Shown here: positions 1 to 64,000 of the stretch, one piece after another
Position numbering within the stretch: the first letter of the stretch is position 1
How the letters are laid out: each line of letters opens with the position of its first letter
From: Lachnospiraceae bacterium
GTDB taxonomy: Bacteria > Bacillota > Clostridia > Lachnospirales > Lachnospiraceae
NCBI GenBank assembly: GCA_017472605.1
Contig: JAFUPV010000005.1
Location: forward strand, 1 to 64,000
Direction: 5' to 3'
Length of the DNA stretch: 64,000 nucleotides
Notes under the pieces: generated by a model
The model's database searches: none
What the model was told of the DNA's origin: nothing
The model's input: the letters and a program-made list of their open reading frames with translations, nothing else
Made by a program: the position numbers and the translations under genes

Positions 1-1
1 A

Positions 2-145
2 AGTCAGATCGGAGTAAATCAGTGTTATTCCTGCCTGGGTTTAGCAGCTGGAGCTGGTGATTATTATAATACGGATCCATTCATTGAGATAGGAATGACA
101 TATAACATTCAAACTGGACTGTATTATTACTGTATTAGGCATTAA
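2..145 (+). CDS. 3' end of an unidentified gene (truncated by window edge)
   Basis: An open frame enters at the left edge and runs 47 codons to a TAA, ending in the residues TGLYYYCIRH. It is rich in Tyr, Gly and Cys and shows no family I recognise. A hairpin begins about 22 nt after the stop, which fits the end of a transcription unit. Only the C-terminal tail is visible, so no function is proposed. Confidence 0.4.
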   Translation, partial: SQIGVNQCYSCLGLAAGAGDYYNTDPFIEIGMTYNIQTGLYYYCIRH

Positions 146-167
146 TAACTAGATAATTATTGCATTG

Positions 168-196
168 AAAGCGCTCATGAGTGTCATGGGCGCTTT
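168..196 (+). terminator. Hairpin after the truncated gene
   Basis: Two 13-nt arms (168-180 and 184-196) pair with one wobble around a 3-nt loop. The T-run after it is poor. It probably ends transcription of the gene entering from the left. It overlaps the possible start codons of the next reading frame, which makes that start doubtful. Confidence 0.45.
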
Positions 197-467
197 ATCA
201 TACAATATAGTAAAAAAGAGAAAACATTATCGCTTACTTTCTATTTTGATGTCTATTATGCTTGTATTTTCGAATGCAAGCTATGCGTTGCCTACCTATG
301 CAGACGCAGAAGAGACAACAACAGTAGAGTATACAATTGATAATGAAAGTGAAGTATCAGATGGTAATGAAGAAGGTACATCAACTGTAGAAAGCACATC
401 TTCTACTACGGCAGAGTCTCCTTGCGAAGTAAAAGCAGTCCCCTTTGAGAGTATAAAGAAAAACTAA
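177..467 (+). pseudogene. Secreted Ser/Thr/Glu-rich peptide, probable 5' remnant of a surface protein
   Basis: The frame encodes about 96 residues. It has a basic N-region (KKRKHYR), a hydrophobic core and a likely signal peptidase I site (LPTYA before DAEE), followed by an acidic Ser/Thr/Glu-rich tail typical of the region after the signal peptide in cell-wall adhesins. There is no repeat domain, sortase motif or other fold. No ribosome binding site is visible and the candidate starts lie in the preceding hairpin. A rho-independent terminator follows directly. I read it as the stump of a larger secreted protein, but a genuine short secreted peptide cannot be excluded. Confidence 0.35.
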
Positions 468-491
468 CTTAACTTAAAGAAAAGTTAAAGA

Positions 492-534
492 AACAATTGG
501 CAGATGAAAGGTCGTGATGCCAGTTGTTTTTTTT
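492..534 (+). terminator. Rho-independent terminator
   Basis: A 12-nt stem (492-503 with 519-530, one G:T pair) is followed by a run of eight T residues. It ends the short secreted-peptide reading frame. From here to the next gene at about 742 I see no gene-like structure. Confidence 0.75.
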
Positions 535-741
535 CGCAAAAATCAACGGTAGAGAATTTATGACAAATTTGAAAAAATGCGAGCATCGCAAAATATGTAT
601 GCAGGGATAAAAATTGAATGCCAGGCAGCAAAAAAGACGGAAAATGATCAAACTACGGACAGAAACAGGCAAAAGGCTTGATTCTAAGCGTTTCTGCGTG
701 TATCCTACAGGCAACATGGATCCAGGTTAGGCAACAAATGG

Positions 742-1101
742 ATGGAGGTGATAAGTACGATATTTGCAGACGCAGAGCATAAGCGATTTTATAAGTCCTG
801 CCCATATCATAATGATCCGATGCGGCTGGCGGTGTACTACTTGATTGGGTGCAGGCAAATAACACGGGAACATTGCACGGAAATTATTGACCAGATAACA
901 GGAAGTATAAAGCCCGATTGCCTGGAACAGCCCTGGATAACGGGATGCTCCAGGAGAACAATACAGCTCGCGTTTAATCTGTACAATGGGTATCGATACC
1001 ATGCGGATGTGTTTGATACATTTAGCTATTCCACGGAAATGAATCGATATTATTTAAACGCGATACAGATTATGTTTCAAACCGAATGTGACTTTGAGTG
1101 A
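742..1101 (+). CDS. DUF6075-like mobile-element protein
   Basis: A protein of about 119 residues of unknown function. The pattern of an N-terminal His/Phe helix, a central GCRQITREH segment, then IKPDCLEQPW, TGCSRRTIQLAFNLYNG and a C-terminal Tyr-rich helix resembles the DUF6075 family, which I know from clostridial integrative elements. No catalytic residues are evident. It lies just upstream of a relaxase, and a DUF6076-like gene follows that, so it probably belongs to the mobilisation cargo. A purine-rich GGAGGTG sits at the beginning of the frame, so the true start may lie a few codons downstream. Family assignment is from memory of the sequence pattern. Confidence 0.55.
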   Translation: MEVISTIFADAEHKRFYKSCPYHNDPMRLAVYYLIGCRQITREHCTEIIDQITGSIKPDCLEQPWITGCSRRTIQLAFNLYNGYRYHADVFDTFSYSTEMNRYYLNAIQIMFQTECDFE

Positions 1102-1146
1102 AAGCAGTGAAGGAAAACATCAGGAAGGCTGGCAGCGCAGCTGCGT

Positions 1147-1167
1147 GGGCACTTTGAAAAAGTGCCC
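1147..1167. other. Perfect inverted repeat upstream of the relaxase (candidate oriT element)
   Basis: Nine-nucleotide arms (1147-1155 and 1159-1167) pair perfectly around a 3-nt loop, about 60 nt before the MobV-type relaxase start. Relaxase genes are often preceded by their origin of transfer, which contains such a dyad. There is no T-run, so it is not an obvious terminator. The oriT role is inference from position. Confidence 0.35.
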
Positions 1168-1226
1168 AGCTTGCTATGGGCAAAAGCAGTCAAAGAAAAA
1201 AGAAAGATTAAAGAAAGGTGGCAGCG

Positions 1227-1856
1227 ATGGCACAGTTTATGAAATTTAACCAGGAATCAGCATTGGCGATTTTACGTTATAATATGAGAGACAGCGATGG
1301 AACCGGGAATCCGGATTGGAAAACGGAGAAGACACCGGATAACTATAATCTTGCTCCAAAATCGCACGGAAGGACATATGGGGAGCAGACAACCTATTAT
1401 CAGCAGCGACTGAATGAGGTGTATTGCATGAAAAAGAAAGATTTAATTACACTCGTCAGTGTGATTGTGTCCTGTCCGACAGATGTACCGATTGGAAAAA
1501 GGAAGGAGTTCTTTTCATTGAGCTATCGTTTCCTGGCAGATCGATATGGGGAGAAGAATGTGATACAGTCAGTGGTGCATTTCGATGAGAAGCGCATGAC
1601 TGCTCCGCATATGCATTTTACGTTTATTCCGGTGACAAAAAATCCGCGTTTTCAAAATCCAAAATTTAAAGCAGCGGGTAGATATGAAGAACGGGTTTGT
1701 GCCAATTCGGTTTTATCAATCAATGAATATCATCGATTTCATCCGGAATTTCAGACCTGGTTTATCAATCAGAAATTTCAGGCCTCTGTTTATACCGGCA
1801 TCACTGCAGGAAAGTTGAAAGCAGGAAAGGAGTCGGAAGCGGAAGAGAAAAAGTAA
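1227..1856 (+). CDS. MobV-type relaxase (Pre/Mob plasmid recombination enzyme), short form
   Basis: Relaxases of this family nick and covalently hold one strand at oriT during mobilisation. The 209-residue protein shows the MobV order: an N-terminal segment around NYNLAPK, then the His-rich metal-binding motif VVHFDEKRMTAPHMHFTFIPV at about residues 121-141, in which the HxDE-x(4)-PHMH spacing is preserved. It is far shorter than the 350-450 residues of full MobV proteins and lacks the long coiled C-terminus, so it is either a compact variant or truncated. The ATG at 1227 is chosen because AAAGG lies 8 nt upstream. A GC-rich hairpin follows the stop. Its neighbours (DUF6075- and DUF6076-like genes) are usual for small mobilisable elements. 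Confidence 0.75.
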   Translation: MAQFMKFNQESALAILRYNMRDSDGTGNPDWKTEKTPDNYNLAPKSHGRTYGEQTTYYQQRLNEVYCMKKKDLITLVSVIVSCPTDVPIGKRKEFFSLSYRFLADRYGEKNVIQSVVHFDEKRMTAPHMHFTFIPVTKNPRFQNPKFKAAGRYEERVCANSVLSINEYHRFHPEFQTWFINQKFQASVYTGITAGKLKAGKESEAEEKK

Positions 1857-1867
1857 TTCCAATGATT

Positions 1868-1888
1868 GGGGGGATGGGGCATCCCCCC
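1868..1888. repeat. GC-rich hairpin between convergent genes
   Basis: Eight-nucleotide arms of six G, A, T and their complement flank a 5-nt loop. There is no T-run on either side. It lies between the relaxase stop and the convergent DUF6076-like gene and may act as a weak bidirectional terminator. Confidence 0.4.
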
Positions 1889-1894
1889 AGGTAG

Positions 1895-3060
1895 TTATGC
1901 TTTTGAGAATTTTTGCTCAAACTGTATCCGTTGCTGCACACACCAATCGTTGTATTGTCTCTGGGTAAGGGTTCCGTTTTTTACTGCGTTTCGTTTCCTT
2001 CGTGCAGCGGATGTAAAATGATTGATATGGTCAGCCATTGCTGTGCGGATGGAGGAATCTTCTTCATTGTTTTTATAACGATGCATCGCTTTCAGGGCAG
2101 CGTCATAAACATGATGATCGACAGTGCCATAGCGACGGTAGAAACGGATATTTGCTTTGTTGTATTCCCTGATATAGCTGTCGTTACAGGACTGGGAGCA
2201 GTAGATATTTTTACGCTGTGTACTTTTTCCTGTTCTTTTCTGCAGGGTGTATCTGCCGCAATAATGACACGCTTCAAAAGAATAGAGATCCTTCTGCCTG
2301 CACAGGCTCTGTATGGCAAATGTGATTAGTGGTGACAGATCATCTGGTTCCGATATTACGCATATTGAACCATCCGATAAGGGCATGGGATTGATGTTGG
2401 TTGGGCGCCAGCTGTGGAGCATGTTGTTTTTGTTCTGTGGGCAATCATAAAGTCGATATCTTTCAGGATTTCAATGGGGGATTCGCTCTCAAAGTACGGA
2501 GAGCGGGGGTCGGAATCATGCATGGATATGGGATGATTCCTGATATAATCGGAACGACGTTTCGCTTCTGCCTCCGCAGACAGGAAGAGGTCTGCACGAT
2601 TAAAATTTGTTTGCTGCCCATCGAAACCGAATTGAAAAGCAGAACGAAGCAGCTGTTCGTAATAGATGTTACAGGGATTTTGCAGACGCATTTTGAGCGC
2701 GTAGTTCCCAAAGTAGCGGCAGAGGAGATTGTGATGTTTCATTGCCTGACGGCATATCAATTGATAATCTTTATGCCAGCGTATGACGTCAACTCCGTGT
2801 AAATCCAAAAATAATTGACGGTCCTCTTCCTTAATATATTGCGTCGCATGATTCAGCCGACTTGTCTCTCGGCGGGGATCGCCGTCAAAAAGTTCTTTGC
2901 AGTGCAGTAAAAAATCGCCTGTTTTGCCATGAGAGACCCTGCAGAAGCAGGAAGGAAGATTGGGATGGTTACAAAATGCAAGTAGCTGCGAATCAAATCC
3001 CATGAGGTAAGTTTCGCTTAAATCAGGATGGATGATAAGCATCAATGCGTAGTGTCTCAT
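1895..3060 (-). pseudogene. DUF6076-like zinc-ribbon protein, split by a frameshift
   Basis: Two overlapping minus-strand frames (3060 to 2356 and 2422 to 1895) read as one protein of about 390 residues. The N-terminal part starts MRHYALML behind a strong AAAGGAGG site. The C-terminal part carries a treble-clef-like Cys pattern (CHYCGRYTLQ, then YCSQSC) followed by a basic helical tail. The general layout, long helical region then Cys4 knuckle near the C-terminus, fits DUF6076 proteins of clostridial mobile elements. The required shift is -1 and must occur between a TGA near 2453 and the TAA at 2356. No canonical slippery heptamer was found there, so a disabling indel is the simplest reading. 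Confidence 0.55.
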
Positions 3061-3193
3061 AGGTACCTCCTTTGTATGTGATGATGATTCTAGTTTAAGC
3101 AGTGCAAACTGCAAGTGCAATATCATCTGTGCCACTTTTTGAGTGGCAGATATGACATTAAGTTCCAGCGACATCAATAAAAGATTTTTGAAA

Positions 3194-3274
3194 TGGTATT
3201 TAGTATACCATAATTGGAAAAATAGTAGTATAATATAAGAAAGAACTTGCAATTTCCTGGTATTTATAGTATCA
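3194..3274. promoter_or_regulatory. Twin operator-like boxes ahead of the HTH / protease / PIN module
   Basis: The palindrome TGGTATTTAGTATACCA (3194-3210) and the related TGGTATTTATAGTATCA (3258-3274) are both 17 nt long. The second abuts a TATAAT (3275-3280); the first lies between TTGAAA and TAATTG, so both occupy promoter spacers. They are good candidates for autoregulation by the XRE protein that follows. They were read directly; binding is inferred. Confidence 0.5.
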
Positions 3275-3311
3275 TATAATTCAATGTTCTTTTTTGAAAG
3301 GAGCGATTATT

Positions 3312-3659
3312 ATGAAACGTTTGTCACAGGAGAAGATGGTAGAAATCGTAAAAGAACTGAGGCGAAAGAAAAACTTAACACAAGAACAGTTAAGTGTGGA
3401 AACTGGAATGAACAGACAGATGATTGGTAGGCTGGAGAAAAGAGAATATATGCCTTCAATTTCTCAATTAGAAAAACTGGCGGAAGTACTTGGATTTGAT
3501 ATTCCTGATTTGTATGTAGAAAATGAACCTATGGTTTATACTGCTTATCGTAGTTCAAGTATGTCAGAAGAAGAAAGGGAAGGCGCGAATCATATGTTTG
3601 AGATGATGATGGCCTCTAAACAACAGCTTCTGTTGAGAAAGGCGATGTTGAATGAGTAA
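3312..3659 (+). CDS. XRE-family helix-turn-helix regulator (antitoxin-like)
   Basis: A 115-residue DNA-binding protein. An HTH_3 domain fills residues about 5-60 (LTQEQLSVETGMNRQMIGRLEK is the helix-turn-helix), followed by a 50-residue helical tail rich in Met and Glu. The ATG at 3312 has AAAGGAG 8 nt upstream and is preferred over an upstream TTG. Its 3' end overlaps the ImmA/IrrE gene by 8 nt, so the two are translationally coupled. Two similar 17-nt dyads in the upstream region are likely operators. XRE plus ImmA/IrrE pairs act in prophage and ICE control and in RosmerTA-type toxin-antitoxin systems; here it would be the repressor/antitoxin. Confidence 0.8.
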   Translation: MKRLSQEKMVEIVKELRRKKNLTQEQLSVETGMNRQMIGRLEKREYMPSISQLEKLAEVLGFDIPDLYVENEPMVYTAYRSSSMSEEEREGANHMFEMMMASKQQLLLRKAMLNE

Positions 3660-4527
3660 AAGTAATTCCATTATATTAGATGAAAAGCAAATATATGAGG
3701 TAAAAAGTCTGGCTTCTGCTACGAGACGACTCTTTGGAGTTTATCCGAATGTACCAATTGCGAATGATATTAAGCTACTCTTAGAAAATCAGGGCATTAT
3801 ATTATGTGAGTATCCTTTTCCGGATACGAACGGAACACATACCTATGGAAATATTACGTGGTTTAAGACGAATAATGAGACTTTTACTTTTTTTGGCCTG
3901 AACACATCAAGTTTTTATGATGAGCAGATTTTTGCCATTGCACACGAAATATATCATTATAAGACTCAATCAGGAAAAGCATATACGCCTGACATGGAAT
4001 ATGAAGATAAGGTTATAGAGAAAATGGCTGACAGATTTGCGGCTGAATTATTACTTCCGGATGAAGCACTAAAAGCAGTTGTGATAAAAACAATTGGTAA
4101 ATCTGACATGAAAGGTGTTTCAGAAGCCAGGATATTGCGTTTCATTGCCCGCATACAATGTGAGTGGTGGCTGCCATTTCAAGCGATTGCAAATCGATTG
4201 TTTGAAGAGGGATTTATCGATGAGAGTCAGTATGATCAGTTGTACAAAACAGACTGTCGAAATGAAGAGGGGATGTATAGAAGACTCCTAAAAAATATTG
4301 ACTCGGAAATATCGGAGCTTTTGAATAAAAAAACCAAAACAGTAGGGGTATCAAATCGAGTTGTAGAAACAATTATCAGCAATTATGAAGATGGATTAAT
4401 TGATGATGACGAATTTGTTCGTACACTGGCACTGTTTGATAAAAGACCGGAGGATTTTGGTTTTGACATGGATGCAGAGATAGATGATGATTTAAAGGAC
4501 TTCTTCGAAAGCGAGGATGGCGAATGA
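3652..4527 (+). CDS. ImmA/IrrE family zinc metallopeptidase (COG2856)
   Basis: A 291-residue intracellular protease. The signature HExxH is present as AHEIYHYK at about residues 97-104, with a downstream glutamate-containing helix (KMADRFAAELLLPD) that fits the third zinc ligand. The region from about 180 to 291 is a helical, acidic C-terminal extension ending in a DDDL/EDGE tail. In characterised systems such proteases cleave an XRE repressor or serve as the toxin partner. Here the gene overlaps both neighbours (8 nt with the XRE gene, 4 nt with the PIN-like gene), which implies a single tightly co-regulated module. Confidence 0.85.
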   Translation: MSKSNSIILDEKQIYEVKSLASATRRLFGVYPNVPIANDIKLLLENQGIILCEYPFPDTNGTHTYGNITWFKTNNETFTFFGLNTSSFYDEQIFAIAHEIYHYKTQSGKAYTPDMEYEDKVIEKMADRFAAELLLPDEALKAVVIKTIGKSDMKGVSEARILRFIARIQCEWWLPFQAIANRLFEEGFIDESQYDQLYKTDCRNEEGMYRRLLKNIDSEISELLNKKTKTVGVSNRVVETIISNYEDGLIDDDEFVRTLALFDKRPEDFGFDMDAEIDDDLKDFFESEDGE

Positions 4528-5114
4528 AGGTAGATACACAAACGGTCAATCCAGCGTTTCAGAGTATCATACAAAATCCAGGTCAGAAGGTATTTTTAGA
4601 TGCCAATTTCTTTATCCCACCAGACAGGAGCAAAGTGGCAAGGGTGAAGGCTTTTTCATTTGCAGATTTTAAGGAATGTTGGCTCATTCCATTGTTAAAT
4701 GAATTTCCCAGCTTGGCGATACATGAATCGGTGTATGACGAATTGGTTGATGAACGTGTAAGAAATTATGCAGACGAACAGAAAGGCAGCAATCCACCTA
4801 AACTTGAGGTTCATTACGATTCAGAATTGAACAGCAGGGAAGATGTTTTGCGAAATACTTATATGAATAAAATTGCTGTTCATTCATTGTATAATCCAGC
4901 AATCGATAATGCTAAGGATAGAGGTGAAGTAAGATCGTTATCGTTTATGGCTGTAAAACAGTTTCTGTTTTTTGCAGCGAACGATTCGCTGCCAGTAAGG
5001 TTGATTAAGGATGCAGCCAAATTAAATACAGGACTGGATAATATGCAGATTGTTCAGATGTATGAACTGATATATTATTTATATAAAAAGTCAAATGCGA
5101 TAAAAAAGCATTAA
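4524..5114 (+). CDS. PIN-like domain protein (putative RNase toxin)
   Basis: A 196-residue protein whose motifs follow the PIN nuclease plan: FLDANFF at about residue 24 (first acidic residue), HESVYDEL in the middle, DRGEVRSLSFMAV (second acidic patch) and FFAANDSL with a buried Asp after a strand. PIN domains cut RNA with a metal held by these acids. It starts inside the stop of the ImmA/IrrE gene (ATGA overlap). The protein is longer than VapC toxins (about 130 residues) and has extra helices at the C-terminus. Assignment rests on motif order only; it could be a divergent PIN-like protein with another role. Confidence 0.6.
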   Translation: MKVDTQTVNPAFQSIIQNPGQKVFLDANFFIPPDRSKVARVKAFSFADFKECWLIPLLNEFPSLAIHESVYDELVDERVRNYADEQKGSNPPKLEVHYDSELNSREDVLRNTYMNKIAVHSLYNPAIDNAKDRGEVRSLSFMAVKQFLFFAANDSLPVRLIKDAAKLNTGLDNMQIVQMYELIYYLYKKSNAIKKH

Positions 5115-5131
5115 GAATATTATATAGGTAT

Positions 5132-5224
5132 CAGTATTATTTGACACCTGGAGATAAAAGAATCAATCCAGAATGGGGAAGTTTTATGGAACAGATGGAT
5201 GCGCTCTATAGTAAAATTATATAA
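5132..5224 (+). pseudogene. Short gene-tail fragment
   Basis: An open stretch reading QYYLTPGDKRINPEWGSF and onward ends at a TAA. It looks like the C-terminal tail of an unidentified enzyme but has no start codon with a ribosome binding site and no upstream coding continuity. I treat it as a remnant. Confidence 0.25.
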
Positions 5225-5239
5225 TTATGTGTAAGGATC

Positions 5240-5488
5240 ATGCGGCGGCGCGGAAAAAATGATGTGTCATTGGAATTGTCGCACATGGGGCACCATGTAC
5301 TTCGGATTATCATGAAACAGGATGGGATTCTTCTGGGACACTTCGCTGGTGTGGAAGGTCTTCTGTGGGTCGGTCCCATTTCAGACATTACAGCCGGTGG
5401 GATTTCTCTGATTGCAGTAAAAGTGTACTGGAAACGGATTTTCGGGAAGCGGGAAGTGAGCGCAGAACGTGTTTCGATGATTGATTAG
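5240..5488 (+). pseudogene. Remnant of a MATE transporter C-terminus
   Basis: The 82-residue frame is mostly non-descript, but its centre (WVGPISDITAGGISLIAVK, then a basic WKRIFGK tail) matches the last transmembrane helix and cytoplasmic tail of MATE exporters, where a W-x-GP-I-A-D motif starts the final helix. The preceding 400 residues are absent. An intact MATE gene is present 3 kb downstream. The fragment is probably untranslated. Confidence 0.4.
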
Positions 5489-5596
5489 ATGTTCAAACTA
5501 ATATTTCCGAAACAAAAACGAAACGTGAAAGAAATATTGAGATGCTATTCTTTGAAAGTCAAATAAAAATGGATGCAGAAAGGATGGCAGACTCAA

Positions 5597-5914
5597 ATGA
5601 AAAAAAGTAGTTTTGTAGCAATGATTCTTGGAACAATCGGTGGAATCCTGTTTGCGCTGGGCATTGGCATGTGTCTGACAATGGTATGGAGTAACATGGT
5701 GCTTGGTGTTCTGATTGGAATCGCGGGAATCGTTGTGCTGCTTTGCCTGATTCCTTTTATCAAAGGCTTAAAGCATGAGACGAAAAATGACAGCGGTGGT
5801 GCTGGTGATCATGGTTGGGAGAATCCTAGGGTATGCATTGAAAAAAAAGAGAAAAGTAAGCGTCAGTACCGGACAGAGAACGGATGGATGGTGCAGTGTA
5901 AAGCAGGAGAACAT
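5597..5914 (+). pseudogene. Shortened two-helix membrane protein running into a downstream remnant
   Basis: Translation from the ATG at 5597 gives two hydrophobic helices (residues about 5-27 and 33-55) followed by a charged linker. It resembles a small clostridial membrane protein in which a similar helical hairpin occurs twice; here the first half appears joined to the second by an internal deletion. The frame has no stop of its own and continues into the nitronate monooxygenase remnant to 6094, giving a chimeric 166-residue product. Family recognition is from memory and tentative. Confidence 0.35.
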
Positions 5915-6123
5915 ATGGCAGAGATTGAAATTGGAAATCTGAAATTGAATCGGGCTGTGATTCAGAGAGGAATGGGGATCGGTGTCAGCAGAAGCCGATT
6001 AGCCGGTGCGGTAGCGAAGGAAGGCGGCATGGGTGTGATCTCGACGGCTCAGGTAGGATATGACGATTCAGGATTCAACGGATTCAGACGGTGAAAGAAG
6101 TAATGGATGAGCTGGAAGTGTAG
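5915..6123 (+). pseudogene. Nitronate monooxygenase remnant: N-terminus joined to C-terminus
   Basis: A start with its own AGGAGA site encodes MAEIEIGNLKLNRAVIQRGM followed by an SRLAGAVAKEGGMGVIS segment, the characteristic FMN-binding N-terminus of the NMO/2-nitropropane dioxygenase family. After about 55 residues the frame breaks. A second frame (6082-6123) reads IQTVKEVMDELEV and stops, which fits the last helix of the same family. About 250 internal residues are missing. At the junction GATTCA occurs three times within about 22 nt (6064-6086), which suggests recombination between short repeats. Confidence 0.55.
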
Positions 6124-6153
6124 GGACAGGTAAAAAAGAATATGGAAGGGAAG

Positions 6154-6201
6154 CAACCAGGAATTTCATGCGTCAGTGTGAAATCTCTGGTTGTTTTGTT
6201 T
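6154..6201 (+). terminator. Imperfect hairpin with T-rich tail
   Basis: Arms 6154-6168 and 6179-6193 pair with two mismatches, and a GTTTTGTTT tail follows. It is probably the original terminator of the decayed nitronate monooxygenase gene. The rest of the gap up to 6457 has no recognisable gene. Confidence 0.55.
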
Positions 6202-6456
6202 GTATATTCAGGGGAACATGTCAGTGGTACGTTTGGTCGGATGTACGTAAGGGGCGAGTCAGGCGCGTTTACGTTTCGACTTTTTCAGCTTAGCTATATG
6301 TACATATTGATATTGACGAAGTGACGAATCCATGGGAAATTTATGTTGAAAAGTGTCTGACACTATGATAAAATTTCAAATAAAAGTAGTACATTCCGGT
6401 TAAAAATGGAAAAAGAACAACGGAGTATTTTGATTCACTGGAAGGAGAGCAGTAAT

Positions 6457-6807
6457 ATGGCACGAAAGGGATTTTCACGAAAAGGATTTTGGGGAGAAAC
6501 AATTCATTACGATGCAAACGGAAACAAGATTGGTGAAAGCCGTAAGAACTTCTGGGGTGGCATGGATCATTTTAATGCCAATGGTGAGAAGACCGGGCAT
6601 AGCCGTAAGGGCTTTTTGGGTGAAATGAATCACTATGATAATCAGGGGAATCAAACAGGAGAAAGCAGAAAAGGTTTTTGGGGACAGACCAATCATTATG
6701 ATGCTCGTGGAGAAAAGACCGGGGAAAGCAGGAATAATTTTTTGGGGGGATTGGATAATTACGGATCTGCCCCTTATATTGACAAGGAAAAAGAGGAAAA
6801 CGATTAA
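6457..6807 (+). CDS. Small protein of tandem 21-residue Gly/aromatic repeats
   Basis: The 116-residue protein is almost entirely a repeat with period 21: [G/N]F[W/L]GxxxHYDAxGxxxGxSRK, four copies from about residue 7 plus a degenerate fifth (NFLGGLDNYG). There is no signal peptide, membrane segment or Cys. The basic/aromatic repeats suggest a small beta-rich, cytoplasmic or surface-binding protein, but I know no function. The ATG at 6457 follows GAAGGAGAGC by a normal distance; the longer upstream frame has no such site. The gene stands alone between a hairpin and the TtcA-like gene. Copy number may vary between strains, as in other tandem repeats. Confidence 0.65.
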   Translation: MARKGFSRKGFWGETIHYDANGNKIGESRKNFWGGMDHFNANGEKTGHSRKGFLGEMNHYDNQGNQTGESRKGFWGQTNHYDARGEKTGESRNNFLGGLDNYGSAPYIDKEKEEND

Positions 6808-6906
6808 ATGACGAATAGACGACAGGTTATGAAACGGTTGTGATGCGGTAATACCTGTCCTTATGGTATAAGAGAAATGATTAATTGAGATTTCGAGGTA
6901 TTTTTT

Positions 6907-7650
6907 ATGAACACTCAAAAACTTTACAGCTATGTCCGCCAGGCGATTGACCGCTATCTCCTGATTGAGACTCAGGATCACATTGCAGTCGGTGTTTCCG
7001 GCGGAAAAGACAGTCTGATCCTTCTTTATGCCCTTGCCGGTCTGCAGAAGTTCTACCCCGTCCCGTTTCAGTTGACAGCCGTCGTGATTGATCTTGGATT
7101 TGGCATGTCCTATGAACCGGTGGTGCGATTTTGTGAAGATCTCGGTGTCTCCTGCCAGGTGATCCCGACATCAATCAAAGAGATTGTTTTTTCGGACAGA
7201 AAAGAAAAGGACAGGAAGAGCCCCTGCTCCCTCTGCGCGAACCTGCGCCGGGGGGCGCTTGTTGACGCAGCTAAGGCGCTTGGCTGCACCAAGATTGCTC
7301 TTGGCCATCACCGGGACGACATCATTCACACGATGATGATGTCGATGATTCATGAAGGACGTTTTTACAGCGTCTCTCCGTTTACCGCCTATGAGGACAG
7401 GGAGCTGGCAATCATTCGTCCGCTGATTTATCTTTCCGAGGGAGAGATTAAGGGATTTGTGGAGAAAATGCAGTTTCCCGTTGTTGCCAATCGTTGTCCC
7501 ATGGACTCCCATTCCGCCAGAAGTGAGATGAAAGATCTGGTAAATCAGATTTCCTTAAACTATCCGGGGGTCCGGAGACAGCTGTTTCATGCCATTGAGA
7601 CAAGCACTGTTGACGACTGGGTTCAGGCGAGAGCGCGTGGAGAAAAATAA
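6907..7650 (+). CDS. TtcA-like PP-loop ATPase (tRNA 2-thiolation family)
   Basis: A 247-residue PP-loop adenylating enzyme. The ATP-binding loop VSGGKDS is at about residues 29-36. A CSLCANLRRG motif (about 102) and a later NRCPMD cysteine (about 197) match the three cysteines that hold the [4Fe-4S] cluster of TtcA, which thiolates cytidine 32 of tRNA. GHHRDD follows the usual position after the CxxC. Clostridia carry several TtcA-like paralogues, so the exact RNA target is open. The gene is monocistronic and converges with a decayed minus-strand gene. Confidence 0.8.
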   Translation: MNTQKLYSYVRQAIDRYLLIETQDHIAVGVSGGKDSLILLYALAGLQKFYPVPFQLTAVVIDLGFGMSYEPVVRFCEDLGVSCQVIPTSIKEIVFSDRKEKDRKSPCSLCANLRRGALVDAAKALGCTKIALGHHRDDIIHTMMMSMIHEGRFYSVSPFTAYEDRELAIIRPLIYLSEGEIKGFVEKMQFPVVANRCPMDSHSARSEMKDLVNQISLNYPGVRRQLFHAIETSTVDDWVQARARGEK

Positions 7651-7670
7651 TATTAATCTGTTCGGGGAGC

Positions 7671-8374
7671 TTACATTTTGGTGTCATATTTTTTCAGTTC
7701 GTTCAGTCGCTGTGTAAACATGAAGTTTTCTTTTTCATAGGGTCCAAACAGGTTCCGATCAATTTCACAGATTTCCAGGGTATTCAGATCATGGTTTGCT
7801 GCATAGATATCAAATGCCATTTTGGAAACGATGGAATAGTTCTTTGAGGTTATAATCCGGCTTTTGGGAAACACCCTTTTGTTGAAAGATCCGGGGCCAG
7901 TTCCTGATTGGTAACGGTCATTTGCTTTCCTTTGAGCGACAGTTCAACAAGCGCCTCATTTAGCGGGTGATCATACAGATTTAATTCCTGGAACGTGACG
8001 TCTTCCTCCTTCTTTCTGACCCAAAATACATCGGTCAGAGATACGCAGTGGTAGGAGAGTGAAATCTGTGCGCGGTCCTTGTCCGTAGTGGCCTGAGCGA
8101 CTCCGATGCTGTTGTATAGTTCTTTGGCAAATTTTCGGTCAATCGACAGGACGCGGGAGGCACACCAGTGATAAAAATTGGTCAGATTATTCAGGCGTGT
8201 GTCAATGTCATCCTCTTCTTCGAAATAGAGGTCATATGGCATAAAAAGAGGATTGAGAATCTGTGCGATTCCACTGGTTGTCACTGAAGCAACAATCTGT
8301 TCTTTGTGCATGACTTCGTAAGTCTGGACGGTACGGCGCGTTTTCCTGTTCGCGGCTGAAAAGTCTTCTTTCAT
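7671..8374 (-). pseudogene. HipA-like kinase pseudogene with internal deletions
   Basis: The 5' part (8374 to 7850) encodes about 170 residues ending near DLSTKGCFPKA, the N-terminal half of a HipA-like Ser/Thr kinase family common in Lachnospiraceae. Downstream (7874 to 7671) a different frame gives KSRIITSKNYSIVSKMAFDI, a middle segment, fused at LNTLEIC to EIDRNLFGPYEKEN, the C-terminal end. Thus two internal blocks, including the catalytic and metal-binding core, appear to be missing. A start with AGGAGT precedes the 5' part. The family match is from memory of the sequence; loss of the core is my inference from length and segment order. Confidence 0.55.
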
Positions 8375-8579
8375 GGAATCACTCCTAACTTTATCATTTC
8401 AAATAATGATATCATAGGAATTTTATAAAATCAACACAACAAAAAAGAAAAAGAAGAGAATGTGCAAAGGTTGTTGAGAATAATTGATTGCATCAGACCG
8501 TTGGATACGGTAAAATAGGTTTTGTCGTGGAAGGAAATCCAATCCAGGAAAATTTCAGGAGAAAAGAGAGATTCATAGG

Positions 8580-9926
8580 ATGAAAAAGAAACAGATGGAT
8601 ATGACGCAGGGAAATCCTGTAAAGATTCTGATACCGTTCATGCTGCCGATTCTTTTGGGCAATGTGTTTCAGCAGTTCTATAATATTGCAGATACGGTGA
8701 TTGTTGGTCAGTTTGTCGGTGCGGATGCACTGGCGGCAGTCGGTGTCTGCGGCACTCCTTATGGAATGTTTGTGGCGCTGAACATGGGCCTGTCTTCCGG
8801 CATCGGAATTGTTGTGTCCCAGCTGTTTGGGGCAAAGAAAGAGGACTGTATCAAAAAGACAGTTGTTAATGCAATGATTCTGATCGTCCTTTCGTCCATA
8901 CTTACCGGAGGCGTTGGTTTTCTTCTGGCACCGCAGCTGCTGCGGCTGCTGGGAACGCCTGAGGCTGTTTTCGCGGATGCGCTGACCTATATGCGGATTA
9001 TTTTCGTAAGTACGTTGGGAATGGCGGTATATAACTGCGTTGCCGGCATCTTACGGGCAACGGGGGATTCCAGAACACCGCTTTATTTTCTGATCTGTTC
9101 CAGCATCCTGAACATCGTACTGGACGTTGTATTTGTTACCATCATTCCGCTTGGTGTGTTTGGCGTAGGATTTGCAACGCTGCTTGGTCAGCTGCTTTCC
9201 GCGCTTGCGGCATTTCTGTACGCGAGAAAGAAGTACAGCTATTTTGCCTTTGAAAAAGAGGAGATCCATGCAGACAAAGCGATTCTGAAACAATTGCTGA
9301 GGGCAGGTCTTCCGTTAGGACTGCAGAGTTCCACGATCTGTCTGTCAGGCGTTGTGCTGCAGGGATTTATCAACCGTTTTGGAGAAACGGTAATCGCCGG
9401 AAATACCATTGCTGTAAAGTTCGATAACATATTAAATATGCCGGTTAGTTCCCTTTCCATGGCACTGTCCACGTATGCCGGACAAAACATCGGAGCAAAA
9501 AAGCCGGAACGGATTAAAAGCGGTTATCGTACCGCCTGGCTGATGGTTTTTGCCTACAGCGCAGTCATGTTCCTCATCGGGCATACCTGCGGAAGCGGAT
9601 TTGTCCATCTGTTTGTGACGGATGAGCCGGAGGTAATGGTCTATGGAATTCGTGGAATTGCGATTTATTCGTCAGGAGTTCTGTGGCTTGGCATGATTTA
9701 CATCAATCGAAGCATTTTAAACGGGGCCGGTGATACCGGTTTTGCGCTGATGATCGGCGCGGTGGAGATTCTTGGCCGGGTTGGTTTTGCATGGCTGTTC
9801 ATAACCGTTCTGAAGATCGGAGCGGAGGGAATCTGGTATACCGCAATTGCCAACTGGATGCTGACTGGACATGTCTGTCTGTTCCGGTATCTGTCCGGGG
9901 TGTGGAAGAAGAAGCGGCTGGCGTAG
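8580..9926 (+). CDS. MATE family multidrug/cation exporter
   Basis: A 448-residue integral membrane transporter of normal family length with twelve predicted helices. The N-terminus (DMTQGNPVKILIPFMLPILL then FQQFYNIADTVIVGQF) is the DinF/NorM-type opening signature, and it is mirrored in the second half (LRAGLPLGLQSS). MATE proteins export drugs or metabolites in exchange for Na+ or H+. The substrate cannot be read from sequence. The ATG follows AGGAGAAAAGAGAG. The final helices overlap the position at which the 5.2-kb remnant would align, but the two are not close copies. Confidence 0.9.
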   Translation: MKKKQMDMTQGNPVKILIPFMLPILLGNVFQQFYNIADTVIVGQFVGADALAAVGVCGTPYGMFVALNMGLSSGIGIVVSQLFGAKKEDCIKKTVVNAMILIVLSSILTGGVGFLLAPQLLRLLGTPEAVFADALTYMRIIFVSTLGMAVYNCVAGILRATGDSRTPLYFLICSSILNIVLDVVFVTIIPLGVFGVGFATLLGQLLSALAAFLYARKKYSYFAFEKEEIHADKAILKQLLRAGLPLGLQSSTICLSGVVLQGFINRFGETVIAGNTIAVKFDNILNMPVSSLSMALSTYAGQNIGAKKPERIKSGYRTAWLMVFAYSAVMFLIGHTCGSGFVHLFVTDEPEVMVYGIRGIAIYSSGVLWLGMIYINRSILNGAGDTGFALMIGAVEILGRVGFAWLFITVLKIGAEGIWYTAIANWMLTGHVCLFRYLSGVWKKKRLA

Positions 9927-10023
9927 ACTGCTGCTTTTGGCAACATCTGGTAAAGAGCAGCGAATTCGATGGAAGAATGAAGAGAAAAATGAGGCACAGC
10001 GATAAGAAGAAAAGGAGTGTAAC

Positions 10024-10281
10024 ATGGAAGAATTATATCAGTTAATTGAAACAAAGATTAAGGAGGCAGGATATCCGGGATCGATTGATGGCCGTGAATT
10101 CTACAACGATATCAGCGAAGAGGCGGACAGCAGAGAAAACGGGATGTATGTGTTCCTGATCAAAAAGAGTGATACCCTGGCCTACCAGGGCTGCATGACG
10201 ATTTTGGACAATGAATTTGATCTTCATTATGTGGATATCGTGGAAGGCGAGATGGTTTGCCACGTGGATTTTGATCACTAA
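10024..10281 (+). CDS. Small acidic protein of unknown function
   Basis: An 85-residue acidic protein with an alpha-beta pattern: a helix (residues 3-14), GYPGSIDGREFYNDI, then three short strands ending HYVDIVEGEMVCHVDFDH. There is no signal or membrane segment. AAAAGGAGTG lies 6 nt before the ATG, so translation is likely. It lies about 100 nt behind the MATE gene and may be cotranscribed. I do not recognise a named family. Confidence 0.7.
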   Translation: MEELYQLIETKIKEAGYPGSIDGREFYNDISEEADSRENGMYVFLIKKSDTLAYQGCMTILDNEFDLHYVDIVEGEMVCHVDFDH

Positions 10282-10313
10282 ATCGGAATTAAAAGCGGAA
10301 GGATTGAGAAAAC

Positions 10314-10385
10314 AAAAGGCACTGCGCGAAATGATAGTTCCCTTGTCTGCCTGACAGGGGCATATCATTTCGTCAGTGCCTTTTT
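10314..10385. terminator. Bidirectional terminator between convergent genes
   Basis: A long stem (AAAAGGCACTG with CAGTGCC, extended internally by CGAAATGAT/ATCATTTCG) has T-runs when read from either strand. It serves the small acidic protein gene on the plus strand and the ATP-grasp gene on the minus strand. Confidence 0.8.
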
Positions 10386-10455
10386 CCGTGCGGTGCGTAT
10401 GGCTGACGCTTACCGTGCTGGTTTTGAGTAATTGTTCACTCAGGAAAAGCGGAGA

Positions 10456-11652
10456 TTAGTTGTTCTCCTGCAGTACGCTGTAATAGAACTCATCCATCGC
10501 TTCTCTTGTCGGGAAGGTAGCTACATACATCTGGTTGCCCATTGCTCCGGAGAGAACATCCGGGATGCGCTCAACCATCTTCATCTGCTGACCATATTTG
10601 TTCATGATATCGTCGTGGGACATGACAAAGTTCTTTCCGTCGCGCAGACCGGCGAAGGCACAGAATGCGTGCTCGCCAACCGGCATGGTGGAGCGGTCGA
10701 AGGCGATCATGTCAGCCCAGATCTTGTAAACGTCAGTGCTGTGGGCGAAGTTGATCATGTCCGGGGTAAAGCCGCCGCAGGGACGCATGTTAACTTCCAG
10801 TGCCATGATATCGCCCTTCTTGCCAAGGCCTTCCTGATCCTGAAGAAGACGGAAGAACTCGAAGTGAACAAAGCGGCTCTTAACACCAAAGCTCTTTACA
10901 GTAGCACGGCCTGCTGCGCGGGTATCCTCCGGAAGATCCTTCAGGATGTAGTAGATGGAGTTGCCCTGGGTGTTTACGATGTCCATGATGGAGCCCGGTG
11001 TTACGTTTCCGGTCTCAAACATCGGCTCGCCGTTGGAATCGATGATCGCGTCGTAGGAGTTAACCTCACCGTGAACGAACTCTTCCATGATGTAGGAGGT
11101 TTCCGGCCACTTCTGCTGGAAGAACTCCTCCAGCTGCCAGTCGTTCTCAATCTTGAAGGTGTGGGATGCGCCAACACCGTTGTCCGGCTTTGCAACAACC
11201 GGATAGCCAACGGTAGCGATGAACTGGCGGCAGTTCTCGATGGTGTCAACCATGTGATAGCGGGCAACGGAAAGTCCGGCCTTGATGTAGAATTCCTTCA
11301 TCTTGGACTTGTATTTGATGCGCGGAATATCGCTGGTCTGGAAACCGGAGGTAATGTTGAAATCCGTGCGAAGCTTTGCGTCGCGCTCAAGCCAGTATTC
11401 GTTGTTGGACTCAAGCCAGTCGATGCGGCCGTACTTGAAGATGAAGAAAGCAACTGCGCGGTATACCTCTTCACTGTTCTCCAGGTTGCTTACCTTATAG
11501 TACTCGTTCAGGCTGTCTCTCAGATCCTGGCTCAGCTGGTCATATGGCTGATCACCGATGCCAAGTACATTTAAGCCGTTTTTCTTTAACTCACGGCAGA
11601 ACATCCAGTAGTTGGTTGGGAAGTTCGGGGAAATAAATACAAAGTTCTTCAT
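10456..11652 (-). CDS. ATP-grasp carboxylate-amine ligase-like protein
   Basis: A 398-residue cytoplasmic enzyme of the ATP-grasp fold. It has an N-terminal preATP-grasp Rossmann-like region (residues 1-105, FISPNFPTNYW), an ATP-grasp subdomain with VVAKPDNGVGASHTF at about 170 as the ATP-lid loop, MEEFVHGEVNSYD, and a metal-binding end EVNMRPCGGFTPDM at about 286. These enzymes join a carboxylate to an amine or thiol via an acyl-phosphate. It is the last gene of a three-gene minus-strand operon with two esterases, separated by 40 nt from the nearer one. Substrates are unknown. AGGAGG precedes the start. Confidence 0.8.
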   Translation of the reverse strand: MKNFVFISPNFPTNYWMFCRELKKNGLNVLGIGDQPYDQLSQDLRDSLNEYYKVSNLENSEEVYRAVAFFIFKYGRIDWLESNNEYWLERDAKLRTDFNITSGFQTSDIPRIKYKSKMKEFYIKAGLSVARYHMVDTIENCRQFIATVGYPVVAKPDNGVGASHTFKIENDWQLEEFFQQKWPETSYIMEEFVHGEVNSYDAIIDSNGEPMFETGNVTPGSIMDIVNTQGNSIYYILKDLPEDTRAAGRATVKSFGVKSRFVHFEFFRLLQDQEGLGKKGDIMALEVNMRPCGGFTPDMINFAHSTDVYKIWADMIAFDRSTMPVGEHAFCAFAGLRDGKNFVMSHDDIMNKYGQQMKMVERIPDVLSGAMGNQMYVATFPTREAMDEFYYSVLQENN

Positions 11653-11692
11653 GATATCCTCCTAAAAATGAATAAAATAAAACGTATGCGAA

Positions 11693-12445
11693 TCAGGAAA
11701 GCAGATACGGCAGGAAGTAGACAACCTGCTTAAACCACCAGTCCCAGTCGTGGCGGCAATCGTAGCCCCAGTAGTCAACCCAGGTATTGATACCCTTGCT
11801 CTGCAGGATGGAGTGGAGCTGTCTGGTGGAATCCGGCATTTCCCACGCGCCCTGACCGACGCAGATGACAGATTTCTGTGCGTTGTACTGGCTGATGAAC
11901 GGATGATCGCCGGGAAGATTTGCCATGTAGTGAACCGGAGAGTTCTGGTAAACCATTCCGTCCATGTAGCTTCCGAAGCCGTATTCGGCAGTGTAGATGC
12001 CGCTCAGCGCCAGCAGGCGGTCGAACAGATCCGGACGGCGGAAGTAGAGGTTTGCGGCATGGGTCGCGCCAAGGCTGCTTCCGAAAACCAGGACACCGGG
12101 ATAACCGGTCCAGCCGTTCTTTTCATTGGCAAAGTTGCGAAGGAACGGAACAACATCATCGGTGATGTAGCGGATCCACTGCTCGTAGCGTTCGATGCGC
12201 CAGCGGCAGTCGCCGTTTTTATTGGACCATGTTTCTGCGTCGATGGTGTCGATGGAGCAGACCATGACCTGACCGGATTCAATCCATGGAGCCCAGACAT
12301 CAAGCATGCGGAAGTTCTCAAAGTCGAAGAAGCGTCCGTCCTGACACGGGATGAAGAGAACCGGGCGTCCTGCGTGGCCGTAGATTTTGCATTCCATATC
12401 GCGGCCAAGAGCAGGGCTGTACATTTTAAAATAATTCATTTCCAT
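11693..12445 (-). CDS. Alpha/beta-hydrolase, COG4947-like esterase
   Basis: A 250-residue serine hydrolase. The nucleophile elbow GSSLG is at about residue 122, and the catalytic His lies in RHDWDWWFKQ near residue 232. Short strands and a C-terminal FLPYLLS follow the esterase-D plan without a cap domain. There is no signal peptide, so it acts in the cytoplasm. It sits between a second esterase (43-nt gap) and the ATP-grasp gene in one operon. The pairing of two esterases with an ATP-grasp ligase suggests synthesis or turnover of an acylated small molecule or peptide; this is inference. Confidence 0.75.
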   Translation of the reverse strand: MEMNYFKMYSPALGRDMECKIYGHAGRPVLFIPCQDGRFFDFENFRMLDVWAPWIESGQVMVCSIDTIDAETWSNKNGDCRWRIERYEQWIRYITDDVVPFLRNFANEKNGWTGYPGVLVFGSSLGATHAANLYFRRPDLFDRLLALSGIYTAEYGFGSYMDGMVYQNSPVHYMANLPGDHPFISQYNAQKSVICVGQGAWEMPDSTRQLHSILQSKGINTWVDYWGYDCRHDWDWWFKQVVYFLPYLLS

Positions 12446-12488
12446 TTGAAAATCCCCTTTTTATCGTGCGTACTGACAGGTGACAAAA

Positions 12489-13253
12489 TTATTCCTGATA
12501 CATCAGCGTGTTCATGAAGAACGGAAGCTGGCGTTCCCAGCTGGCTTCACAGTGGGTGCCGCCCGGAACAATGCGGCAGTTTACCATGACCTTGCGCTGC
12601 ATCAGAAGCGCTGCAATCTCACTGAAGTTATTGCGGATGGTTCTGTGGTTTCCGAATTCTTTGGAGCCATAGTCCATGTAAAGGATGGTGTTGGGCTTGA
12701 CCGTCGCTTTTGCGATCATGGAACGGATCTGGGACGGAGCAGTCCAGAGTGACGGAGAAAGCGCAGCGGCGCGGGAGAACACGGAGTTGTATTCAATCAG
12801 AGCATAGAGACTCATCAGACCGCCCATGGAGCTTCCGGCGATAAAGGTGTGGACCCGGTCCGGAAGGGTGCGGTAGTTACGGTCAATCTCACGCTTAAAC
12901 ACGTTGACAAACCAGTCCATGGTTGTTTTGCCGCGGCCGACGATCGTTCCCAGCTGAGGATCCTTAAACGTGAAAGGAGAGTATTCCTCCAGGCGTCCGT
13001 TGTTGGGGCTGTGATTGCATTCCACAGCGGCAACGATGATCTGGAATTTATACTTGTCCAGAAACTCGCCAAGTCCCCAGGATTTGCCATAGGTGGCATC
13101 GGAGTCGAAGAAAACATTGTGTCCGTCAAACATGTACAAAACAGGATAGCGTCTTTTCTCGTTTCGGGTGTAGCTTTCCGGGAGATAGACATAGGCATTT
13201 CGCTTTTCACTGCCGTCCGGCAGCGGAACTGTCACTTGAAAACGGTTAATCAT
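12489..13253 (-). CDS. Esterase family protein (COG2819-like alpha/beta-hydrolase)
   Basis: A 254-residue esterase. RYPVLYMFDGHNVFFD at about 35-50 is the oxyanion-strand region of the esterase D / IroE-like family, GSSMGG at about 138 is the nucleophile elbow, and GTHCEASWE near 234 carries the catalytic His. It lacks a signal peptide. It is the promoter-proximal gene of the esterase-esterase-ATP-grasp operon, reading away from the divergent LRR gene; about 295 bp of non-coding DNA lies between them. Family members hydrolyse varied carboxylic esters and siderophore-type lactones, so the substrate is open. Confidence 0.8.
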   Translation of the reverse strand: MINRFQVTVPLPDGSEKRNAYVYLPESYTRNEKRRYPVLYMFDGHNVFFDSDATYGKSWGLGEFLDKYKFQIIVAAVECNHSPNNGRLEEYSPFTFKDPQLGTIVGRGKTTMDWFVNVFKREIDRNYRTLPDRVHTFIAGSSMGGLMSLYALIEYNSVFSRAAALSPSLWTAPSQIRSMIAKATVKPNTILYMDYGSKEFGNHRTIRNNFSEIAALLMQRKVMVNCRIVPGGTHCEASWERQLPFFMNTLMYQE

Positions 13254-13548
13254 AAGTTGCTCCTAACTGATAAGCCCGCAAAAGCGCAGACTTATGTATT
13301 TTAATAACTAATTTATATCACAGAGGAAGGAAATTGGCAAGTGATAAAAGAGACGGAAATCATTGAAAAATATGGAAAATATCGTTCATTATGAATAAGA
13401 AATGCGGGAAAAGGGAAGGTGGAAAAATTTACAGGATACCGTGCTCGCTGTATGCGGCACGAATTGCGATTGAACAAGCGATTCAATGACAAAACAGGAA
13501 AAATGCGGTATGCTTTCTCTTATATCGGACCGGGCTGGAGGAGGATGT

Positions 13549-15414
13549 ATGAGGTACAAGTATAAAGGAAATGTGTTTCAACTGGAGAAGGAAAGCAGAT
13601 GGACATCCAGATCCGAGGAATATGCGATCTGCGGCATGGAAATAAACACGCCTGTGCTGGAACTGCCGGACCGCTGGAACGGATGCAGGATCAGAAAGTG
13701 GTCGCTGCCTGACAGGAAGTATCCGGAAATCCGGAAAATCTGTATTCCGGATTCCATAACGTCTGTCAGTGTTTCCAATCAGTTCCCGGATCTGGAATCG
13801 GTAGAAGTGGATCCGGGGAATCCGGAGTTTTCCACAGATGGAAAAATGCTTCTTTCCAAAGAGAAAAAGGAACTGATCCTGTGTCTGGCGGAAGGAAATC
13901 AGGAAAAGGCAGCTGTCCCAAAATCGATACGGAGAATCGGGCGCGGCGCTTTTTCCGGATCAGGGTGCCGTGAAATCTGTTTCGAAAATCCGGATGTCTC
14001 TGTGGACAGCAAAGCGTTTTCCGGTTCTGTCTGGGAGAAGGAGCAGGGAGTGTTCTGTGTTGTCGGAAACCTGTTCTATTCACTGAATCGGGAAACGGAA
14101 ACGCTGTGTGTTCCGGACGGCATCCGCCGTTTCCACGAGGAAGCGTTTGCAAAGCACAGTCCGATTCACCTGATCACTCCGGTCATGCCGTCCCGCGGAT
14201 GTGCTGCCTGGCTGGGAGAACGAAGGTACTCCTGGTCCGCTGTCAGTGGCGGCCGATGCAGAAAAATCACAATCACATCAAAAACAGCAGCGGTTCCCCT
14301 CCTGCTGATCCGGCAGGTTTTCGGACTGGAGGAACTGAATGTCTCGCCGGATCACAGAGAATACTGCTCCGTGGACGGGGTTCTTTTTACAAAAAACCGG
14401 AAATGTCTGGTTTACTATCCGAAGCAGAAGAAGGACGGCAGCTATACGATTCCGGAAACCGTTGTGAAAATTGGACGGTCAGCCTTTGAAAATCAGAAAC
14501 ACCTGAAAACAGTGATCATGCCGGATACGGTCAAAAAAGTGGAACCGGGTGCGTTCTATGGGTGTGAGCAGCTGGAATCGGTTCGTCTGTCAGCTTCCAT
14601 CCGGGAAATACCGGATGACAGCGTTTACCAGAGAGGCGGTGTGTTCAGCCACTGTCTTTCTCTGAAGAAAATTGAACTTCCGGAAAACCTGCAGTATCTG
14701 GGCAGCTATGCGTTTGCGTTCAGCGGTCTGGAACGGATCACGCTGAATCAGAAGCTTCGTCAGATCGGCCCCTATGCGCTGGCTGCTTCCGGATTGAAGG
14801 AGATTACTCTGCCTCCGTCTCTGGAACGGATCGGTCCCGGAGCCCTGTTCTATGCGAAAGAGGTTCATGCCTGTGTCGGGACAGCGAAAGGTCTTCTGGC
14901 CGCTGTGAACACGACCGGTCCAGGGGAATCGGAGAAACTTGCTAATGTCCAGTGGGGGCGCTGTGTGGTTCATGCGTACCACAGAACCGGCAGCAGGGTT
15001 GAGACGTTTCTGATACCGGAAAGCCTGAAACGGAATGCGGCATGCCATCTGGATGCCGCCTGGAACCAGGATTCGATTGATTATGAAGAATATGACGCCT
15101 GCTTTGACGCAATTACAGACAGTGAGGAAAAGCTTGAGTTTGCTCAGTTGGGAATCCTGCGTCTGCAGGGAGTTGAGGATTCCCCCTATGTCAGCTACAT
15201 GAAGCATTCGGCAATGAAAATCGCCTCCGGACTGGTCAGAGATAAGAGAGAAAAGGAGCTTCTTGTTTTCCTGCAGACCGGTTATCTGTCGGAACAGGCA
15301 CTGGAGAAGGTTCTGAAGCTTTCCAATAAAAACAATCTGACAACGGTTTCCGCCTACATTCTGAATGAGCAGAACAAAAGTCAGAAAAGAAAGAAAAGGA
15401 GTCTGATGCTGTAA
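13549..15414 (+). CDS. Cytoplasmic BspA-type leucine-rich repeat protein
   Basis: A 621-residue protein of LRR_5 (BspA/TpLRR) repeats. Repeats such as IGRSAFENQKHLKTVIMPDT, VEPGAFYGCEQLESVRLSAS and LGSYAFAFSGLERITLNQ recur between about 130 and 470, with a non-repetitive helical C-terminus. Most BspA-like proteins are secreted; this one has no signal peptide, anchor or sortase site. The ATG at 13549 follows GGAGGAGG. It ends 5 nt before the VWA-like gene, which overlaps the MoxR gene, so all three form one operon. The LRR protein may supply target recognition to the VWA/AAA+ pair, or may simply be a scaffold. Confidence 0.8.
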   Translation: MRYKYKGNVFQLEKESRWTSRSEEYAICGMEINTPVLELPDRWNGCRIRKWSLPDRKYPEIRKICIPDSITSVSVSNQFPDLESVEVDPGNPEFSTDGKMLLSKEKKELILCLAEGNQEKAAVPKSIRRIGRGAFSGSGCREICFENPDVSVDSKAFSGSVWEKEQGVFCVVGNLFYSLNRETETLCVPDGIRRFHEEAFAKHSPIHLITPVMPSRGCAAWLGERRYSWSAVSGGRCRKITITSKTAAVPLLLIRQVFGLEELNVSPDHREYCSVDGVLFTKNRKCLVYYPKQKKDGSYTIPETVVKIGRSAFENQKHLKTVIMPDTVKKVEPGAFYGCEQLESVRLSASIREIPDDSVYQRGGVFSHCLSLKKIELPENLQYLGSYAFAFSGLERITLNQKLRQIGPYALAASGLKEITLPPSLERIGPGALFYAKEVHACVGTAKGLLAAVNTTGPGESEKLANVQWGRCVVHAYHRTGSRVETFLIPESLKRNAACHLDAAWNQDSIDYEEYDACFDAITDSEEKLEFAQLGILRLQGVEDSPYVSYMKHSAMKIASGLVRDKREKELLVFLQTGYLSEQALEKVLKLSNKNNLTTVSAYILNEQNKSQKRKKRSLML

Positions 15415-15419
15415 GAGTT

Positions 15420-16844
15420 ATGGGAGTTAACAATCAGGAAAAGAAATGTCATCTCGCCAGTCAGGTTCTTCGAGCCTGCAGAAATCAGCTGTTTTTTGAA
15501 CATCGCTTTCTGGAACAGGCGCTGTTTCGGTTTCGTCTGCAGGCTTCGGACGAGATCTGGTTTGGAAGTGATGGAAGCAGTCTTTTTTTTCAGCCGGAAT
15601 GGATACTGGAACAATATCGGACGGATAAAACAGGGATAACAAGGCGCTATCTTCACACAGTCCTCCATTTTCTGTATCTGCATCCTTTTTTTGCAGCTGC
15701 AGATGAACAGATTTACTGGGATCTGGCGGCGGATCTTTGCGTGGAAAAGGTGCTTCAGGCGGGAGGTTTTGTTTTGCCACAGTCACCGGACGATGTACTG
15801 CGCGGAACTGTTTTGGGGGAGATGGAGAATGCCTGTGGATCGGGTTCTGTCAGAAACGTGTTTCTGTATCTGCGAAAAAGGTATTCGTACAGGGAAGTGC
15901 TGGAACTGGCAGCGCTGTTTCGGCTGGATGATCACAGGCTCTGGTATGCCCGGAACATACAGTCTGAAACATGTGATTCTGTGGATACAGAGTTGTCGGA
16001 GGCGGAAAGTGAACCAGGAGGCGGGCGAGAGGGGGATTTTGGAACGGGACGAACCGAGAGAAGTTTGTCTGTGAATGGAAACGAAGTCAGATGGCAGGAG
16101 GTAAGGCAGAGCTGGAAGGATGCGGCAGAGAGAACTCTGATGAATATCCAGGCAGGCCCGGATGCTTCAACCGAAAGCCAAAGAGGGGATATGGCAGGAG
16201 AAATGGTGAAAAATCTTCAGCTTACTGCCAGGGAAACCTGCGACTATCGTCTGTTTCTGAAAAAATTCGCTGTCATGGAAGAAGCGATGCAGCTGGATCA
16301 TGAGGAGTTTGATTATATTTACTATACGCTTGGATTGAACTTGTACAAAAAAGTTCCGCTGATTGAACCGCTGGAATACAAGGAAGTTCAGGTGATCCGT
16401 GAGTTTGTCATTGTGATTGATACGTCAGGATCCTGTGACGGCGAACTGGTTGAACGGTTTCTGATAAAAACCTGTAACATTCTCAGACAGACGGAGCGTT
16501 TTTCACGGAAGGTAAATATCCATGTGATTCAGTGCGACTGTGCGATTCAGGATGATGTAAAAATAACTTCGCTGGAAGCACTGGAGCAATATACAGGTCA
16601 GTTTACCATAAAAGGACTGGGAGGAACCGATTTTCGTCCGCCGTTCCATTATGTAAACCGGATGCTGGAGAATGGAGAGATGAATCGGGTGGACGGACTG
16701 CTCTATTTTACAGATGGAGATGGCATTTTTCCGGTAAAGCCGCCGAAATACAAAACTGCGTTTGTTTTTGTGGACAAGGAGAATGAGATAAAAGTACCGG
16801 CGTGGGCAATGAAAGTATACATAGATGAGGAAGAACTGCGATGA
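15420..16844 (+). CDS. VWA-like domain protein (DUF2201 / COG3864 type)
   Basis: A 474-residue protein. The N-terminal part (about 20-130) resembles the DUF2201 putative metallopeptidase domain, with HTVLHFLYLHP replacing the usual HExxH, so the catalytic Glu is absent. A low-complexity acidic linker (about 185-240) follows. The C-terminal VWA-like domain starts at about 327 with a MIDAS motif DTSGS, then GGTDFRPPF (about 402) and YFTDGDG (about 430). Such VWA proteins are partners of MoxR-type AAA+ ATPases, and the next gene encodes one with an ATGA overlap. The pair probably forms a metal-dependent remodelling machine in the cytoplasm. Confidence 0.8.
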   Translation: MGVNNQEKKCHLASQVLRACRNQLFFEHRFLEQALFRFRLQASDEIWFGSDGSSLFFQPEWILEQYRTDKTGITRRYLHTVLHFLYLHPFFAAADEQIYWDLAADLCVEKVLQAGGFVLPQSPDDVLRGTVLGEMENACGSGSVRNVFLYLRKRYSYREVLELAALFRLDDHRLWYARNIQSETCDSVDTELSEAESEPGGGREGDFGTGRTERSLSVNGNEVRWQEVRQSWKDAAERTLMNIQAGPDASTESQRGDMAGEMVKNLQLTARETCDYRLFLKKFAVMEEAMQLDHEEFDYIYYTLGLNLYKKVPLIEPLEYKEVQVIREFVIVIDTSGSCDGELVERFLIKTCNILRQTERFSRKVNIHVIQCDCAIQDDVKITSLEALEQYTGQFTIKGLGGTDFRPPFHYVNRMLENGEMNRVDGLLYFTDGDGIFPVKPPKYKTAFVFVDKENEIKVPAWAMKVYIDEEELR

Positions 16845-18346
16845 ATATAAAAGAGGTAAAAGAAGAAATCAGGAGATCGGTGGAAATCTATCTGGACAAA
16901 AATGAATTTGGGGAATACAACATCCCGTACATGAAACAGCGTCCAATTTTCATGGTAGGCGCACCAGGCATTGGAAAAACGGCGATCATGGAGCAGATCG
17001 CATCGGAATTAAATCTGGCTTTGGTGTCCTATTCCATGACTCATCACACAAGACAGAGCGCAATCGGACTGCCCTATATTGAAGAAAAAACCTACAATGG
17101 ACAGAAAGTCATGGTGTCGGAATATACCATGAGTGAAATTATTGCGTCTGTTTATGATGTAATCGAACGGTCTGGTGTTCAGGAAGGGATTCTGTTTCTG
17201 GATGAGATTAATTGCGTTTCCGAAACACTGGCGCCGTCGATGCTTCTGTTTCTCCAGTATAAAACCTTTGGAAACAGGAAACTGCCGGAGGGCTGGGTTG
17301 TGGTAACTGCGGGGAATCTGCCCCAATATAACAAATCAGTGAAGGAGTTCGATGTAGCCACGATGGATCGCCTGAAATGTCTGACAATTGAGGAGGATTT
17401 TGGCGTCTGGAAAGCATATGCCTATCAGCATGGAATCCATGCTGCCGTAATCTCGTTCCTCGAAGTGAATCCGGACTGGTTCTATTCGATCCGGACGACT
17501 GTCGATGGGACACAATATGTGACGGCGAGAGGATGGGAGGATTTATCCCGCGCTGTGCAGCTCTATGAGAAAAAGCAGTTCTGCGTCGATCGAAATCTGA
17601 TCCAGCAGTATGTGACTGATGTGGAGATTGCCAGAAAATTTGGCATTTATTATGATCTTTACAAAAAATACCAGACCGATTACCGCGTCAGTGATATTCT
17701 GTCCGGAACCAGCACGGGAGAACTGATAAAGAGAGCGGGAGAATCTTCGTTTGACGAGAGGGTTTCACTGCTGGGAATGATCTATGAGAATCTGAACCTC
17801 CGATTCCGGAAATCGGTAGAAACGGAGCGGATCCTGCAGACTGTCGTGAAGTTTCTGCGATCGGTGAAAAAGAAATCAGCGGATGGAGAGGAGGAAGTGA
17901 TTTCACTCCTGGAGGGCTGTGTGAATACGCTTCAGGAGGAACAGAACAGGAAAGCAATGGCAAACAGTCTGAGTTCTTCTCAGAAACGGGAATATCAGGA
18001 AGCCATTCACTGTTTGAGAGATTATCAGGAAATCTGTGTGACGGCGCCGGAAAAGGAAAAACAGTTTCCCATGATCAAGAAAAAATTTGATTCTCAGGCA
18101 AAGCGTCACAAAAAGCAGGTGGAAGCATCAAAGGATGCGTTGGAGCATGTATTCCGTTTTGTGGAAGCGGCATGGGGAGAAGAACAGGAAATGCTTCTGT
18201 TCATGACAAATCTTACTGCCAACGCGGTCAGTATGGAATTCATCGCAAACTGGGGAAGTAAATCGTATTTTCAGCATAATCAGGAATTGTTAATCTATGA
18301 TGTGCATGGCGAACTTCAGAAACAGATCGAGCAACTGGAATGGTAG
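16841..18346 (+). CDS. MoxR-type AAA+ ATPase
   Basis: A 501-residue ATPase. Walker A is GAPGIGKTA at about residues 40-48 and Walker B is LFLDEINC at about 119-126. The fold continues with sensor-1 (VTAGNLP) and an arginine-finger region around DRLKCLTIEEDF. Residues about 290-501 form a long helical C-terminal extension with coiled-coil character (KEKQFPMIKKKFDSQAKRH). MoxR ATPases act as chaperones for VWA partners. The start overlaps the VWA-like stop (ATGA), showing coupling. No terminator is evident before the next promoter at 18417. Confidence 0.85.
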   Translation: MNIKEVKEEIRRSVEIYLDKNEFGEYNIPYMKQRPIFMVGAPGIGKTAIMEQIASELNLALVSYSMTHHTRQSAIGLPYIEEKTYNGQKVMVSEYTMSEIIASVYDVIERSGVQEGILFLDEINCVSETLAPSMLLFLQYKTFGNRKLPEGWVVVTAGNLPQYNKSVKEFDVATMDRLKCLTIEEDFGVWKAYAYQHGIHAAVISFLEVNPDWFYSIRTTVDGTQYVTARGWEDLSRAVQLYEKKQFCVDRNLIQQYVTDVEIARKFGIYYDLYKKYQTDYRVSDILSGTSTGELIKRAGESSFDERVSLLGMIYENLNLRFRKSVETERILQTVVKFLRSVKKKSADGEEEVISLLEGCVNTLQEEQNRKAMANSLSSSQKREYQEAIHCLRDYQEICVTAPEKEKQFPMIKKKFDSQAKRHKKQVEASKDALEHVFRFVEAAWGEEQEMLLFMTNLTANAVSMEFIANWGSKSYFQHNQELLIYDVHGELQKQIEQLEW

Positions 18347-18368
18347 TGCGGAGAAATTGAAGAAATTA

Positions 18369-18380
18369 AATTGAACTTTT
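18369..18380 (+). promoter_or_regulatory. Upstream copy of a 12-nt direct repeat (AATTGAACTTTT)
   Basis: The 12-mer AATTGAACTTTT recurs exactly at 18468-18479, so the two copies flank the promoter of the HTH-aminotransferase gene, 99 bp apart. The pair suggests an operator bound by the HTH domain of that gene product, possibly with looping. Confidence 0.4.
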
Positions 18381-18416
18381 TAGATGAAAGCGAGAGGATA
18401 ATTTTTAAGAAAAGAA

Positions 18417-18445
18417 TTGACGGATCAAAGGACGAGTGCTATAAT
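18417..18445 (+). promoter_or_regulatory. Sigma-A promoter of the HTH-aminotransferase gene
   Basis: TTGACG (18417-18422), a 17-nt spacer and a perfect TATAAT (18440-18445). It lies 61 nt before the start codon. Confidence 0.8.
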
Positions 18446-18462
18446 ACCTTCATGCAAATTGA

Positions 18463-18481
18463 ACCAAAATTGAACTTTTGG
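18463..18481 (+). promoter_or_regulatory. Operator-like dyad in the 5' leader
   Basis: CCAAAA, six nucleotides, then TTTTGG form a perfect inverted repeat that contains the second copy of the 12-nt repeat. Its place just after the transcription start fits a roadblock operator for autoregulation. Confidence 0.45.
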
Positions 18482-18506
18482 CCAATGAAGGGAAAGGAAG
18501 GATCGG

Positions 18507-20069
18507 ATGTCGAAAGAGTGTTTTGCTGTGAACCTGAGTGAAGCGATGAAAAAAAGACAGCTGAAGCAGGTTGATATCATACGTGCGGCAAAGGAACAGG
18601 GAATAAAACTGGGAAAAAGCCACATGAGCCAGTATGTCAGTGGAAAAACGGTTCCAAGAGAGACGATTCTTCGTTTTCTGGCGGACATTCTTGAAGTTGA
18701 TGTTCAGTGGCTGATTGGGAAACGTTCAGAGATTGAAGAAAAAGAGAAACCGGAGAAAGACGGGACTCCTCTTGAGACATTCGTGGAAGAGGGAGATTCC
18801 TGTTGCAGGGAGACGGAATCAGAGGATAAGAGTGCAGGAGCAGGAGGGATTCATATGCGCGAGTTTAAGAAATCAACAAAGCTGGATCATGTTTTATATG
18901 ATGTGAGAGGACCGGTTGTAGAAGAAGCAACGAGAATGGAGGAGTCCGGTACGCAGGTACTGAAGCTGAATATTGGAAACCCGGCGCCGTTTGGTTTCTG
19001 TGCACCGGATGAAGTGATTTACGATATGAGAAGCCAGCTGACTGACTGCGAAGGCTATTCCGCTGCAAAAGGATTGTTTTCCGCAAGAAAAGCAATCATG
19101 CAGTACATGCAGAACAAGAATGTTCCCAATGTTACCATTGATGACATTTACACGGGTAATGGTGTCAGTGAGCTGATCAATCTCAGCATGTCGGCTCTGC
19201 TTGATACGGGTGATGAAGTTCTGGTACCGGCACCGGATTATCCGCTCTGGACTGCGTGTGTGACGCTGGCTGGAGGAAAGGCAGTTCACTATGTCTGTGA
19301 TGAGCAGGCAGAATGGTATCCGGACATGGACGATATCCGAAAGAAGATTACAGGCAACACCAAGGCAATTGTAATCATCAACCCGAACAATCCGACCGGT
19401 GCTTTATATCCGAAAGAAGTTCTTCAGGAAATTGTACAGATTGCGAGAGAGCATCAGCTGATCATTTTCTCAGATGAGATTTATGACAGACTGATCATGA
19501 CCGGAGAGGAACATGTTTCGATTGCTTCTCTGGCACCGGATCTGTTCTGTGTCACCTTTAGCGGACTGTCGAAATCACACATGATTGCCGGCTACCGGAT
19601 TGGCTGGATGGTACTGAGCGGAAACAAGCGGATTGCAGCCGATTACATCCAGGGACTGAACATGCTGTCAAACATGAGACTTTGCTCCAATGTTCCGGCA
19701 CAGTCGATTGTGCAGACGGCTCTTGGCGGCTATCAGAGTGTTAAGAATTACATTGTCCCCGGTGGACGAGTTTATGAACAGTGTGAGTATATTTACAAAG
19801 CACTGAATGATATCCCGGGAATCAGTGCAGTGAAGCCGAAAGCAGCTTTTTATATTTTCCCGAAGATTGACGTGAAAAAGTTCAATATTGTGGATGATGA
19901 GAAGTTTGCCCTGGATCTTCTGCGAGATAAGAAAATCCTTGTAATTCACGGAAAAGGATTTAACTGGGGACAGCCGGATCATTTCCGTGTGGTATATCTG
20001 CCCCGGATTGAAGTTCTGAAGGAAGCGGTGGATAAAATGGGAGATTTCTTCAGCTACTACAGACAATAA
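18507..20069 (+). CDS. XRE-HTH / AlaA-type aminotransferase fusion
   Basis: A 520-residue two-part protein. Residues about 7-72 are an XRE helix-turn-helix (KQVDIIRAAKEQGI, then MSQYVSGKTVP). An acidic linker (about 75-112) joins it to a complete class I/II aminotransferase starting MREFKKSTKLDH at about 117. The PLP lysine lies in SGLSKSHMIAGYRIGW (about 355), and IINPNNPTGA is the PLP-Asp/Asn region. The enzyme part resembles AlaA, which makes alanine from pyruvate and glutamate. The fusion could let the enzyme sense amino acid or PLP status and regulate DNA; a dyad and repeat in its own leader support autoregulation. Confidence 0.85.
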   Translation: MSKECFAVNLSEAMKKRQLKQVDIIRAAKEQGIKLGKSHMSQYVSGKTVPRETILRFLADILEVDVQWLIGKRSEIEEKEKPEKDGTPLETFVEEGDSCCRETESEDKSAGAGGIHMREFKKSTKLDHVLYDVRGPVVEEATRMEESGTQVLKLNIGNPAPFGFCAPDEVIYDMRSQLTDCEGYSAAKGLFSARKAIMQYMQNKNVPNVTIDDIYTGNGVSELINLSMSALLDTGDEVLVPAPDYPLWTACVTLAGGKAVHYVCDEQAEWYPDMDDIRKKITGNTKAIVIINPNNPTGALYPKEVLQEIVQIAREHQLIIFSDEIYDRLIMTGEEHVSIASLAPDLFCVTFSGLSKSHMIAGYRIGWMVLSGNKRIAADYIQGLNMLSNMRLCSNVPAQSIVQTALGGYQSVKNYIVPGGRVYEQCEYIYKALNDIPGISAVKPKAAFYIFPKIDVKKFNIVDDEKFALDLLRDKKILVIHGKGFNWGQPDHFRVVYLPRIEVLKEAVDKMGDFFSYYRQ

Positions 20070-20092
20070 TGTGAAAAAGTAATGTCAGAATA

Positions 20093-20126
20093 AGAACGTT
20101 TGCCAGCAGGAGAACGTTCTTTCTTT
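20093..20126 (+). terminator. Rho-independent terminator
   Basis: AGAACGTT (20093-20100) pairs with AACGTTCT (20113-20120), followed by a TTCTTT tail. It ends the HTH-aminotransferase unit. Confidence 0.7.
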
Positions 20127-20245
20127 ATGCATATTTTAGAAATTGGTGCGGTGCATATGCTTGCTTTCATGGTGTTGTTTTGCTATAATTATGAAAATAC
20201 TGTTAAAAAATAGTGAACATTTGCAGAAGAGGAAGATACAGTGAT

Positions 20246-20965
20246 ATGCTAAGGTTTTATTGGGTGATCTTTGTTAATCTGTTCCGGAGTCCTCATATCA
20301 TGGGGAAGATGAAGAAAATGACGGAACAGGTGCAGCGATATACCGATTTGGAACGATATCAATATGCACAGTACATCGTGCGTTTGTTGAAAAAAACAGG
20401 AGCAATCCAAACGGAAGTTTTCGGAATGGAAAACATTCCAGCTGAAGGCGGATATATGATGTATCCGAATCATCAGGGAAAATTTGATGCGTTCGGTATT
20501 ATCGACACCCATAGACAGCCGTGTACGCTGGTCATGGATAAGGCAAAATCCTACACGATTTTTATTCGCGAAGCACTGGATCTGCTTCATGGAAAACGAC
20601 TGGACAAAGATGATATCCGTCAGGCATTTTCTGTGATACAGGAAGTGACAGAAGAGGTTAAGAACGGTGCCCGTTACATTCTGTTTCCGGAAGGGAAATA
20701 TGGAAAGGAAAACAAAAATGTGCTTGGCGAGTTCAAACCGGGATGCTTTAAAATTGCACTGAAATCAAAAGCGCCGATTCTTCCGGTTGCTCTGATTGAT
20801 TCTTATAAAGTGTTTAACAGCTGCCATCTGGGACCGGTTACAACGCAGGTTCATTACCTGAAGCCGATTCTGTATGAGGAATACAGGGGAATGCGGACAC
20901 AGGAGCTGGCGGCAATGGTTCGGGAACGAATTCAGGAAAAAATTGATGAAGTGACAAAGGGATAG
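20246..20965 (+). CDS. plsC: 1-acyl-sn-glycerol-3-phosphate acyltransferase (PlsC family)
   Basis: A 239-residue acyltransferase that makes phosphatidic acid at the membrane face. The catalytic H-x4-D box is NHQGKFD at about residue 75. The acceptor-phosphate motif is FPEGKYG at about 149, followed by FKIALKSKAPILPVALIDS. An N-terminal hydrophobic segment (FYWVIFVNLF) may dock it to the membrane. The ATG at 20246 follows AGAGGAAG and is preferred to an upstream GTG. The GH43 gene begins 10 nt after its stop, so the two are cotranscribed, though no metabolic link is evident. Confidence 0.85.
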   Translation: MLRFYWVIFVNLFRSPHIMGKMKKMTEQVQRYTDLERYQYAQYIVRLLKKTGAIQTEVFGMENIPAEGGYMMYPNHQGKFDAFGIIDTHRQPCTLVMDKAKSYTIFIREALDLLHGKRLDKDDIRQAFSVIQEVTEEVKNGARYILFPEGKYGKENKNVLGEFKPGCFKIALKSKAPILPVALIDSYKVFNSCHLGPVTTQVHYLKPILYEEYRGMRTQELAAMVRERIQEKIDEVTKG

Positions 20966-20975
20966 GAGGAAACCA

Positions 20976-21959
20976 ATGATTATTAATGGAACTTTGGAGA
21001 CGTTTACAGACTGGTATGATACCGATGGAAACATCATTAATGCCAGCGATGGCGGAATAATTTATGTGGATGGTGTGTATCACTGGTATGGAATGGCGCT
21101 TCGCCCTCTTCCTTTTGCAGGAAAAGGTCAGGGCGGACAGACCACAACAACAGGTATTGTTATGTATGCCTCAACCGACCTGCAGAACTGGAAGTATGAA
21201 GGCGTGATCCTGCCCTGCTCGACTCAGGAAGGAGATGATCTCTATGGACCGATGCGTTTTGAACGTCCGAAGATTGTGTATAACGATAAGACGAAGAAAT
21301 TTGTTCTTTGGTGCCACTATGTGAAGTATCCGGGCGATCATGGGTTTGCTCCGGGAACGGCAGATGCCGGTTTGGCTGTGTGCGATACCGTCAATGGAAC
21401 GTATCAGTGGCTGGGCTACACCAGACCGATTGATGACAAAGGTTATGTCAGAGACTGTACACTGTATAAGGACGCGGATGGAAGCGCATATTTCATCTAT
21501 GACAGACATGTGGGAGAGGATTTCCGGGATGGAGACCGTTGTCTGTACATTGTGAAACTGAGCGATGATTATCTTTCCTTTACCGATGAATACAGACGGC
21601 TGGATGTGGCATACTGGAGAGAGGCGGCTGCCGTTGTGTTTAACGATGGCTATTATTACATGATTACTTCGGATCTGACTTCATGGGATTTCAATCAGGC
21701 GAAGTATTTCCGGGCAAAAAATCTGTTTGGACCATGGGAGGACATGGGAGATCCCTGTGTTGGCGATACGGATCATCAGACGTTCCATTCCCAGACAACG
21801 TATATTTTCCGTGTGGAGGGGAAAGAAAATCTCTTTATCCACATGGCAGAACGTCACAATACGAAAAACTTCGAACGTTGTTCTTACATCTGGCTGCCGA
21901 TTTCGTTCCATGCAGATCACACGCTGAGTCTGACTTATCAGAAGGAATGGGAAGTTTAA
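20976..21959 (+). CDS. Glycoside hydrolase family 43 protein (galactosidase-like clade)
   Basis: A 327-residue five-bladed beta-propeller enzyme with no signal peptide, so it acts on imported oligosaccharides. The order SDGGIIYVDGVYHWYG, FERPKIVYN, VRDCTLYKDADGSAYFIY and REAAAVVFNDGYYYMITS follows GH43 subfamilies related to exo-beta-1,3-galactanase (GH43_24/34). The Glu in REAAAVV is the likely general acid and the Asp in RDCTLY the pKa modulator. A late HSQTTYIF motif is also typical. AGGAGG lies 5 nt upstream of the start. The exact glycan (galactan, arabinan or pectic side chain) cannot be decided. Confidence 0.8.
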   Translation: MIINGTLETFTDWYDTDGNIINASDGGIIYVDGVYHWYGMALRPLPFAGKGQGGQTTTTGIVMYASTDLQNWKYEGVILPCSTQEGDDLYGPMRFERPKIVYNDKTKKFVLWCHYVKYPGDHGFAPGTADAGLAVCDTVNGTYQWLGYTRPIDDKGYVRDCTLYKDADGSAYFIYDRHVGEDFRDGDRCLYIVKLSDDYLSFTDEYRRLDVAYWREAAAVVFNDGYYYMITSDLTSWDFNQAKYFRAKNLFGPWEDMGDPCVGDTDHQTFHSQTTYIFRVEGKENLFIHMAERHNTKNFERCSYIWLPISFHADHTLSLTYQKEWEV

Positions 21960-21963
21960 CCAT

Positions 21964-22844
21964 ATGAATTGCGCAAAGAGTAAACGGACGGGTTTGTCTA
22001 AAATATCCGCTATGCATTATGTGAAGCTGGTTGTTCGGTCAGGAATGTTTCTTCTTGCTTTGTTTATGTATGTAAAAGGAAGAATGGAAAACGGGGAAGA
22101 TCTGTACAGCAGAGTGGAGCAGAAGCCGCTGCTTCTGTCGATCATCGGAATCACGCTTTTTGTTGAAATGATTCTGCGTTTCTTTCCATCCAGTCTGGAG
22201 AGTATGGGATGTCAGAAACAGTTTGCGGGAAATTACCGGCCAGTAAAAAAGAAGATGCCGGGAAATGACTGCACGGATCCGACAGAGAAAACAGTTCTGC
22301 GGGCAATCGCAAAAGAAATGCTGAAGCTGGAAAAAAATCAACAGCAGCGGTTGCGGTGGCGTGGATTTTGCTGAATGGAGCAATTGGACTGATGTATGCG
22401 GCAAAATGGATTGATGCAGGGATTCTGCTCCTGATCAGTCTTGCATACTCTGTTTGCGATATGATCTGCATTCTGTTTTTCTGCCCGTTTCAGACCTGGT
22501 TTATGAAGAATAAGTGCTGTACCAGCTGCAGGATTTATAATTGGGATTTTATCATGATGGTAACGCCTCTGATTTTCATTCCGAGTGTGTTTACATGGAG
22601 TCTTGTATTTTGTGCGTTACTGCTTCTGATCCGTTGGGAGGTAACGATTCATCGGCATCCGGAGCGATTCTTTGAGGAAACAAACGGGAATCTGTCCTGT
22701 GCATCGTGTCAGGAAAGGCTCTGCCAGCATAAAACACAGCTGCAGCATTTTCTGAAGGAGAACAGGGAGCAGATCAGACAGCGGGGGAAAGATGTGATCA
22801 CGCAGGTGCGGGAGCTGACGGAAACGAAAAAAGAACATGCATAA
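21964..22844 (+). CDS. Multi-pass membrane protein interrupted by a -1 frameshift at an A7 tract
   Basis: Two frames (21964-22374 and about 22331-22844) read as one protein of about 293 residues. It has an N-terminal pair of hydrophobic segments, a basic loop, then four more segments (NGAIGLMYAAKW, AYSVCDMICILFFCPFQTWF and following). A Cys-rich KNKCCTSCRIYNWD motif and a C-terminal CASCQERLCQHK tail look like metal or redox sites. The join falls exactly at A AAA AAT (22332-22338); one extra A or a -1 slip restores the frame. It could be programmed frameshifting, homopolymer phase variation, or an inactivating or sequencing indel. No function is known to me. Confidence 0.6.
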
Positions 22845-22861
22845 CATGAGCGTAATGAGAA

Positions 22862-22894
22862 AGACGGTGTGTCGCAGCGACATACCGTCTTTTT
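22862..22894 (+). terminator. Rho-independent terminator
   Basis: A 13-nt stem (22862-22874 with 22878-22890, one wobble) and four T residues. It ends the PlsC / GH43 / membrane-protein unit. Confidence 0.75.
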
Positions 22895-23258
22895 GCGCCA
22901 GTGACGAAGGAAGTTTTGATGGAAATGGTGTTTTGTTGGATTTGGTGAAAAGACAGCAAGATGAAACTGGTCGTGTTTTACATGGGGAAACAATGTTATT
23001 TCTCGTGTTGCAATTCATCTTCGGCTGTATTATTATAAGGAAGAAACGGATCAGCTGATTGAATTATGCACATTGCGCTGTGAAGATATCGTTGGAATTC
23101 GTCTGTCCGATTCGTTTGGCGAATTTGAACAGCGAATAGATGGGAGCGAATCGACGGAATTTATGTGGAACATGTTTAGAAAACGCAGAGGAAACAGCTG
23201 ACAATTTCATAAAATTGTGCTATAGTAAAAGTAATTATTTACTTATGGAGGTCATAAA
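22895..23258. other. Intergenic stretch with a possible gene remnant
   Basis: This 360-nt gap has no gene with a ribosome binding site. On the plus strand a frame reading KEETDQLIELCTLRCEDIVG, ending with a stop at about 23202, looks like a short protein-derived tail of unknown origin. The last 50 nt are AT-rich and hold the promoter region of the next small gene. Confidence 0.3.
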
Positions 23259-23528
23259 ATGGCAGATTTTAATTTCGATGCAATCACAGATAAGATTGAA
23301 GATCTTGTTGATCAGATCAAGGGCGATGATAAGCTGCTGGCAAAGTTTAAGAAGAATCCGGAGGCGGTGATTAAGAGCCTGGTTCCGGACAATCTGATTT
23401 CGGATGATAAGCTGGATGGCGTGATTAAGCTGATCAGGGCAAAGCTGGGTGATGATGTAATTGAGGATGTTGTTGAGGATGTTCTTGAGGGTGCGCTGGG
23501 CAAGATGAAAGGTTTGTTCGGTAAATAA
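23259..23528 (+). CDS. Small amphipathic helical protein
   Basis: An 89-residue, strongly charged, helical protein (starts MADFNFDAITDKIEDLVDQI) with a V/I-rich acidic middle (DDVIEDVVEDVLEGALGKMK) and a basic end. TATGGAGGTC lies 6 nt before the ATG. There is no signal peptide or membrane segment. Heptad-like spacing suggests self-association. It precedes the Nudix gene by 12 nt and is likely cotranscribed. I do not recognise the family. Confidence 0.65.
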   Translation: MADFNFDAITDKIEDLVDQIKGDDKLLAKFKKNPEAVIKSLVPDNLISDDKLDGVIKLIRAKLGDDVIEDVVEDVLEGALGKMKGLFGK

Positions 23529-23540
23529 CAGGATGACGAG

Positions 23541-24101
23541 ATGAAGTTGATCGAAGAAATTGAGGCATATCAGCCGTTTAATGAGCAGGAAGTACGGGAT
23601 AAGGAACAGATTCTGAACTGTCTGCGGACAATGCCGGATCTGTTTACCAGAGAAAATACACTGGTACACATGACTGCGTCCGGCTGGGTTGTCAATCCGA
23701 CCCGTGACAAAGTGCTGATGGCGTACCATAATGTGTATCGTTCCTGGTCCTGGCTTGGCGGACATGCGGATGGAGAGAAAGATCTGCTGCAGGTTGCGAT
23801 GCGGGAGGTTCGTGAGGAAAGCGGAGTGAAGCATGTGAAACCGGTGATAGAAGGAATCTATTCCCTGGAATCACTGCCGGTCTATGGTCATGTCAAACGC
23901 GGGAACTATGTGTCCACGCATATCCATTTGAATCTGACCTATCTGCTGGAAGCGGAAGAAGACGATCAGCTGACGATAAAACCGGATGAAAACAGTGGTG
24001 TTGCCTGGTTCACACTGGAAGATGCGTTAAAAGCATCTTCGGAACCGTGGATGAGTGAATGGATTTACCGGAAACTGAATGAAAAACTGAAGATGCGATA
24101 A
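23541..24101 (+). CDS. Nudix hydrolase
   Basis: A 186-residue hydrolase of nucleoside-diphosphate-X compounds. The Nudix box is GGHADGEKDLLQVAMREV followed by REESG at about residues 73-95, with the REVxEE metal ligands intact and a one-residue difference in the spacing of the first Glu. It is preceded by an N-terminal extension (residues 1-35) seen in MutT/IDI-like clostridial Nudix proteins. Substrate unknown. The small helical protein gene lies directly upstream and a terminator directly downstream. Confidence 0.85.
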   Translation: MKLIEEIEAYQPFNEQEVRDKEQILNCLRTMPDLFTRENTLVHMTASGWVVNPTRDKVLMAYHNVYRSWSWLGGHADGEKDLLQVAMREVREESGVKHVKPVIEGIYSLESLPVYGHVKRGNYVSTHIHLNLTYLLEAEEDDQLTIKPDENSGVAWFTLEDALKASSEPWMSEWIYRKLNEKLKMR

Positions 24102-24107
24102 AGAGAG

Positions 24108-24141
24108 GTCCTTTGCTGTATTACAGTGAAGGGCTTTTTTT
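24108..24141 (+). terminator. Rho-independent terminator
   Basis: A 12-nt stem with two G:T pairs (24108-24119 with 24123-24134) followed by seven T residues. It ends the Nudix unit. Confidence 0.8.
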
Positions 24142-24276
24142 GATAGGATGGGGAAATAAATCAGAGAAAACAGACTGGGAAGGGATAACAGGAAAAGGAC
24201 AGAATGCTGAGAAAATGATCTGTTACAGGGAAAAAATATGTTAAAATGAAATTTGATTAAAAATGTCAGAAAATGA

Positions 24277-24326
24277 GTTGACAGGTGTAAACTCATGTGG
24301 TACAATAAAGTTGACGGATGTAAACT
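24277..24326 (+). promoter_or_regulatory. Promoter and twin BlaI-type operators
   Basis: TTGACA (24278-24283), 17 nt, TACAAT (24301-24306). A 17-mer GTTGACAGGTGTAAACT (24277-24293) covers the -35 and is repeated with two changes at 24310-24326, just past the -10. The copies are 33 bp apart, about three helical turns. Half-sites of the kind GTGTAAAC/TACA are typical of BlaI/MecI operators, so the downstream repressor probably shuts off its own operon. Confidence 0.7.
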
Positions 24327-24349
24327 GGACGCATGGGAGGAATGGTACG

Positions 24350-24736
24350 ATGAGACATATCACACTTTCGGATGGTGAATGGATTTTAATGGAACAGTTA
24401 TGGGAGCAGGAACCGAGGACACTGGCGAATTTGGTGGACGGTTTGAAAGAAAGCACCAGCTGGAGTAAAAGTACGATCTATACGATGCTGAAGCGCCTGG
24501 AAGAAAAAGGTGCAGTCCATGTGGATGACAGCGGACGGTTTCAGCAGTATTATTCATGTTTCAAACGGGAAGAAGCGCAGAAACGGGAGACCGAGAATTT
24601 TCTGGAGAAAGTTTACCATGGAAGCCTGCGGATGATGCTTGCCGGACTGACAGGAAAAAAAGGATTATCGAAGGCTGATGTCGATGAGCTGCATCAGTTT
24701 CTGGACAATATGGCAGCGGAGCAGGAAGAATCATAA
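24350..24736 (+). CDS. blaI: BlaI/MecI/CopY family transcriptional repressor
   Basis: A 128-residue winged-helix repressor. The N-terminal DNA-binding domain (residues 1-75) contains LSDGEWILMEQLWEQEPRTL and the recognition helix SWSKSTIYTMLKRLEEKG, both hallmarks of the family, followed by the wing (GAVHVDDSGRFQQYYS). The C-terminal helices mediate dimerisation and carry the site cleaved on signal. The ATG at 24350 follows GGGAGGAATGG; a longer upstream frame would run through the operators and is rejected. It is paired with the BlaR1-like sensor 44 nt downstream. Confidence 0.9.
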   Translation: MRHITLSDGEWILMEQLWEQEPRTLANLVDGLKESTSWSKSTIYTMLKRLEEKGAVHVDDSGRFQQYYSCFKREEAQKRETENFLEKVYHGSLRMMLAGLTGKKGLSKADVDELHQFLDNMAAEQEES

Positions 24737-24780
24737 AGGAAGAAATGTTTTTTTCTGGACAGCAGAAAGGAATTGAGTCA

Positions 24781-27700
24781 ATGATAGATTGGATTGTTGG
24801 ATCGTGTAGTTTGATTCTTCTGATGTTTCTCGTTCGAAGATGTTTGAAGAACCGGATTAGCTGCCGATTGCTCTATGCGCTGTGGGGGCTTGTTGTCATC
24901 CGCCTTCTTTGCCCGGTGGGTTTTTGGGACTGGAATGTTCCTCGGTCAGAAACGGATGGGCAGACAGCAGGAGTGGCGACTGAAAAACAGACGGCAGAGT
25001 GGAACCTGGATGAGGAATTGGAGGCCGGTGAGGATGAATGGAACCGTTTCCAGGAAGCTTCGCAGTTGGATGATATGTCCCGGAATCAGCCCGATTCGGT
25101 ACAGATTCCATCGAATGCTGTGAAGGCGGATATGGAAGAGAAAAACCTGGAAAACGCTCAGGGAATGGAGGGACAGACCGCGCTGCAGGCAGCTGGCGAT
25201 TCTCCGGTAACAGGAGTCGGTGAGGGGGACAGAGCAGAAATCGAAAATCGGTCATCCCGTTTTGAGAAGGATAGTTCGAATTCATTTGAACCGGTCTTTG
25301 CCGATGCAAAGAAAATGGCCGGATCGTTATCCGGTTGGGTGAATCAGAACCAGCAGCTGATTCGGCTGGTCTGGCTGGTGGGAACCGTGGCAGGATTACT
25401 CTGGATCCTTTTTGTAAATCTCCGCTTTTTCGCAAAACTGAAGGCAGTTCGGATTCGCAGGATATCCAGAGAGGAAGGCAGGGTTACCGATGTCTACGAA
25501 GTGGCTGATCTGGAAACGCCGTGTCTGTTTGGAATTTTTTCACCGGCGATCTATGTGACGCCGGAACTGATTGGCAAACCCGAAGATCTGCAGCTTGTAT
25601 TGGAACATGAAAGCAGTCATTACATGCACAGAGATCAGTACTGGGTACTGCTCCGTGGAATCTGTGTGGCAGCCTGGTGGTGGAATCCGCTGGTCTGGCT
25701 GGCGGCATCCGCCATGAGAAATGACTGTGAGATGGCCTGTGATGAACGGGTGATGGAGCGGATCGGCTGGGAAAAACGGTTCGATTATGGCAGGGTTTTA
25801 GTTGATGTTTCTTCCGGAAGTCATCACAGCAGCCACAGTCTGGTCGCGTCGACGATGGCTTCCGAAAAAGATGATGTGAAAGGGAGGCTGCGTATGATCA
25901 TGAGAAAAACGAAAATTCATGTGGTAAGTGTTGGTTTGGCAGTTGTCCTGATGATTGCCGGTACGGTATTCTGTTTTGGGGAAAACGGAACGCGTGAGTC
26001 CGAGAATGGGCCTGTGGTTCTGGCAGCATCCGGTGTCTATGTTTCTCCCGGTACAAAGGATGGTGTGGAGGAATTCTGTACCATTGCGGAAATAGAAGAT
26101 TCAATGTCCATCTATCAGGTAACTCCGGAGTGTTTCGGTGAAGAGCCGCCGGTGAAGCTGTTCAAAGATGTTGAGACGGGAAGAAACTGGGTGTTACAGG
26201 GGGAAGAAGCATGGAATCTTCGATCCGGTACGGAAAACGGTCTGCTGAGTGCGGCGCTGGCGGATCTGGATGCGAACGGTGTATATGAACTTTATTATAC
26301 ATACCGGAGCAAAGACGGAAGAGCTATGTTAAGTAGTTTTGATCTGGATGTCATGGCTGCGGGAGAGGAAATCGTGTATGTTGTGCCGGACGGAAACGAG
26401 CCGGTGCTTGGTATTGGAGAAGACGGGGAGCTTCGTGTTTTTGCAGGTGAGGCAGCGACCGGTCAGCAGTCCTGGGCAGATTATTCCATTGCACCGGGAG
26501 CTGTGGTATCCGGGATTCATTCAGAAGAACTGGTAGCGTATGAAGTGTTCTGGACGCAGGTAAAAGACACGGTGAATCTGACTTATCAGGAAGAACTGTC
26601 TGTTTTTGGCTGGCAGCCGCCTTTGGGAAACAACAGCAGAGACGTTATCTGGGGAATGAGTCCGGAACAGGTACTGCCGCAGCTGCCGGATTCCGAATGG
26701 GAAATGGAGGAAACGGATTCATCGACGACTTATATCTTTAACGATCTGCTGATTAATGACTGGAACGCGGATCTCTGTCTCGAATTCCATCGGGAAGTCG
26801 GGCTCATTCAGGTTCGGTTGGAGGCAGCAGAGGACTGCTATCAGAAAATAAATGAATGGATGAACCGGAATTGCCAGGGAACGGGAACTCCGGTTGAGAT
26901 TTCAGCTTTTGAAAACCAACAGGTGCAGTCCGGTCTGCGATGGAGCGGATTATTGGCGGAACGCTTACTGGATTCCATGGAAATCACTTCTTATTGGAAG
27001 GAAGCGATGGAATCGGAGGAATCGGAGTACGAAGGAACGGATTCTCTGGTATATGCGGAGCTTTTCAGGAAGGAAGACGGAGAAGAAACAGACCGGAATG
27101 TGGTATGCCGTTTTATGGCGACGGAATCGTTTGCCTATGCATGCCGGAAATCCTATGAGAGCTATGTGGACTTTGTCCGTGCGCAGACAGAGGAGGTCAG
27201 AAAGCAGATTAATTCTGAGTCGATGAGTCCGGATCGGGCCTGGTTGACCCGTTATGAAAACGGAGAAACAGCTACGGTTGCGCTTGCCAGGGAGGAATGG
27301 ATGAAAATCTGGCAGGCCTGCGAACTGGCGGCGGAAAAATGGATCCCGCACTCAGGACGGAAATCGTTATTGACAGACGGGTGGCAGATCCGAAGCAGTC
27401 AGCTGACAGGCACGGTTGAATTCCGGATTGGCAAAATGTTTGTTGTCCGGCTTGGTCTGATGGAGGACGGATCCGGTGTGGCAGAGATTCAGCGGATTGA
27501 CGAGAATTTCAATCGTGAAAGCATGACATTGCTCCTGCAGGATAAGGAACTGGGAAAACAGCTTATGCAGCTGATTTATGGTGTGGATTTCAATGGAGGA
27601 AATGAGAATGCAGAGGGATCCGCGGAATCAGTGGATACCGGGAACGGACTTTTGACTCTGGCGGCATCCGGTACCTATGTTTCTTCCGGCTCAAAGGAAG

Positions 27701-30700
27701 GCGTGGAGGAATTCTGCAAGTTGGCAGGCATTCGGGATTCCGCAAATGTATATTGCGTGACACCGGAAATTTTTGGCGAGAATCCAGTGGTTGAGATTTA
27801 CAAAGATACTGTGGAATGCGTAAGCTGGATATCCTATGAGGGAGCGTATCAGCGCCTGAAGAAGATGAATGAGATAAGTCTTATCAGCGCGGCGCTGGCT
27901 GATCTGGATGAGAATGGGATCTATGAGTTCTATTATACTTATAAGAAAAAGAATGATAATACGCCGCTGCTGGATGCCTGCGATCTGTCGGATATGAATC
28001 TGATTGGCCGAAGTGAAGGGTACCTCATGGATGTGGAATGTGTTCCTGTTCTTGGAATTGGTGAGGATGGAGAGCTGCGTGTCTATTCTGGAGAACTGAA
28101 TGCGCCGGATAACTCCATTACCGACTACGCCATTGCGATTGGGGAAGCTGCATCTGGCTATTACACAGAAGAACTGGTGAAATATGAGGCACATCAGTGG
28201 AAGATTACAAAGAATGAGTCGCTGATGGGTGGCGTACTGACTGAAATTGTCGATGTGCTGCCTCTGTTTTCCTTTAATGATTACATTTTCTGGGGAATGG
28301 ATCCGGAGATTGTGTTGACTCAGTGCAAGTGGGAGCCTGCAGAAATTCGTGCAGACGGTGATTATTACCTCTATCGGTTCCGTAATGTAACGGTGAACGA
28401 CATCCAGGTGGATGCAGAGCTTGCGTTTCATTCAGATGCCGGTCTGGTACAGATTCGTCTGGATACGCAGGCATCCAATTATGAAAAACTGATGGAATTG
28501 CGTGATGCTGCACAGAATGTGCCAGTGGAAACGATTGAAGCATCGCCCTCGGTGGGAGATGAGTTTGTGAAAGGTGTTCGCTGGGGAAGTCGGATCGATC
28601 AATTAAATACGAATTGGAAAGAAAACTATCAGGAAGGTGTGGAACAGTATGGAGAAGATTCCGTGCTGGAAGACTGGCTGATGTATACCGATGTTGTCCT
28701 TGCATCGGATCGAACGTCCGGTAACGAGTATGCGGTCTGGTGTTCCTGTGTATCCCTGCCGATGGCATACTGCAGTCAGAGCTATCGAAGCGGAATCGAT
28801 GAAAAGGTATTGCCGGTTGTAACGGAATGGCTTGCGGATATTGAGAACCGGGGATTGGAACCGAGGCGTGCCAAAGTATATAATTATAATTACTCCATTC
28901 CGTTTACAGAACGGGAACTGTCCGATGAGCAGATGAATGTTCTGTGGGATGTGTGCAGGCAGCTGACGGGTGAACTTTCGGCAGGAAGTTACTACTTTGG
29001 AAACAAGAAATTCCTGTTTGGTATTCCGCAGTTGAATGAAGTGAGTTTCTGGCTGGGAACGGAATATGTGGTTGACATCGTTGTTTTCGATGCGGGAGGC
29101 GGAAAGATTACGCTGGAGCATGTGGATGAGAATATGGTCAGAACGAAGGCTGAGTTGATCCTTGCCGGCGAGAATAACACATCTGTACTTTGGGAATGTA
29201 TTCGGCAGATCATTGTCAGTGCAGCGGAAGCGGATTCTGTTGGGGAACAGCCGCTTCCTGAGAAGGCGAATTCTGCCGAAGAATCGTTGCCTGCTGCGGA
29301 ACAGTCATTTTCTGGCGAGACAGGTTCTTCCGTGGAACAGTCGCTTCCCGTGCTGGCATCTGCGGATGGATACCAGTCGGTTGGGACAAAAGACGGTGTT
29401 GAGGAATTCTGTCAGCTGGCTGGCCTGAAAGATTCCACAAATATTTATCAGGTGACACCGGAAATGTTTGGTGAGGAATTGTCAGTCCGGATATTTAAAG
29501 ACTGTGTCAGTGGAATGACCTGGATCCGATATCAGGACTCGTTTTTGAATCTTCGGATTACGGAAGCGAGCGGGCTGACCAGTGCGGCACTTGCGGATCT
29601 CAACTCTGACGGATGCTATGAATTCTATTACATGTATCCTGGAAGTGACGGCGCAGTTCTTAGCTATGTGGATCTTTCCAGGATGGAAAACGGAAAAAAA
29701 GCTGAATATGCGATGGAAGATGGAAGCTACCCTCTGCTTGGAATTGGGGAGGGCGGCGAGCTGCAGGCTTTTGCAGGAACAAAGCGTACAGAAGCGGATT
29801 CCAATACAGATTATGTGCTGGAACGCGGCGCTGTCATGGCGGGAAAAAACGGAGAGAATCTTGTTAAATATGAAGTATTCTGGAGTCAGATTCAAACGAC
29901 AGAGGAACTGAAAGATTCGGAAGCCAGATCTGCTGAGAGGACAAAATGGCAGCCGTCCATTGGAACCGGAATCTATGCGTACTGGGGAATGATGCCGGAA
30001 GAGATTCTGGTTCAGCTGGAAGATGCGTCTTTGGAGGTTGCTGAGGATGGAGAATATCGGACCTATCTTCTGGAGGATACCGTTGTATATGGAGAGCGTG
30101 CGGATTTGTATCTGATTTTCCACGCGCAAGCTGGTCTGGTGGAAACAAAGCTGGTGATGGACGAAGACTGTTATGATGAAATAACGAAGAAGATGGCAGA
30201 ACAGAATGGAAGAGGAGGAAATACACTGCTGTCATCGGAGATGTTTGGCGGCGAGCCGAAGCTTGCTGATTCCATCGTGAGGGGAATGTACTGGAGTACG
30301 GATGGATATTCCAATCTGTTAAGCGGAGATCTGCATACATACTATTTACAGAGTCTGGAACAATATCCGACAACGGATGGGGAAGAAGAAACGCTGATTC
30401 GCGCAGAAATTGCTGTGATTCCGACTGGAAATCGTGAATGGAATCCGGTTGATGGCGCGGCTGAGAGCAATGACGATGCAGTGGAAAGCACGGCCGAGAG
30501 TTCCGATGATGATGCAGTGAAAAGCACGGTCAAGGGCGCCAATGAAAGTCCAGTCGAAAACTGCACCGTCTGGCATTATCGTGCATCGGTACCGATGGCT
30601 CTCGCATTTCAGAAATACAGAAATCAGCAGATGGAAGAAATTCTGCCGGTGGTATCCGAATGGATCGGGGAAATCAGGAGTCAGGGACTGGAGCCAAGAC

Positions 30701-31062
30701 GAATGGAAGCCCAGATTCGCAGCGATGACAGAAATCAGATGAATCAGATTCTCTCTTTAGAGGAAAGAAAACGAATCTGGGAAGCATGTGAGGGAATTGA
30801 GGAAGCATGGCAGCCGGATCCTGTAAATACAATGGCATTGAGCAGTATGTCATCGGAAGAACCGCTTGCATATGGTACTGTTACCATGTATTTTGGAACA
30901 GAGGTCAGATTGTCTGTCACCGTTTACCGTCAGGGAGGAGGCATCGTGGAACTCTGGCATGTGGATGAGGAATTCAACCGCACCATCGTAGAACTGGTGC
31001 TTCCAAAGAATGCGGTCAGTGGAGAAATTTGGGAGGAATTGGTGAAGCGGATGAACAGCTGA
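24781..31062 (+). CDS. Giant BlaR1-like M56 sensor protease with three tandem extracellular modules
   Basis: A 2,093-residue membrane sensor; usual BlaR1/MecR1 proteins are about 580-600. Residues 1-45 hold the first helices (SLILLMFLVRRCLK, YALWGLVVIRLL), then an acidic loop, a helix at about 195, and the M56 zinc site HESSH at about 276 with NDCEMACDERV downstream. A final helix at about 385-405 leads outside. The rest is three diverged repeats of about 546-570 residues starting near 413, 960 and 1525. Each opens with DGVEEFC..., has VTPE-x-FGE and ALADL-[DN]-xxGxYE motifs, and ends GGG..E-HVDE. There is no penicillin-binding domain, so the ligand is unlikely to be a beta-lactam. Signal presumably activates the protease and inactivates the repressor. 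A nearby ATG at 24745 is an alternative start. Confidence 0.85.
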   Translation: MIDWIVGSCSLILLMFLVRRCLKNRISCRLLYALWGLVVIRLLCPVGFWDWNVPRSETDGQTAGVATEKQTAEWNLDEELEAGEDEWNRFQEASQLDDMSRNQPDSVQIPSNAVKADMEEKNLENAQGMEGQTALQAAGDSPVTGVGEGDRAEIENRSSRFEKDSSNSFEPVFADAKKMAGSLSGWVNQNQQLIRLVWLVGTVAGLLWILFVNLRFFAKLKAVRIRRISREEGRVTDVYEVADLETPCLFGIFSPAIYVTPELIGKPEDLQLVLEHESSHYMHRDQYWVLLRGICVAAWWWNPLVWLAASAMRNDCEMACDERVMERIGWEKRFDYGRVLVDVSSGSHHSSHSLVASTMASEKDDVKGRLRMIMRKTKIHVVSVGLAVVLMIAGTVFCFGENGTRESENGPVVLAASGVYVSPGTKDGVEEFCTIAEIEDSMSIYQVTPECFGEEPPVKLFKDVETGRNWVLQGEEAWNLRSGTENGLLSAALADLDANGVYELYYTYRSKDGRAMLSSFDLDVMAAGEEIVYVVPDGNEPVLGIGEDGELRVFAGEAATGQQSWADYSIAPGAVVSGIHSEELVAYEVFWTQVKDTVNLTYQEELSVFGWQPPLGNNSRDVIWGMSPEQVLPQLPDSEWEMEETDSSTTYIFNDLLINDWNADLCLEFHREVGLIQVRLEAAEDCYQKINEWMNRNCQGTGTPVEISAFENQQVQSGLRWSGLLAERLLDSMEITSYWKEAMESEESEYEGTDSLVYAELFRKEDGEETDRNVVCRFMATESFAYACRKSYESYVDFVRAQTEEVRKQINSESMSPDRAWLTRYENGETATVALAREEWMKIWQACELAAEKWIPHSGRKSLLTDGWQIRSSQLTGTVEFRIGKMFVVRLGLMEDGSGVAEIQRIDENFNRESMTLLLQDKELGKQLMQLIYGVDFNGGNENAEGSAESVDTGNGLLTLAASGTYVSSGSKEGVEEFCKLAGIRDSANVYCVTPEIFGENPVVEIYKDTVECVSWISYEGAYQRLKKMNEISLISAALADLDENGIYEFYYTYKKKNDNTPLLDACDLSDMNLIGRSEGYLMDVECVPVLGIGEDGELRVYSGELNAPDNSITDYAIAIGEAASGYYTEELVKYEAHQWKITKNESLMGGVLTEIVDVLPLFSFNDYIFWGMDPEIVLTQCKWEPAEIRADGDYYLYRFRNVTVNDIQVDAELAFHSDAGLVQIRLDTQASNYEKLMELRDAAQNVPVETIEASPSVGDEFVKGVRWGSRIDQLNTNWKENYQEGVEQYGEDSVLEDWLMYTDVVLASDRTSGNEYAVWCSCVSLPMAYCSQSYRSGIDEKVLPVVTEWLADIENRGLEPRRAKVYNYNYSIPFTERELSDEQMNVLWDVCRQLTGELSAGSYYFGNKKFLFGIPQLNEVSFWLGTEYVVDIVVFDAGGGKITLEHVDENMVRTKAELILAGENNTSVLWECIRQIIVSAAEADSVGEQPLPEKANSAEESLPAAEQSFSGETGSSVEQSLPVLASADGYQSVGTKDGVEEFCQLAGLKDSTNIYQVTPEMFGEELSVRIFKDCVSGMTWIRYQDSFLNLRITEASGLTSAALADLNSDGCYEFYYMYPGSDGAVLSYVDLSRMENGKKAEYAMEDGSYPLLGIGEGGELQAFAGTKRTEADSNTDYVLERGAVMAGKNGENLVKYEVFWSQIQTTEELKDSEARSAERTKWQPSIGTGIYAYWGMMPEEILVQLEDASLEVAEDGEYRTYLLEDTVVYGERADLYLIFHAQAGLVETKLVMDEDCYDEITKKMAEQNGRGGNTLLSSEMFGGEPKLADSIVRGMYWSTDGYSNLLSGDLHTYYLQSLEQYPTTDGEEETLIRAEIAVIPTGNREWNPVDGAAESNDDAVESTAESSDDDAVKSTVKGANESPVENCTVWHYRASVPMALAFQKYRNQQMEEILPVVSEWIGEIRSQGLEPRRMEAQIRSDDRNQMNQILSLEERKRIWEACEGIEEAWQPDPVNTMALSSMSSEEPLAYGTVTMYFGTEVRLSVTVYRQGGGIVELWHVDEEFNRTIVELVLPKNAVSGEIWEELVKRMNS

Positions 31063-31090
31063 CAGAGATTCGCTGCAAATAGTACAGAGA

Positions 31091-31153
31091 GCTGCGGGGA
31101 TTTTCTCCGCAGCTTTTTTGCTGTTGGGATTTTCTCCGCAGCTTTTTTGCTGT
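31091..31153 (+). terminator. Terminator with partially duplicated arm
   Basis: GCTGCGG (31091-31097) pairs with CCGCAGC (31107-31113), then six T residues. A 28-nt copy of the loop, right arm and T-run repeats at 31126-31153, so a second right arm is available for alternative pairing. It ends the BlaI-BlaR1 operon. Confidence 0.75.
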
Positions 31154-31239
31154 GGAACAGCGAATCCGGTAAAAAGAGCCTGTGTACGCGGCAGGAGAGT
31201 TGGTTTCTGGCTGCGTAAATGTGCCGGAAACGATGCAAG

Positions 31240-31267
31240 TTGACAAAGTTTTATTTCAGATTATAAT
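31240..31267 (+). promoter_or_regulatory. Sigma-A promoter of the M50-like protease gene
   Basis: Perfect TTGACA (31240-31245), a 16-nt spacer and perfect TATAAT (31262-31267), about 30 nt before the start codon. Confidence 0.8.
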
Positions 31268-31298
31268 AGAAGTAATTTATGGCATAAGGAGAGGGAAC

Positions 31299-32456
31299 AT
31301 GGGAGGAGCAAATAAGAAAAAGAAGCCAGTCTGGCAGCAGCAGCTGATGATTGGAATTTTTATGCTGATCGGAGGCTGCTGCGGATTTCTGATCGGAATG
31401 CATATGGGTACGGTGATCAGTGACGAAGCAGCGACGGGGGAACGGATTTTGTCAATGCTTGTTCTGGTTATCGGCATGTATGCGGCGATTTTCTTTCAGC
31501 TGGTGATTCATGAGGCAGGGCACCTGGTTTTTGGTTTGCTGACCGGTTATCGGTTTTCCTCGTTTCGAATCGGCAGCTTTATGTGGGTGAAGGATGGAGA
31601 GTTGATTCGCATGAAACGCATGTCTCTGGCGGGAACAGGAGGGCAGTGCCTGATGGGACCGCCAGACTGGAAGGATGAAACCTTTCCGGTTGTGCTGTAT
31701 AATCTGGGCGGCTGTCTGATGAATCTGATCGGAAGTCTGATCTTCTTTCTTCTTGCCTGGGCAGCGGGAAAGATGAGTCTGACTGGTATGGTTTTCCTGA
31801 TTTTTGCCAGTGTTGGTCTGTTTATTGGCGCGATGAACGGAATTCCGCTGCGGCTTGGACTGGTTGATAATGACGGGTATAATGCGCTGTCCATGACAAA
31901 GAACCGGGAAGCACGGCGCGCATTCTGGCTTCAGATGAAAATGAACGAACAGATTGCAGCTGGAGTGCGTCTGAAGGATATGCCGGGGGAATGGTTTGCC
32001 ATGCCTGGTGAAACCGCGATGAAAAACAGCATGGCTGCCAGCATTGCAGTCTTTGCATGTAACCGGCTGATGGATGAGAAAAACTTTGATCAGGCCGGGA
32101 AGGAAATGAAACGCCTTCTGGAGATGGATTCGGCAATCGTTGGCGTTCACCGGAATCTGATGGTCTGTGACTGCATGTATCTGGAGATGATCGGTGAAAA
32201 CCGTCGGGAAGTGATTGATGAAATGTTCGATCAGAACCAGAAAACATTCATGAAAAGTATGAAGAGATTTCCGTCCGTAATCCGTACGGAATACCTCTAT
32301 GCGCTGCTGGTGCAAACGGATGAAACAAAAGCGGAAGAATGGAAGAAACAGTTTGAGGAATGTGCCCGCACCTATCCGTATCCCAGTGACATCGAAAGTG
32401 AGCGGGAGCTGATTTCAATCGCAATCCGAAAGCGGGAAGCGCAGATGCAGGAGTAA
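31299..32456 (+). CDS. M50-like site-2 protease family membrane protein
   Basis: A 385-residue protein. After a Lys-rich start come hydrophobic segments at about 15-35 and 55-80, the second holding HEAGH (about residue 70), the zinc motif of intramembrane M50 proteases. Further helices lie at about 130-155 and 165-185, followed by NGIPLRLGLVDNDGYN, in which the Asp residues match the position of the third zinc ligand. The C-terminal 170 residues are a soluble helical, TPR-like region. There is no PDZ domain. The ATG at 31299 follows AAGGAGAGGG. Its location right after a giant BlaR1-like sensor suggests a possible role in signalling. Confidence 0.8.
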   Translation: MGGANKKKKPVWQQQLMIGIFMLIGGCCGFLIGMHMGTVISDEAATGERILSMLVLVIGMYAAIFFQLVIHEAGHLVFGLLTGYRFSSFRIGSFMWVKDGELIRMKRMSLAGTGGQCLMGPPDWKDETFPVVLYNLGGCLMNLIGSLIFFLLAWAAGKMSLTGMVFLIFASVGLFIGAMNGIPLRLGLVDNDGYNALSMTKNREARRAFWLQMKMNEQIAAGVRLKDMPGEWFAMPGETAMKNSMAASIAVFACNRLMDEKNFDQAGKEMKRLLEMDSAIVGVHRNLMVCDCMYLEMIGENRREVIDEMFDQNQKTFMKSMKRFPSVIRTEYLYALLVQTDETKAEEWKKQFEECARTYPYPSDIESERELISIAIRKREAQMQE

Positions 32457-32543
32457 CTTGAGGCGGATTGAAAAACAGGTTAACAGCGACGTTTTGCAGA
32501 AGGATGTATTTACAGAAGGATCTATTTGCAGAAAGGGATGAAA

Positions 32544-34220
32544 ATGAACGTATTTCATGCGTATCAAAAGCTGCCGATTGACTTTTCGGTGATTGGTCTG
32601 GAACCGCGAAGTGAATCCGGTGGATATTTCTGTACGCCGAAGGGGGCGAAGGTTTTTGGCTGGCCCGGAGTGGACGGTGTGCATTATTGTTTTATTCGTG
32701 GATTTGGAAAAAAAGTGTTTGTTGTCTGCCCAATGAATGAGCCGGGGAACTATGTGCGTCCGGTGGCAGAAAATTTTGAGGAGTTTCTTTGTCTTCTTTT
32801 GGCATGCAAAGATCCGGGCGTGATTGAAAGTGCCGGATTTCTGAATCAGGAACGGTTTGATGCTTTTCGTTCGGAAACAGAAGCGGGGCTTTCCCAAAAA
32901 CAGAGGGAGGCACTGGAAATGATTCAAAGGGAACTGGCGCTGACGCCGTTGGAAAATCCATATGCTTACATAAAGAAGGTTCAGGAATCATTTGACAGTT
33001 CGAAACTTTGTTTTACTGACGAGTATTACGAGTGGGTGCCGCGGGAGGAGAAACAGCCAAAGGAGTGGAAGGTTTATTTTGAAACATACTTTGGCAGCAG
33101 GAGCCGTTCACGCGCCGGAAAAGAGATTTCTCTGAACCGGAAATTTCAGTGGGGAGAGCAGAACTGGTACGTTCCGTCTGTCTATCTCTGTGCGGCAGGC
33201 ATCGTGGTTGATTTCTGTGTGGAAGTTCCGGCGGAAGAAATGAAGCGGTTTATTGATAAATGGGATCTTCTTCAGAAATCGGACGTCACAATGTTTCGCG
33301 AAGAAGAGACCGAGCAGATTGAAGCAGAAGATCCGAGACGCGTTGATTTTTCTGCCAGATTACTTGTGAATGGCAGAGAACTGAAATGGAGTCATCAAAT
33401 GGGAATTGGCTGGATGCCCGAAGGGATTGTTCCGGAGGAAATGATGGAAGTGTCGCCGCAGGCAGAACAGGTTCTGGAACATTATGATCTGGAGCCGGAA
33501 CGCTGTTGGGTGATCCGCAGAACATCGTTTCCCTGGCGGACGGCGAAAAAACCAAAGCTTCAGTCAATCCGTCTTGTTCTGGAAGCGGATCCGGTGCAGA
33601 TTCCGGGTGAACATATCCGGGTGAACAAAGCAGGAGAACAGGTGGTTTTTCAGAATCCGGTGAATGGCTGCGTACATACCATGACGGTTGTGGACTATGA
33701 GAGAGGGGAACTGAAAAGCGATCTGCTTCCGGATGAATTTGAAGCAATTCCGGCCCACTATGTTTCCATGAAGTTTACGATAACTCCGGAGTTAGTCGGA
33801 AATGAATTTTCGCTTACGGATTGTGAGAAAAGCGAGGAACCAAAGCAAAAGAAAAATGAGCGGAGAATGGGAGCGGCCGCAATTGGAGTGATTGGTTTGG
33901 GATACCAGACAGAAGAAAAGAGCGAAAGTGATGCGATGAATGTGAGTGATGTTGCAGATGAGATTGAGGCTGTGGATGTGAACAATAATGCGGAGAAAAC
34001 AGGGATGGAAGAAGAGGTTGATCCGGCAGCGATGATTATCGGTGGTGCAGATGGACCAACTGCGATTTTTCTTGCAGGGCATTCTTGTCCGACAGAACCG
34101 ACAATCCATAGCACCTGCTCCGCGCTTCATTATCAGCCGGTTGAATCCGTGGAATGGCGTTTTACGTTTTATGAAAAGAGAAAGCCGGATCTGGAAATGG
34201 ATCTGCTTTCCTCAGAATGA
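32544..34220 (+). CDS. Uncharacterised protein with a stand-alone GGADGPT (OadB-like) motif
   Basis: A 558-residue soluble protein without signal peptide. The N-terminal part (about 1-75) looks like a small alpha/beta SMI1/KNR4-like or ligand-binding fold (GVHYCFIRGFGKKVFVVCP). The middle and C-terminal parts show beta-rich segments with a W/F pattern and a Glu-rich linker (about 430-490). At about 500 is DPAAMIIGGADGPTAIFLAG, nearly identical to the conserved motif of the beta subunit of Na+-pumping decarboxylases. None of the beta-subunit membrane helices is present, so the pump function is not implied. AGAAAGGG precedes the ATG at 32544. It lies in the same unit as the M50-like gene. Confidence 0.65.
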   Translation: MNVFHAYQKLPIDFSVIGLEPRSESGGYFCTPKGAKVFGWPGVDGVHYCFIRGFGKKVFVVCPMNEPGNYVRPVAENFEEFLCLLLACKDPGVIESAGFLNQERFDAFRSETEAGLSQKQREALEMIQRELALTPLENPYAYIKKVQESFDSSKLCFTDEYYEWVPREEKQPKEWKVYFETYFGSRSRSRAGKEISLNRKFQWGEQNWYVPSVYLCAAGIVVDFCVEVPAEEMKRFIDKWDLLQKSDVTMFREEETEQIEAEDPRRVDFSARLLVNGRELKWSHQMGIGWMPEGIVPEEMMEVSPQAEQVLEHYDLEPERCWVIRRTSFPWRTAKKPKLQSIRLVLEADPVQIPGEHIRVNKAGEQVVFQNPVNGCVHTMTVVDYERGELKSDLLPDEFEAIPAHYVSMKFTITPELVGNEFSLTDCEKSEEPKQKKNERRMGAAAIGVIGLGYQTEEKSESDAMNVSDVADEIEAVDVNNNAEKTGMEEEVDPAAMIIGGADGPTAIFLAGHSCPTEPTIHSTCSALHYQPVESVEWRFTFYEKRKPDLEMDLLSSE

Positions 34221-34279
34221 AGGATGACATAAATAAGAATTAAGAAAGAAATAAGAAGATAGTAAGAGGAAAAGAAATC

Positions 34280-35137
34280 ATGAGAGAGCAGATTAATAAC
34301 AGACAGTTTGATGAGGAACGGGCACTTTATAATCAAAAGCACAGTGATGTAACCCATTGTGTGTTTGCCGGACCGGCTGACGGAGAATCCGTCCTGAAAG
34401 AGGCGAGAGATATTGCTGTGAATCACTGCCGTTTCTCCCTTCGCTATCCGCTCTGGCATGTGGAGGGATTTTCGATGGATCATTCTTCCATGGATGAGAA
34501 GACAAGAGCGGCAATCTGGTATGCGAAAGACGGTGTGATTACCAATTCCAATCTGGGAGGAATTAAAGCAGTCCGTGAGTGTGAGAATATCAGAATCGAA
34601 CATTGTGAGATTGAATCACAGGAGTTTGGATGGAAGTGCAACAATGTTTCGTTGGCTGACACTGCAATTACATCGGAATATATTTTCTTTGACAGCGGCA
34701 ATGTAACATTGAACCGCGTGAAAATGAAAGGAAAATATTCTTTCCAGTACATGGAGAATCTGGAGATTAATGACTGCATTCTGGATACCAAGGATGCGTT
34801 CTGGCACAGTAAGAATGTTACAGTCCGTAATTCCGTTGTAAAAGGCGAGTATCTGGCATGGTTTTCGGAGGGACTGACGCTGATTGACTGTAAGATTATT
34901 GGCACGCAGCCGCTGTGCTACTGTAAAAACCTGAAACTGGTCAACTGTACCATGGAAGACACGGATCTGGCATTTGAGTATTCGGATGTGGACGCTGACG
35001 TGAAGGGGCATGTGATTTCAATTAAGAATCCGAGATCCGGAAAAATCATCGTTGACAGCGTGGGCGAAATCATTCATGAGGATCCGGTTATGGAGTGTAC
35101 AGGTCAGGTACATATCAGGAAGGAGAATGTCGAGTGA
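34280..35137 (+). CDS. DUF3737 family right-handed beta-helix protein
   Basis: A 285-residue cytoplasmic protein built of short parallel beta-helix turns: strings such as VTLNRVKMKGKYSFQY, LEINDCILDTKDAFWH, VTVRNSVVKGEYLAWF and LTLIDCKIIGTQPLCY repeat with a period of about 20-22. The start (MREQINNRQFDEERALY) and order match DUF3737, a family of unknown activity that has a pectate-lyase-like fold. No catalytic residues are identified. It ends in a GTGA overlap with an amidohydrolase remnant. A run of purine-rich sequence, AGAGGAAAAG, precedes the ATG. Confidence 0.85.
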   Translation: MREQINNRQFDEERALYNQKHSDVTHCVFAGPADGESVLKEARDIAVNHCRFSLRYPLWHVEGFSMDHSSMDEKTRAAIWYAKDGVITNSNLGGIKAVRECENIRIEHCEIESQEFGWKCNNVSLADTAITSEYIFFDSGNVTLNRVKMKGKYSFQYMENLEINDCILDTKDAFWHSKNVTVRNSVVKGEYLAWFSEGLTLIDCKIIGTQPLCYCKNLKLVNCTMEDTDLAFEYSDVDADVKGHVISIKNPRSGKIIVDSVGEIIHEDPVMECTGQVHIRKENVE

Positions 35138-35232
35138 GTATCATTGATTTTCATACACACCCTTATTTGAAACAGGAAGAGAAAGAAAAAATCTTCTGGA
35201 AAAACGCATACGGTCTTCTGAACATCAAATAA
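35134..35232 (+). pseudogene. Amidohydrolase remnant (N-terminus fused to C-terminus)
   Basis: A 32-codon frame beginning with GTG inside the DUF3737 stop reads VSIIDFHTHPYL, the metal-binding HxH opening of TIM-barrel amidohydrolases, and passes directly into KEKIFWKNAYGLLNIK, the typical last helix. About 230 internal residues are missing, so it is inactive. The translational coupling with DUF3737 indicates that the intact gene was the partner of DUF3737 in an ancestor. Confidence 0.6.
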
Positions 35233-35290
35233 GAGAAGGAAGTTTTGTTGCAGGAACGAGACAGAAGTTAAGTTTCAGTAAAGAAACAAT

Positions 35291-35329
35291 GACGCAGGGC
35301 GGGAACTCTTGCCCTGCGTCTCTGTTTTT
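35291..35329 (+). terminator. Rho-independent terminator
   Basis: A perfect 10-nt stem (35291-35300 with 35311-35320) followed by TCTGTTTTT. It ends the M50-to-amidohydrolase unit. Confidence 0.85.
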
Positions 35330-35373
35330 GCTATAATGAATCGAAATATGTTTTTATTTAGGAGGATTTTTTT

Positions 35374-36696
35374 ATGGACCCCGCGATTTTGTTGGAGTTA
35401 CTGCCGCTGTTGTTTTTCACAATGATGAACGCTTTTTTTGCCGGTTCGGAAATGGCTGTTGTTTCGGTGAATAAGAATCGAATCCGGATGCTGGCGGATG
35501 AAGGAAACAAAAAAGCGATAGTAATTCAGGGGCTGTTTGAAGACTCAACAAAGTTTCTCTCAACCATTCAGGTTGCGATTACCTTTGCCGGCTTCTATTC
35601 CAGTGCGACTGCGGCGGCCGGAATTGCGCCGATCCTTGCGGAATGCCTGGAAAGTCTGCATGTACCGTACAGCGCAACCATTGCCCATAACGGCGTGACC
35701 CTGCTTCTGATGTTTTTTAATCTTGTGTTCGGCGAACTGGTACCGAAGCGGATCGCGATGCAGAAAGCGGAAACCTTCTGCATGGTAACTGTTATGCCGA
35801 TTCACTACATATCCATTGTTCTTTCCCCATTTATCCGCCTGCTTTCCTTCTCTACAAAATGTGTGCTGAAGCTGCTTCATCTGAAAACAGAGGATGAGGA
35901 AGAAGAAGTGACAGAGGACGAGGTTCTGGCCATGGTGAACATGGGCTATGAAAACGGAACCTTTGATGATAATGAGCATGAAATGGTACACTCCGTGTTT
36001 GCCTTTGGCGAGAAACATGCACGCGATGTAATGGTTCCGAGACAGAAGGTATTCATGCTGAATGTGGAAGACTCGCTGGAGGATGTTATTGATGAAATTC
36101 TGGAAAGCAGACATTCCCGGATTCCGGTATATGAGGAAGACATTGAAAATGTCATCGGAATTCTCCACGTCAAGGATATCATGCTGCGTCTGCGCAGAGG
36201 AGAACTGAAAAATGGGGATATCCGTTCCCTGCTTCGGAAGGCATATTTTGTGCCGGAAATGAAAGAAGCGGCTGTTCTGTTTAAGGAAATGCAGAAGAAT
36301 CGGGAACACATGGCTGTGCTGATTGATGAGTACGGCGGATTTCCGGGAATTGTGACCATTGAGGATCTGGTGGAAGAGGTTGTCGGCGACATCAATGAGG
36401 AATACGATGAAGTAAAGCAGGATGTTGTTGCGTTAAAGGACGGGGAGTATATTCTGAGAGGTGATCTGACCATCGAGGAGGTCAATGAGAAATTTGAACT
36501 GGAGCTGGAGTCCGAGGATTACGACACCATATCCGGTTTCCTGATTGAGAAGCTGGGATACATTCCCAATGAAGAACATTCCGGTACGGTGGAAGAAGCC
36601 GGTTATCAGTTCCGCGTGGCGAAAATTGACGGAAATGCCATCGTGAAGGTTTCCATGAAGAAAATCAGCGTGCCTGTACCGTCCGGTGAAGCATAA
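35374..36696 (+). CDS. CNNM/HlyC-CorC family membrane protein (DUF21-CBS pair)
   Basis: A 440-residue protein with the standard three blocks: a DUF21/CNNM transmembrane domain (residues about 1-190, opening with LLFFTMMNAFFAGSEMAVVSVNKN), two CBS domains (about 205-325, containing DVMVPRQKVF and GILHVKDIML), and a C-terminal CorC_HlyC domain (about 340-432). CNNM proteins transport or regulate Mg2+ or Na+; older annotation as hemolysin is misleading. AGGAGG lies 7 nt before the ATG, and a TATAAT-like element is seen near 35332. It is a single-gene unit closed by a terminator at 36773. Confidence 0.9.
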   Translation: MDPAILLELLPLLFFTMMNAFFAGSEMAVVSVNKNRIRMLADEGNKKAIVIQGLFEDSTKFLSTIQVAITFAGFYSSATAAAGIAPILAECLESLHVPYSATIAHNGVTLLLMFFNLVFGELVPKRIAMQKAETFCMVTVMPIHYISIVLSPFIRLLSFSTKCVLKLLHLKTEDEEEEVTEDEVLAMVNMGYENGTFDDNEHEMVHSVFAFGEKHARDVMVPRQKVFMLNVEDSLEDVIDEILESRHSRIPVYEEDIENVIGILHVKDIMLRLRRGELKNGDIRSLLRKAYFVPEMKEAAVLFKEMQKNREHMAVLIDEYGGFPGIVTIEDLVEEVVGDINEEYDEVKQDVVALKDGEYILRGDLTIEEVNEKFELELESEDYDTISGFLIEKLGYIPNEEHSGTVEEAGYQFRVAKIDGNAIVKVSMKKISVPVPSGEA

Positions 36697-36772
36697 GAGA
36701 AAACAGAAAAACGTTCCTGTGAAGGAACGTGCAGAGGGCTGCAGTGAGTGAATATGCAGCCCAACTTTGCAG

Positions 36773-36803
36773 CAGAATCCGGTAAAGCCGGATTCTGTTT
36801 TTT
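36773..36803 (+). terminator. Rho-independent terminator
   Basis: CAGAATCCGG pairs with CCGGATTCTG around five nucleotides, then six T residues. A smaller hairpin (GGGCTGCA / TGCAGCCC) lies just upstream at 36737-36761. It ends the CNNM gene. Confidence 0.8.
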
Positions 36804-36821
36804 CGGTGCGCCAGGTGAAAA

Positions 36822-36909
36822 CCGGAATCCTGGAAGAGTCCGGAATCCTGGAAGAGTCCGGAATCCTGGAAGAGCCCCGAATCCTGGAAGAGTCCCGAAC
36901 TCGGAGAAG
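36822..36909. repeat. 18-bp minisatellite, about 4.9 copies
   Basis: The unit CCGGAATCCTGGAAGAGT occurs twice exactly (36822-36839, 36840-36857), then as three diverging copies ending near 36909. It is intergenic, between the CNNM terminator and the 3' end of the minus-strand cupin gene. Frames through it on both strands are repetitive but have no start signal, so I do not call a gene. Confidence 0.85.
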
Positions 36910-36922
36910 AAACTGAAAATAA

Positions 36923-37252
36923 TTAATTGGAAGAAAGGAAATCGCTGCGCATGGGAGAAAAGACATCACAGAGCTTTCCCGCTTCCAGGCATTCACAGCC
37001 GTGAACACTGCCAGACGGCATCAGCAGACTGTCTCCGGCATGGACGGTTCTTGTTTCGCCATCAATGGTGAAAGAAAAGCTGCCGCTGATGATGTAGGTG
37101 ACCTGAACGTGGGGGTGTGAGTGAAAATTTCCACACGCTCCTGTTTCAAATGTGATTTCGCACATCATGATCTGGTCATTGTAAGAAAGAATTTTTCTGG
37201 TCACACCCGGTTCACAGGGGGTGGAAACTGCATCGCTGTTTGAAATAAACAT
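36923..37252 (-). CDS. Small cupin-domain protein
   Basis: A 109-residue single-domain cupin. Motif 1 is seen as NFHSHPHVQVTYIISGSF (about 46-63) with two of the usual metal-binding His residues and a Gln in place of the Glu two positions later. Motif 2 is MPSGSVHGCECLEAG with the third His. Such proteins are small metal-dependent isomerases or sensors; the function is not deducible. The start at 37252 is supported by GGAGGT 6 nt upstream, over a longer frame. It is monocistronic and divergent from the phosphatase gene. Confidence 0.8.
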   Translation of the reverse strand: MFISNSDAVSTPCEPGVTRKILSYNDQIMMCEITFETGACGNFHSHPHVQVTYIISGSFSFTIDGETRTVHAGDSLLMPSGSVHGCECLEAGKLCDVFSPMRSDFLSSN

Positions 37253-37423
37253 GGAATACCTCCGTTTCATGAAAGAATTTGTTCCTGAGAATCTGTTCCT
37301 ATCATAACACAAAACAGTCGGACTGAAAAGGATTCGATGAATATTTTCAGGATTGTCAGATGGAAGTGAATGGAGTATAATAAACAGAATGGAAAAACAA
37401 TTCTGCAGAGAGGAAGAAACCGA

Positions 37424-38167
37424 ATGAAATTGTTGATCATACGCCACGCGGATCCGGACTATTCCATTGATTCGCTTACAGAAAAAGGCTGGAGGGAAGC
37501 AGAGCTGCTGTCAAAACGGCTGGAGAAACAGCTGGCAGATTCCAAAGAGAGGGTACATATTTACTGTTCCCCGCTTGGAAGAGCAAAAGATACCGCGTCT
37601 CTGACACTGAAGAAGCTGGATCTGACAGCTGAAGAACGCCCCTGGCTTCGCGAGTTTGCCGCCCAGGCAACCGATGAGGAAACAGGGCAGAAGCGGATCT
37701 GCTGGGATCTGATTCCTCAGAAATGGACGGCCCAGGAGCTGAACTATGATAAGGACCGCTGGGCTGAAGTTCCATTCCAGAGGAATGCAAATTCCGGGGA
37801 AGAGGCACAGTGGGTCTGGAACGGTCTGGATGAGGTTCTGAAAACCCATGGATATGAACGAAAAGGAAACTGCTATCAGGTCAATCAGTCTAACCGCGAC
37901 ATTGTGGTTCTGTTCTGCCATTTCGGTGTGGAATGCGTGATGCTTTCCCATCTGCTGGGAATTTCTCCGGTTGTTCTCTGGCACGGCTTCTGTGCGGCTC
38001 CGTCATCGGTAACAACGCTGATCACGGAAGAGAGGAGAGAGGGAACGGCACTGTTTCGCATGGGTTCCTTCGGGGACACCTCACACCTCTATGTCGAAAA
38101 TGAGCCGATCGCTTTTGCAGCAAGGTTCTGTGAGACTTATGATAATATGGAAGAAAGACACGACTGA
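37424..38167 (+). CDS. Histidine phosphatase (phosphoglycerate mutase-like) family protein
   Basis: A 247-residue enzyme. The phospho-accepting motif is IRHADPDY at residues 5-12 (RHG replaced by RHA, as in part of the family). The second catalytic His is in LFCHFGVEC at about residue 165, with acidic and Arg residues in YCSPLGRAKDTA at about 45. It dephosphorylates small metabolites; the substrate is unknown. The ATG at 37424 follows AGAGGAAGAA. No clear operon partner; the malate dehydrogenase promoter starts 40 nt after the stop. Confidence 0.8.
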   Translation: MKLLIIRHADPDYSIDSLTEKGWREAELLSKRLEKQLADSKERVHIYCSPLGRAKDTASLTLKKLDLTAEERPWLREFAAQATDEETGQKRICWDLIPQKWTAQELNYDKDRWAEVPFQRNANSGEEAQWVWNGLDEVLKTHGYERKGNCYQVNQSNRDIVVLFCHFGVECVMLSHLLGISPVVLWHGFCAAPSSVTTLITEERREGTALFRMGSFGDTSHLYVENEPIAFAARFCETYDNMEERHD

Positions 38168-38206
38168 GAGAGAATGCAATCTTAGGAATGAGGCTTCAAT
38201 TTTCAG

Positions 38207-38235
38207 TTGCACAATCCGGTAAAATACGCTATACT
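38207..38235 (+). promoter_or_regulatory. Distal sigma-A promoter of the malate dehydrogenase gene
   Basis: TTGCAC (38207-38212), 17 nt, TATACT (38230-38235). It lies about 170 nt before the gene. Confidence 0.6.
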
Positions 38236-38320
38236 ACTATCGAATATGAAAAAATCCGGGCGAGTGTGCCGCTGCACGCCTGTCCGGATGATAAACAATA
38301 CGAATTTCCGCAGATTACTA

Positions 38321-38349
38321 TTGCTTTTTCTGCAGAGATTTGTTATATT
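38321..38349 (+). promoter_or_regulatory. Proximal promoter of the malate dehydrogenase gene
   Basis: TTGCTT (38321-38326), 17 nt, TATATT (38344-38349). The -10 lies inside the Rex-type palindrome, so repressor binding would block it. Confidence 0.6.
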
Positions 38350-38357
38350 TATAACAA
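38340..38357. promoter_or_regulatory. Rex-type redox operator
   Basis: The perfect palindrome TTGTTATATTTATAACAA matches the Rex consensus TTGTTAANNNNTTAACAA except at the inner pair (T/A for A/T). Rex senses NADH/NAD+ and represses fermentative and reductive genes when NADH is low. Its place over a -10 directly upstream of malate dehydrogenase is as expected for such control. Confidence 0.75.
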
Positions 38358-38404
38358 ATTCGTTAATGAATTATCAAACCTAACAGATGAAAGGAGATTC
38401 AGTC

Positions 38405-39358
38405 ATGGGAAGTAAAATCACCATCATTGGTGCAGGATCCGTTGGCGCTACGATTGCATACACATTATCACAGGAGGACTATGTATCAGAAATCCTGATT
38501 ATTGACGTTCTGAAGGATAAGGTTGACGGCGAGGCAATGGATATTGCACAGGGTACCGCGTTCCGTGATCCGATCGATGTTTATTCAGGAAACTATGAGG
38601 ATGCAGTAGGTTCTGACATCGTTATTATTACATCCGGTATTGCAAGAAAGCCAGGTCAGAGCCGCATTGAGCTTGCTCAGACAAATGTTAACATCATCAA
38701 GAGCATCGCTCCGCAGCTGAAGAAGTACTGTCCGGATGCACTTTTCATCATCGTGGCAAATCCGGTTGACATCATGACCTACGCTTTCATCAAGGTTTCC
38801 GGAATTCCGGAGCAGCAGGTTATCGGTTCCGGTACACTGCTTGACACAGCAAGACTTCGTTATGGTCTGTCCAAGCATTTCGATGTTGCACAGAAGAACA
38901 TTCACGCATACATCTTCGGTGAGCACGGCGACACTTCCTTCGTTCCGTGGTCCATTTCCAACATCGCAAGCGTACCGGTTAAGGAGTACAGCCAGTTCAT
39001 CGAGCAGAAGGATGAGAACATGCCTGCATTCGATGAGGAAGTGATCACCAACTATGTACGCAAGTCCGGCGGCGAGATCATCAAGAGAAAGGGCGCAACC
39101 TTCTATGGTGTAACCGTAGCTGTTGTAAACCTGGTAAGCATGCTGAATGCGGCTTCCGAGTCCATCACAACCGTTTCTACCATGATGCACGGTGAGTATG
39201 GTGTGGATGATGTCTGTACCAGCTGCCTGACCATCGTTGGACCAAAGGGTGTCAAGGGCAAGCTTCCGGTTAAGCTTGAGCCGGAAGAGATTGAGAAGTT
39301 CCAGGCAAGTGCAAACGCACTGAAGGCAGTCATTGCCGATCTGGATCTGTCCTGCTGA
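38405..39358 (+). CDS. mdh: Malate dehydrogenase of the LDH-like family
   Basis: A 317-residue NAD-dependent 2-hydroxyacid dehydrogenase. The Rossmann loop is GAGSVGATIAY, the catalytic His lies in GEHGDTSFVPWS at about 173, and NPVDI contains the usual active-site Asn. The specificity loop reads ARKPGQSRIEL: the residue equivalent to LDH Gln102 is Arg (about residue 81), which in this family marks malate/oxaloacetate rather than lactate/pyruvate. Automatic tools would probably call it L-lactate dehydrogenase. GAAAGGAG precedes the ATG at 38405. It stands before fumarase and fumarate reductase genes, as expected for reduction of oxaloacetate to succinate. Confidence 0.75.
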   Translation: MGSKITIIGAGSVGATIAYTLSQEDYVSEILIIDVLKDKVDGEAMDIAQGTAFRDPIDVYSGNYEDAVGSDIVIITSGIARKPGQSRIELAQTNVNIIKSIAPQLKKYCPDALFIIVANPVDIMTYAFIKVSGIPEQQVIGSGTLLDTARLRYGLSKHFDVAQKNIHAYIFGEHGDTSFVPWSISNIASVPVKEYSQFIEQKDENMPAFDEEVITNYVRKSGGEIIKRKGATFYGVTVAVVNLVSMLNAASESITTVSTMMHGEYGVDDVCTSCLTIVGPKGVKGKLPVKLEPEEIEKFQASANALKAVIADLDLSC

Positions 39359-39380
39359 TCAATTGAAAAGTTAATAGAAA

Positions 39381-39404
39381 GGCGGACAGACATGTCCGCC
39401 TTTT
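39381..39404 (+). terminator. Hairpin after malate dehydrogenase
   Basis: GGCGGACA pairs with TGTCCGCC around four nucleotides, followed by TTTT. The short T-run may allow partial read-through into the fumarase cluster. Confidence 0.65.
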
Positions 39405-39508
39405 AAGCCTGAAATCAGACCGGCTGACACGGATTCCGCTGCAGGCTGTCTTCTTTTGTCGGCAAAAGAAACGGATACTGATTCAGGAAAATAAAGGAGG
39501 AGAGTACA

Positions 39509-40873
39509 ATGGAGTATCGTATCGAAAGAGATTCCATGGGCGAGATGCAGGTTCCTGCTGACAAGTACTGGGCGGCTCAGACACAGAGAAGCTTCCAGAA
39601 CTTTAAGATCGGCGGCGAGAAGATGCCGGCTGAGATCGTTCATGCATTTGGTATTTTAAAGAAGGGTGCAGCAATTGCCAACTGGAAGCTTGGCAAGCTG
39701 GACGAAGAGAAGAAGGACTACATCTGCAAGGCATGTGACGAGGTCATCGACGGGTCCCTGGCAGATCACTTCCCGCTTGTCGTATGGCAGACAGGAAGCG
39801 GCACACAGTCCAACATGAATTCCAATGAGGTTATTGCCAACCGCGGCAACGAGATCGCAGGAAAGAAGCTTCTTCATCCGAACGATCATATCAACATGTC
39901 CCAGAGTTCCAACGACACCTTCCCGACTGCTCTTCACATTGCAGCAGCAATGAGCATCGAAGACAAGCTTTTCCCGGCTATGGACAAGCTGATCGCTACA
40001 TTCAGGCGTCTTGAGTCCGAGAATGAGGATGTGGTAAAGAGCGGACGTACCCATCTGCAGGATGCAGTGCCGATCCGTTTTTCCCAGGAGATCAGCGGAT
40101 GGACCAACATGCTGGAAAAGACAAGAAAGATGCTGGAGCTGTCCCTGCCTGGCTTAAAGGAGCTGGCACTGGGCGGAACTGCAGTAGGAACCGGTCTGAA
40201 TGCGCCGAAGAACTTCGGTGAGACCGTTGCATCTGTGATCAGCGAGCTGACCGGTAAGGAGTTTACCACTGCTGAGAACAAGTTCCATGCACTGACCGCA
40301 AAGGATGACATCACCTTCGCTCACGGTGCGCTGAAGGCTCTGGCTGCCGATCTGATGAAGATCGCAAACGATGTTCGCTGGCTGGCAAGCGGCCCGAGAT
40401 GCGGACTTGGTGAGATCACCATTCCGGAGAACGAGCCGGGAAGCTCCATCATGCCTGGTAAGGTAAACCCGACCCAGTGTGAGTCCCTGACCATGGTTGC
40501 TGTCCAGGTAATGGGCAACGATGCAGCAGTTGGTTTTGCTGCAAGCCAGGGTAACTTCGAACTGAATGTGTTTATGCCGGTAATCGCTTACAACTTCCTG
40601 CAGTCCGTAAGACTGCTGGCTGACGGCATCATTTCCTTCAACGATAACTGCGCTGTCGGAATTCAGGCGAAGAGAGACAAGATGAGCCACAACCTGCACA
40701 ACTCCCTGATGCTGGTAACTGCTCTGAATCCGTACATCGGCTACGACAATGCGGCAAAGACAGCGAAGAAGGCATTTAAGGATAATATTTCCCTGAAGGA
40801 AGCCTGCGTGGAGCTGGGATTCCTGACAGCGGAGAAATTTGATGAAGTATTCCATCCGGAAGAGATGGCATAA
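39509..40873 (+). CDS. fumC: Class II fumarase
   Basis: A 454-residue oxygen-stable fumarate hydratase of standard length. The superfamily signature GSSIMPGKVNP is at about residues 311-321. GSGTQSNMN near 95, the HPNDHINMSQSSND block near 125-138 and SGRTHLQDA near 177 complete the active site. In this setting it would run in the direction malate to fumarate. GGAGGAG precedes the ATG. It ends 10 nt before hdrB and so heads the Hdr-Flx-fumarate reductase cluster. Codon use from here to 51 kb is noticeably more biased (AAG, GAG, ATC, CTG) than in the flanking genes, suggesting high expression. Confidence 0.93.
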   Translation: MEYRIERDSMGEMQVPADKYWAAQTQRSFQNFKIGGEKMPAEIVHAFGILKKGAAIANWKLGKLDEEKKDYICKACDEVIDGSLADHFPLVVWQTGSGTQSNMNSNEVIANRGNEIAGKKLLHPNDHINMSQSSNDTFPTALHIAAAMSIEDKLFPAMDKLIATFRRLESENEDVVKSGRTHLQDAVPIRFSQEISGWTNMLEKTRKMLELSLPGLKELALGGTAVGTGLNAPKNFGETVASVISELTGKEFTTAENKFHALTAKDDITFAHGALKALAADLMKIANDVRWLASGPRCGLGEITIPENEPGSSIMPGKVNPTQCESLTMVAVQVMGNDAAVGFAASQGNFELNVFMPVIAYNFLQSVRLLADGIISFNDNCAVGIQAKRDKMSHNLHNSLMLVTALNPYIGYDNAAKTAKKAFKDNISLKEACVELGFLTAEKFDEVFHPEEMA

Positions 40874-40883
40874 GGAGAATCAC

Positions 40884-41669
40884 ATGAAATACAGTTACTA
40901 TCCAGGCTGCACCCTGAAGACAAAAGCAAAAGAGTTAAATGACTATGCGATTGCGTCTGCGAAGGCACTTGGTATTGAACTGGAAGAGGTTGAGAACTGG
41001 CAGTGCTGCGGCGGTGTTTATACCGCCGCTGACGATGAAATCGCTACCAAGCTTTCTTCCGTTCGTGCGCTGGCACAGGCAAGAGACAAGGGACAGGATC
41101 TGATCACCCTCTGCTCCGCCTGCTACAACGTAATCAAGCGTGTCAACAATGACATCAAGACCAAGGAAGAATTCTGCACCAAGGTGAACAATTACATGGC
41201 ACCGGATATGGAATATCACGGTGAGGCAAAGATCGTTCACTTCCTTGAGATGATTCGGGACGAGATCGGTTTTGACAATCTGAAGAAAATGGTAGTAAAT
41301 CCGTTAAAGGGCAGAAAGATCGGCGCTTACTACGGATGTCTGCTGCTTCGTCCGGGCGACGTGATGCAGTTTGACGATCCGGAAAATCCGCAGATCATGG
41401 AGGATTTCATTAAGGCTCTTGGCGCAACACCGGTGATCTTTGCACAGAGAAACGAGTGCTGCGGCGGATATCAGACCTTAAATGATAAGGCTCTGGCAGA
41501 AAAGCGCAGCGAGAAGGTGGTTGCTTCCGCACTGTATAAGGGTGCCGACTGCCTGATCACAGCCTGTCCGCTCTGCCGTTACAATCTGGTTGCAAATGCT
41601 TCCAGTGAGATTCCAGTTTATTACTTTACCGAGCTGCTTGCAGAGGCGCTGGGTGTGAAGGAGGGTTAA
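40884..41669 (+). CDS. hdrB: HdrB-like subunit with two CCG domains
   Basis: A 261-residue protein with two cysteine-rich CCG domains: CTLKTK ... WQCCGG ... CSACYN (residues about 9-80) and GCLLLRP ... NECCGG ... CPLCRYN (about 150-235). In HdrB these bind two non-cubane [4Fe-4S] clusters that reduce a disulfide; related CCG domains occur in thiol:fumarate reductase subunit B. The substrate here is unlikely to be CoM-S-S-CoB, since nothing methanogenic is present. It begins 10 nt after fumarase and hdrC follows immediately. The ATG at 40884 with AAGGAG is preferred. Confidence 0.88.
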   Translation: MKYSYYPGCTLKTKAKELNDYAIASAKALGIELEEVENWQCCGGVYTAADDEIATKLSSVRALAQARDKGQDLITLCSACYNVIKRVNNDIKTKEEFCTKVNNYMAPDMEYHGEAKIVHFLEMIRDEIGFDNLKKMVVNPLKGRKIGAYYGCLLLRPGDVMQFDDPENPQIMEDFIKALGATPVIFAQRNECCGGYQTLNDKALAEKRSEKVVASALYKGADCLITACPLCRYNLVANASSEIPVYYFTELLAEALGVKEG

Positions 41670-41670
41670 T

Positions 41671-42051
41671 ATGGCTGTCGATAAAGAAACCATTTTACGC
41701 ATCAGCGGTGTGAATCCGCGTCAGTGCATGAAGTGCGGCAAATGCTCCGGAACCTGTCCTGCATACAACGAGATGGAATACCATCCGCATCAGTTCGTCA
41801 GCATGGTAGAGAACGGAAATCTTGAACCGCTTCTGAAGTCCGAGTCCCTGTATCTTTGCCTGTCCTGTATGGCATGCGTGCAGAGATGTCCGCGTCAGGT
41901 AGCACCGGGCAAGCTGGTTGAGGCTGTCCGTCTGGCTGTTGTCCGTCAGCAGAACATGGATCATCTGGTACCGGATCAGATTCCGGCAATGCTGGATCCC
42001 GAGCTGCCGCAGCAGGCAATCGTCAGTGCGTTCCGTAAGTACAAGAAATAA
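41671..42051 (+). CDS. hdrC: HdrC-like iron-sulfur subunit
   Basis: A 126-residue soluble ferredoxin-like subunit with two [4Fe-4S] motifs, CMKCGKCSGTCP (about 20-31) and CLSCMACVQRCP (about 63-74). In HdrABC it carries electrons from the HdrA flavin to the HdrB clusters. The gene starts one base after the hdrB stop. The 86-nt gap before hdrA contains two short hairpins (42057-42089 and 42091-42113), which may tune mRNA stability. Confidence 0.88.
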   Translation: MAVDKETILRISGVNPRQCMKCGKCSGTCPAYNEMEYHPHQFVSMVENGNLEPLLKSESLYLCLSCMACVQRCPRQVAPGKLVEAVRLAVVRQQNMDHLVPDQIPAMLDPELPQQAIVSAFRKYKK

Positions 42052-42056
42052 TGTCA

Positions 42057-42113
42057 CACAGATAAGTCGCCTTTGATGGCGTGTCTGTAACGGAGAGGAA
42101 ACAATCCGTTGCA
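42057..42113 (+). other. Two small hairpins between hdrC and hdrA
   Basis: ACAGA/CGCC pair with GGCG/TCTGT (42057-42089), and AACGGA pairs with TCCGTT (42091-42112). There is no T-run, so these are more likely mRNA processing or stability elements than terminators. Confidence 0.35.
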
Positions 42114-42137
42114 AATGATATAATTTAGGAGACAAAG

Positions 42138-44123
42138 ATGCAGAAAATAGGAGTATTTGTATGTTGGTGCGGCAGTAATATCGCCGCCACGGTAGATGTT
42201 GCCGCTGTGGTAGAAGCTTTAAAGAAGCAGCCCGGCGTTGTCTATGCAACGGACTACCAGTATATGTGTTCCGCCAGCGGACAGAACCTTATTAAAGATG
42301 CGATTAAGGAATACGGACTGACCGGTGTTGTTGTCTGTTCCTGTTCCCCGCGTATGCATGAGGCTACCTTCCGTAAAACTGTACAGGCGGCAGGACTGAA
42401 CCCGTACATGCTGGAAATCGCAAACATTCGTGAGCAGTGTTCCTGGATCCACAAGGATATCAAGGAGGGCACCGAGAAAGCGATCATCCTTGGCGCAGCT
42501 GCCATCGCAAAGGTTCAGCTCAATGCACCGCTGTATTCCCAGACCAGCCCGGTTGTGAAGCGCGCGCTGGTAATCGGCGGCGGTATCGCAGGTATTCAGA
42601 CCGCTCTGGATATTGCGGATGCCGGATTTGAAGTAGACATCGTAGAGAAGAAGCCGACCATCGGCGGAAAGATGTCTCAGCTTGACAAGACATTCCCGAC
42701 CCTCGACTGTGCGGCATGTATCCTGACACCAAAGATGGTAGATGCAGGCGCTCACGAGAAGATCAACCTGTATACATACTGTGAGGTTGAAAAGGTAGAA
42801 GGCTTTGTTGGTAACTTCAGCGTAACCATCAAGCAGAAGCCGCGTTACATTGATGCCACCAAGTGTACCGGATGCGGTGCCTGTGTGGAGAAGTGTCCGT
42901 CCAAGAAGACTCCCAACGAGTTCAACATGGGACTGGACAACCGTACTGCAATTTACATTCCGTTTGCTCAGGCAGTGCCGAAGCTGGCGGTTATTGATAA
43001 GGATGCCTGCATCCATTTTAAGAACGGCAAGTGCGGTCTTTGTGTAAGAACCTGTGAGGCTGGCGCAATCAACTACGACCAGACCGAAGAGTTCATCACA
43101 AGAGAGTATGGCGCAATCGTTGTTGCAACCGGATTCAATCAGATCAAGCCAACCAACTTTGACGAGTATCTGTACAACCAGAGCAAGGACGTTGTTACCT
43201 CTCTTGAGTTTGAGCGTATCATGAACGCTGCCGGACCGACAAAGGGCCATCTTGTTCGCCCGTCCAACGGCAAGCAGCCGAAGAACATTGTTTTCGTACA
43301 GTGTGTCGGCTCCCGCGGTACCTCCTGCAGAGACAAATCCTACTGTTCCAAGATCTGCTGTATGTATACAGCAAAGCATGCAATGCTGGTTAAGGATCAC
43401 CATCCGGAAATTGACGTTACCGTATTCTATATTGATGTCCGTACACCTGGTAAGAACTTTGATGAGTTCTATCGCCGCGCTGTTGAGCAGTATGGCGTTC
43501 ACTACATCAAGGGTATGGTCGGCAAGGTAGAAGAGGCGGACGGAACACTGAAGGTTCAGGCTTCCGATCTGTTGGATAACAGACAGATTCTGATGGATGC
43601 AGATATGGTCGTTCTGGCTGCTGCCATCGAACCGGATCCAACCGCAAGAAGCATCGCTACCATGCTTACCGCAAGCATGGATACCAATGACTTCTTTACA
43701 GAGGCTCACGCAAAGCTGCGTCCGGTAGAGAGCCCGACCGCCGGTATTTTCCTGTCCGGTGTCTGCCAGGGACCGAAGGATATCCCGGAGACCGTTGCTC
43801 AGGCAAGTGCTGCGGCAGCAAAGGTAATCGGCCTGCTGGCGAAGGATCATCTGCTCTGCAACGCATGTGTGGCTCATTCCGATGAGACCCTCTGCAACGG
43901 CTGTTCCCAGTGTGCTAACGTCTGCGCATATGGCGCGATCACATACGAGGATCGTCTTGTTATGGATAAGGGCGTTCGCGAGACAAGAAGAGTGGCTGTT
44001 GTCAACGAAGCTATCTGCCAGGGCTGCGGTGCATGTACCGTTACCTGTCCGTCCGGCGCGATGGATCTGAGAGGCTTCGCAAATAATCAGATTATGGCGG
44101 AGGTTGACGCAATATGCAAGTAA
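42138..44123 (+). CDS. hdrA: HdrA-like flavoprotein, candidate bifurcating subunit
   Basis: A 661-residue subunit. An N-terminal Cys-containing region (VCWCGSN, VCSCSPRMHE) is followed by the FAD site VIGGGIAGIQTALDIADAG at about 148. A CAACILTP motif precedes CTGCGACVEKCPSKK, and a second Fe-S group lies at CIHFKNGKCGLCVRTC. The C-terminal ferredoxin part (about 575-650) has CNGCSQCANVCAYG and CQGCGACTVTCPSG. HdrA FAD is the known site of flavin-based electron bifurcation in methanogens and in Flx-Hdr. The next gene overlaps by 10 nt. Length and motif order match HdrA of the short, non-fused type. Confidence 0.9.
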   Translation: MQKIGVFVCWCGSNIAATVDVAAVVEALKKQPGVVYATDYQYMCSASGQNLIKDAIKEYGLTGVVVCSCSPRMHEATFRKTVQAAGLNPYMLEIANIREQCSWIHKDIKEGTEKAIILGAAAIAKVQLNAPLYSQTSPVVKRALVIGGGIAGIQTALDIADAGFEVDIVEKKPTIGGKMSQLDKTFPTLDCAACILTPKMVDAGAHEKINLYTYCEVEKVEGFVGNFSVTIKQKPRYIDATKCTGCGACVEKCPSKKTPNEFNMGLDNRTAIYIPFAQAVPKLAVIDKDACIHFKNGKCGLCVRTCEAGAINYDQTEEFITREYGAIVVATGFNQIKPTNFDEYLYNQSKDVVTSLEFERIMNAAGPTKGHLVRPSNGKQPKNIVFVQCVGSRGTSCRDKSYCSKICCMYTAKHAMLVKDHHPEIDVTVFYIDVRTPGKNFDEFYRRAVEQYGVHYIKGMVGKVEEADGTLKVQASDLLDNRQILMDADMVVLAAAIEPDPTARSIATMLTASMDTNDFFTEAHAKLRPVESPTAGIFLSGVCQGPKDIPETVAQASAAAAKVIGLLAKDHLLCNACVAHSDETLCNGCSQCANVCAYGAITYEDRLVMDKGVRETRRVAVVNEAICQGCGACTVTCPSGAMDLRGFANNQIMAEVDAICK

Positions 44124-44563
44124 ATGAAATCGAAAAGAAAGAATATACTCCGTTGATCGTGGCTTTCTGCTGTAACTGGTGTTCCTATGCCGGTGCTGAC
44201 CTTGCGGGAAGCAGCCGTCTGAACTACCCGGCAAACGTAAAGATCATCCGTGTTCCATGCTCCTGCCGTGTGAATCCGCTGTTCATTCTCCGTGCGTTCC
44301 AGCGCGGCGCAGACGGCGTGATCATGTGCGGATGCCACCCGGGTGACTGCCATTACTCCACCGGAAACTACTATGCAAGAAGAAGAATGACTCTGCTGTT
44401 CTCCATGCTGGATTATCTTGGCATTGAGAGAGCGCGTACCAGAGTTGAGTGGGTTTCCGCTGCAGAAGGTGCAAAGTTCGCTGCCGTTATGAATGAGTTT
44501 GCCGAAACCATCAACAGACTCGGCGAGAACAGAAAGTTGAGGGATCTGCGATGCGAGAAATAA
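44114..44563 (+). CDS. flxD: MvhD/FlxD-like [2Fe-2S] linker subunit
   Basis: A 149-residue hydrogenase-associated iron-sulfur subunit. Cysteines at CCNWCSYAGADLAG (about 17-20), PCSCRVNP (about 50) and CGCHPGDCHY (about 75-82) match the MvhD family, which passes electrons to HdrA. Its start overlaps hdrA by 10 nt and its end overlaps the next gene by 13 nt. No hydrogenase large or small subunit is nearby, so the electron donor is the downstream NAD(P)-binding module instead. Confidence 0.85.
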   Translation: MQVNEIEKKEYTPLIVAFCCNWCSYAGADLAGSSRLNYPANVKIIRVPCSCRVNPLFILRAFQRGADGVIMCGCHPGDCHYSTGNYYARRRMTLLFSMLDYLGIERARTRVEWVSAAEGAKFAAVMNEFAETINRLGENRKLRDLRCEK

Positions 44564-45534
44564 AAGAATTACTGGTTCAGAAGATCAATGAGCTGCTGGA
44601 CAACGGCACGGTTGACCGTGTTGCAGGCTGGAAAGCCGGTGAATTCTGCTATGACGCTGCTCCTGCAGTATTCACAAAAGAGAATATTGACGAATTATTA
44701 TACAACGGTTTCTGCGGCGCAAACCAGAGCAAGTTCCTGGTAAACGCAGCAACAACCGAAAACAGGATCCTGGCGCTGTTAAAGCCGTGCGATACCTACA
44801 GCTACAATCAGCTGGTTAAGGAGCACAGAGTGGATCCGTCCAGGGTATATGCGCTGGGAATTCCGTGCACAGGCATGGTTGACGTAAACAAGATCAAGGC
44901 TCTTGGCATTACCGGTATCACCGGAATCGAAGAGGATGGCGAGAATCTGAAGATTGCTACCATCTACGGCGACGCATCCTGCAAAAAGTGCGATGTTCTG
45001 TTAGAGCGCTGCATGGTCTGCAAGGGTAAAAACCATGTTGCAGGCGATGAGATGCTGATCCCGGATGAGGAAGCACCGGAAACTCCTTCCTGTGCGGACC
45101 GCATGGCTGAGGTTGCCAGACTGGAGGCAATGACTGAGGAAGAGCGCTTCAACTTCTGGAGAGAGCAGCTGTCCAAGTGCATCCGCTGCAACGCCTGCCG
45201 CAACGCATGTCCGGCATGTACCTGCCGTACCTGTGTCTTTGATAATGCAAAATCCGGCTTAGCTGCCAAGGTAAACAACACCGATTTCGAAGAGAACATG
45301 TTCCACATCATCCGCGCGTTCCACGTTGCCGGTCGCTGTACTGACTGCGGTGAGTGCAGCAGAGTATGTCCGCAGAACATTCCGCTTCACCTGTTAAACC
45401 GTAAGTTCATCAAGGATATCAATGAGTTCTACGGCGAGTTCCAGGCCGGTGCTGATACCACAACTAAGGGACCGCTGACTTCCTTCACAAAGGAAGACTG
45501 TGAGCCGAGTATCGTTATGGAGAGGGGTGAGTAA
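44551..45534 (+). CDS. flxC: Iron-sulfur subunit, FrhB/FlxC-like
   Basis: A 327-residue protein. The N-terminal half resembles the coenzyme F420 hydrogenase beta-type domain (LLKPCDTYSYNQL, VYALGIPCTGMVD), with a CKKC ... CMVCK group at about 147-163. The C-terminal half has CIRCNACRNACPACTCRTC (about 210-228) and CTDCGECSRVCP (about 267-278), so at least two cubane clusters. No F420 biosynthesis is implied; similar subunits occur in Flx complexes. It overlaps the preceding gene and ends 2 nt before the next. Confidence 0.75.
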   Translation: MREIKELLVQKINELLDNGTVDRVAGWKAGEFCYDAAPAVFTKENIDELLYNGFCGANQSKFLVNAATTENRILALLKPCDTYSYNQLVKEHRVDPSRVYALGIPCTGMVDVNKIKALGITGITGIEEDGENLKIATIYGDASCKKCDVLLERCMVCKGKNHVAGDEMLIPDEEAPETPSCADRMAEVARLEAMTEEERFNFWREQLSKCIRCNACRNACPACTCRTCVFDNAKSGLAAKVNNTDFEENMFHIIRAFHVAGRCTDCGECSRVCPQNIPLHLLNRKFIKDINEFYGEFQAGADTTTKGPLTSFTKEDCEPSIVMERGE

Positions 45535-45536
45535 GC

Positions 45537-46568
45537 ATGTTAAAGATTGCAGTAAATGAGATCAATCGTCTGTTTGATGCCATCGCAGCAGTTGAAAACC
45601 TGTACCTTCCGGTTGAAAAGGGAGGAGAGGTTGAGTTCGGTGCTTACTCCGCAGACGCGAAGGTTCGTCTGGATGCTCTTCAGACCGTGAAATCCGCAAA
45701 GGATATGTTTTTCCCATTCTCTGAGAATCTGATGAAATTCCATGTGGAAGGAAAGCAGATTTCTGTCGAAGCAGCAGAGAAGGTGAATGAAGAATTTGTT
45801 GTATTTGGTGTGAGAGCCTGTGACGCAAGAAGCTTTTCCATTCTGGACAAGGTTTTCCTTGCTGATCCGGTTGATACCTACTATGCAGCCAGAAGAGAGC
45901 ACGGCGTGGTTGTTTCCATGGCCTGCAGCAGACCGGAAGAAACCTGTTTCTGCTCCGCGTTCGGCATCGACGCGACAAAGCCGGAGGGCGATGTTGTGAC
46001 ATGGGTTGCTGATGGTGTTCTCTACTGGGAGGCACAGACCGAAAAGGGTGCTGCACTGACCGAAAAGGTAGCAGAAGTCCTTGCTGAAAGCGACAGCGCC
46101 GCTGTGGAAGCACAGCAGGCAGCCGTAAAGGCAATCATGGAAAAGCTGCCGCTTGCAGGTCTTGACCTGTCCTACTTTACCTCCCGTCCGGAGCTGGAGA
46201 TCTTCAAGCGTCCGGAGTGGACAGAACTGTCCAGCCACTGTCTGGGATGCGGAACATGCACCTTTGTATGTCCGACCTGCCAGTGCTATGATGTAAGAGA
46301 TTTCGACAATGGACATGGCATTGAGCGTTACCGCTGCTGGGATTCCTGCATGTACCGTGACTTCACCATGATGGCTCACGGAACAAACAGAAAGACTCAG
46401 GTAGAGCGTTTCCGCCAGAGATTCATGCACAAGCTGGTTTACAATCCGAAGAACCGTGACGGTGAGTTCGGCTGCGTAGGCTGCGGAAGATGCCTGAAGA
46501 AGTGTCCGGTCAACATGAATATTGTCAAGGTTGCTAAGACTCTGTCAGCTGGAGGTGAACAGGCATGA
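45537..46568 (+). CDS. flxB: Iron-sulfur subunit, sulfhydrogenase-beta / AsrA-like (FlxB-like)
   Basis: A 343-residue protein of the family that includes sulfhydrogenase beta subunits and anaerobic sulfite reductase A. VFGVRACDARSFSILDKVF (about 86-104) and CSRPEETCFC (about 128) are typical, followed by CLGCGTCTFVCPTCQCYD (about 236-253) and CVGCGRCLKKCPVN (about 320-333), giving two [4Fe-4S] clusters. Such subunits pass electrons between the NAD(P)H-binding subunit and partner proteins. It overlaps the NAD(P)-binding gene by 4 nt. Confidence 0.8.
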   Translation: MLKIAVNEINRLFDAIAAVENLYLPVEKGGEVEFGAYSADAKVRLDALQTVKSAKDMFFPFSENLMKFHVEGKQISVEAAEKVNEEFVVFGVRACDARSFSILDKVFLADPVDTYYAARREHGVVVSMACSRPEETCFCSAFGIDATKPEGDVVTWVADGVLYWEAQTEKGAALTEKVAEVLAESDSAAVEAQQAAVKAIMEKLPLAGLDLSYFTSRPELEIFKRPEWTELSSHCLGCGTCTFVCPTCQCYDVRDFDNGHGIERYRCWDSCMYRDFTMMAHGTNRKTQVERFRQRFMHKLVYNPKNRDGEFGCVGCGRCLKKCPVNMNIVKVAKTLSAGGEQA

Positions 46569-47398
46569 GTGAAATCAGAGAAGAATTAATTCCCGTGCTT
46601 GGTGTCGTAACCGATATCCGCAAGGATACTCCGGATGTTAAGACCTTCCGTGTGGTAACACCGGAAGGACAGAAGGCATTCAAGCATATGCCGGGACAGT
46701 GCGCAATGCTGTCAATCCCGGGCGTAGGTGAGGCAATGTTCTCCATTACCTCCTCCCCTACCAATGAAGAATACATGGAGTTCTCCATTAAGAAGTGCGG
46801 CTGTCTGACAGACTGGCTCCATCAGATGGAAGTAGGTCAGATGGTGACCATCCGCGGACCGTACGGAAACGGTTTCCCGGTTGAAACCGAGTTAAAGGGC
46901 AAGAACCTGCTCTTCATCGCCGGCGGTATCGGTCTGGCTCCGCTTCGTTCCGTAATCAACTACTGCCGTCACTATCGTGACCAGTATGGCGATATCGATA
47001 TTATCTACGGTTCCCGTTCCATGGACGATCTGGTAGATTTCAAGGAAATTCAGGAAGAGTGGTGTACGGAGGACGGAATCAACGTTCATCTGACCATTGA
47101 CCGTCCGCAGGAAGGCTGGGACGGCCACGTTGGATTCGTACCGGCTTATGTAAACGAGCTCAATCTTTCCTTAGACAAGACCATTCTGATCTGCGGACCG
47201 CCAATCATGATCAAGTTCACCCTGCAGAACCTGCAGGCACTTGGCTTTGAGCGTACTCAGGTTTACACCACCATGGAGCTGCGCATGAAGTGCGGTATCG
47301 GTAAGTGCGGCCGCTGCAACATCGGTTCCAAGTATGTATGTAAGGATGGCCCGGTATTCCGTTTCGATCAGCTGGATGAGCTGCCGGACGAATATTGA
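46565..47398 (+). CDS. flxA: FlxA-like FAD/NAD(P)-binding reductase subunit
   Basis: A 277-residue flavoprotein of the ferredoxin-NADP reductase fold. The FAD part contains FSITSSPT at about 58-66, the NAD(P) part LLFIAGGIGLAPLRSVI at about 115, and the C-terminus MKCGIGKCGRCNIGSKYVCKD at about 240, a [2Fe-2S] site as in AsrB, HydG and dihydroorotate dehydrogenase electron-transfer subunits. It would oxidise NADH for the Hdr complex. It is followed by a 182-nt structured gap before the fumarate reductase genes. Confidence 0.85.
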   Translation: MSEIREELIPVLGVVTDIRKDTPDVKTFRVVTPEGQKAFKHMPGQCAMLSIPGVGEAMFSITSSPTNEEYMEFSIKKCGCLTDWLHQMEVGQMVTIRGPYGNGFPVETELKGKNLLFIAGGIGLAPLRSVINYCRHYRDQYGDIDIIYGSRSMDDLVDFKEIQEEWCTEDGINVHLTIDRPQEGWDGHVGFVPAYVNELNLSLDKTILICGPPIMIKFTLQNLQALGFERTQVYTTMELRMKCGIGKCGRCNIGSKYVCKDGPVFRFDQLDELPDEY

Positions 47399-47409
47399 CG
47401 CGTAGGCAA

Positions 47410-47545
47410 TGAGCCATGCTAAATTCGATGTAAGAACAGATGTGCCGTGCCTGCACGTAAGCAGCTGCTCTTACAGCGAATTTTATAGGGCGAAGCCCGT
47501 GACACGAGAGGAAGCGCAGCGGAATCGAGTGTCGCATGGCGGGTG
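47410..47545 (+). ncRNA. Structured intergenic element between flxA and the fumarate reductase genes
   Basis: An outer stem GCCATGC (47413-47419) with GCATGGC (47534-47540) encloses a long hairpin with 19-nt arms (47421-47439 with 47465-47483, 17 matches), a GGGCGAAGCCC hairpin (47488-47498) and a partially paired GACAC...GTGTC segment (47500-47533). It has no T-run. It could be a repeated extragenic element, an RNA processing site separating expression of the two modules, or a small structured RNA. No known class is recognised. Confidence 0.45.
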
Positions 47546-47580
47546 ATATATTACCAATAATTTGGAGGTAAGGTAATAAA

Positions 47581-48255
47581 ATGGACGAAATGATTAATGT
47601 TTATTTATATGGCAAAAAGTACAGCGTGCCGGCCAGCCTGACCATTATGGAGGCTTTTGAGTATTCCGGCTATCAGCTGGTACGCGGATGCGGATGCCGT
47701 AACGGTTTCTGCGGTGCATGTGCAACCATCTACCGCATTAAGGGTGAGAACACCCTGCATGGATGTCTGGCATGCAGCACCAAGGTTGAGAAGGACATGT
47801 GCGTAGCTTCCCTGCCGTTCTTCCCGTTAGAGAAGAAAATCTACACCATCGAGGAGATCAAGCCGACTCAGGAGATCATGATGCAGCTGTATCCGGAAAT
47901 CTACGCATGCATCGGATGTAACGCATGTACCAAGGCCTGCACACAGCAGCTGAATGTTATGCAGTACATCGCATACGCACAGCGCGCGGAATATGAGAAG
48001 TGCGCAGAAGAGTCCTTTGACTGCGTAATGTGCGGCGTATGTTCTTCCCGCTGCCCGGCAGGAATTTCTCATCCGCAGGTAGCTCTGCTGGCAAGAAGAC
48101 TGACCGGTAAGTACATTAAGCCGGAGGCGAAACACCTGACTCAGAGAGTAGGCGAGATCGCAGACGGCGCGTTTGATGGTGCAATGGCTGACATCATGGG
48201 CAAGTCTGTTGACGAGCTCAAGGAGATGTACAACACCAGAGTGATCGAGAAGTAA
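47581..48255 (+). CDS. frdB: Fumarate reductase iron-sulfur subunit (soluble type)
   Basis: A 224-residue SdhB/FrdB/TfrB-like protein. An N-terminal 2Fe-2S ferredoxin domain has RGCGCRNGFCGAC and HGCLAC (about 35-67). Two C-terminal [4Fe-4S] motifs follow, CIGCNACTKACTQ (about 112-124) and CVMCGVCSSRCPAG (about 147-160). The family quinone site needs membrane anchor subunits, and none is encoded here. This matches soluble thiol:fumarate reductase more than the quinol type; in TfrB the CCG domains are fused, whereas here they sit on the separate HdrB. GGAGGTAAGG precedes the start; the flavoprotein gene follows after 13 nt. Confidence 0.85.
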   Translation: MDEMINVYLYGKKYSVPASLTIMEAFEYSGYQLVRGCGCRNGFCGACATIYRIKGENTLHGCLACSTKVEKDMCVASLPFFPLEKKIYTIEEIKPTQEIMMQLYPEIYACIGCNACTKACTQQLNVMQYIAYAQRAEYEKCAEESFDCVMCGVCSSRCPAGISHPQVALLARRLTGKYIKPEAKHLTQRVGEIADGAFDGAMADIMGKSVDELKEMYNTRVIEK

Positions 48256-48268
48256 GGAGGAGAAGGAC

Positions 48269-49870
48269 ATGAGTTTTCCATATACCGAGGAAATGATGGA
48301 ATCCATCAAGAAGGTGGAAGCGACCAGAGCAGCGCGTATGGCAACTGAGCCGAGACGTATGACTGCTGAGGAAAAGGATGCCTTACTTGAGAAGTACCAT
48401 CCGGACTATAATTTAGACAGCTTTGCAGAGATCATCGTTGGACCGAACAAGGGTCAGAAGGCTCCGAAGGAGCTGGTTGAGCTTCTGCAGGCAAACAGCC
48501 GTGTGAAGGGTATGGATCTGGATCTGACCAACCCGGATTACGATGTGGATGTACTGGTTATCGGCGGCGGCGGCGCAGGTTCTTCTGCAGCAATCGAGGC
48601 AAACGAGGCTGGTGCAAACGTAATGATCGTTACCAAGCTGCGTATCGGTGATGCAAACACCATGATGGCAGAGGGTGGTATCCAGGCTGCTGATAAGGAA
48701 AATGACTCCCCGGCTCAGCACTATCTTGACGTAATGGGCGGCGGACATTTCGCAAACGTTCCGGAGCTGGTTAAGAAGCTGGTTTGTGACGGACCGTCTG
48801 CTGTAAACTGGCTGAATAAGCTCGGCGTTCTGTTCGATAAGGATGAGAACGGAAACATGATCACCACCCACGGCGGCGGAACTTCCCGTAAGAGAATGCA
48901 CGCAGCTGCTGACTATTCCGGTGCTGAGATCATGCGTGTCCTCAGAGATGAGGTTCAGAACCGCAATATCCCGGTTGTCGATTTTACCGCAGCAATCGAG
49001 CTGATTAAGGATACCGAGGGCAAGGCGGCAGGTGCTGTTCTTCAGAACATGGAGACCGGCGAGATCCTGATCGCGCGTGCAAAGTGTGTTGTAATCGCTA
49101 CCGGCGGAGCAGGACGTCTGCACTATCAGGGCTTCCCGACTTCCAACCACTACGGCGCAACCGCTGACGGTCTTGTTCTTGCTTACCGTGCAGGCGCAAG
49201 CCTTCTGTACCAGGATACTCTTCAGTATCATCCGACTGGTGTTGCATTCCCGTCCCAGATCTATGGCGCACTGGTAACCGAGAAAGTTCGTTCCATGGGC
49301 GCGATGTTCTGTAACGCGGAAGGTGAGGCATTCATGCATCCGCTTGAGACACGTGACGTTGCAGCTTCCGGTGTAATCCGCGAGGTAGCAAGAGGAAACG
49401 GCGTTCATACACCGCTTCGTGACGGTATCTGGCTGGATACCCCAATGATCGATGCCATCCATGGCGAGGGAACACTGGAGAAGAGACTTCCTGGTATGCT
49501 CCGCATGTACATGAGATATGACATCGACATGAGAAAAGTGCCGATCGTTATTTACCCGACACTGCACTATCAGAACGGCGGTATCCACATCACAGAGGAC
49601 GGCATGTCCGATATCGAGAACCTGTATGTAGCAGGTGAGGCAGTTGGAGGAATCCACGGAAGAAACCGTCTGATGGGCAACTCTCTGCTTGATATCATCG
49701 TATTCGGCCGTAATGCCGGTCAGCAGGCTGGTAAGAAGTGCAAGGAAGTTACACTTGCTGAGCCGACTCTGAGCCATGTTGACAGCTTCGCTGCTGAGTG
49801 CGCAGAAGCCGGAATCAAGACCGATGTTGTTTCTCCGAAGGTTCTGCCGGATTACAGACGTCAGAAATAA
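48269..49870 (+). CDS. frdA: Fumarate reductase / succinate dehydrogenase flavoprotein subunit
   Basis: A 533-residue FAD protein. An N-terminal extension of about 90 residues precedes the dinucleotide site VLVIGGGGAGSSAAIEANEAG. MMAEGGIQAA and THGGGTSRKRMHA lie near the flavin. Active-site motifs are QYHPTGVAFPS (about 325), TEKVRSMGAMF and a late IHGRNRLMGNSLLD (about 467), with HYQNGGIHI carrying a substrate His. No signal peptide, heme motif or anchor, so it works in the cytoplasm. It reduces fumarate to succinate using electrons from the iron-sulfur subunit. AGGAGGAGAAGG lies before the ATG. Confidence 0.88.
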   Translation: MSFPYTEEMMESIKKVEATRAARMATEPRRMTAEEKDALLEKYHPDYNLDSFAEIIVGPNKGQKAPKELVELLQANSRVKGMDLDLTNPDYDVDVLVIGGGGAGSSAAIEANEAGANVMIVTKLRIGDANTMMAEGGIQAADKENDSPAQHYLDVMGGGHFANVPELVKKLVCDGPSAVNWLNKLGVLFDKDENGNMITTHGGGTSRKRMHAAADYSGAEIMRVLRDEVQNRNIPVVDFTAAIELIKDTEGKAAGAVLQNMETGEILIARAKCVVIATGGAGRLHYQGFPTSNHYGATADGLVLAYRAGASLLYQDTLQYHPTGVAFPSQIYGALVTEKVRSMGAMFCNAEGEAFMHPLETRDVAASGVIREVARGNGVHTPLRDGIWLDTPMIDAIHGEGTLEKRLPGMLRMYMRYDIDMRKVPIVIYPTLHYQNGGIHITEDGMSDIENLYVAGEAVGGIHGRNRLMGNSLLDIIVFGRNAGQQAGKKCKEVTLAEPTLSHVDSFAAECAEAGIKTDVVSPKVLPDYRRQK

Positions 49871-49964
49871 ATCCGATGCCTATTGGCAGGTAATACAAAA
49901 GTAAAGGGTCGGACAGGCGAAGTGAGGAGCGTCTGTCCGGCTTTATGAGGGAAGGGGTTATTCC

Positions 49965-51128
49965 ATGGATTTTATTAATGAGATACTGTCTAATTCTGTG
50001 TTTCAGGTGTTCATTGTTGCCGTAATCGGTTACATTCTCGGCAGCATCACAATTAAGGGCATTGAGATCGGTGACGCAGGAATCCTGATCGTTGCGCTGG
50101 TAGCAGGTCATTTTGGCGTGCAGGCACCGGCATTTGTAAACGATCTTGGCGTTGTACTGTTTGTAGCGTCTGTCGGCCTGATTGCCGGACCGAAGTTCTT
50201 CCATAACTTTGCGAAGAACGTGAAGTCCTATGTTCTTCTTGGTTTCTGCATCATTCTTGCCGGAACCCTCTGTACCATCCTGATTACTGTTATTTCCGGA
50301 ATCGATTCCGCACTGTCTGCAGGTCTGATGTCCGGTGCGCTGACCAGCACGCCTGGTCTTGCAGCAGCACAGGAAGCTGCAGCAGGAGGCGCAGACCCGA
50401 CAAGAGAAGCACTTGTTTCCGTTGGATACGGAATCGCATATCCGTTTGGAGTCATCGGCGTTGTTCTGTTTGTACAGCTGATGCCGAAGGTTCTGAAGGT
50501 GGACATGGCTGTTGAGAGAAAGAAGCTGGAGGCAGAGAACGCAACCGCAGCTGCGGAAGCTCCGAAGAAAAAGTGGTTCGCCGTTGAGCATCTTGGTATG
50601 ATGCCGCTGTGTCTGACCGTTGCACTTGGTGTCATCATCGGAAAGATCACCATTCCGCTTCCGGGCGGCGCTTCATTCGCACTTGGAACCTCCGGCGGTC
50701 CGCTGCTGGCAGGTCTGATCATCGGTCACTTCGGCCACATCGGTCCGTTTGACCAGCATCCGAGAAAGAGCCTTCTGGAGTGCATGCGTGAGTTCGGTCT
50801 GATCCTGTTCCTGATCGGTGCAGGTACCAAGGGCGGAGCCGGTTTTGTCAACATCATCACCACCTATGGTCCGATGCTGTTTGTATATGGCGCAATCATT
50901 ACTCTTGTACCGATGGTAATTGGCTATCTCTTTGCAAGCAAGGTTCTGAAGCTTCCGATCCTGAACAACATGGGTGCGCTTTGCGGCGGTATGACAAGTA
51001 CTCCTGCTCTTGGAACTCTGATCCAGGTAACCGGAACGGATGATGTAGCAACTGCTTACGCATCTACCTATCCGATTGCTCTGGTAGCAGTTGTTCTGTT
51101 TGAGCAGCTGGTTGTTCTGTTCTTCTAA
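49965..51128 (+). CDS. AspT/YidE-family (AAE) membrane exchanger, likely C4-dicarboxylate
   Basis: A 387-residue multi-pass protein with two homologous halves, as in the aspartate:alanine exchanger family. GALTSTPGLAAAQEAA in the first half and GGMTSTPALGTLIQVTG in the second are the paired signature motifs. A hydrophilic Lys/Glu-rich loop at about 180-205 separates the halves. The usual TrkA_C domains are absent, giving a minimal version. Its position at the end of the succinate-forming cluster suggests export of succinate, or exchange of aspartate, malate or fumarate for succinate. That substrate is inference. A strong terminator follows. Confidence 0.8.
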   Translation: MDFINEILSNSVFQVFIVAVIGYILGSITIKGIEIGDAGILIVALVAGHFGVQAPAFVNDLGVVLFVASVGLIAGPKFFHNFAKNVKSYVLLGFCIILAGTLCTILITVISGIDSALSAGLMSGALTSTPGLAAAQEAAAGGADPTREALVSVGYGIAYPFGVIGVVLFVQLMPKVLKVDMAVERKKLEAENATAAAEAPKKKWFAVEHLGMMPLCLTVALGVIIGKITIPLPGGASFALGTSGGPLLAGLIIGHFGHIGPFDQHPRKSLLECMREFGLILFLIGAGTKGGAGFVNIITTYGPMLFVYGAIITLVPMVIGYLFASKVLKLPILNNMGALCGGMTSTPALGTLIQVTGTDDVATAYASTYPIALVAVVLFEQLVVLFF

Positions 51129-51164
51129 ATAAAACAGGGATCGTTTTTCAAACGATTCGTGATG

Positions 51165-51212
51165 AAGCCTTCGGCTGACAGGTAATCTGTTGACCGAAGG
51201 CTTAAATTTTTC
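51165..51212 (+). terminator. Rho-independent terminator of the succinate cluster
   Basis: AAGCCTTCGG pairs with CCGAAGGCTT (51165-51174 and 51194-51203), followed by AAATTTTT. It closes the fumarase-to-exchanger region. Confidence 0.8.
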
Positions 51213-51242
51213 TTAAATCAACGGTTTTTCGTCTGCCTTTTG

Positions 51243-51271
51243 TTGCTTAACAAAAATAAATATGTTATGAT
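51243..51271 (+). promoter_or_regulatory. Sigma-A promoter of the P-type ATPase gene
   Basis: TTGCTT (51243-51248), 17 nt, TATGAT (51266-51271), about 90 nt before the start codon. Confidence 0.6.
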
Positions 51272-51362
51272 ATCAGCTACCATGTGGGTTCAGAAGAAAC
51301 GTGCGAAACAAAGGCGCGTTTCGGAAGAAGGATCATTCTCATTGAAAAGGAAGGAGTACAAA

Positions 51363-53971
51363 ATGATTTTTCATGAAGCAGGCAGAGATGACGTAGTAAA
51401 AGAACTGTCATCCAATGCGGTCAGCGGACTCAGTGAAGAACAGGCAGCGCAGAAACGCAGTCAGTTTGGGGAGAACCGTCTGAAAGAGAAGAAGAAGAAA
51501 ACGAATCTTCAGCGATTTGCAGAGCAGTTTAAGGATGCCATGATCCTGATTCTGATTGCTGCTGCAGTGATTTCGTTTGTTGTTGCATGCATGGAGGGAG
51601 AGGCGAAGGAATTTTTTGAACCGCTGCTGATCCTTCTGATCGTTGTGCTGAACGCTGTCATCGGCGTGATGCAGGAGAGCAAAGCGGAGAAGGCACTGGA
51701 TGCACTCAAAAGCCTTTCGGCGCCCCATGCCAGAGTCATTCGTAATGGCAGTGAAAAAGTCATTGATGCGGCTGAGCTGGTGCCGGGTGATGTGATTCAT
51801 CTGGAGGCCGGTGATTTTATACCGGCTGATGCCAGACTGCTTCGCAGCACAAGCCTGAAATGTGAAGAATCGGCGCTGACCGGTGAATCCGTTCCGGCAG
51901 AAAAAGACGCGGAACTGATGGTAGCCAAAGATGCGCCTCTTGGGGACCGCAGCAACATGGTATTCTCCGGCTGCAGCGTAACCTACGGAACGGCAACTGC
52001 TATCGTTACCGGCACAGGAATGGACACAGAAATGGGCAAGATTGCAAACCTGCTGGACAGCGAGGCTGAGAATCAGACACCGCTGCAGCAGAAGCTGTCG
52101 CAGCTTGGCAAGTATCTTGGTGTGATGGCGCTCGTTGCATGTGCGATCATTTTCGTTGTCGGCATTGCCAATGGAATTCCGGCGATGGAAATTTTCATGA
52201 CGGCAATTTCTCTTGCTGTTTCCGCAATTCCGGAAGGCCTTCCAGCAATTGTAACCGTTGTTCTTTCCATCGGTGTGCAGCGAATGGTAAAGAAGAATGC
52301 AATCATCCGCAGCCTGCCGGCGGTTGAGACGCTGGGAAGCGCTTCCGTCATCTGCTCCGATAAGACGGGAACCCTGACTCAGAACCGCATGACTCTTGTC
52401 CGTGCATACTGGGATGAGAGCGGAAAGACAGAAGAAATTACCGTGGAGAATTCTGCTGAAATCCGCAAACTTCTCTGCTATGGCGCTCTTTGCTGTGACG
52501 GCGCTGTTGTGTTCAACGGCAGCGAAGAAACACATATCGGTGATCCCACCGAAACCTCCATCATCTATGCAGCCCACAAGAACGGCATGCCGAAGGAGGA
52601 GCTGGCAAAGAAATATCCGCGTCTGGCGGAACTGCCGTTTGATTCCGACCGGAAACTGATGTCGACAGTGAACCGAATCGACGGCAAACTGGTTGTGATC
52701 ACCAAGGGTGCGTTCGATATGATGGCGCAGCGCTGCAGCGCCGGAAATCTGGAGAAAGCCAGAATTGAGACGGAGCAGATGAGTGCGCAGGCGCTCCGTG
52801 TGCTTGCAATCGGATACAAGGTAATTGATGAAATTCCTGCAAATCCCACTTCAGAGGAACTGGAAAACGGTCTGACTCTGATGGGTCTTGTGGGCATGAT
52901 TGATCCGCCGCGTCAGGAGGCAGCGGATGCAGTTGCTGTCTGCCGGAAAGCAGGCATTAAACCGGTCATGATTACCGGCGACCATGTTACGACTGCTTCT
53001 GCCATTGCAAAAGCCCTTGGAATCATGGAAGATGGAGATCAGGCGATCACCGGCGCACAGCTGGATCAGATGACAGACAGAGAGCTGGATCAGAATGTAG
53101 AGAAGATTTCTGTCTATGCACGTGTTTCACCGGAAAATAAAATCCGCATCGTCAAGGCATGGCAGCGCCGCGGTCAGGTGGTATCCATGACTGGTGACGG
53201 CGTCAACGATGCGCCGGCACTGAAAGCGGCAGACATCGGCTGTGCGATGGGAATTACCGGAACCGATGTGGCAAAGGCGCAGCGGACATGACGCTGACGG
53301 ATGATAACTTCGCGACGATTGTTGATGCAGTCCGTGAAGGACGCGGCATCTATGCAAACATCAAGAAAGTCGTTGGATTCCTTCTCGGAACCAACATCGG
53401 AGAAGTCATTGCTGTGTTCTCTGCCATGATGCTCTGGCACAAAACACCGCTGCTGTCCATGCAGCTTCTCTGGATCAACCTGGTAACCGACAGTTTACCT
53501 GCAATTGCCCTTGGCATGGAAGCCGTTGAGGCCGACGTCATGGAGCAGAAGCCGAAGCCAAAATCAGAAGGTCTGTTTGCAAACGGTTTCGGTGTCCGCA
53601 TCGCGCTTCAGGGTGTCATGTTCGGTGTTCTCGCCCTGATCGCATATTGGGCAGGTGAAACGGTGACTGGCGCAGCAGAAGGCGGACAGACGCTCGCCTT
53701 CATGGTTCTTGCTCTTTCCCAGGTGGTTCAGGCGTTTAACATGCGTTCCGACCACTCGCTGTTCAAGATTGGTTTCTTTGGAAATAAGACGCTGAACAAG
53801 GCCGTTCTTGCATCGGTTCTGATGATGGTGCTTGTACTGTTCACTCCGCTGCGGGCGGTATTCGGTCTGATTGCTCTGCCGTGGCAGCTGTATTGTCTTG
53901 GCCTGGTACTGATTTTTGTACCGCTGGTGATCATGGAAGGTGCAAAAGCGCTTGGATTAATCAAGAAGTGA
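51363..53971 (+). CDS. Calcium-type P2A ATPase split by a one-base frameshift
   Basis: Two frames (51363-53291 and 53288-53971) together give a full-length cation-transporting P-type ATPase of about 869 residues. The first part has TGES at about 173, the phosphorylation site DKTGTLTQNR at about 333 and GDGVNDAPA before the break. The second begins MTLTDDNFATIV and holds the last six helices with NLVTDSLPAIALGME. The family motif DVAKGAADM is interrupted: one G is missing from a run near 53276. ATG of the second frame overlaps TGA of the first (ATGA), so a split two-chain ATPase is possible, but a disabling mutation or sequencing error is simpler. GGAAGGAG precedes 51363. Substrate probably Ca2+. 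Confidence 0.8.
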
Positions 53972-54008
53972 TTAAAATAAGAAGTGATACATGTAAGGAT
54001 AAAATAAA

Positions 54009-54106
54009 CAGCCGGCCGTGCCGTTGACGGACCTGGCCGGCTGGATAAACGATCAAAAATACGGGGAATATGAATCTTCTTTGAATTCATATTCCCCGTA
54101 ATTTTT
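54009..54106. terminator. Two hairpins between convergent genes (bidirectional terminator)
   Basis: CAGCCGGCC with GGCCGGCTG (54009-54043), then a perfect 16-nt stem (54060-54075 with 54085-54100) followed by AATTTTT. The second serves the ATPase unit, and its reverse reading serves the DUF885 gene. Confidence 0.8.
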
Positions 54107-54129
54107 ATGGTAAGAGAATTGCTGTGGGA

Positions 54130-55860
54130 TCAGATGCTTCCGTCGCTGCCCAGATACTGTTTCAGAAGAACAAACGGAAGATTGCTGTAGTTCAGGAACG
54201 CGGTGTACATGTCGCGGTCAGAAGCGTAGTTTGGACGGATGGAATCGAACAGGTCAGCCATCTGATAGTAGCCAACTGCGTAGGGCAGGTAAGCGCCCGG
54301 ATCGCTGGCAACGGTATCGAACAGGTCCTGACAGGTTTCCTCATCGATTCCTTCCAGATAGTTGCCAAGGAAGGTACCGATATCCTCGACAGACCAGCCT
54401 TTATAGTTAACACCGATATCGACGATGCCGGAAAGCGCCATGTTAATTGTGTTGTTGTACCAGTAGAGATCTGCAACATCCTCGTCAACACCTGCCCATT
54501 CAAGAGAGAGACCCTGGACATAGGATGCCCATCCTTCGGTTGTGCCGAGGCTGCTTAAGAAGGATTCGATCGGGTAAGGTGACAGGTACTGATTGACATA
54601 CTGTGTCTGATAGAGATGGCCAGGGAAGCCTTCATGTGCAAGCGTTGTCCAGAGGGTTGCCGGATCATCACCAACGGTTCCACGGTTTACACGGATGATG
54701 TTGCGGGAAGGAAGATCGTTAGGCGGGGTGATGTAATAGGCGAGAAGATTCTCTACTTCCAGTGATTCCGGAAGGTAGGAGATCGTAAACTCGGAATGAT
54801 CGATTGCCGGGAATTCTTCCAGAACTTTTTCCTTCAGCAGTTCAAGAACCTCTGCCGGATCGTTGGAGGGAACCTCAATGGATTCCATCTGATCAATCGC
54901 GGATGGATTCATGAATAAAATCCGGGACATGTATCCGATATCTTTTGCCATCTTTGTCTGGAGATAATTGTACATTTCATCCGGTGTCATGTCGCATCCG
55001 GTGTTCATCTCAATCAGTGCAGCATAGTATTCCGTTCCCTGATCATAGCTGCAGAGTCCGCGGCTTTCACCTGCCGTCTGTGACTTTTCTTCCAACGTGT
55101 CGTAGAACGACTCATAGGCAGGAAGGACAGTATCGGAAAGAATGGAACGAACCTGTTGTGTGTAGCTGGAAGCCACATCTTCGGAAAGGCTGGCTTCCTC
55201 CAGGTTGGAAAGGAAGGACACCAGATAGGGGTGTTCTTCCAGCTCAGTCATATCCTCCCTGGATTCCAGCGCACATTCATAGACATAGGCGGACGGAGCA
55301 AAGCCGATGCTTTCCTGATAGTTCAGTTCAAGGATCACGTCATCCAGGAAACGGGGGATATCATTGAGAAGAACCATGTAATTCTCGATATCGGTTTCGT
55401 TGCGGATGTAGTATTCGGAAATGATGGTATCCGTGTTGGTCAGAAGACCGTTCATGGGACCAAGGGTTGCATAGTAGTCCGGAAGGTCCAGAGAGGCGGT
55501 TTCCAGATCAAGAAAATACTGCATGTTCCGGTAAACCTGCTTCTGGTGGGAATCCAGTTCTTCATAGGCGATTGCATTCAGCTTATCTGAGATTGTCCGA
55601 ATCAGTTCCTTCTCTTCCTCCATGGACTCGGAGAAGGAACCAAGCGGTTCTGTCATTTCAAAGGGAAGGTCTTCCTGGTCGCTTTCGCAGAAATGGAGAT
55701 TGGTCGGAACAAGTTCCAGGAGACTCCAGTAAAATTCATCGGCGAGGGCATCGAACGCTGCCGATGCGCTTTCTTCGGCACAAACCGGAACAGAGGAAAT
55801 CATCAGGGAGAGAGCAGCTGCTGTGGAGACAGCGGCTGACAGACAACGTTTGCGAATCAT
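54130..55860 (-). CDS. Secreted DUF885 zinc-peptidase-like protein
   Basis: A 576-residue exported protein. A signal peptide (MIRKRCLSAAVSTAAALSLM, cleavage near VCAEE) is followed by a long helical DUF885 domain. The zinc motif HEGFPGH lies at about residue 407, with TEGWASYVQ about 40 residues later supplying the Glu ligand; both are typical of this gluzincin-like family. Members are probably carboxypeptidases of peptides. No lipobox or wall anchor, so it is released or held by other means. AAGGAG precedes the start. It is monocistronic, convergent with the ATPase. Confidence 0.85.
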   Translation of the reverse strand: MIRKRCLSAAVSTAAALSLMISSVPVCAEESASAAFDALADEFYWSLLELVPTNLHFCESDQEDLPFEMTEPLGSFSESMEEEKELIRTISDKLNAIAYEELDSHQKQVYRNMQYFLDLETASLDLPDYYATLGPMNGLLTNTDTIISEYYIRNETDIENYMVLLNDIPRFLDDVILELNYQESIGFAPSAYVYECALESREDMTELEEHPYLVSFLSNLEEASLSEDVASSYTQQVRSILSDTVLPAYESFYDTLEEKSQTAGESRGLCSYDQGTEYYAALIEMNTGCDMTPDEMYNYLQTKMAKDIGYMSRILFMNPSAIDQMESIEVPSNDPAEVLELLKEKVLEEFPAIDHSEFTISYLPESLEVENLLAYYITPPNDLPSRNIIRVNRGTVGDDPATLWTTLAHEGFPGHLYQTQYVNQYLSPYPIESFLSSLGTTEGWASYVQGLSLEWAGVDEDVADLYWYNNTINMALSGIVDIGVNYKGWSVEDIGTFLGNYLEGIDEETCQDLFDTVASDPGAYLPYAVGYYQMADLFDSIRPNYASDRDMYTAFLNYSNLPFVLLKQYLGSDGSI

Positions 55861-56241
55861 GGTAAACTCCTTTCATTTACGCGTGCAGAGCGGTTTCATT
55901 CGGTCGTTTTCTGTAAAAGTATTTCGTCGCCAGAGAAAATCTATGCGATTGACCGAGATGGAAATTTACAATCAGTATAGCAGTTTTTTCCTGAAATGTA
56001 AAGAAAACCCGGATTGGAATTGATGAAATATTTATGAAATTTTAAATAATGTAAAAATTGACAGAGGAATTGTAAGAAAGAAGAGGGTGTTTTTTCTGGA
56101 GAATTCTGGTATACTGGAAAGCAGGTCAGCTGCCGGGCGGCAAAAGGTGGTTCCGGGCTGATGAAATGGCGGGCAGAGTGGTGTAAGAATCAGAAAATGT
56201 CTGCCCGGATCAAATCCGATTACATAACAGGAGAAATTGGA

Positions 56242-56871
56242 ATGAAGAGAATCGTGAAACGCATTGTGAAACGGAACGGAATGGCAATTGCGGCCGCAGT
56301 TCTGCTGATTGCTCTGATCTTCCTGGGATATCTGGGAATGAATCAGATGGGACCGTTTGCGAAAAAGGAAACGCCGGAATGGGTGGAAGAGGTGTGGCTT
56401 ACACCGAACTCATATTCCCGACCGATGAAACCGCTGAAAGAAGTGAACAACATTGTGATTCACTATGTGGCAAATCCGGGAACATCCGCAAAAAACAACA
56501 GGAATTACTTCGAAAATCTCAAAAGCACCAGACTGACCAAAGCCAGCAGTCACTTCATTGTCGGACTGGAGGGAGAGATTCTGGAATGTGTTCCGCTGAC
56601 AGAAATTTCCTACTGTTCCAATGACAGAAATGGGGACACGGTCGCAATTGAAGTCTGTCATCCGGATGAAAGCGGACAGTTTAACCGGGAAACCTACCAG
56701 TCTGTTGTCCGTCTCACCGCCTGGCTGTGTCTGCATTACGGACTGGATGAGGAAGATGTGATCCGTCACTATGACGTCACAGGAAAGAATTGTCCCAAAT
56801 ACTATGTGGAGCATGAGGATGCCTGGGAGCAGCTGAAAGCGGATGTGGCAGCTGCCATGGGACAGAATTGA
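56242..56871 (+). CDS. Membrane-anchored N-acetylmuramoyl-L-alanine amidase (Amidase_2)
   Basis: A 209-residue cell-wall hydrolase. A basic N-terminus (MKRIVKRIVKRNG) and one hydrophobic helix (about 14-33) form an anchor or uncleaved signal. The Amidase_2/PGRP domain spans about 65-200: NNIVIHYVANPG (first zinc His), SSHFIVGLEGEILE (substrate groove), VAIEVCHPDE, and RHYDVTGKNCPKYY holding the last His and Cys zinc ligands. It cuts the bond between muramic acid and the stem peptide. The ATG at 56242 with CAGGAG upstream is chosen. It is monocistronic; an AT-rich hairpin follows. Confidence 0.85.
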   Translation: MKRIVKRIVKRNGMAIAAAVLLIALIFLGYLGMNQMGPFAKKETPEWVEEVWLTPNSYSRPMKPLKEVNNIVIHYVANPGTSAKNNRNYFENLKSTRLTKASSHFIVGLEGEILECVPLTEISYCSNDRNGDTVAIEVCHPDESGQFNRETYQSVVRLTAWLCLHYGLDEEDVIRHYDVTGKNCPKYYVEHEDAWEQLKADVAAAMGQN

Positions 56872-56892
56872 TGAAAAATCACGTTTTTTCAT
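56871..56892 (+). terminator. AT-rich hairpin after the amidase gene
   Basis: TGAAAAA pairs with TTTTTCA around a short loop just behind the stop. The right arm itself supplies the T-run. Weak stem, so termination may be partial. Confidence 0.4.
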
Positions 56893-56936
56893 GAATATTC
56901 CATCAAAAATTTGGCACTTTACCGTATAAAAAGGGA

Positions 56937-56965
56937 TTGCAAAAATGGTTCTGATTGTTTATAAT
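56937..56965 (+). promoter_or_regulatory. Promoter and hairpin-rich leader of the aspartate aminotransferase gene
   Basis: TTGCAA (56937-56942), 17 nt, TATAAT (56960-56965). The following 130-nt leader holds three small hairpins (CATTCTG/CAGAATG at 56978-56998, GTGT/ACAC, GAGTCC/GGACTC). No known riboswitch or T-box features were found. Confidence 0.65.
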
Positions 56966-57098
56966 ATGAAATGACCATTCTGAGAACGCCAGAATGTTTT
57001 ATTATGCATGCGAGTGTATTTCTGAGAGAAACACGAGTCCACAACGGACGGACTCTTCTGGCAGATCGGTGGTAAGAAAGTGATTTGGGAGGCCGTTT

Positions 57099-58385
57099 AT
57101 GAAAACATATAACGAGATGAGCAAAGAGGAGCTGCTGGCAGCAAAGCAGGAGCTGGAGGCAGCATACCAGGAATATAAATCCAGAAACCTTTCTCTGGAC
57201 ATGTCAAGAGGAAAACCGTCACAGGATCAGCTGGATCTGTCAATGGAGTTCATGGACATTCTCAATTCCGGTGTTGATCTGAAGTCGGAAGAAGGAATTG
57301 ACTGCCGTAACTATGGCGTTCTTGACGGAATTAAGGAAGCAAAGGAACTGATGGCTTCTCTCGTTGATGCGACACCGGACCAGGTAATCATTTACGGAAA
57401 CTCCAGTCTGAATGTCATGTACGATACCGTTGCCCGTTCCATCATGGAAGGTGTCATGGGAAGCACACCGTGGTTTCGTCTGGACGGCAAAGTAAAGTTC
57501 CTCTGCCCGGTACCGGGTTATGACCGCCATTTCGCGATCACCGAGCACTTTGGCATCGAGATGATCAACGTTCCGATGACGGAGGAAGGTCCGGATATGG
57601 ATATTGTTGAGGAACTGGTTGCCGGTGATCCGATGATTAAGGGAATGTGGTGTGTACCGAAGTACTCCAATCCGCAGGGAATTGTCTATTCCGATCAGAC
57701 CATCCGCCGTCTGGCTGCAATGAAGGTTGCTGCAGAAGACTTCCGCATCTACTGGGACAATGCGTACTGTGTGCACTATCTTGATTTCGATCATCAGGAT
57801 CACATCCTGAACATCATGGAAGAGTGTGCCAAGGCAGGAAATCCCCACCGTGTTTACGAGTTCGTTTCCACCTCCAAGATCGTGTTCCCGGGTTCCGGAC
57901 TGGCAGCACTGATTTCCACAAAGGAAAACCTGGCTGCGATCAAGACCCAGATGACAATCCAGACCATCGGTCATGACAAGCTGAACCAGCTTCGCCACGT
58001 TCGCTATTTCAAGAATAAGGAAGGCGTTCTGGAGCACATGAAGAAGCACGCAGAGCTGCTGAAACCCCGTTTTGACATCATCCTTGGTACCATGGAGGAA
58101 GGACTTGGCGGTCTTGGAATCGCCAGCTGGATCGTGCCCAAGGGCGGTTACTTCATCGGCTTTGATTCCATGGAAGGCTGCGCAAAGAAGATCGTTGCGA
58201 TGATGAAGGAAGCAGGCGTTGTGATGACCGGCGCCGGAGCAACCTATCCTTACAAAAACGATCCGAAGGACTGCAACATCCGAATCGCTCCGTCCTATCC
58301 GACGGTAGAAGAACTGAAGCTGGCTGCGGATATCTTCGTAGTTTGTGTAAAACTGGCAAGCATCGAGAAGCTGCTTGCTGCTTAA
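57099..58385 (+). CDS. Aspartate aminotransferase, class Ic (Aminotran_MocR-like)
   Basis: A 428-residue PLP enzyme. The opening SLDMSRGKPSQDQLDLS (about 31-47) and YGNSSLNVMYD (about 103) are hallmarks of the type Ic aspartate aminotransferases found in many bacteria. PKYSNPQG and WDNAYCVHYLDF hold the PLP-ring residues, the catalytic Lys is in STSKIVFPGSG (about 257), and the substrate Arg lies in NIRIAPSYP near 395. It converts aspartate and 2-oxoglutarate to oxaloacetate and glutamate, thus can feed the malate dehydrogenase at 38.4 kb. GGGAGG precedes the start. Codon bias is high. Confidence 0.9.
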   Translation: MKTYNEMSKEELLAAKQELEAAYQEYKSRNLSLDMSRGKPSQDQLDLSMEFMDILNSGVDLKSEEGIDCRNYGVLDGIKEAKELMASLVDATPDQVIIYGNSSLNVMYDTVARSIMEGVMGSTPWFRLDGKVKFLCPVPGYDRHFAITEHFGIEMINVPMTEEGPDMDIVEELVAGDPMIKGMWCVPKYSNPQGIVYSDQTIRRLAAMKVAAEDFRIYWDNAYCVHYLDFDHQDHILNIMEECAKAGNPHRVYEFVSTSKIVFPGSGLAALISTKENLAAIKTQMTIQTIGHDKLNQLRHVRYFKNKEGVLEHMKKHAELLKPRFDIILGTMEEGLGGLGIASWIVPKGGYFIGFDSMEGCAKKIVAMMKEAGVVMTGAGATYPYKNDPKDCNIRIAPSYPTVEELKLAADIFVVCVKLASIEKLLAA

Positions 58386-58445
58386 AATCAAAAATCCGGC
58401 ATTGGATAATCGTGTCATTGGCCTGTTTATCCGGTGCAGAAATGG

Positions 58446-58481
58446 AAAATCCGCAGTTCCCGCGTGGGACTGCGGATTTTT
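58446..58481. terminator. Bidirectional terminator
   Basis: AAAATCCGCAGTTCCC pairs with TGGGACTGCGGATTTT around a 3-4 nt loop; T-runs lie on both ends. It separates the aminotransferase from the convergent acetylesterase. Confidence 0.8.
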
Positions 58482-58518
58482 GTCAGGTGGGGAAAGACGG
58501 ATTTCCTGAATTTATTAA

Positions 58519-59313
58519 TTAAGGAAGATACGCTGCCAACTCCCTCAGCTGAGGGCAGGAACGGATTCCGTCTGCCAGCAGTCCGGCAAAAGCCAGCGCT
58601 CCCTGATACTGCAGGTGGGCGTTGTCCTCCTTGCCTTCGCAGTAGGGGCCGCCGGGATACTCTCCTTTGTTCAGACACATGAAGATGTTTCGCGTCCCTT
58701 CCGGTCCCAGGGCTTCACAGTACGCTCTTGTCAGTTCGCCCAGATCGATGCAGGGAAGATGTTTCTGTTCCGCGTAAGTGAGCATTGCCTGGCGGTAATC
58801 CGGAAAGCTGACAGGAAGAGAGCCGTCGGCGCAAAAGGTACGCATAGTAATCGCCGTGATCAGAACCGGCGTGGCGCCGGCTTTCTTTGCTGTGCGTACA
58901 TAGAGGTCCAGCCAATTTGGATACTCTTCGATGGGGATGTAGCGTTCCGGTTTGGAAGCGTTTGCGTCATTGTGGGCGAACTGAAGAAACAGATAGTCGC
59001 CGGGCTTTAGGCAGGCCGCCAGGTCATCCAGGCGTCCCTCATCATAGAACGAGCGAGCGCTGCGTCCAGCAAAGGCGCGGTTGTCAATGGCGATTCGATC
59101 GGTGTCATAGCGAATGACATGGGAAAACGCAGTTGTCGCCGGATGGGAGACACGGATTTGGGATGGGTATTCTCCCGGGGCATGAGCGGCGGCATCGGAA
59201 AGCGTGCCGAAAAAGGCGTGGATCAGAACCTGTCCCCACCCGGTCTGCGGATAGAGAGCAGGATCATAGGACTGGACGGTGGAATCCGATGCGAGATAGA
59301 TAACAGGTTTCAT
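58519..59313 (-). CDS. Rhamnogalacturonan acetylesterase-like SGNH hydrolase
   Basis: A 264-residue carbohydrate esterase (CE12-like). The SGNH blocks are visible: ASDSTVQ with the nucleophile Ser at about 10, GWGQVL, NRAFAGRSARSF with the oxyanion Gly/Asn region near 78-89, FAHNDAN (about 111), and the catalytic pair in DNAHLQYQGA (about 232-241). There is no signal peptide, so it deacetylates imported pectic oligomers. It is divergent from the DUF1961-AraC regulator, with about 256 nt of shared upstream DNA that is AT-rich next to the regulator. AAGGAG precedes the start. Confidence 0.85.
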   Translation of the reverse strand: MKPVIYLASDSTVQSYDPALYPQTGWGQVLIHAFFGTLSDAAAHAPGEYPSQIRVSHPATTAFSHVIRYDTDRIAIDNRAFAGRSARSFYDEGRLDDLAACLKPGDYLFLQFAHNDANASKPERYIPIEEYPNWLDLYVRTAKKAGATPVLITAITMRTFCADGSLPVSFPDYRQAMLTYAEQKHLPCIDLGELTRAYCEALGPEGTRNIFMCLNKGEYPGGPYCEGKEDNAHLQYQGALAFAGLLADGIRSCPQLRELAAYLP

Positions 59314-59569
59314 GGGGAACTCCTTTCCTTCGTTTCAGCGTCGCTGAAAAAAGGTTGTTTTTGACTATTTGTGTAAATATTGAAAAAGTCTTTGTTTATC
59401 GATGATTTCAGTATAGCATGATTTGAGACGATCCGAAAGCAGAAAGAAATAAAAGGTCATTTTTGCACAGTATTTGTGAGAAATTACCAAGAATGTATGC
59501 TTGAAAAATGAAGCGGATTATAATAAAATAATAACAGACACAGTTGTTTTTCGGGAGTACGGAGGGAAT

Positions 59570-60601
59570 ATGATTAATTTGAATGACCTGAGAACGAATG
59601 GAGGAAAAGGAGCGGAGCTGATTTACAGCAATCCTCTTGCCTGCCAGGAGGATATCCGGGATTTTGTGCTGGAAGGTTCCGCGAAAATCTCGTTTCCGGA
59701 TGGACGGATGCGTCTGGAAAATGCCATGGATGCGTCCCAGGGACAGAAAGCCAACTATGTGCTTTGGTGTCCGAAAAATTTTCCGTCAGATGTCCTGATC
59801 GAGTGGGATTTCTGGCCAATCCGCGAGCCGGGACTCTGCATCCTCTTTTTCAGTGCGTCGGGAAGAAACGGGGAAGACCTGTTTGATCCGTCTCTCCAGA
59901 AGCGGACAGGAGAGTATCCTCTTTATCACCATGGAGATATTAACGCGTTCCATGTTTCCTATTTTCGCCGGAAAGAACCGGATGAGCGCCAGTTCCACAC
60001 CTGCAATCTGAGAAAGAGCTACGGGTTCCATCTGGTTGCTCAGGGCGGCGATCCAATCCCGGATGTGGAGGATGCAAAAGGCCCTTACCGCCTTTCTCTT
60101 CTGAAAAAGGATGAAACCGTCTGCTTTTTTGTGAATGATCTGGAAGTGTTCCGCTTTGTCGATGACGGCGTGACCTATGGTCCGATGCTTGGCGGAGGTA
60201 AGATTGGTTTCCGTCAGCTTGCACCGCTGATCGGAGAGTATGCGAATCTCCATGTCTATTCCCTTGTCAGCGACAAGGAAGCAGCCGTGAAGGAGACAAT
60301 CGGCCAGATTTCCAGTCTGATCCATCGTGCACAGGGAAACATTACGCTGGAAGAGTGTTCTGCCCAGCTGAACTATCACCCCAGCTATATCTGGAAAATT
60401 CTGAAGAAATGCAATACAACCTTTACCGCGCTGGTAAATCAGGAAAAGCTGAAGCTGGCCATGACCTGGCTGGACCAGCCGGAATGCTCCGTTGCTGAGA
60501 TCGCTGAGAAGCTTCACTATTCCAACTCACAGAATTTTATCCGTTTTTTCAGCAAATACAGCGGAATGACACCGGGAGAATACCGGAAGAAGCAGCAGTA
60601 A
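59570..60601 (+). CDS. AraC-family regulator fused to a DUF1961/YesU-like domain
   Basis: A 343-residue regulator. Residues about 1-225 match DUF1961 (YesU-like), a concanavalin-type beta-sandwich: VLWCPKNFPSDVLIEWDFWP, FSASGRNGEDLFDP, DINAFHVSYFRR and FHTCNLRKSYGFHLVAQG, ending in GYGPMLGGG-like GKIGFRQLAP. Residues about 245-343 form an AraC HTH pair (ITLEECSAQLNYHPSYIWKIL and CSVAEIAEKLHYSNSQNFIR, FFSKYSGMTPGEYR). The sandwich probably senses a pectic sugar. YesU belongs to Bacillus rhamnogalacturonan loci, which fits the neighbours. The start at 59570 follows GGAGGG. Control of the ABC importer downstream is inferred. Confidence 0.8.
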   Translation: MINLNDLRTNGGKGAELIYSNPLACQEDIRDFVLEGSAKISFPDGRMRLENAMDASQGQKANYVLWCPKNFPSDVLIEWDFWPIREPGLCILFFSASGRNGEDLFDPSLQKRTGEYPLYHHGDINAFHVSYFRRKEPDERQFHTCNLRKSYGFHLVAQGGDPIPDVEDAKGPYRLSLLKKDETVCFFVNDLEVFRFVDDGVTYGPMLGGGKIGFRQLAPLIGEYANLHVYSLVSDKEAAVKETIGQISSLIHRAQGNITLEECSAQLNYHPSYIWKILKKCNTTFTALVNQEKLKLAMTWLDQPECSVAEIAEKLHYSNSQNFIRFFSKYSGMTPGEYRKKQQ

Positions 60602-60626
60602 ATCACAAAACGATAAATAGTTAAAA

Positions 60627-60698
60627 AATAAGCCTGACGTTTCAGAATGAGCAGAGCAGTCAAATGTGCTCTGCTTTGACTGAAAAGCCGGGCTTATT
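60627..60698 (+). terminator. Long hairpin after the AraC regulator gene
   Basis: AATAAGCC with GGCTTATT forms the base, TTTCAG with CTGAAA the middle and GCAGAGCA with TGCTCTGC the top. A clear T-run is lacking. It separates the regulator from the transporter promoter. Confidence 0.55.
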
Positions 60699-61042
60699 GA
60701 AGTTTGCACAAAAAGATAGATAAAAAATTAACAAAAATAAGCATTATAAACAAAGAAAGAGCAAAATTAAGCGGAGCTATCTATGGAAAATGTTTAAAAT
60801 GATGAAATAAAATGGAAAAGAAATGATTATTTTGTGAATGAGAGATGAACAGAAAATGTCCGAAAATAAAGCTTTTTCAGCAAATCAGCGCAGTAAAAGG
60901 ACGAAGAAAAAATGGATACATAATGAGACTTGATAAAACGCGCCAGCTCTTGTAAAATTTAACTAGTGACCGAGTGCGGGGGAGGGTGTTTCTTGTACCA
61001 ACTGCATAAGGCGATTCATACATAGGAAAGGAGGAGATAGTT
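60699..61042 (+). promoter_or_regulatory. AT-rich upstream region and promoter of the ABC importer
   Basis: The 340-nt gap has no gene. Its first half is very AT-rich. A promoter TTGATA (60930-60935), 17 nt, TAAAAT (60953-60958) lies about 85 nt before the first permease gene, and AGGAGGAG lies before its GTG. AraC-type half-sites are probably within the AT-rich part but cannot be defined by eye. Confidence 0.6.
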
Positions 61043-62026
61043 GTGGGTAAAAAGAAAGTCAACAATGAACTTGGGATTGTTGTTAAGAAAGTGCCGCTCT
61101 GGAAAGACTTTATGCGTCATAAATGGCTGTACTTCCTCGTAATCCCCGGTATTCTGTACATGCTTATTTTCAACTATCTGCCGATGGCCGGAATCATCAT
61201 GGCGTTCCAGGACTGGAAGCTTCGAATCCGCGGCCATAGTGGTATTTTTTCATCGTTCATTTACAGTGAGTGGGTAGGACTTGCCAATTTTGAGGAGTTC
61301 TTCACCAGTAAAACGGTAAACTTCTGGAATCTTCTGCGCAATACGCTGTCGATTTCCTTACTGAGCCTGGCGTTCTTCTTCCCGGCTCCGATTATTCTTT
61401 CTCTGATGCTCAACGAGCTCAGAAGCATGAAGTTCAAGCGTATCACCCAGACAATGGTATACATTCCTCACTTTGTATCCATGGTTATCGTTGCAACGCT
61501 GACACAGCAGCTGTTCAACTCCTCTGACGGTATCGTATACGAGATCTTCAAGGCGCTCATGGGCAAGAATGCTCCTGATGTACTGACGGATCCGGATCTG
61601 TTTAATGTCCTGATCGTTGGTCAGAGCATGTGGAAGGAAACCGGTTACGGTACGATTATCTTCCTTGCAGCTCTGTCCGGTGTTGACATGCAGCTTTACG
61701 AGGCAGCCCGTGTTGACGGTGCAGGCCGCTGGAGACTGATGTGGCACATCACGCTGCCGTCCATCCGCGGTACCGTTGTCATCATGCTGATCATGAAGTG
61801 CGGTTCCATTCTGAATACAGGCTTTGAGCAGATCTACCTGATGAAGAACGGCATCAACTCTTCCCGTGCGCAGGTATTCGATACCTACATCTACGAAAGA
61901 GGTATTCTGAGCGGTCAGTATTCCCTGTCTGCTGCAGCTGGTCTCTTCAAGTCGGTTGTCAGCCTGATCATGGTTCTTTCCGCTAACAAGATCGCAAAGC
62001 TCTGCGGTGAGAGCGGATTCTATTAA
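61043..62026 (+). CDS. ABC transporter permease, LplB family
   Basis: A 327-residue inner-membrane permease of the COG4209 type used for complex oligosaccharides. About six helices are predicted, and the EAA loop that docks the ATPase reads EAARVDGAGRWRLMWHITLP at about 225-244. It starts at a GTG with AAGGAGGAG 7 nt upstream. The partner permease follows after 20 nt and the binding protein after that. The ATPase is not in the locus, as usual for this family, which shares an MsmK-type ATPase encoded elsewhere. Confidence 0.9.
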   Translation: MGKKKVNNELGIVVKKVPLWKDFMRHKWLYFLVIPGILYMLIFNYLPMAGIIMAFQDWKLRIRGHSGIFSSFIYSEWVGLANFEEFFTSKTVNFWNLLRNTLSISLLSLAFFFPAPIILSLMLNELRSMKFKRITQTMVYIPHFVSMVIVATLTQQLFNSSDGIVYEIFKALMGKNAPDVLTDPDLFNVLIVGQSMWKETGYGTIIFLAALSGVDMQLYEAARVDGAGRWRLMWHITLPSIRGTVVIMLIMKCGSILNTGFEQIYLMKNGINSSRAQVFDTYIYERGILSGQYSLSAAAGLFKSVVSLIMVLSANKIAKLCGESGFY

Positions 62027-62046
62027 AGAAAGGAGAAAGTTTAACG

Positions 62047-62967
62047 ATGGCTAAACAGAAAGAATTTGTGACGTCTCGCCAGAACCGGATTAAACGTTCT
62101 CCGGGAGATGCCTGTGTACAGGTGCTTCTGTACCTGTTTGTCGGATTGTTTGCGATTTCTACCGTGCTTCCGTTCCTCTATGTGTTTGCGGGATCCTTCG
62201 CAACGGAGCGTGAGCTTCTGGAACGTAAGTTTTTCGTAATTCCGACGGAAATTTCGTTAAATGCGTACCGATACATTGTCAAGGACGGAAGAGTTTTCCT
62301 TGGTCTGAAAAACTCTGTGATTGTAACTCTGGTTGGTACCATAATCAACATGGTCTTCAGTACCACCCTTGCTTACCCGCTGTCCCGTTCCGATTTCCGT
62401 TTCCGCAACGGTGTAACGAACATGGTTATCGTCACCATGCTGTTCTCCGGCGGTATGGTTCCGGGCTACATCCTTGTTACCAACATCCTTCACCTTCGTG
62501 ATACATACTGGGCACTGTGGCTTCCGGGCGCAATGAACGCGTTCAACATGATCATTATCAAAAACTATTTCCAGGGCCTGCCCAAGGAGCTGGAGGAGGC
62601 TTCCCACATCGACGGAGCCAGCGATCTCCAGATCTTTGTCAAAGTTGTTCTGCCGCTGTCAAAGCCGGTTCTTGCTTCTGTCAGCCTGTTCTACGCAGTC
62701 GGCCACTGGAACGCTTACTTCAACTCCCTGCTCTACATCAGTGAGGTAGACATGCAGGTTGTTCAGCAGATTCTTCGTAATGTAATGAATCAGGCACAGA
62801 TGAGTGAAATGGATGAGACTCTGGACTGGGGCTCTCAGGGTGCTCCGCCTTCCAAGGCAGTTCGAATGGCAACAACCGTTGTTGCAACCGTTCCGATCCT
62901 GCTCGTTTATCCGTTCATTCAGAAATTCTTTACACAAGGTGTTATGGTCGGCGCTGTCAAAGGCTGA
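62047..62967 (+). CDS. ABC transporter permease, YtcP family
   Basis: A 306-residue permease of the COG0395 type. A basic N-terminal tail is followed by six helices; the docking loop is EEASHIDGASDLQIFVKVVLP at about 178-198. With the LplB-type subunit it forms the channel of a sugar importer. It ends with the typical TQGVMVGAVKG tail. AGGAGAAAG precedes the start. The family partner set LplB-YtcP-LplA is common for pectin and rhamnogalacturonan oligomers; the neighbouring acetylesterase and YesU-like regulator support that here. Confidence 0.9.
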   Translation: MAKQKEFVTSRQNRIKRSPGDACVQVLLYLFVGLFAISTVLPFLYVFAGSFATERELLERKFFVIPTEISLNAYRYIVKDGRVFLGLKNSVIVTLVGTIINMVFSTTLAYPLSRSDFRFRNGVTNMVIVTMLFSGGMVPGYILVTNILHLRDTYWALWLPGAMNAFNMIIIKNYFQGLPKELEEASHIDGASDLQIFVKVVLPLSKPVLASVSLFYAVGHWNAYFNSLLYISEVDMQVVQQILRNVMNQAQMSEMDETLDWGSQGAPPSKAVRMATTVVATVPILLVYPFIQKFFTQGVMVGAVKG

Positions 62968-63051
62968 TCCTGGCATAGAAGCATGTTGACACAGCATGCG
63001 CTTTGCGAACGAAACGCAATAAAATTAACAATATAAGGAGGAAATTGTGTT

Positions 63052-64000
63052 ATGAAAAAGAGATTTTTAGCAGCTTCCATGGCAGCAGCAATGGTAGTTG
63101 GCATGGTTCCGGTAGCAGCTTTTGCTGAAGAGTCCGAACTGCCAACCATTACTTTCATGGTTACCGACTTCCAGGCAGGCGGAAGCCTTGCTCAGGAGAA
63201 CTCCGATAAGGTTATCGCAGCTTACGAGGAGTACACCGGCATCCATGTTGACTGGGTATGGAAAGACAACGGCGCATACGCTGAGCTGTTTGCTACAACT
63301 CTGATGGATTTCGATAACATGCCGATGATTCTGACTGCTACCGGTCAGGAGATGAGCGGTACTGTTGTTGAGGCTGCTGAAGAAGGTGCTTTCTGGGATC
63401 TGGCTCCGTTCCTTGAGTCCGGCGATTACCCGAACCTGGCATCTGCTGAACCGCTGACCATGAAGGGTCTGACCGTTGGCGGCGAAGTTATCGGTATTCC
63501 GCGTCTGCGTGAGCTTGGACGTTACGGTATGTCTTACCGTACTGACTGGGCTGAGGCAGTAGGCATCACCGAGGCTCCGGATACCATCGAAGAAGTTTAT
63601 GACATGCTGTACAAGTTCACCTACAACGATCCGGATGGAAACGGTCAGAATGACACCTATGGTATGGAAATGACCAAGTACACAGGTCCGTTCGACATCA
63701 TCCAGACATGGTTTGGCTGCGGAAAGAACTGGCAGGAAGTTGACGGCGAGCTGGTACCGGTTCACATGACTGCTGAGTATAAGGAAGCAATCGACTGGAT
63801 CAAGAAGCTCTATGATGAGGGCATCATGCGTCCTGACTGGGTAACCGTTGATACTTCCGAATGGTCCAACGGCTGTAAGACAGGTAAGAACGGTGTGTTC
63901 ATCGATGTTATGGACTCCGGCCGCCGTATCTGGGACTACTTCGTAAACAACGAAGTTATGAGCGTTACCAATCCGGAAGAGTACGCTTCCATGACCCTTC
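63052..64000 (+). CDS. Extracellular solute-binding protein (5' part; runs off the window)
   Basis: At least 316 residues of a family 1-type sugar-binding protein. A signal peptide (MKKRFLAASMAAAMVVGMVP, likely cleavage after VAAFA) is followed by TITFMVTDFQAGGSL, a calcium-binding-like loop NDPDGNGQNDTYG at about 200, and YNDP/WFGCG segments of the LplA-like group. Unlike nearly all Gram-positive binding proteins it has no lipobox cysteine, so as written it would not be lipid-anchored. AAGGAGGAAA lies before the ATG. The C-terminus is beyond the window. Confidence 0.9.
   Translation, partial: MKKRFLAASMAAAMVVGMVPVAAFAEESELPTITFMVTDFQAGGSLAQENSDKVIAAYEEYTGIHVDWVWKDNGAYAELFATTLMDFDNMPMILTATGQEMSGTVVEAAEEGAFWDLAPFLESGDYPNLASAEPLTMKGLTVGGEVIGIPRLRELGRYGMSYRTDWAEAVGITEAPDTIEEVYDMLYKFTYNDPDGNGQNDTYGMEMTKYTGPFDIIQTWFGCGKNWQEVDGELVPVHMTAEYKEAIDWIKKLYDEGIMRPDWVTVDTSEWSNGCKTGKNGVFIDVMDSGRRIWDYFVNNEVMSVTNPEEYASMTL

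Follow-up and report, generated by a model that had tools for sequence, protein, structure and literature searches.

A gene cluster for a putative soluble complex coupling fumarate reduction to ferredoxin reduction in a Lachnospiraceae bacterium

Described relatives and layout of the locus

For Pseudoclostridium thermosuccinogenes a 'succinate operon' has been described (PMC7282089, which cites a 2019 preprint, 10.20944/preprints201912.0288.v1, for it), its fumarate reductase being "linked to ferredoxin reduction". In the available excerpt of that article, the operon's tags run from fumarase through a Flx-Hdr span fitting seven genes to two fumarate reductase genes and a putative succinate transporter. 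Under CO2 limitation the operon goes up ~4-fold, although not all subunits reach significance; succinate is nearly abolished by 85% H2, sulfide having the opposite effect. A second relative is FlxABCD-HdrABC of Desulfovibrio vulgaris (Ramos 2015, via passages of PMC10920352 and PMC7282089), in which a single protein comprises FlxC and FlxD, and DsrC has been proposed as the partner. Other known systems to be compared are canonical QFR/SQR, methanogen TfrAB and MFR/SdhE-type (type E) complex II.

Here we analysed a 64,000-nucleotide stretch of DNA of a Lachnospiraceae bacterium (contig JAFUPV010000005.1; hereafter, the window). Within 38387-51128 it carries the cluster mdh-fumC-hdrBCA-flxDCBA-frdBA, followed by an AspT-type permease gene. 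Each gene is an open frame on the plus strand, as listed in an earlier note on this DNA. The overlaps and short gaps mentioned there measure -13 to 182 bases, the widest being flxA-frdB (182) and mdh-fumC (150), and its description of FrdA as anchor-less agrees with the cluster's open frames, among which no membrane-anchor gene was seen. The genes are as follows:

38387..39358, +, malate dehydrogenase of the LDH-like type (NCBIfam name: L-LDH); profile match, Arg at the specificity position
39509..40873, +, fumC, class II fumarase; TIGR00979, 733.7 bits (cut-off 664.75)
40884..41669, +, hdrB, two CCG domains with all ten cluster Cys; Pfam, alignment
41671..42051, +, hdrC, two [4Fe-4S] motifs; Pfam/NCBIfam
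42138..44123, +, hdrA, FAD protein, putative bifurcating subunit; NF040770, 789.5 bits (HdrA2-like); 8rvu_a, 681 bits
44114..44563, +, flxD (FlpD/MvhD); PF02662, 188.3 bits; single copy in the genome
44551..45534, +, flxC, Fe-S connector resembling the FdhB subunit of Fdh-Hdr complexes; 8rvu_E, E 6.4e-24
45537..46568, +, flxB, HydB/AsrA-like Fe-S protein; Pfam/NCBIfam
46565..47398, +, flxA, NAD(P)H/FAD subunit with a DHODB-type Fe-S domain; Pfam/NCBIfam
47581..48255, +, frdB, [2Fe-2S] plus an HdrC-like two-[4Fe-4S] domain; motifs, domain comparison
48269..49870, +, frdA, soluble fumarate reductase flavoprotein, Asn replacing the covalent-FAD His; profiles, alignment, structure comparison
49965..51128, +, AspT/YidE-type permease, likely a C4-dicarboxylate carrier; PF06826, TIGR01625

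The first gene scores above the NCBIfam cut-off for L-lactate dehydrogenase (TIGR01771). The LDH/MDH specificity position is occupied by Arg in 42 of the 43 family rows that are ungapped at it, the window gene included, and this residue presumably denotes malate as the substrate. Malate dehydrogenase, the name already given in the earlier note, is therefore the better reading despite the TIGR01771 match, and L-lactate dehydrogenase is disfavoured.

Compared by published gene list, the cluster matches the P. thermosuccinogenes operon (fumarase, HdrABC plus FlxABCD, soluble FrdAB) and shares its tag order, the difference being that malate dehydrogenase is not listed with the operon in the excerpt of PMC7282089. 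That article has already put forward both this layout and the idea that succinate formation is coupled to ferredoxin, contrary to the earlier note, which knew of no described system with this layout; the idea is supported here but not new. With D. vulgaris the window shares the subunit set, having HdrA, two-CCG HdrB, HdrC, FlpD and nucleotide-binding FlxA plus FlxB, and the proposed chemistry; in contrast, FlxC and FlxD are encoded by two genes here, the cluster extends into frdBA, and the genome yielded no DsrC, which outside D. vulgaris does not define such complexes. The eight cluster cysteines of HdrC are kept in 89/89 aligned rows, and the GG(I/V) motif and four C-terminal cysteines of FlxA in 90/90. 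HdrA is full length, with FAD and ferredoxin domains, and its 681-bit match is to the HdrA of a heterodisulfide,ferredoxin reductase.

We estimate a probability of about 0.62 that the cluster encodes a soluble complex which couples NADH-dependent reduction of fumarate to succinate with the reduction of ferredoxin. Such a complex would oxidise two NADH, NADH being the probable electron donor, and would bifurcate electrons at the HdrA flavin. One electron pair would pass along HdrA-HdrC-HdrB to FrdB-FrdA, presumably by direct transfer from HdrB to FrdB, and reduce fumarate to succinate; the other would reduce ferredoxin. The permease would export the succinate.

Anatomy of FrdA and FrdB

In the FrdA/FrdB alignment, which kept 123 of 125 rows, the FrdA catalytic residues H321, R341 and H433 are present in 119/119, and R467 in 120/120, of the rows with letters at these positions. 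FrdA has the fold of canonical QFR/SQR (TMq 0.70 in a structure comparison with E. coli FrdA, 1kf6_A), but its match to known flavoproteins covers residues 90 to ~500 of 533, leaving over an N-terminal extension, and a C-terminal domain is absent. Asn stands at the position of the covalent-FAD His in 123/123 rows, and the FAD is predicted to be non-covalently bound. Loss of this His is known to abolish succinate oxidation while fumarate reduction is kept. The substitution bears on the direction of the reaction: the complex might run backwards, oxidising succinate and confurcating to NADH, and a bidirectional Hdr-Flx has been proposed in Desulfovibrio (in a passage of PMC10920352). However, both the Asn and the presence of malate dehydrogenase and fumarase in the same operon argue against this, and we regard it as highly improbable.

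FrdB, of 224 aa, contains only Fer4 domains and lacks a CCG domain (Pfam). It has a [2Fe-2S] motif and two full CxxCxxCxxxC [4Fe-4S] motifs, with the [3Fe-4S] spacing absent. The C-terminal half forms a dicluster domain whose closest matches are HdrC, CODH and RnfC; HdrC and CODH are tied, which counts against the model. Assignment to SdhB/FrdB of canonical complex II was rejected on this spacing and on a score of 28 bits against the cut-off of 88 for TIGR00384. The cluster differs from canonical QFR/SQR in the missing [3Fe-4S] spacing, the predicted non-covalent FAD and the lack of an anchor gene in the cluster.

Methanogen TfrAB is soluble as well, and TfrA is the best NCBIfam model for FrdA (337 bits, below the cut-off of 718). 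The comparison with TfrB drawn in the earlier note does not extend to the build of FrdB: TfrB has a CCG half and FrdB has none, so that the separate HdrB would replace this half. MFR/SdhE-type complex II sets a precedent for pairing a fumarate reductase with a CCG protein, and the best NCBIfam model for HdrB is MFR SdhE (155.7 bits, cut-off 500; HdrB model, 148.7). In contrast to that type, each of the two FrdB cubanes has a full [4Fe-4S] motif, and the window suggests no quinone role.

Linkage and partner proteins across genomes

In all 59 named loci that extend 9 kb or more upstream, the seven hdr/flx genes lie on the frdBA strand; the named loci are the best 80 of at least 411 confirmed and are biased toward close relatives. 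Since these 59 loci hold the complete set, the arrangement is far from chance. Ruminococcus flavefaciens is among the named loci with the full set, whose occurrence beside frdBA in this and other bacteria is new here; a permease gene lies near frdBA in 41 of the 50 named loci flanked on both sides. Random association across genomes, which the earlier note held to be decisive against its proposal, is excluded by the 59 loci for the window clade, not for the whole FrdBA family. In the less biased sample of 38 phylum loci, flxA and flxB adjoin frdBA in only 5 and hdrB in 19, which counts against the model. On the FrdAB tree (76 of the 123 aligned rows, named loci thinned; midpoint-rooted) the full set is scattered over separated places, in two gene orders, and repeated loss explains this as well as repeated gain.

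Profile searches of the window genome found one FlpD gene and, as the sole CCG domains, the two of HdrB. Among 38 genomes hand-picked from the FrdB carriers, exactly one FlpD gene is present in 37, canonical SdhB/FrdB scores over the cut-off in one, and DsrC was found in none, G000 included. Also counting against the model, FlpD is lacking in 4/39 FrdB-bearing genomes, namely G067, G071, G296 and G380, and the first three of these lack any CCG protein too. In the midpoint-rooted tree the window clade has G071, G296 and G380 as its closest neighbours, and G067 lies inside the clade on a long branch. FrdBA can therefore use another donor, and it could be independent of Hdr-Flx throughout and merely co-transcribed with it. 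Yet the 59/59 linkage among the named loci, the single FlpD of 37 carriers and the division of HdrB described below, which includes unlinked cases, make this very unlikely.

In the HdrB tree, one side of a 100/100 branch, a clade defined after the tree was seen, holds 37 of the 41 rows from FrdBA genomes and 0/19 from FrdB-less ones. This split, new here, holds also where hdrB and frdBA are unlinked. On the other side fall the rows of G039 and G281 (L130), along with those of the second modules in G044 and G252; all four count against the model, and L130 sits in a locus linked to frdBA. V83 of the Frd type is Arg in 18/19 FrdB-less rows. HdrA groups likewise by FrdBA presence: the Frd type also occurs in seven genomes with FrdBA elsewhere, and the clade excludes 5/46 HdrA rows from FrdBA genomes, again counting against the model. 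The FrdB-less sequences derive from 68 chosen genomes, of whose HdrA matches the best 30 were used, plus G389, and in both trees the named loci were thinned beyond the set of the FrdAB tree. Linked HdrA copies below 600 bits, which are the second HdrA of the f59 loci, were dropped; seven such copies lay far outside in an earlier HdrA tree. Where an in-frame TGA interrupts an HdrA gene, the longer of its open parts was used; the split HdrA of G130 was omitted.

None of the 89 aligned HdrB rows has lost any of the ten CCG cysteines, and retention of both complete motifs, as expected of a disulfide reductase, counts against the model. HdrB could accordingly reduce a small disulfide carrier whose thiol then feeds FrdB, comparable to DsrC in Desulfovibrio or CoM/CoB in methanogens; a passage of PMC10920352 reports DsrC as the Flx-Hdr partner in D. 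vulgaris. But DsrC is missing from all 38 FrdB carriers, FrdB has no CCG domain, the window genome yielded no further CCG protein that could receive thiol electrons, and no thioredoxin-like gene was seen among the twelve genes of the cluster (Pfam/NCBIfam). A thiol carrier is thus unlikely. Tentatively, at odds somewhat below even, we suggest that this HdrB lineage gave up disulfide chemistry and became a wire, its two non-cubane clusters passing electrons directly to the HdrC-like domain of FrdB, with fumarate replacing the heterodisulfide as the high-potential acceptor. Its forms would be one operon, co-evolving unlinked modules and a minimal HdrCB-FrdBA without adjoining HdrA.

Energetics and meaning of the proposed coupling

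The proposal of the earlier note, that NADH electrons enter through Flx and are split at HdrA into fumarate and ferredoxin branches, is supported and fits most tests (linkage, single FlpD, HdrB/HdrA grouping). Ferredoxin has a potential of -420 to -500 mV. PMC5861303 gives E0' values of +33 mV for fumarate and -320 mV for NADH. With these potentials the coupled reaction comes to about -33 to -49 kJ/mol. Flx-Hdr could also feed FrdBA without bifurcation, as a plain soluble NADH:fumarate reductase, such as the enzyme of Hydrogenobacter thermophilus reportedly described by Miura in 2008. Profile search found no Rnf-family gene in the window's genus, where extra ferredoxin would lack this user. 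Against that, an uncoupled reaction would waste ~68 kJ/mol, and HdrA retains its full length with FAD and ferredoxin domains, which makes the absence of bifurcation distinctly improbable.

Under the proposed ferredoxin coupling, reduced ferredoxin in the window's genus would go to [FeFe] hydrogenase or biosynthesis, since no Rnf was found there. In R. flavefaciens and other hosts with an Rnf-family gene, it could power an ion gradient. Succinate of R. flavefaciens is lower when methanogens are present, according to a passage of PMC7174568; through the cluster a single enzyme would link succinate with reduced ferredoxin and H2, making this trade-off testable. If the proposed coupling is true, many Clostridia, along with a few Treponema and Synergistaceae MAGs, would form succinate in an energy-saving bifurcation step, not as a loss or by membrane respiration. 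HdrABC would gain a non-disulfide acceptor, and the HdrB clade would offer a sequence handle on acceptor choice.

The operon and its precedent

The malate dehydrogenase-to-permease gene series that the earlier note had described on one strand is present in the window as a twelve-gene cluster, with all genes in the same direction:

38387-51128, + strand: malate dehydrogenase, fumC, hdrB, hdrC, hdrA, flxD, flxC, flxB, flxA, frdB, frdA, AspT/YidE-type permease

In this order, the intergenic gaps are 150, 10, 1, 86, -10, -13, 2, -4, 182, 13 and 94 bases. The first gene scores above the NCBIfam cut-off for L-lactate dehydrogenase; the substrate-specificity position of its family is Arg in 42 of the 43 rows with a letter there. 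Arg at this position in LDH/MDH denotes malate, which is thus the likely substrate. The flxA-frdB gap (47399-47580, 182 bases) may set frdBA levels separately from those of the remaining genes; a 70-base stretch of this gap is single-copy in the genome, and Rfam gave no match. An apparent inverted repeat was seen inside the gap. Directly 3' of the operon, a P-type cation ATPase is split over overlapping frames (51240-53291 and 53288-53971) by a frameshift or assembly error. Elsewhere in the window, the 2105-residue product of 24745-31062 has an M56 peptidase domain of the BlaR1 type close to its N-terminus.

The earlier note knew of no described system with this exact layout, but the cluster belongs to a type that earlier literature had proposed. 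PMC7282089 describes a "succinate operon" of P. thermosuccinogenes in which a hypothetical protein, possibly a succinate exporter, accompanies fumarase, Flx-Hdr and fumarate reductase. Citing a 2019 preprint, it regards the fumarate reductase as coupled to ferredoxin reduction. Neither biochemical proof nor a second description was recognised among the literature titles and abstract openings covered.

Linkage of frdBA to hdr and flx genes

FrdB (E up to 1e-20) was found in 39/398 phylum genomes, the window's included, and in both same-genus genomes searched. A named-genome scan gave at least 411 confirmed relatives; the best 80 of these, which were kept, include R. flavefaciens FD-1 (L040) and ATCC 19208 (L046) along with MAGs from Treponema (three) and Synergistaceae (one). 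The conserved hdrABC-flx-frdAB neighbourhoods that the earlier note proposed to look for do exist: among the best 80 of at least 411, all 59 loci whose upstream flank spans 9 kb or more carry all seven hdr/flx genes on the frdBA strand, as do 6/6 fetched family and order relatives. The 38 loci sampled from the phylum are less biased; among them, hdrB and hdrC lie near frdBA in 19, hdrA, flxD and flxC in 16, and flxA and flxB in 5 (18, 14 and 5 of the 30 loci with 6 kb on both sides).

In the midpoint-rooted FrdAB tree (76 rows), the full operon is scattered: it appears in the window clade, in G005, G052, G056 and G095, where frdBA precedes the hdr genes, and in G257. The starred branches of this tree require at least four changes of the full-operon label, whether by gain or by loss. 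An hdrC-hdrB-frdB-frdA form without nearby hdrA, possibly a minimal HdrB-FrdB unit, is seen in loci L117, L129, L131 and L138 and in the truncated locus L127; genomes with hdrCB-frdBA lacking nearby hdrA are G044, G252, G300 and G364, as well as G276, whose 3.8-kb contig ends too early to judge. TRAP transporter genes adjoin this form in L129, L131 and L138. In another variant, seen in family f59 (L132-L137, L139-L141, L143) and L130 (genome G281), hdrA, flxD and an Fe-S protein precede frdBA, joined in most loci by hdrC, hdrB and an additional HdrA-like protein, which is double-length in L134. Behind frdBA stand genes for 2-oxoglutarate:ferredoxin oxidoreductase (kor) and/or succinyl-CoA ligase (suc), and neither flxA nor flxB was seen in these loci. 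This is perhaps a reductive TCA version with a different electron input. Where frdBA stands alone, several loci adjoin fumarase, malic enzyme or pyruvate carboxylase.

FrdBA is not tied to Hdr everywhere, because four FrdB-bearing genomes (G067, G071, G296, G380) lack FlpD (FlxD) and in three of them (G067, G071, G296) no protein with the cysteine-cluster (CCG) domain was found. On the midpoint-rooted FrdAB tree, the closest neighbours of the window clade are G071, G296 and G380, and G067 lies inside that clade on a long branch; pyruvate carboxylase adjoins FrdBA in G071 and G296.

A possible dedication of Hdr-Flx to FrdBA was examined by gene counts in 38 hand-picked FrdB-bearing genomes. Exactly one FlpD gene is present in 37/38, and three in G257, the only one with a canonical SdhB/FrdB above cut-off (G399 has a partial match of 77 bits, below cut-off). 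DsrC was found in 0/38, the search control being positive in E. coli. The only CCG domains in the window genome are the two of the cluster's HdrB.

HdrA and HdrB kinds

In the HdrA tree (68 rows), a 41-row clade (SH-aLRT 90) contains 34/35 frdBA-linked HdrAs, 7/11 from genomes with unlinked FrdBA (G010, G091, G185, G210, G235, G350, G370) and 0/22 from FrdB-less genomes. Five rows from FrdBA genomes fall outside: the G281 fragment, the G130 second module, G039, G044 and G252. G389 has neither FrdB nor this Frd-type HdrA, and its family-mates G010, G185 and G350 have both. Outside the clade, HdrA genes of L176, L179, L181-L185, L187 and L191 contain an in-frame TGA, likely selenocysteine.

The split is sharper in HdrB, where a branch fully supported by bootstrap and SH-aLRT (both 100) separates 37 FrdBA-genome rows from 19 FrdB-less-genome rows plus four exceptions. 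L130 is frdBA-linked, yet its HdrB is of the non-Frd kind. G044 and G252 have both kinds, with the Frd-type copy beside frdBA, a finding that disfavours simple species descent as the explanation for the split. Ten positions tell the kinds apart, several adjoining cluster ligands (T10, S78, V83, Y196).

Proposed electron flow and energetics

FlxAB would accept hydride from NADH, and FlxC, which resembles FdhB of formate-driven Hdr complexes, and FlxD would relay electrons onto the HdrA flavin. One branch would then lead to ferredoxin and the other through HdrC, HdrB, FrdB and FrdA to fumarate. Ferredoxin has a potential of -420 to -500 mV. PMC5861303 gives potentials of +33 mV (fumarate) and -320 mV (NADH). 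Calculated from these values and the ferredoxin range, two NADH plus fumarate would yield about -33 to -49 kJ/mol, which would suffice for coupling.

An NQR2/RnfD/RnfE family gene is present in 25/38 of the hand-picked genomes, R. flavefaciens included, and was not found in the window genome or two genus-mates; a [FeFe] hydrogenase domain is present in 37/38, window genome included. Because of this distribution, reduced ferredoxin is predicted to feed H2 or biosynthesis in the window host and possibly Rnf in R. flavefaciens. What is new and testable is the HdrB split tracking FrdBA, together with FrdB cluster make-up. The operon is real and conserved, and it likely couples energy.
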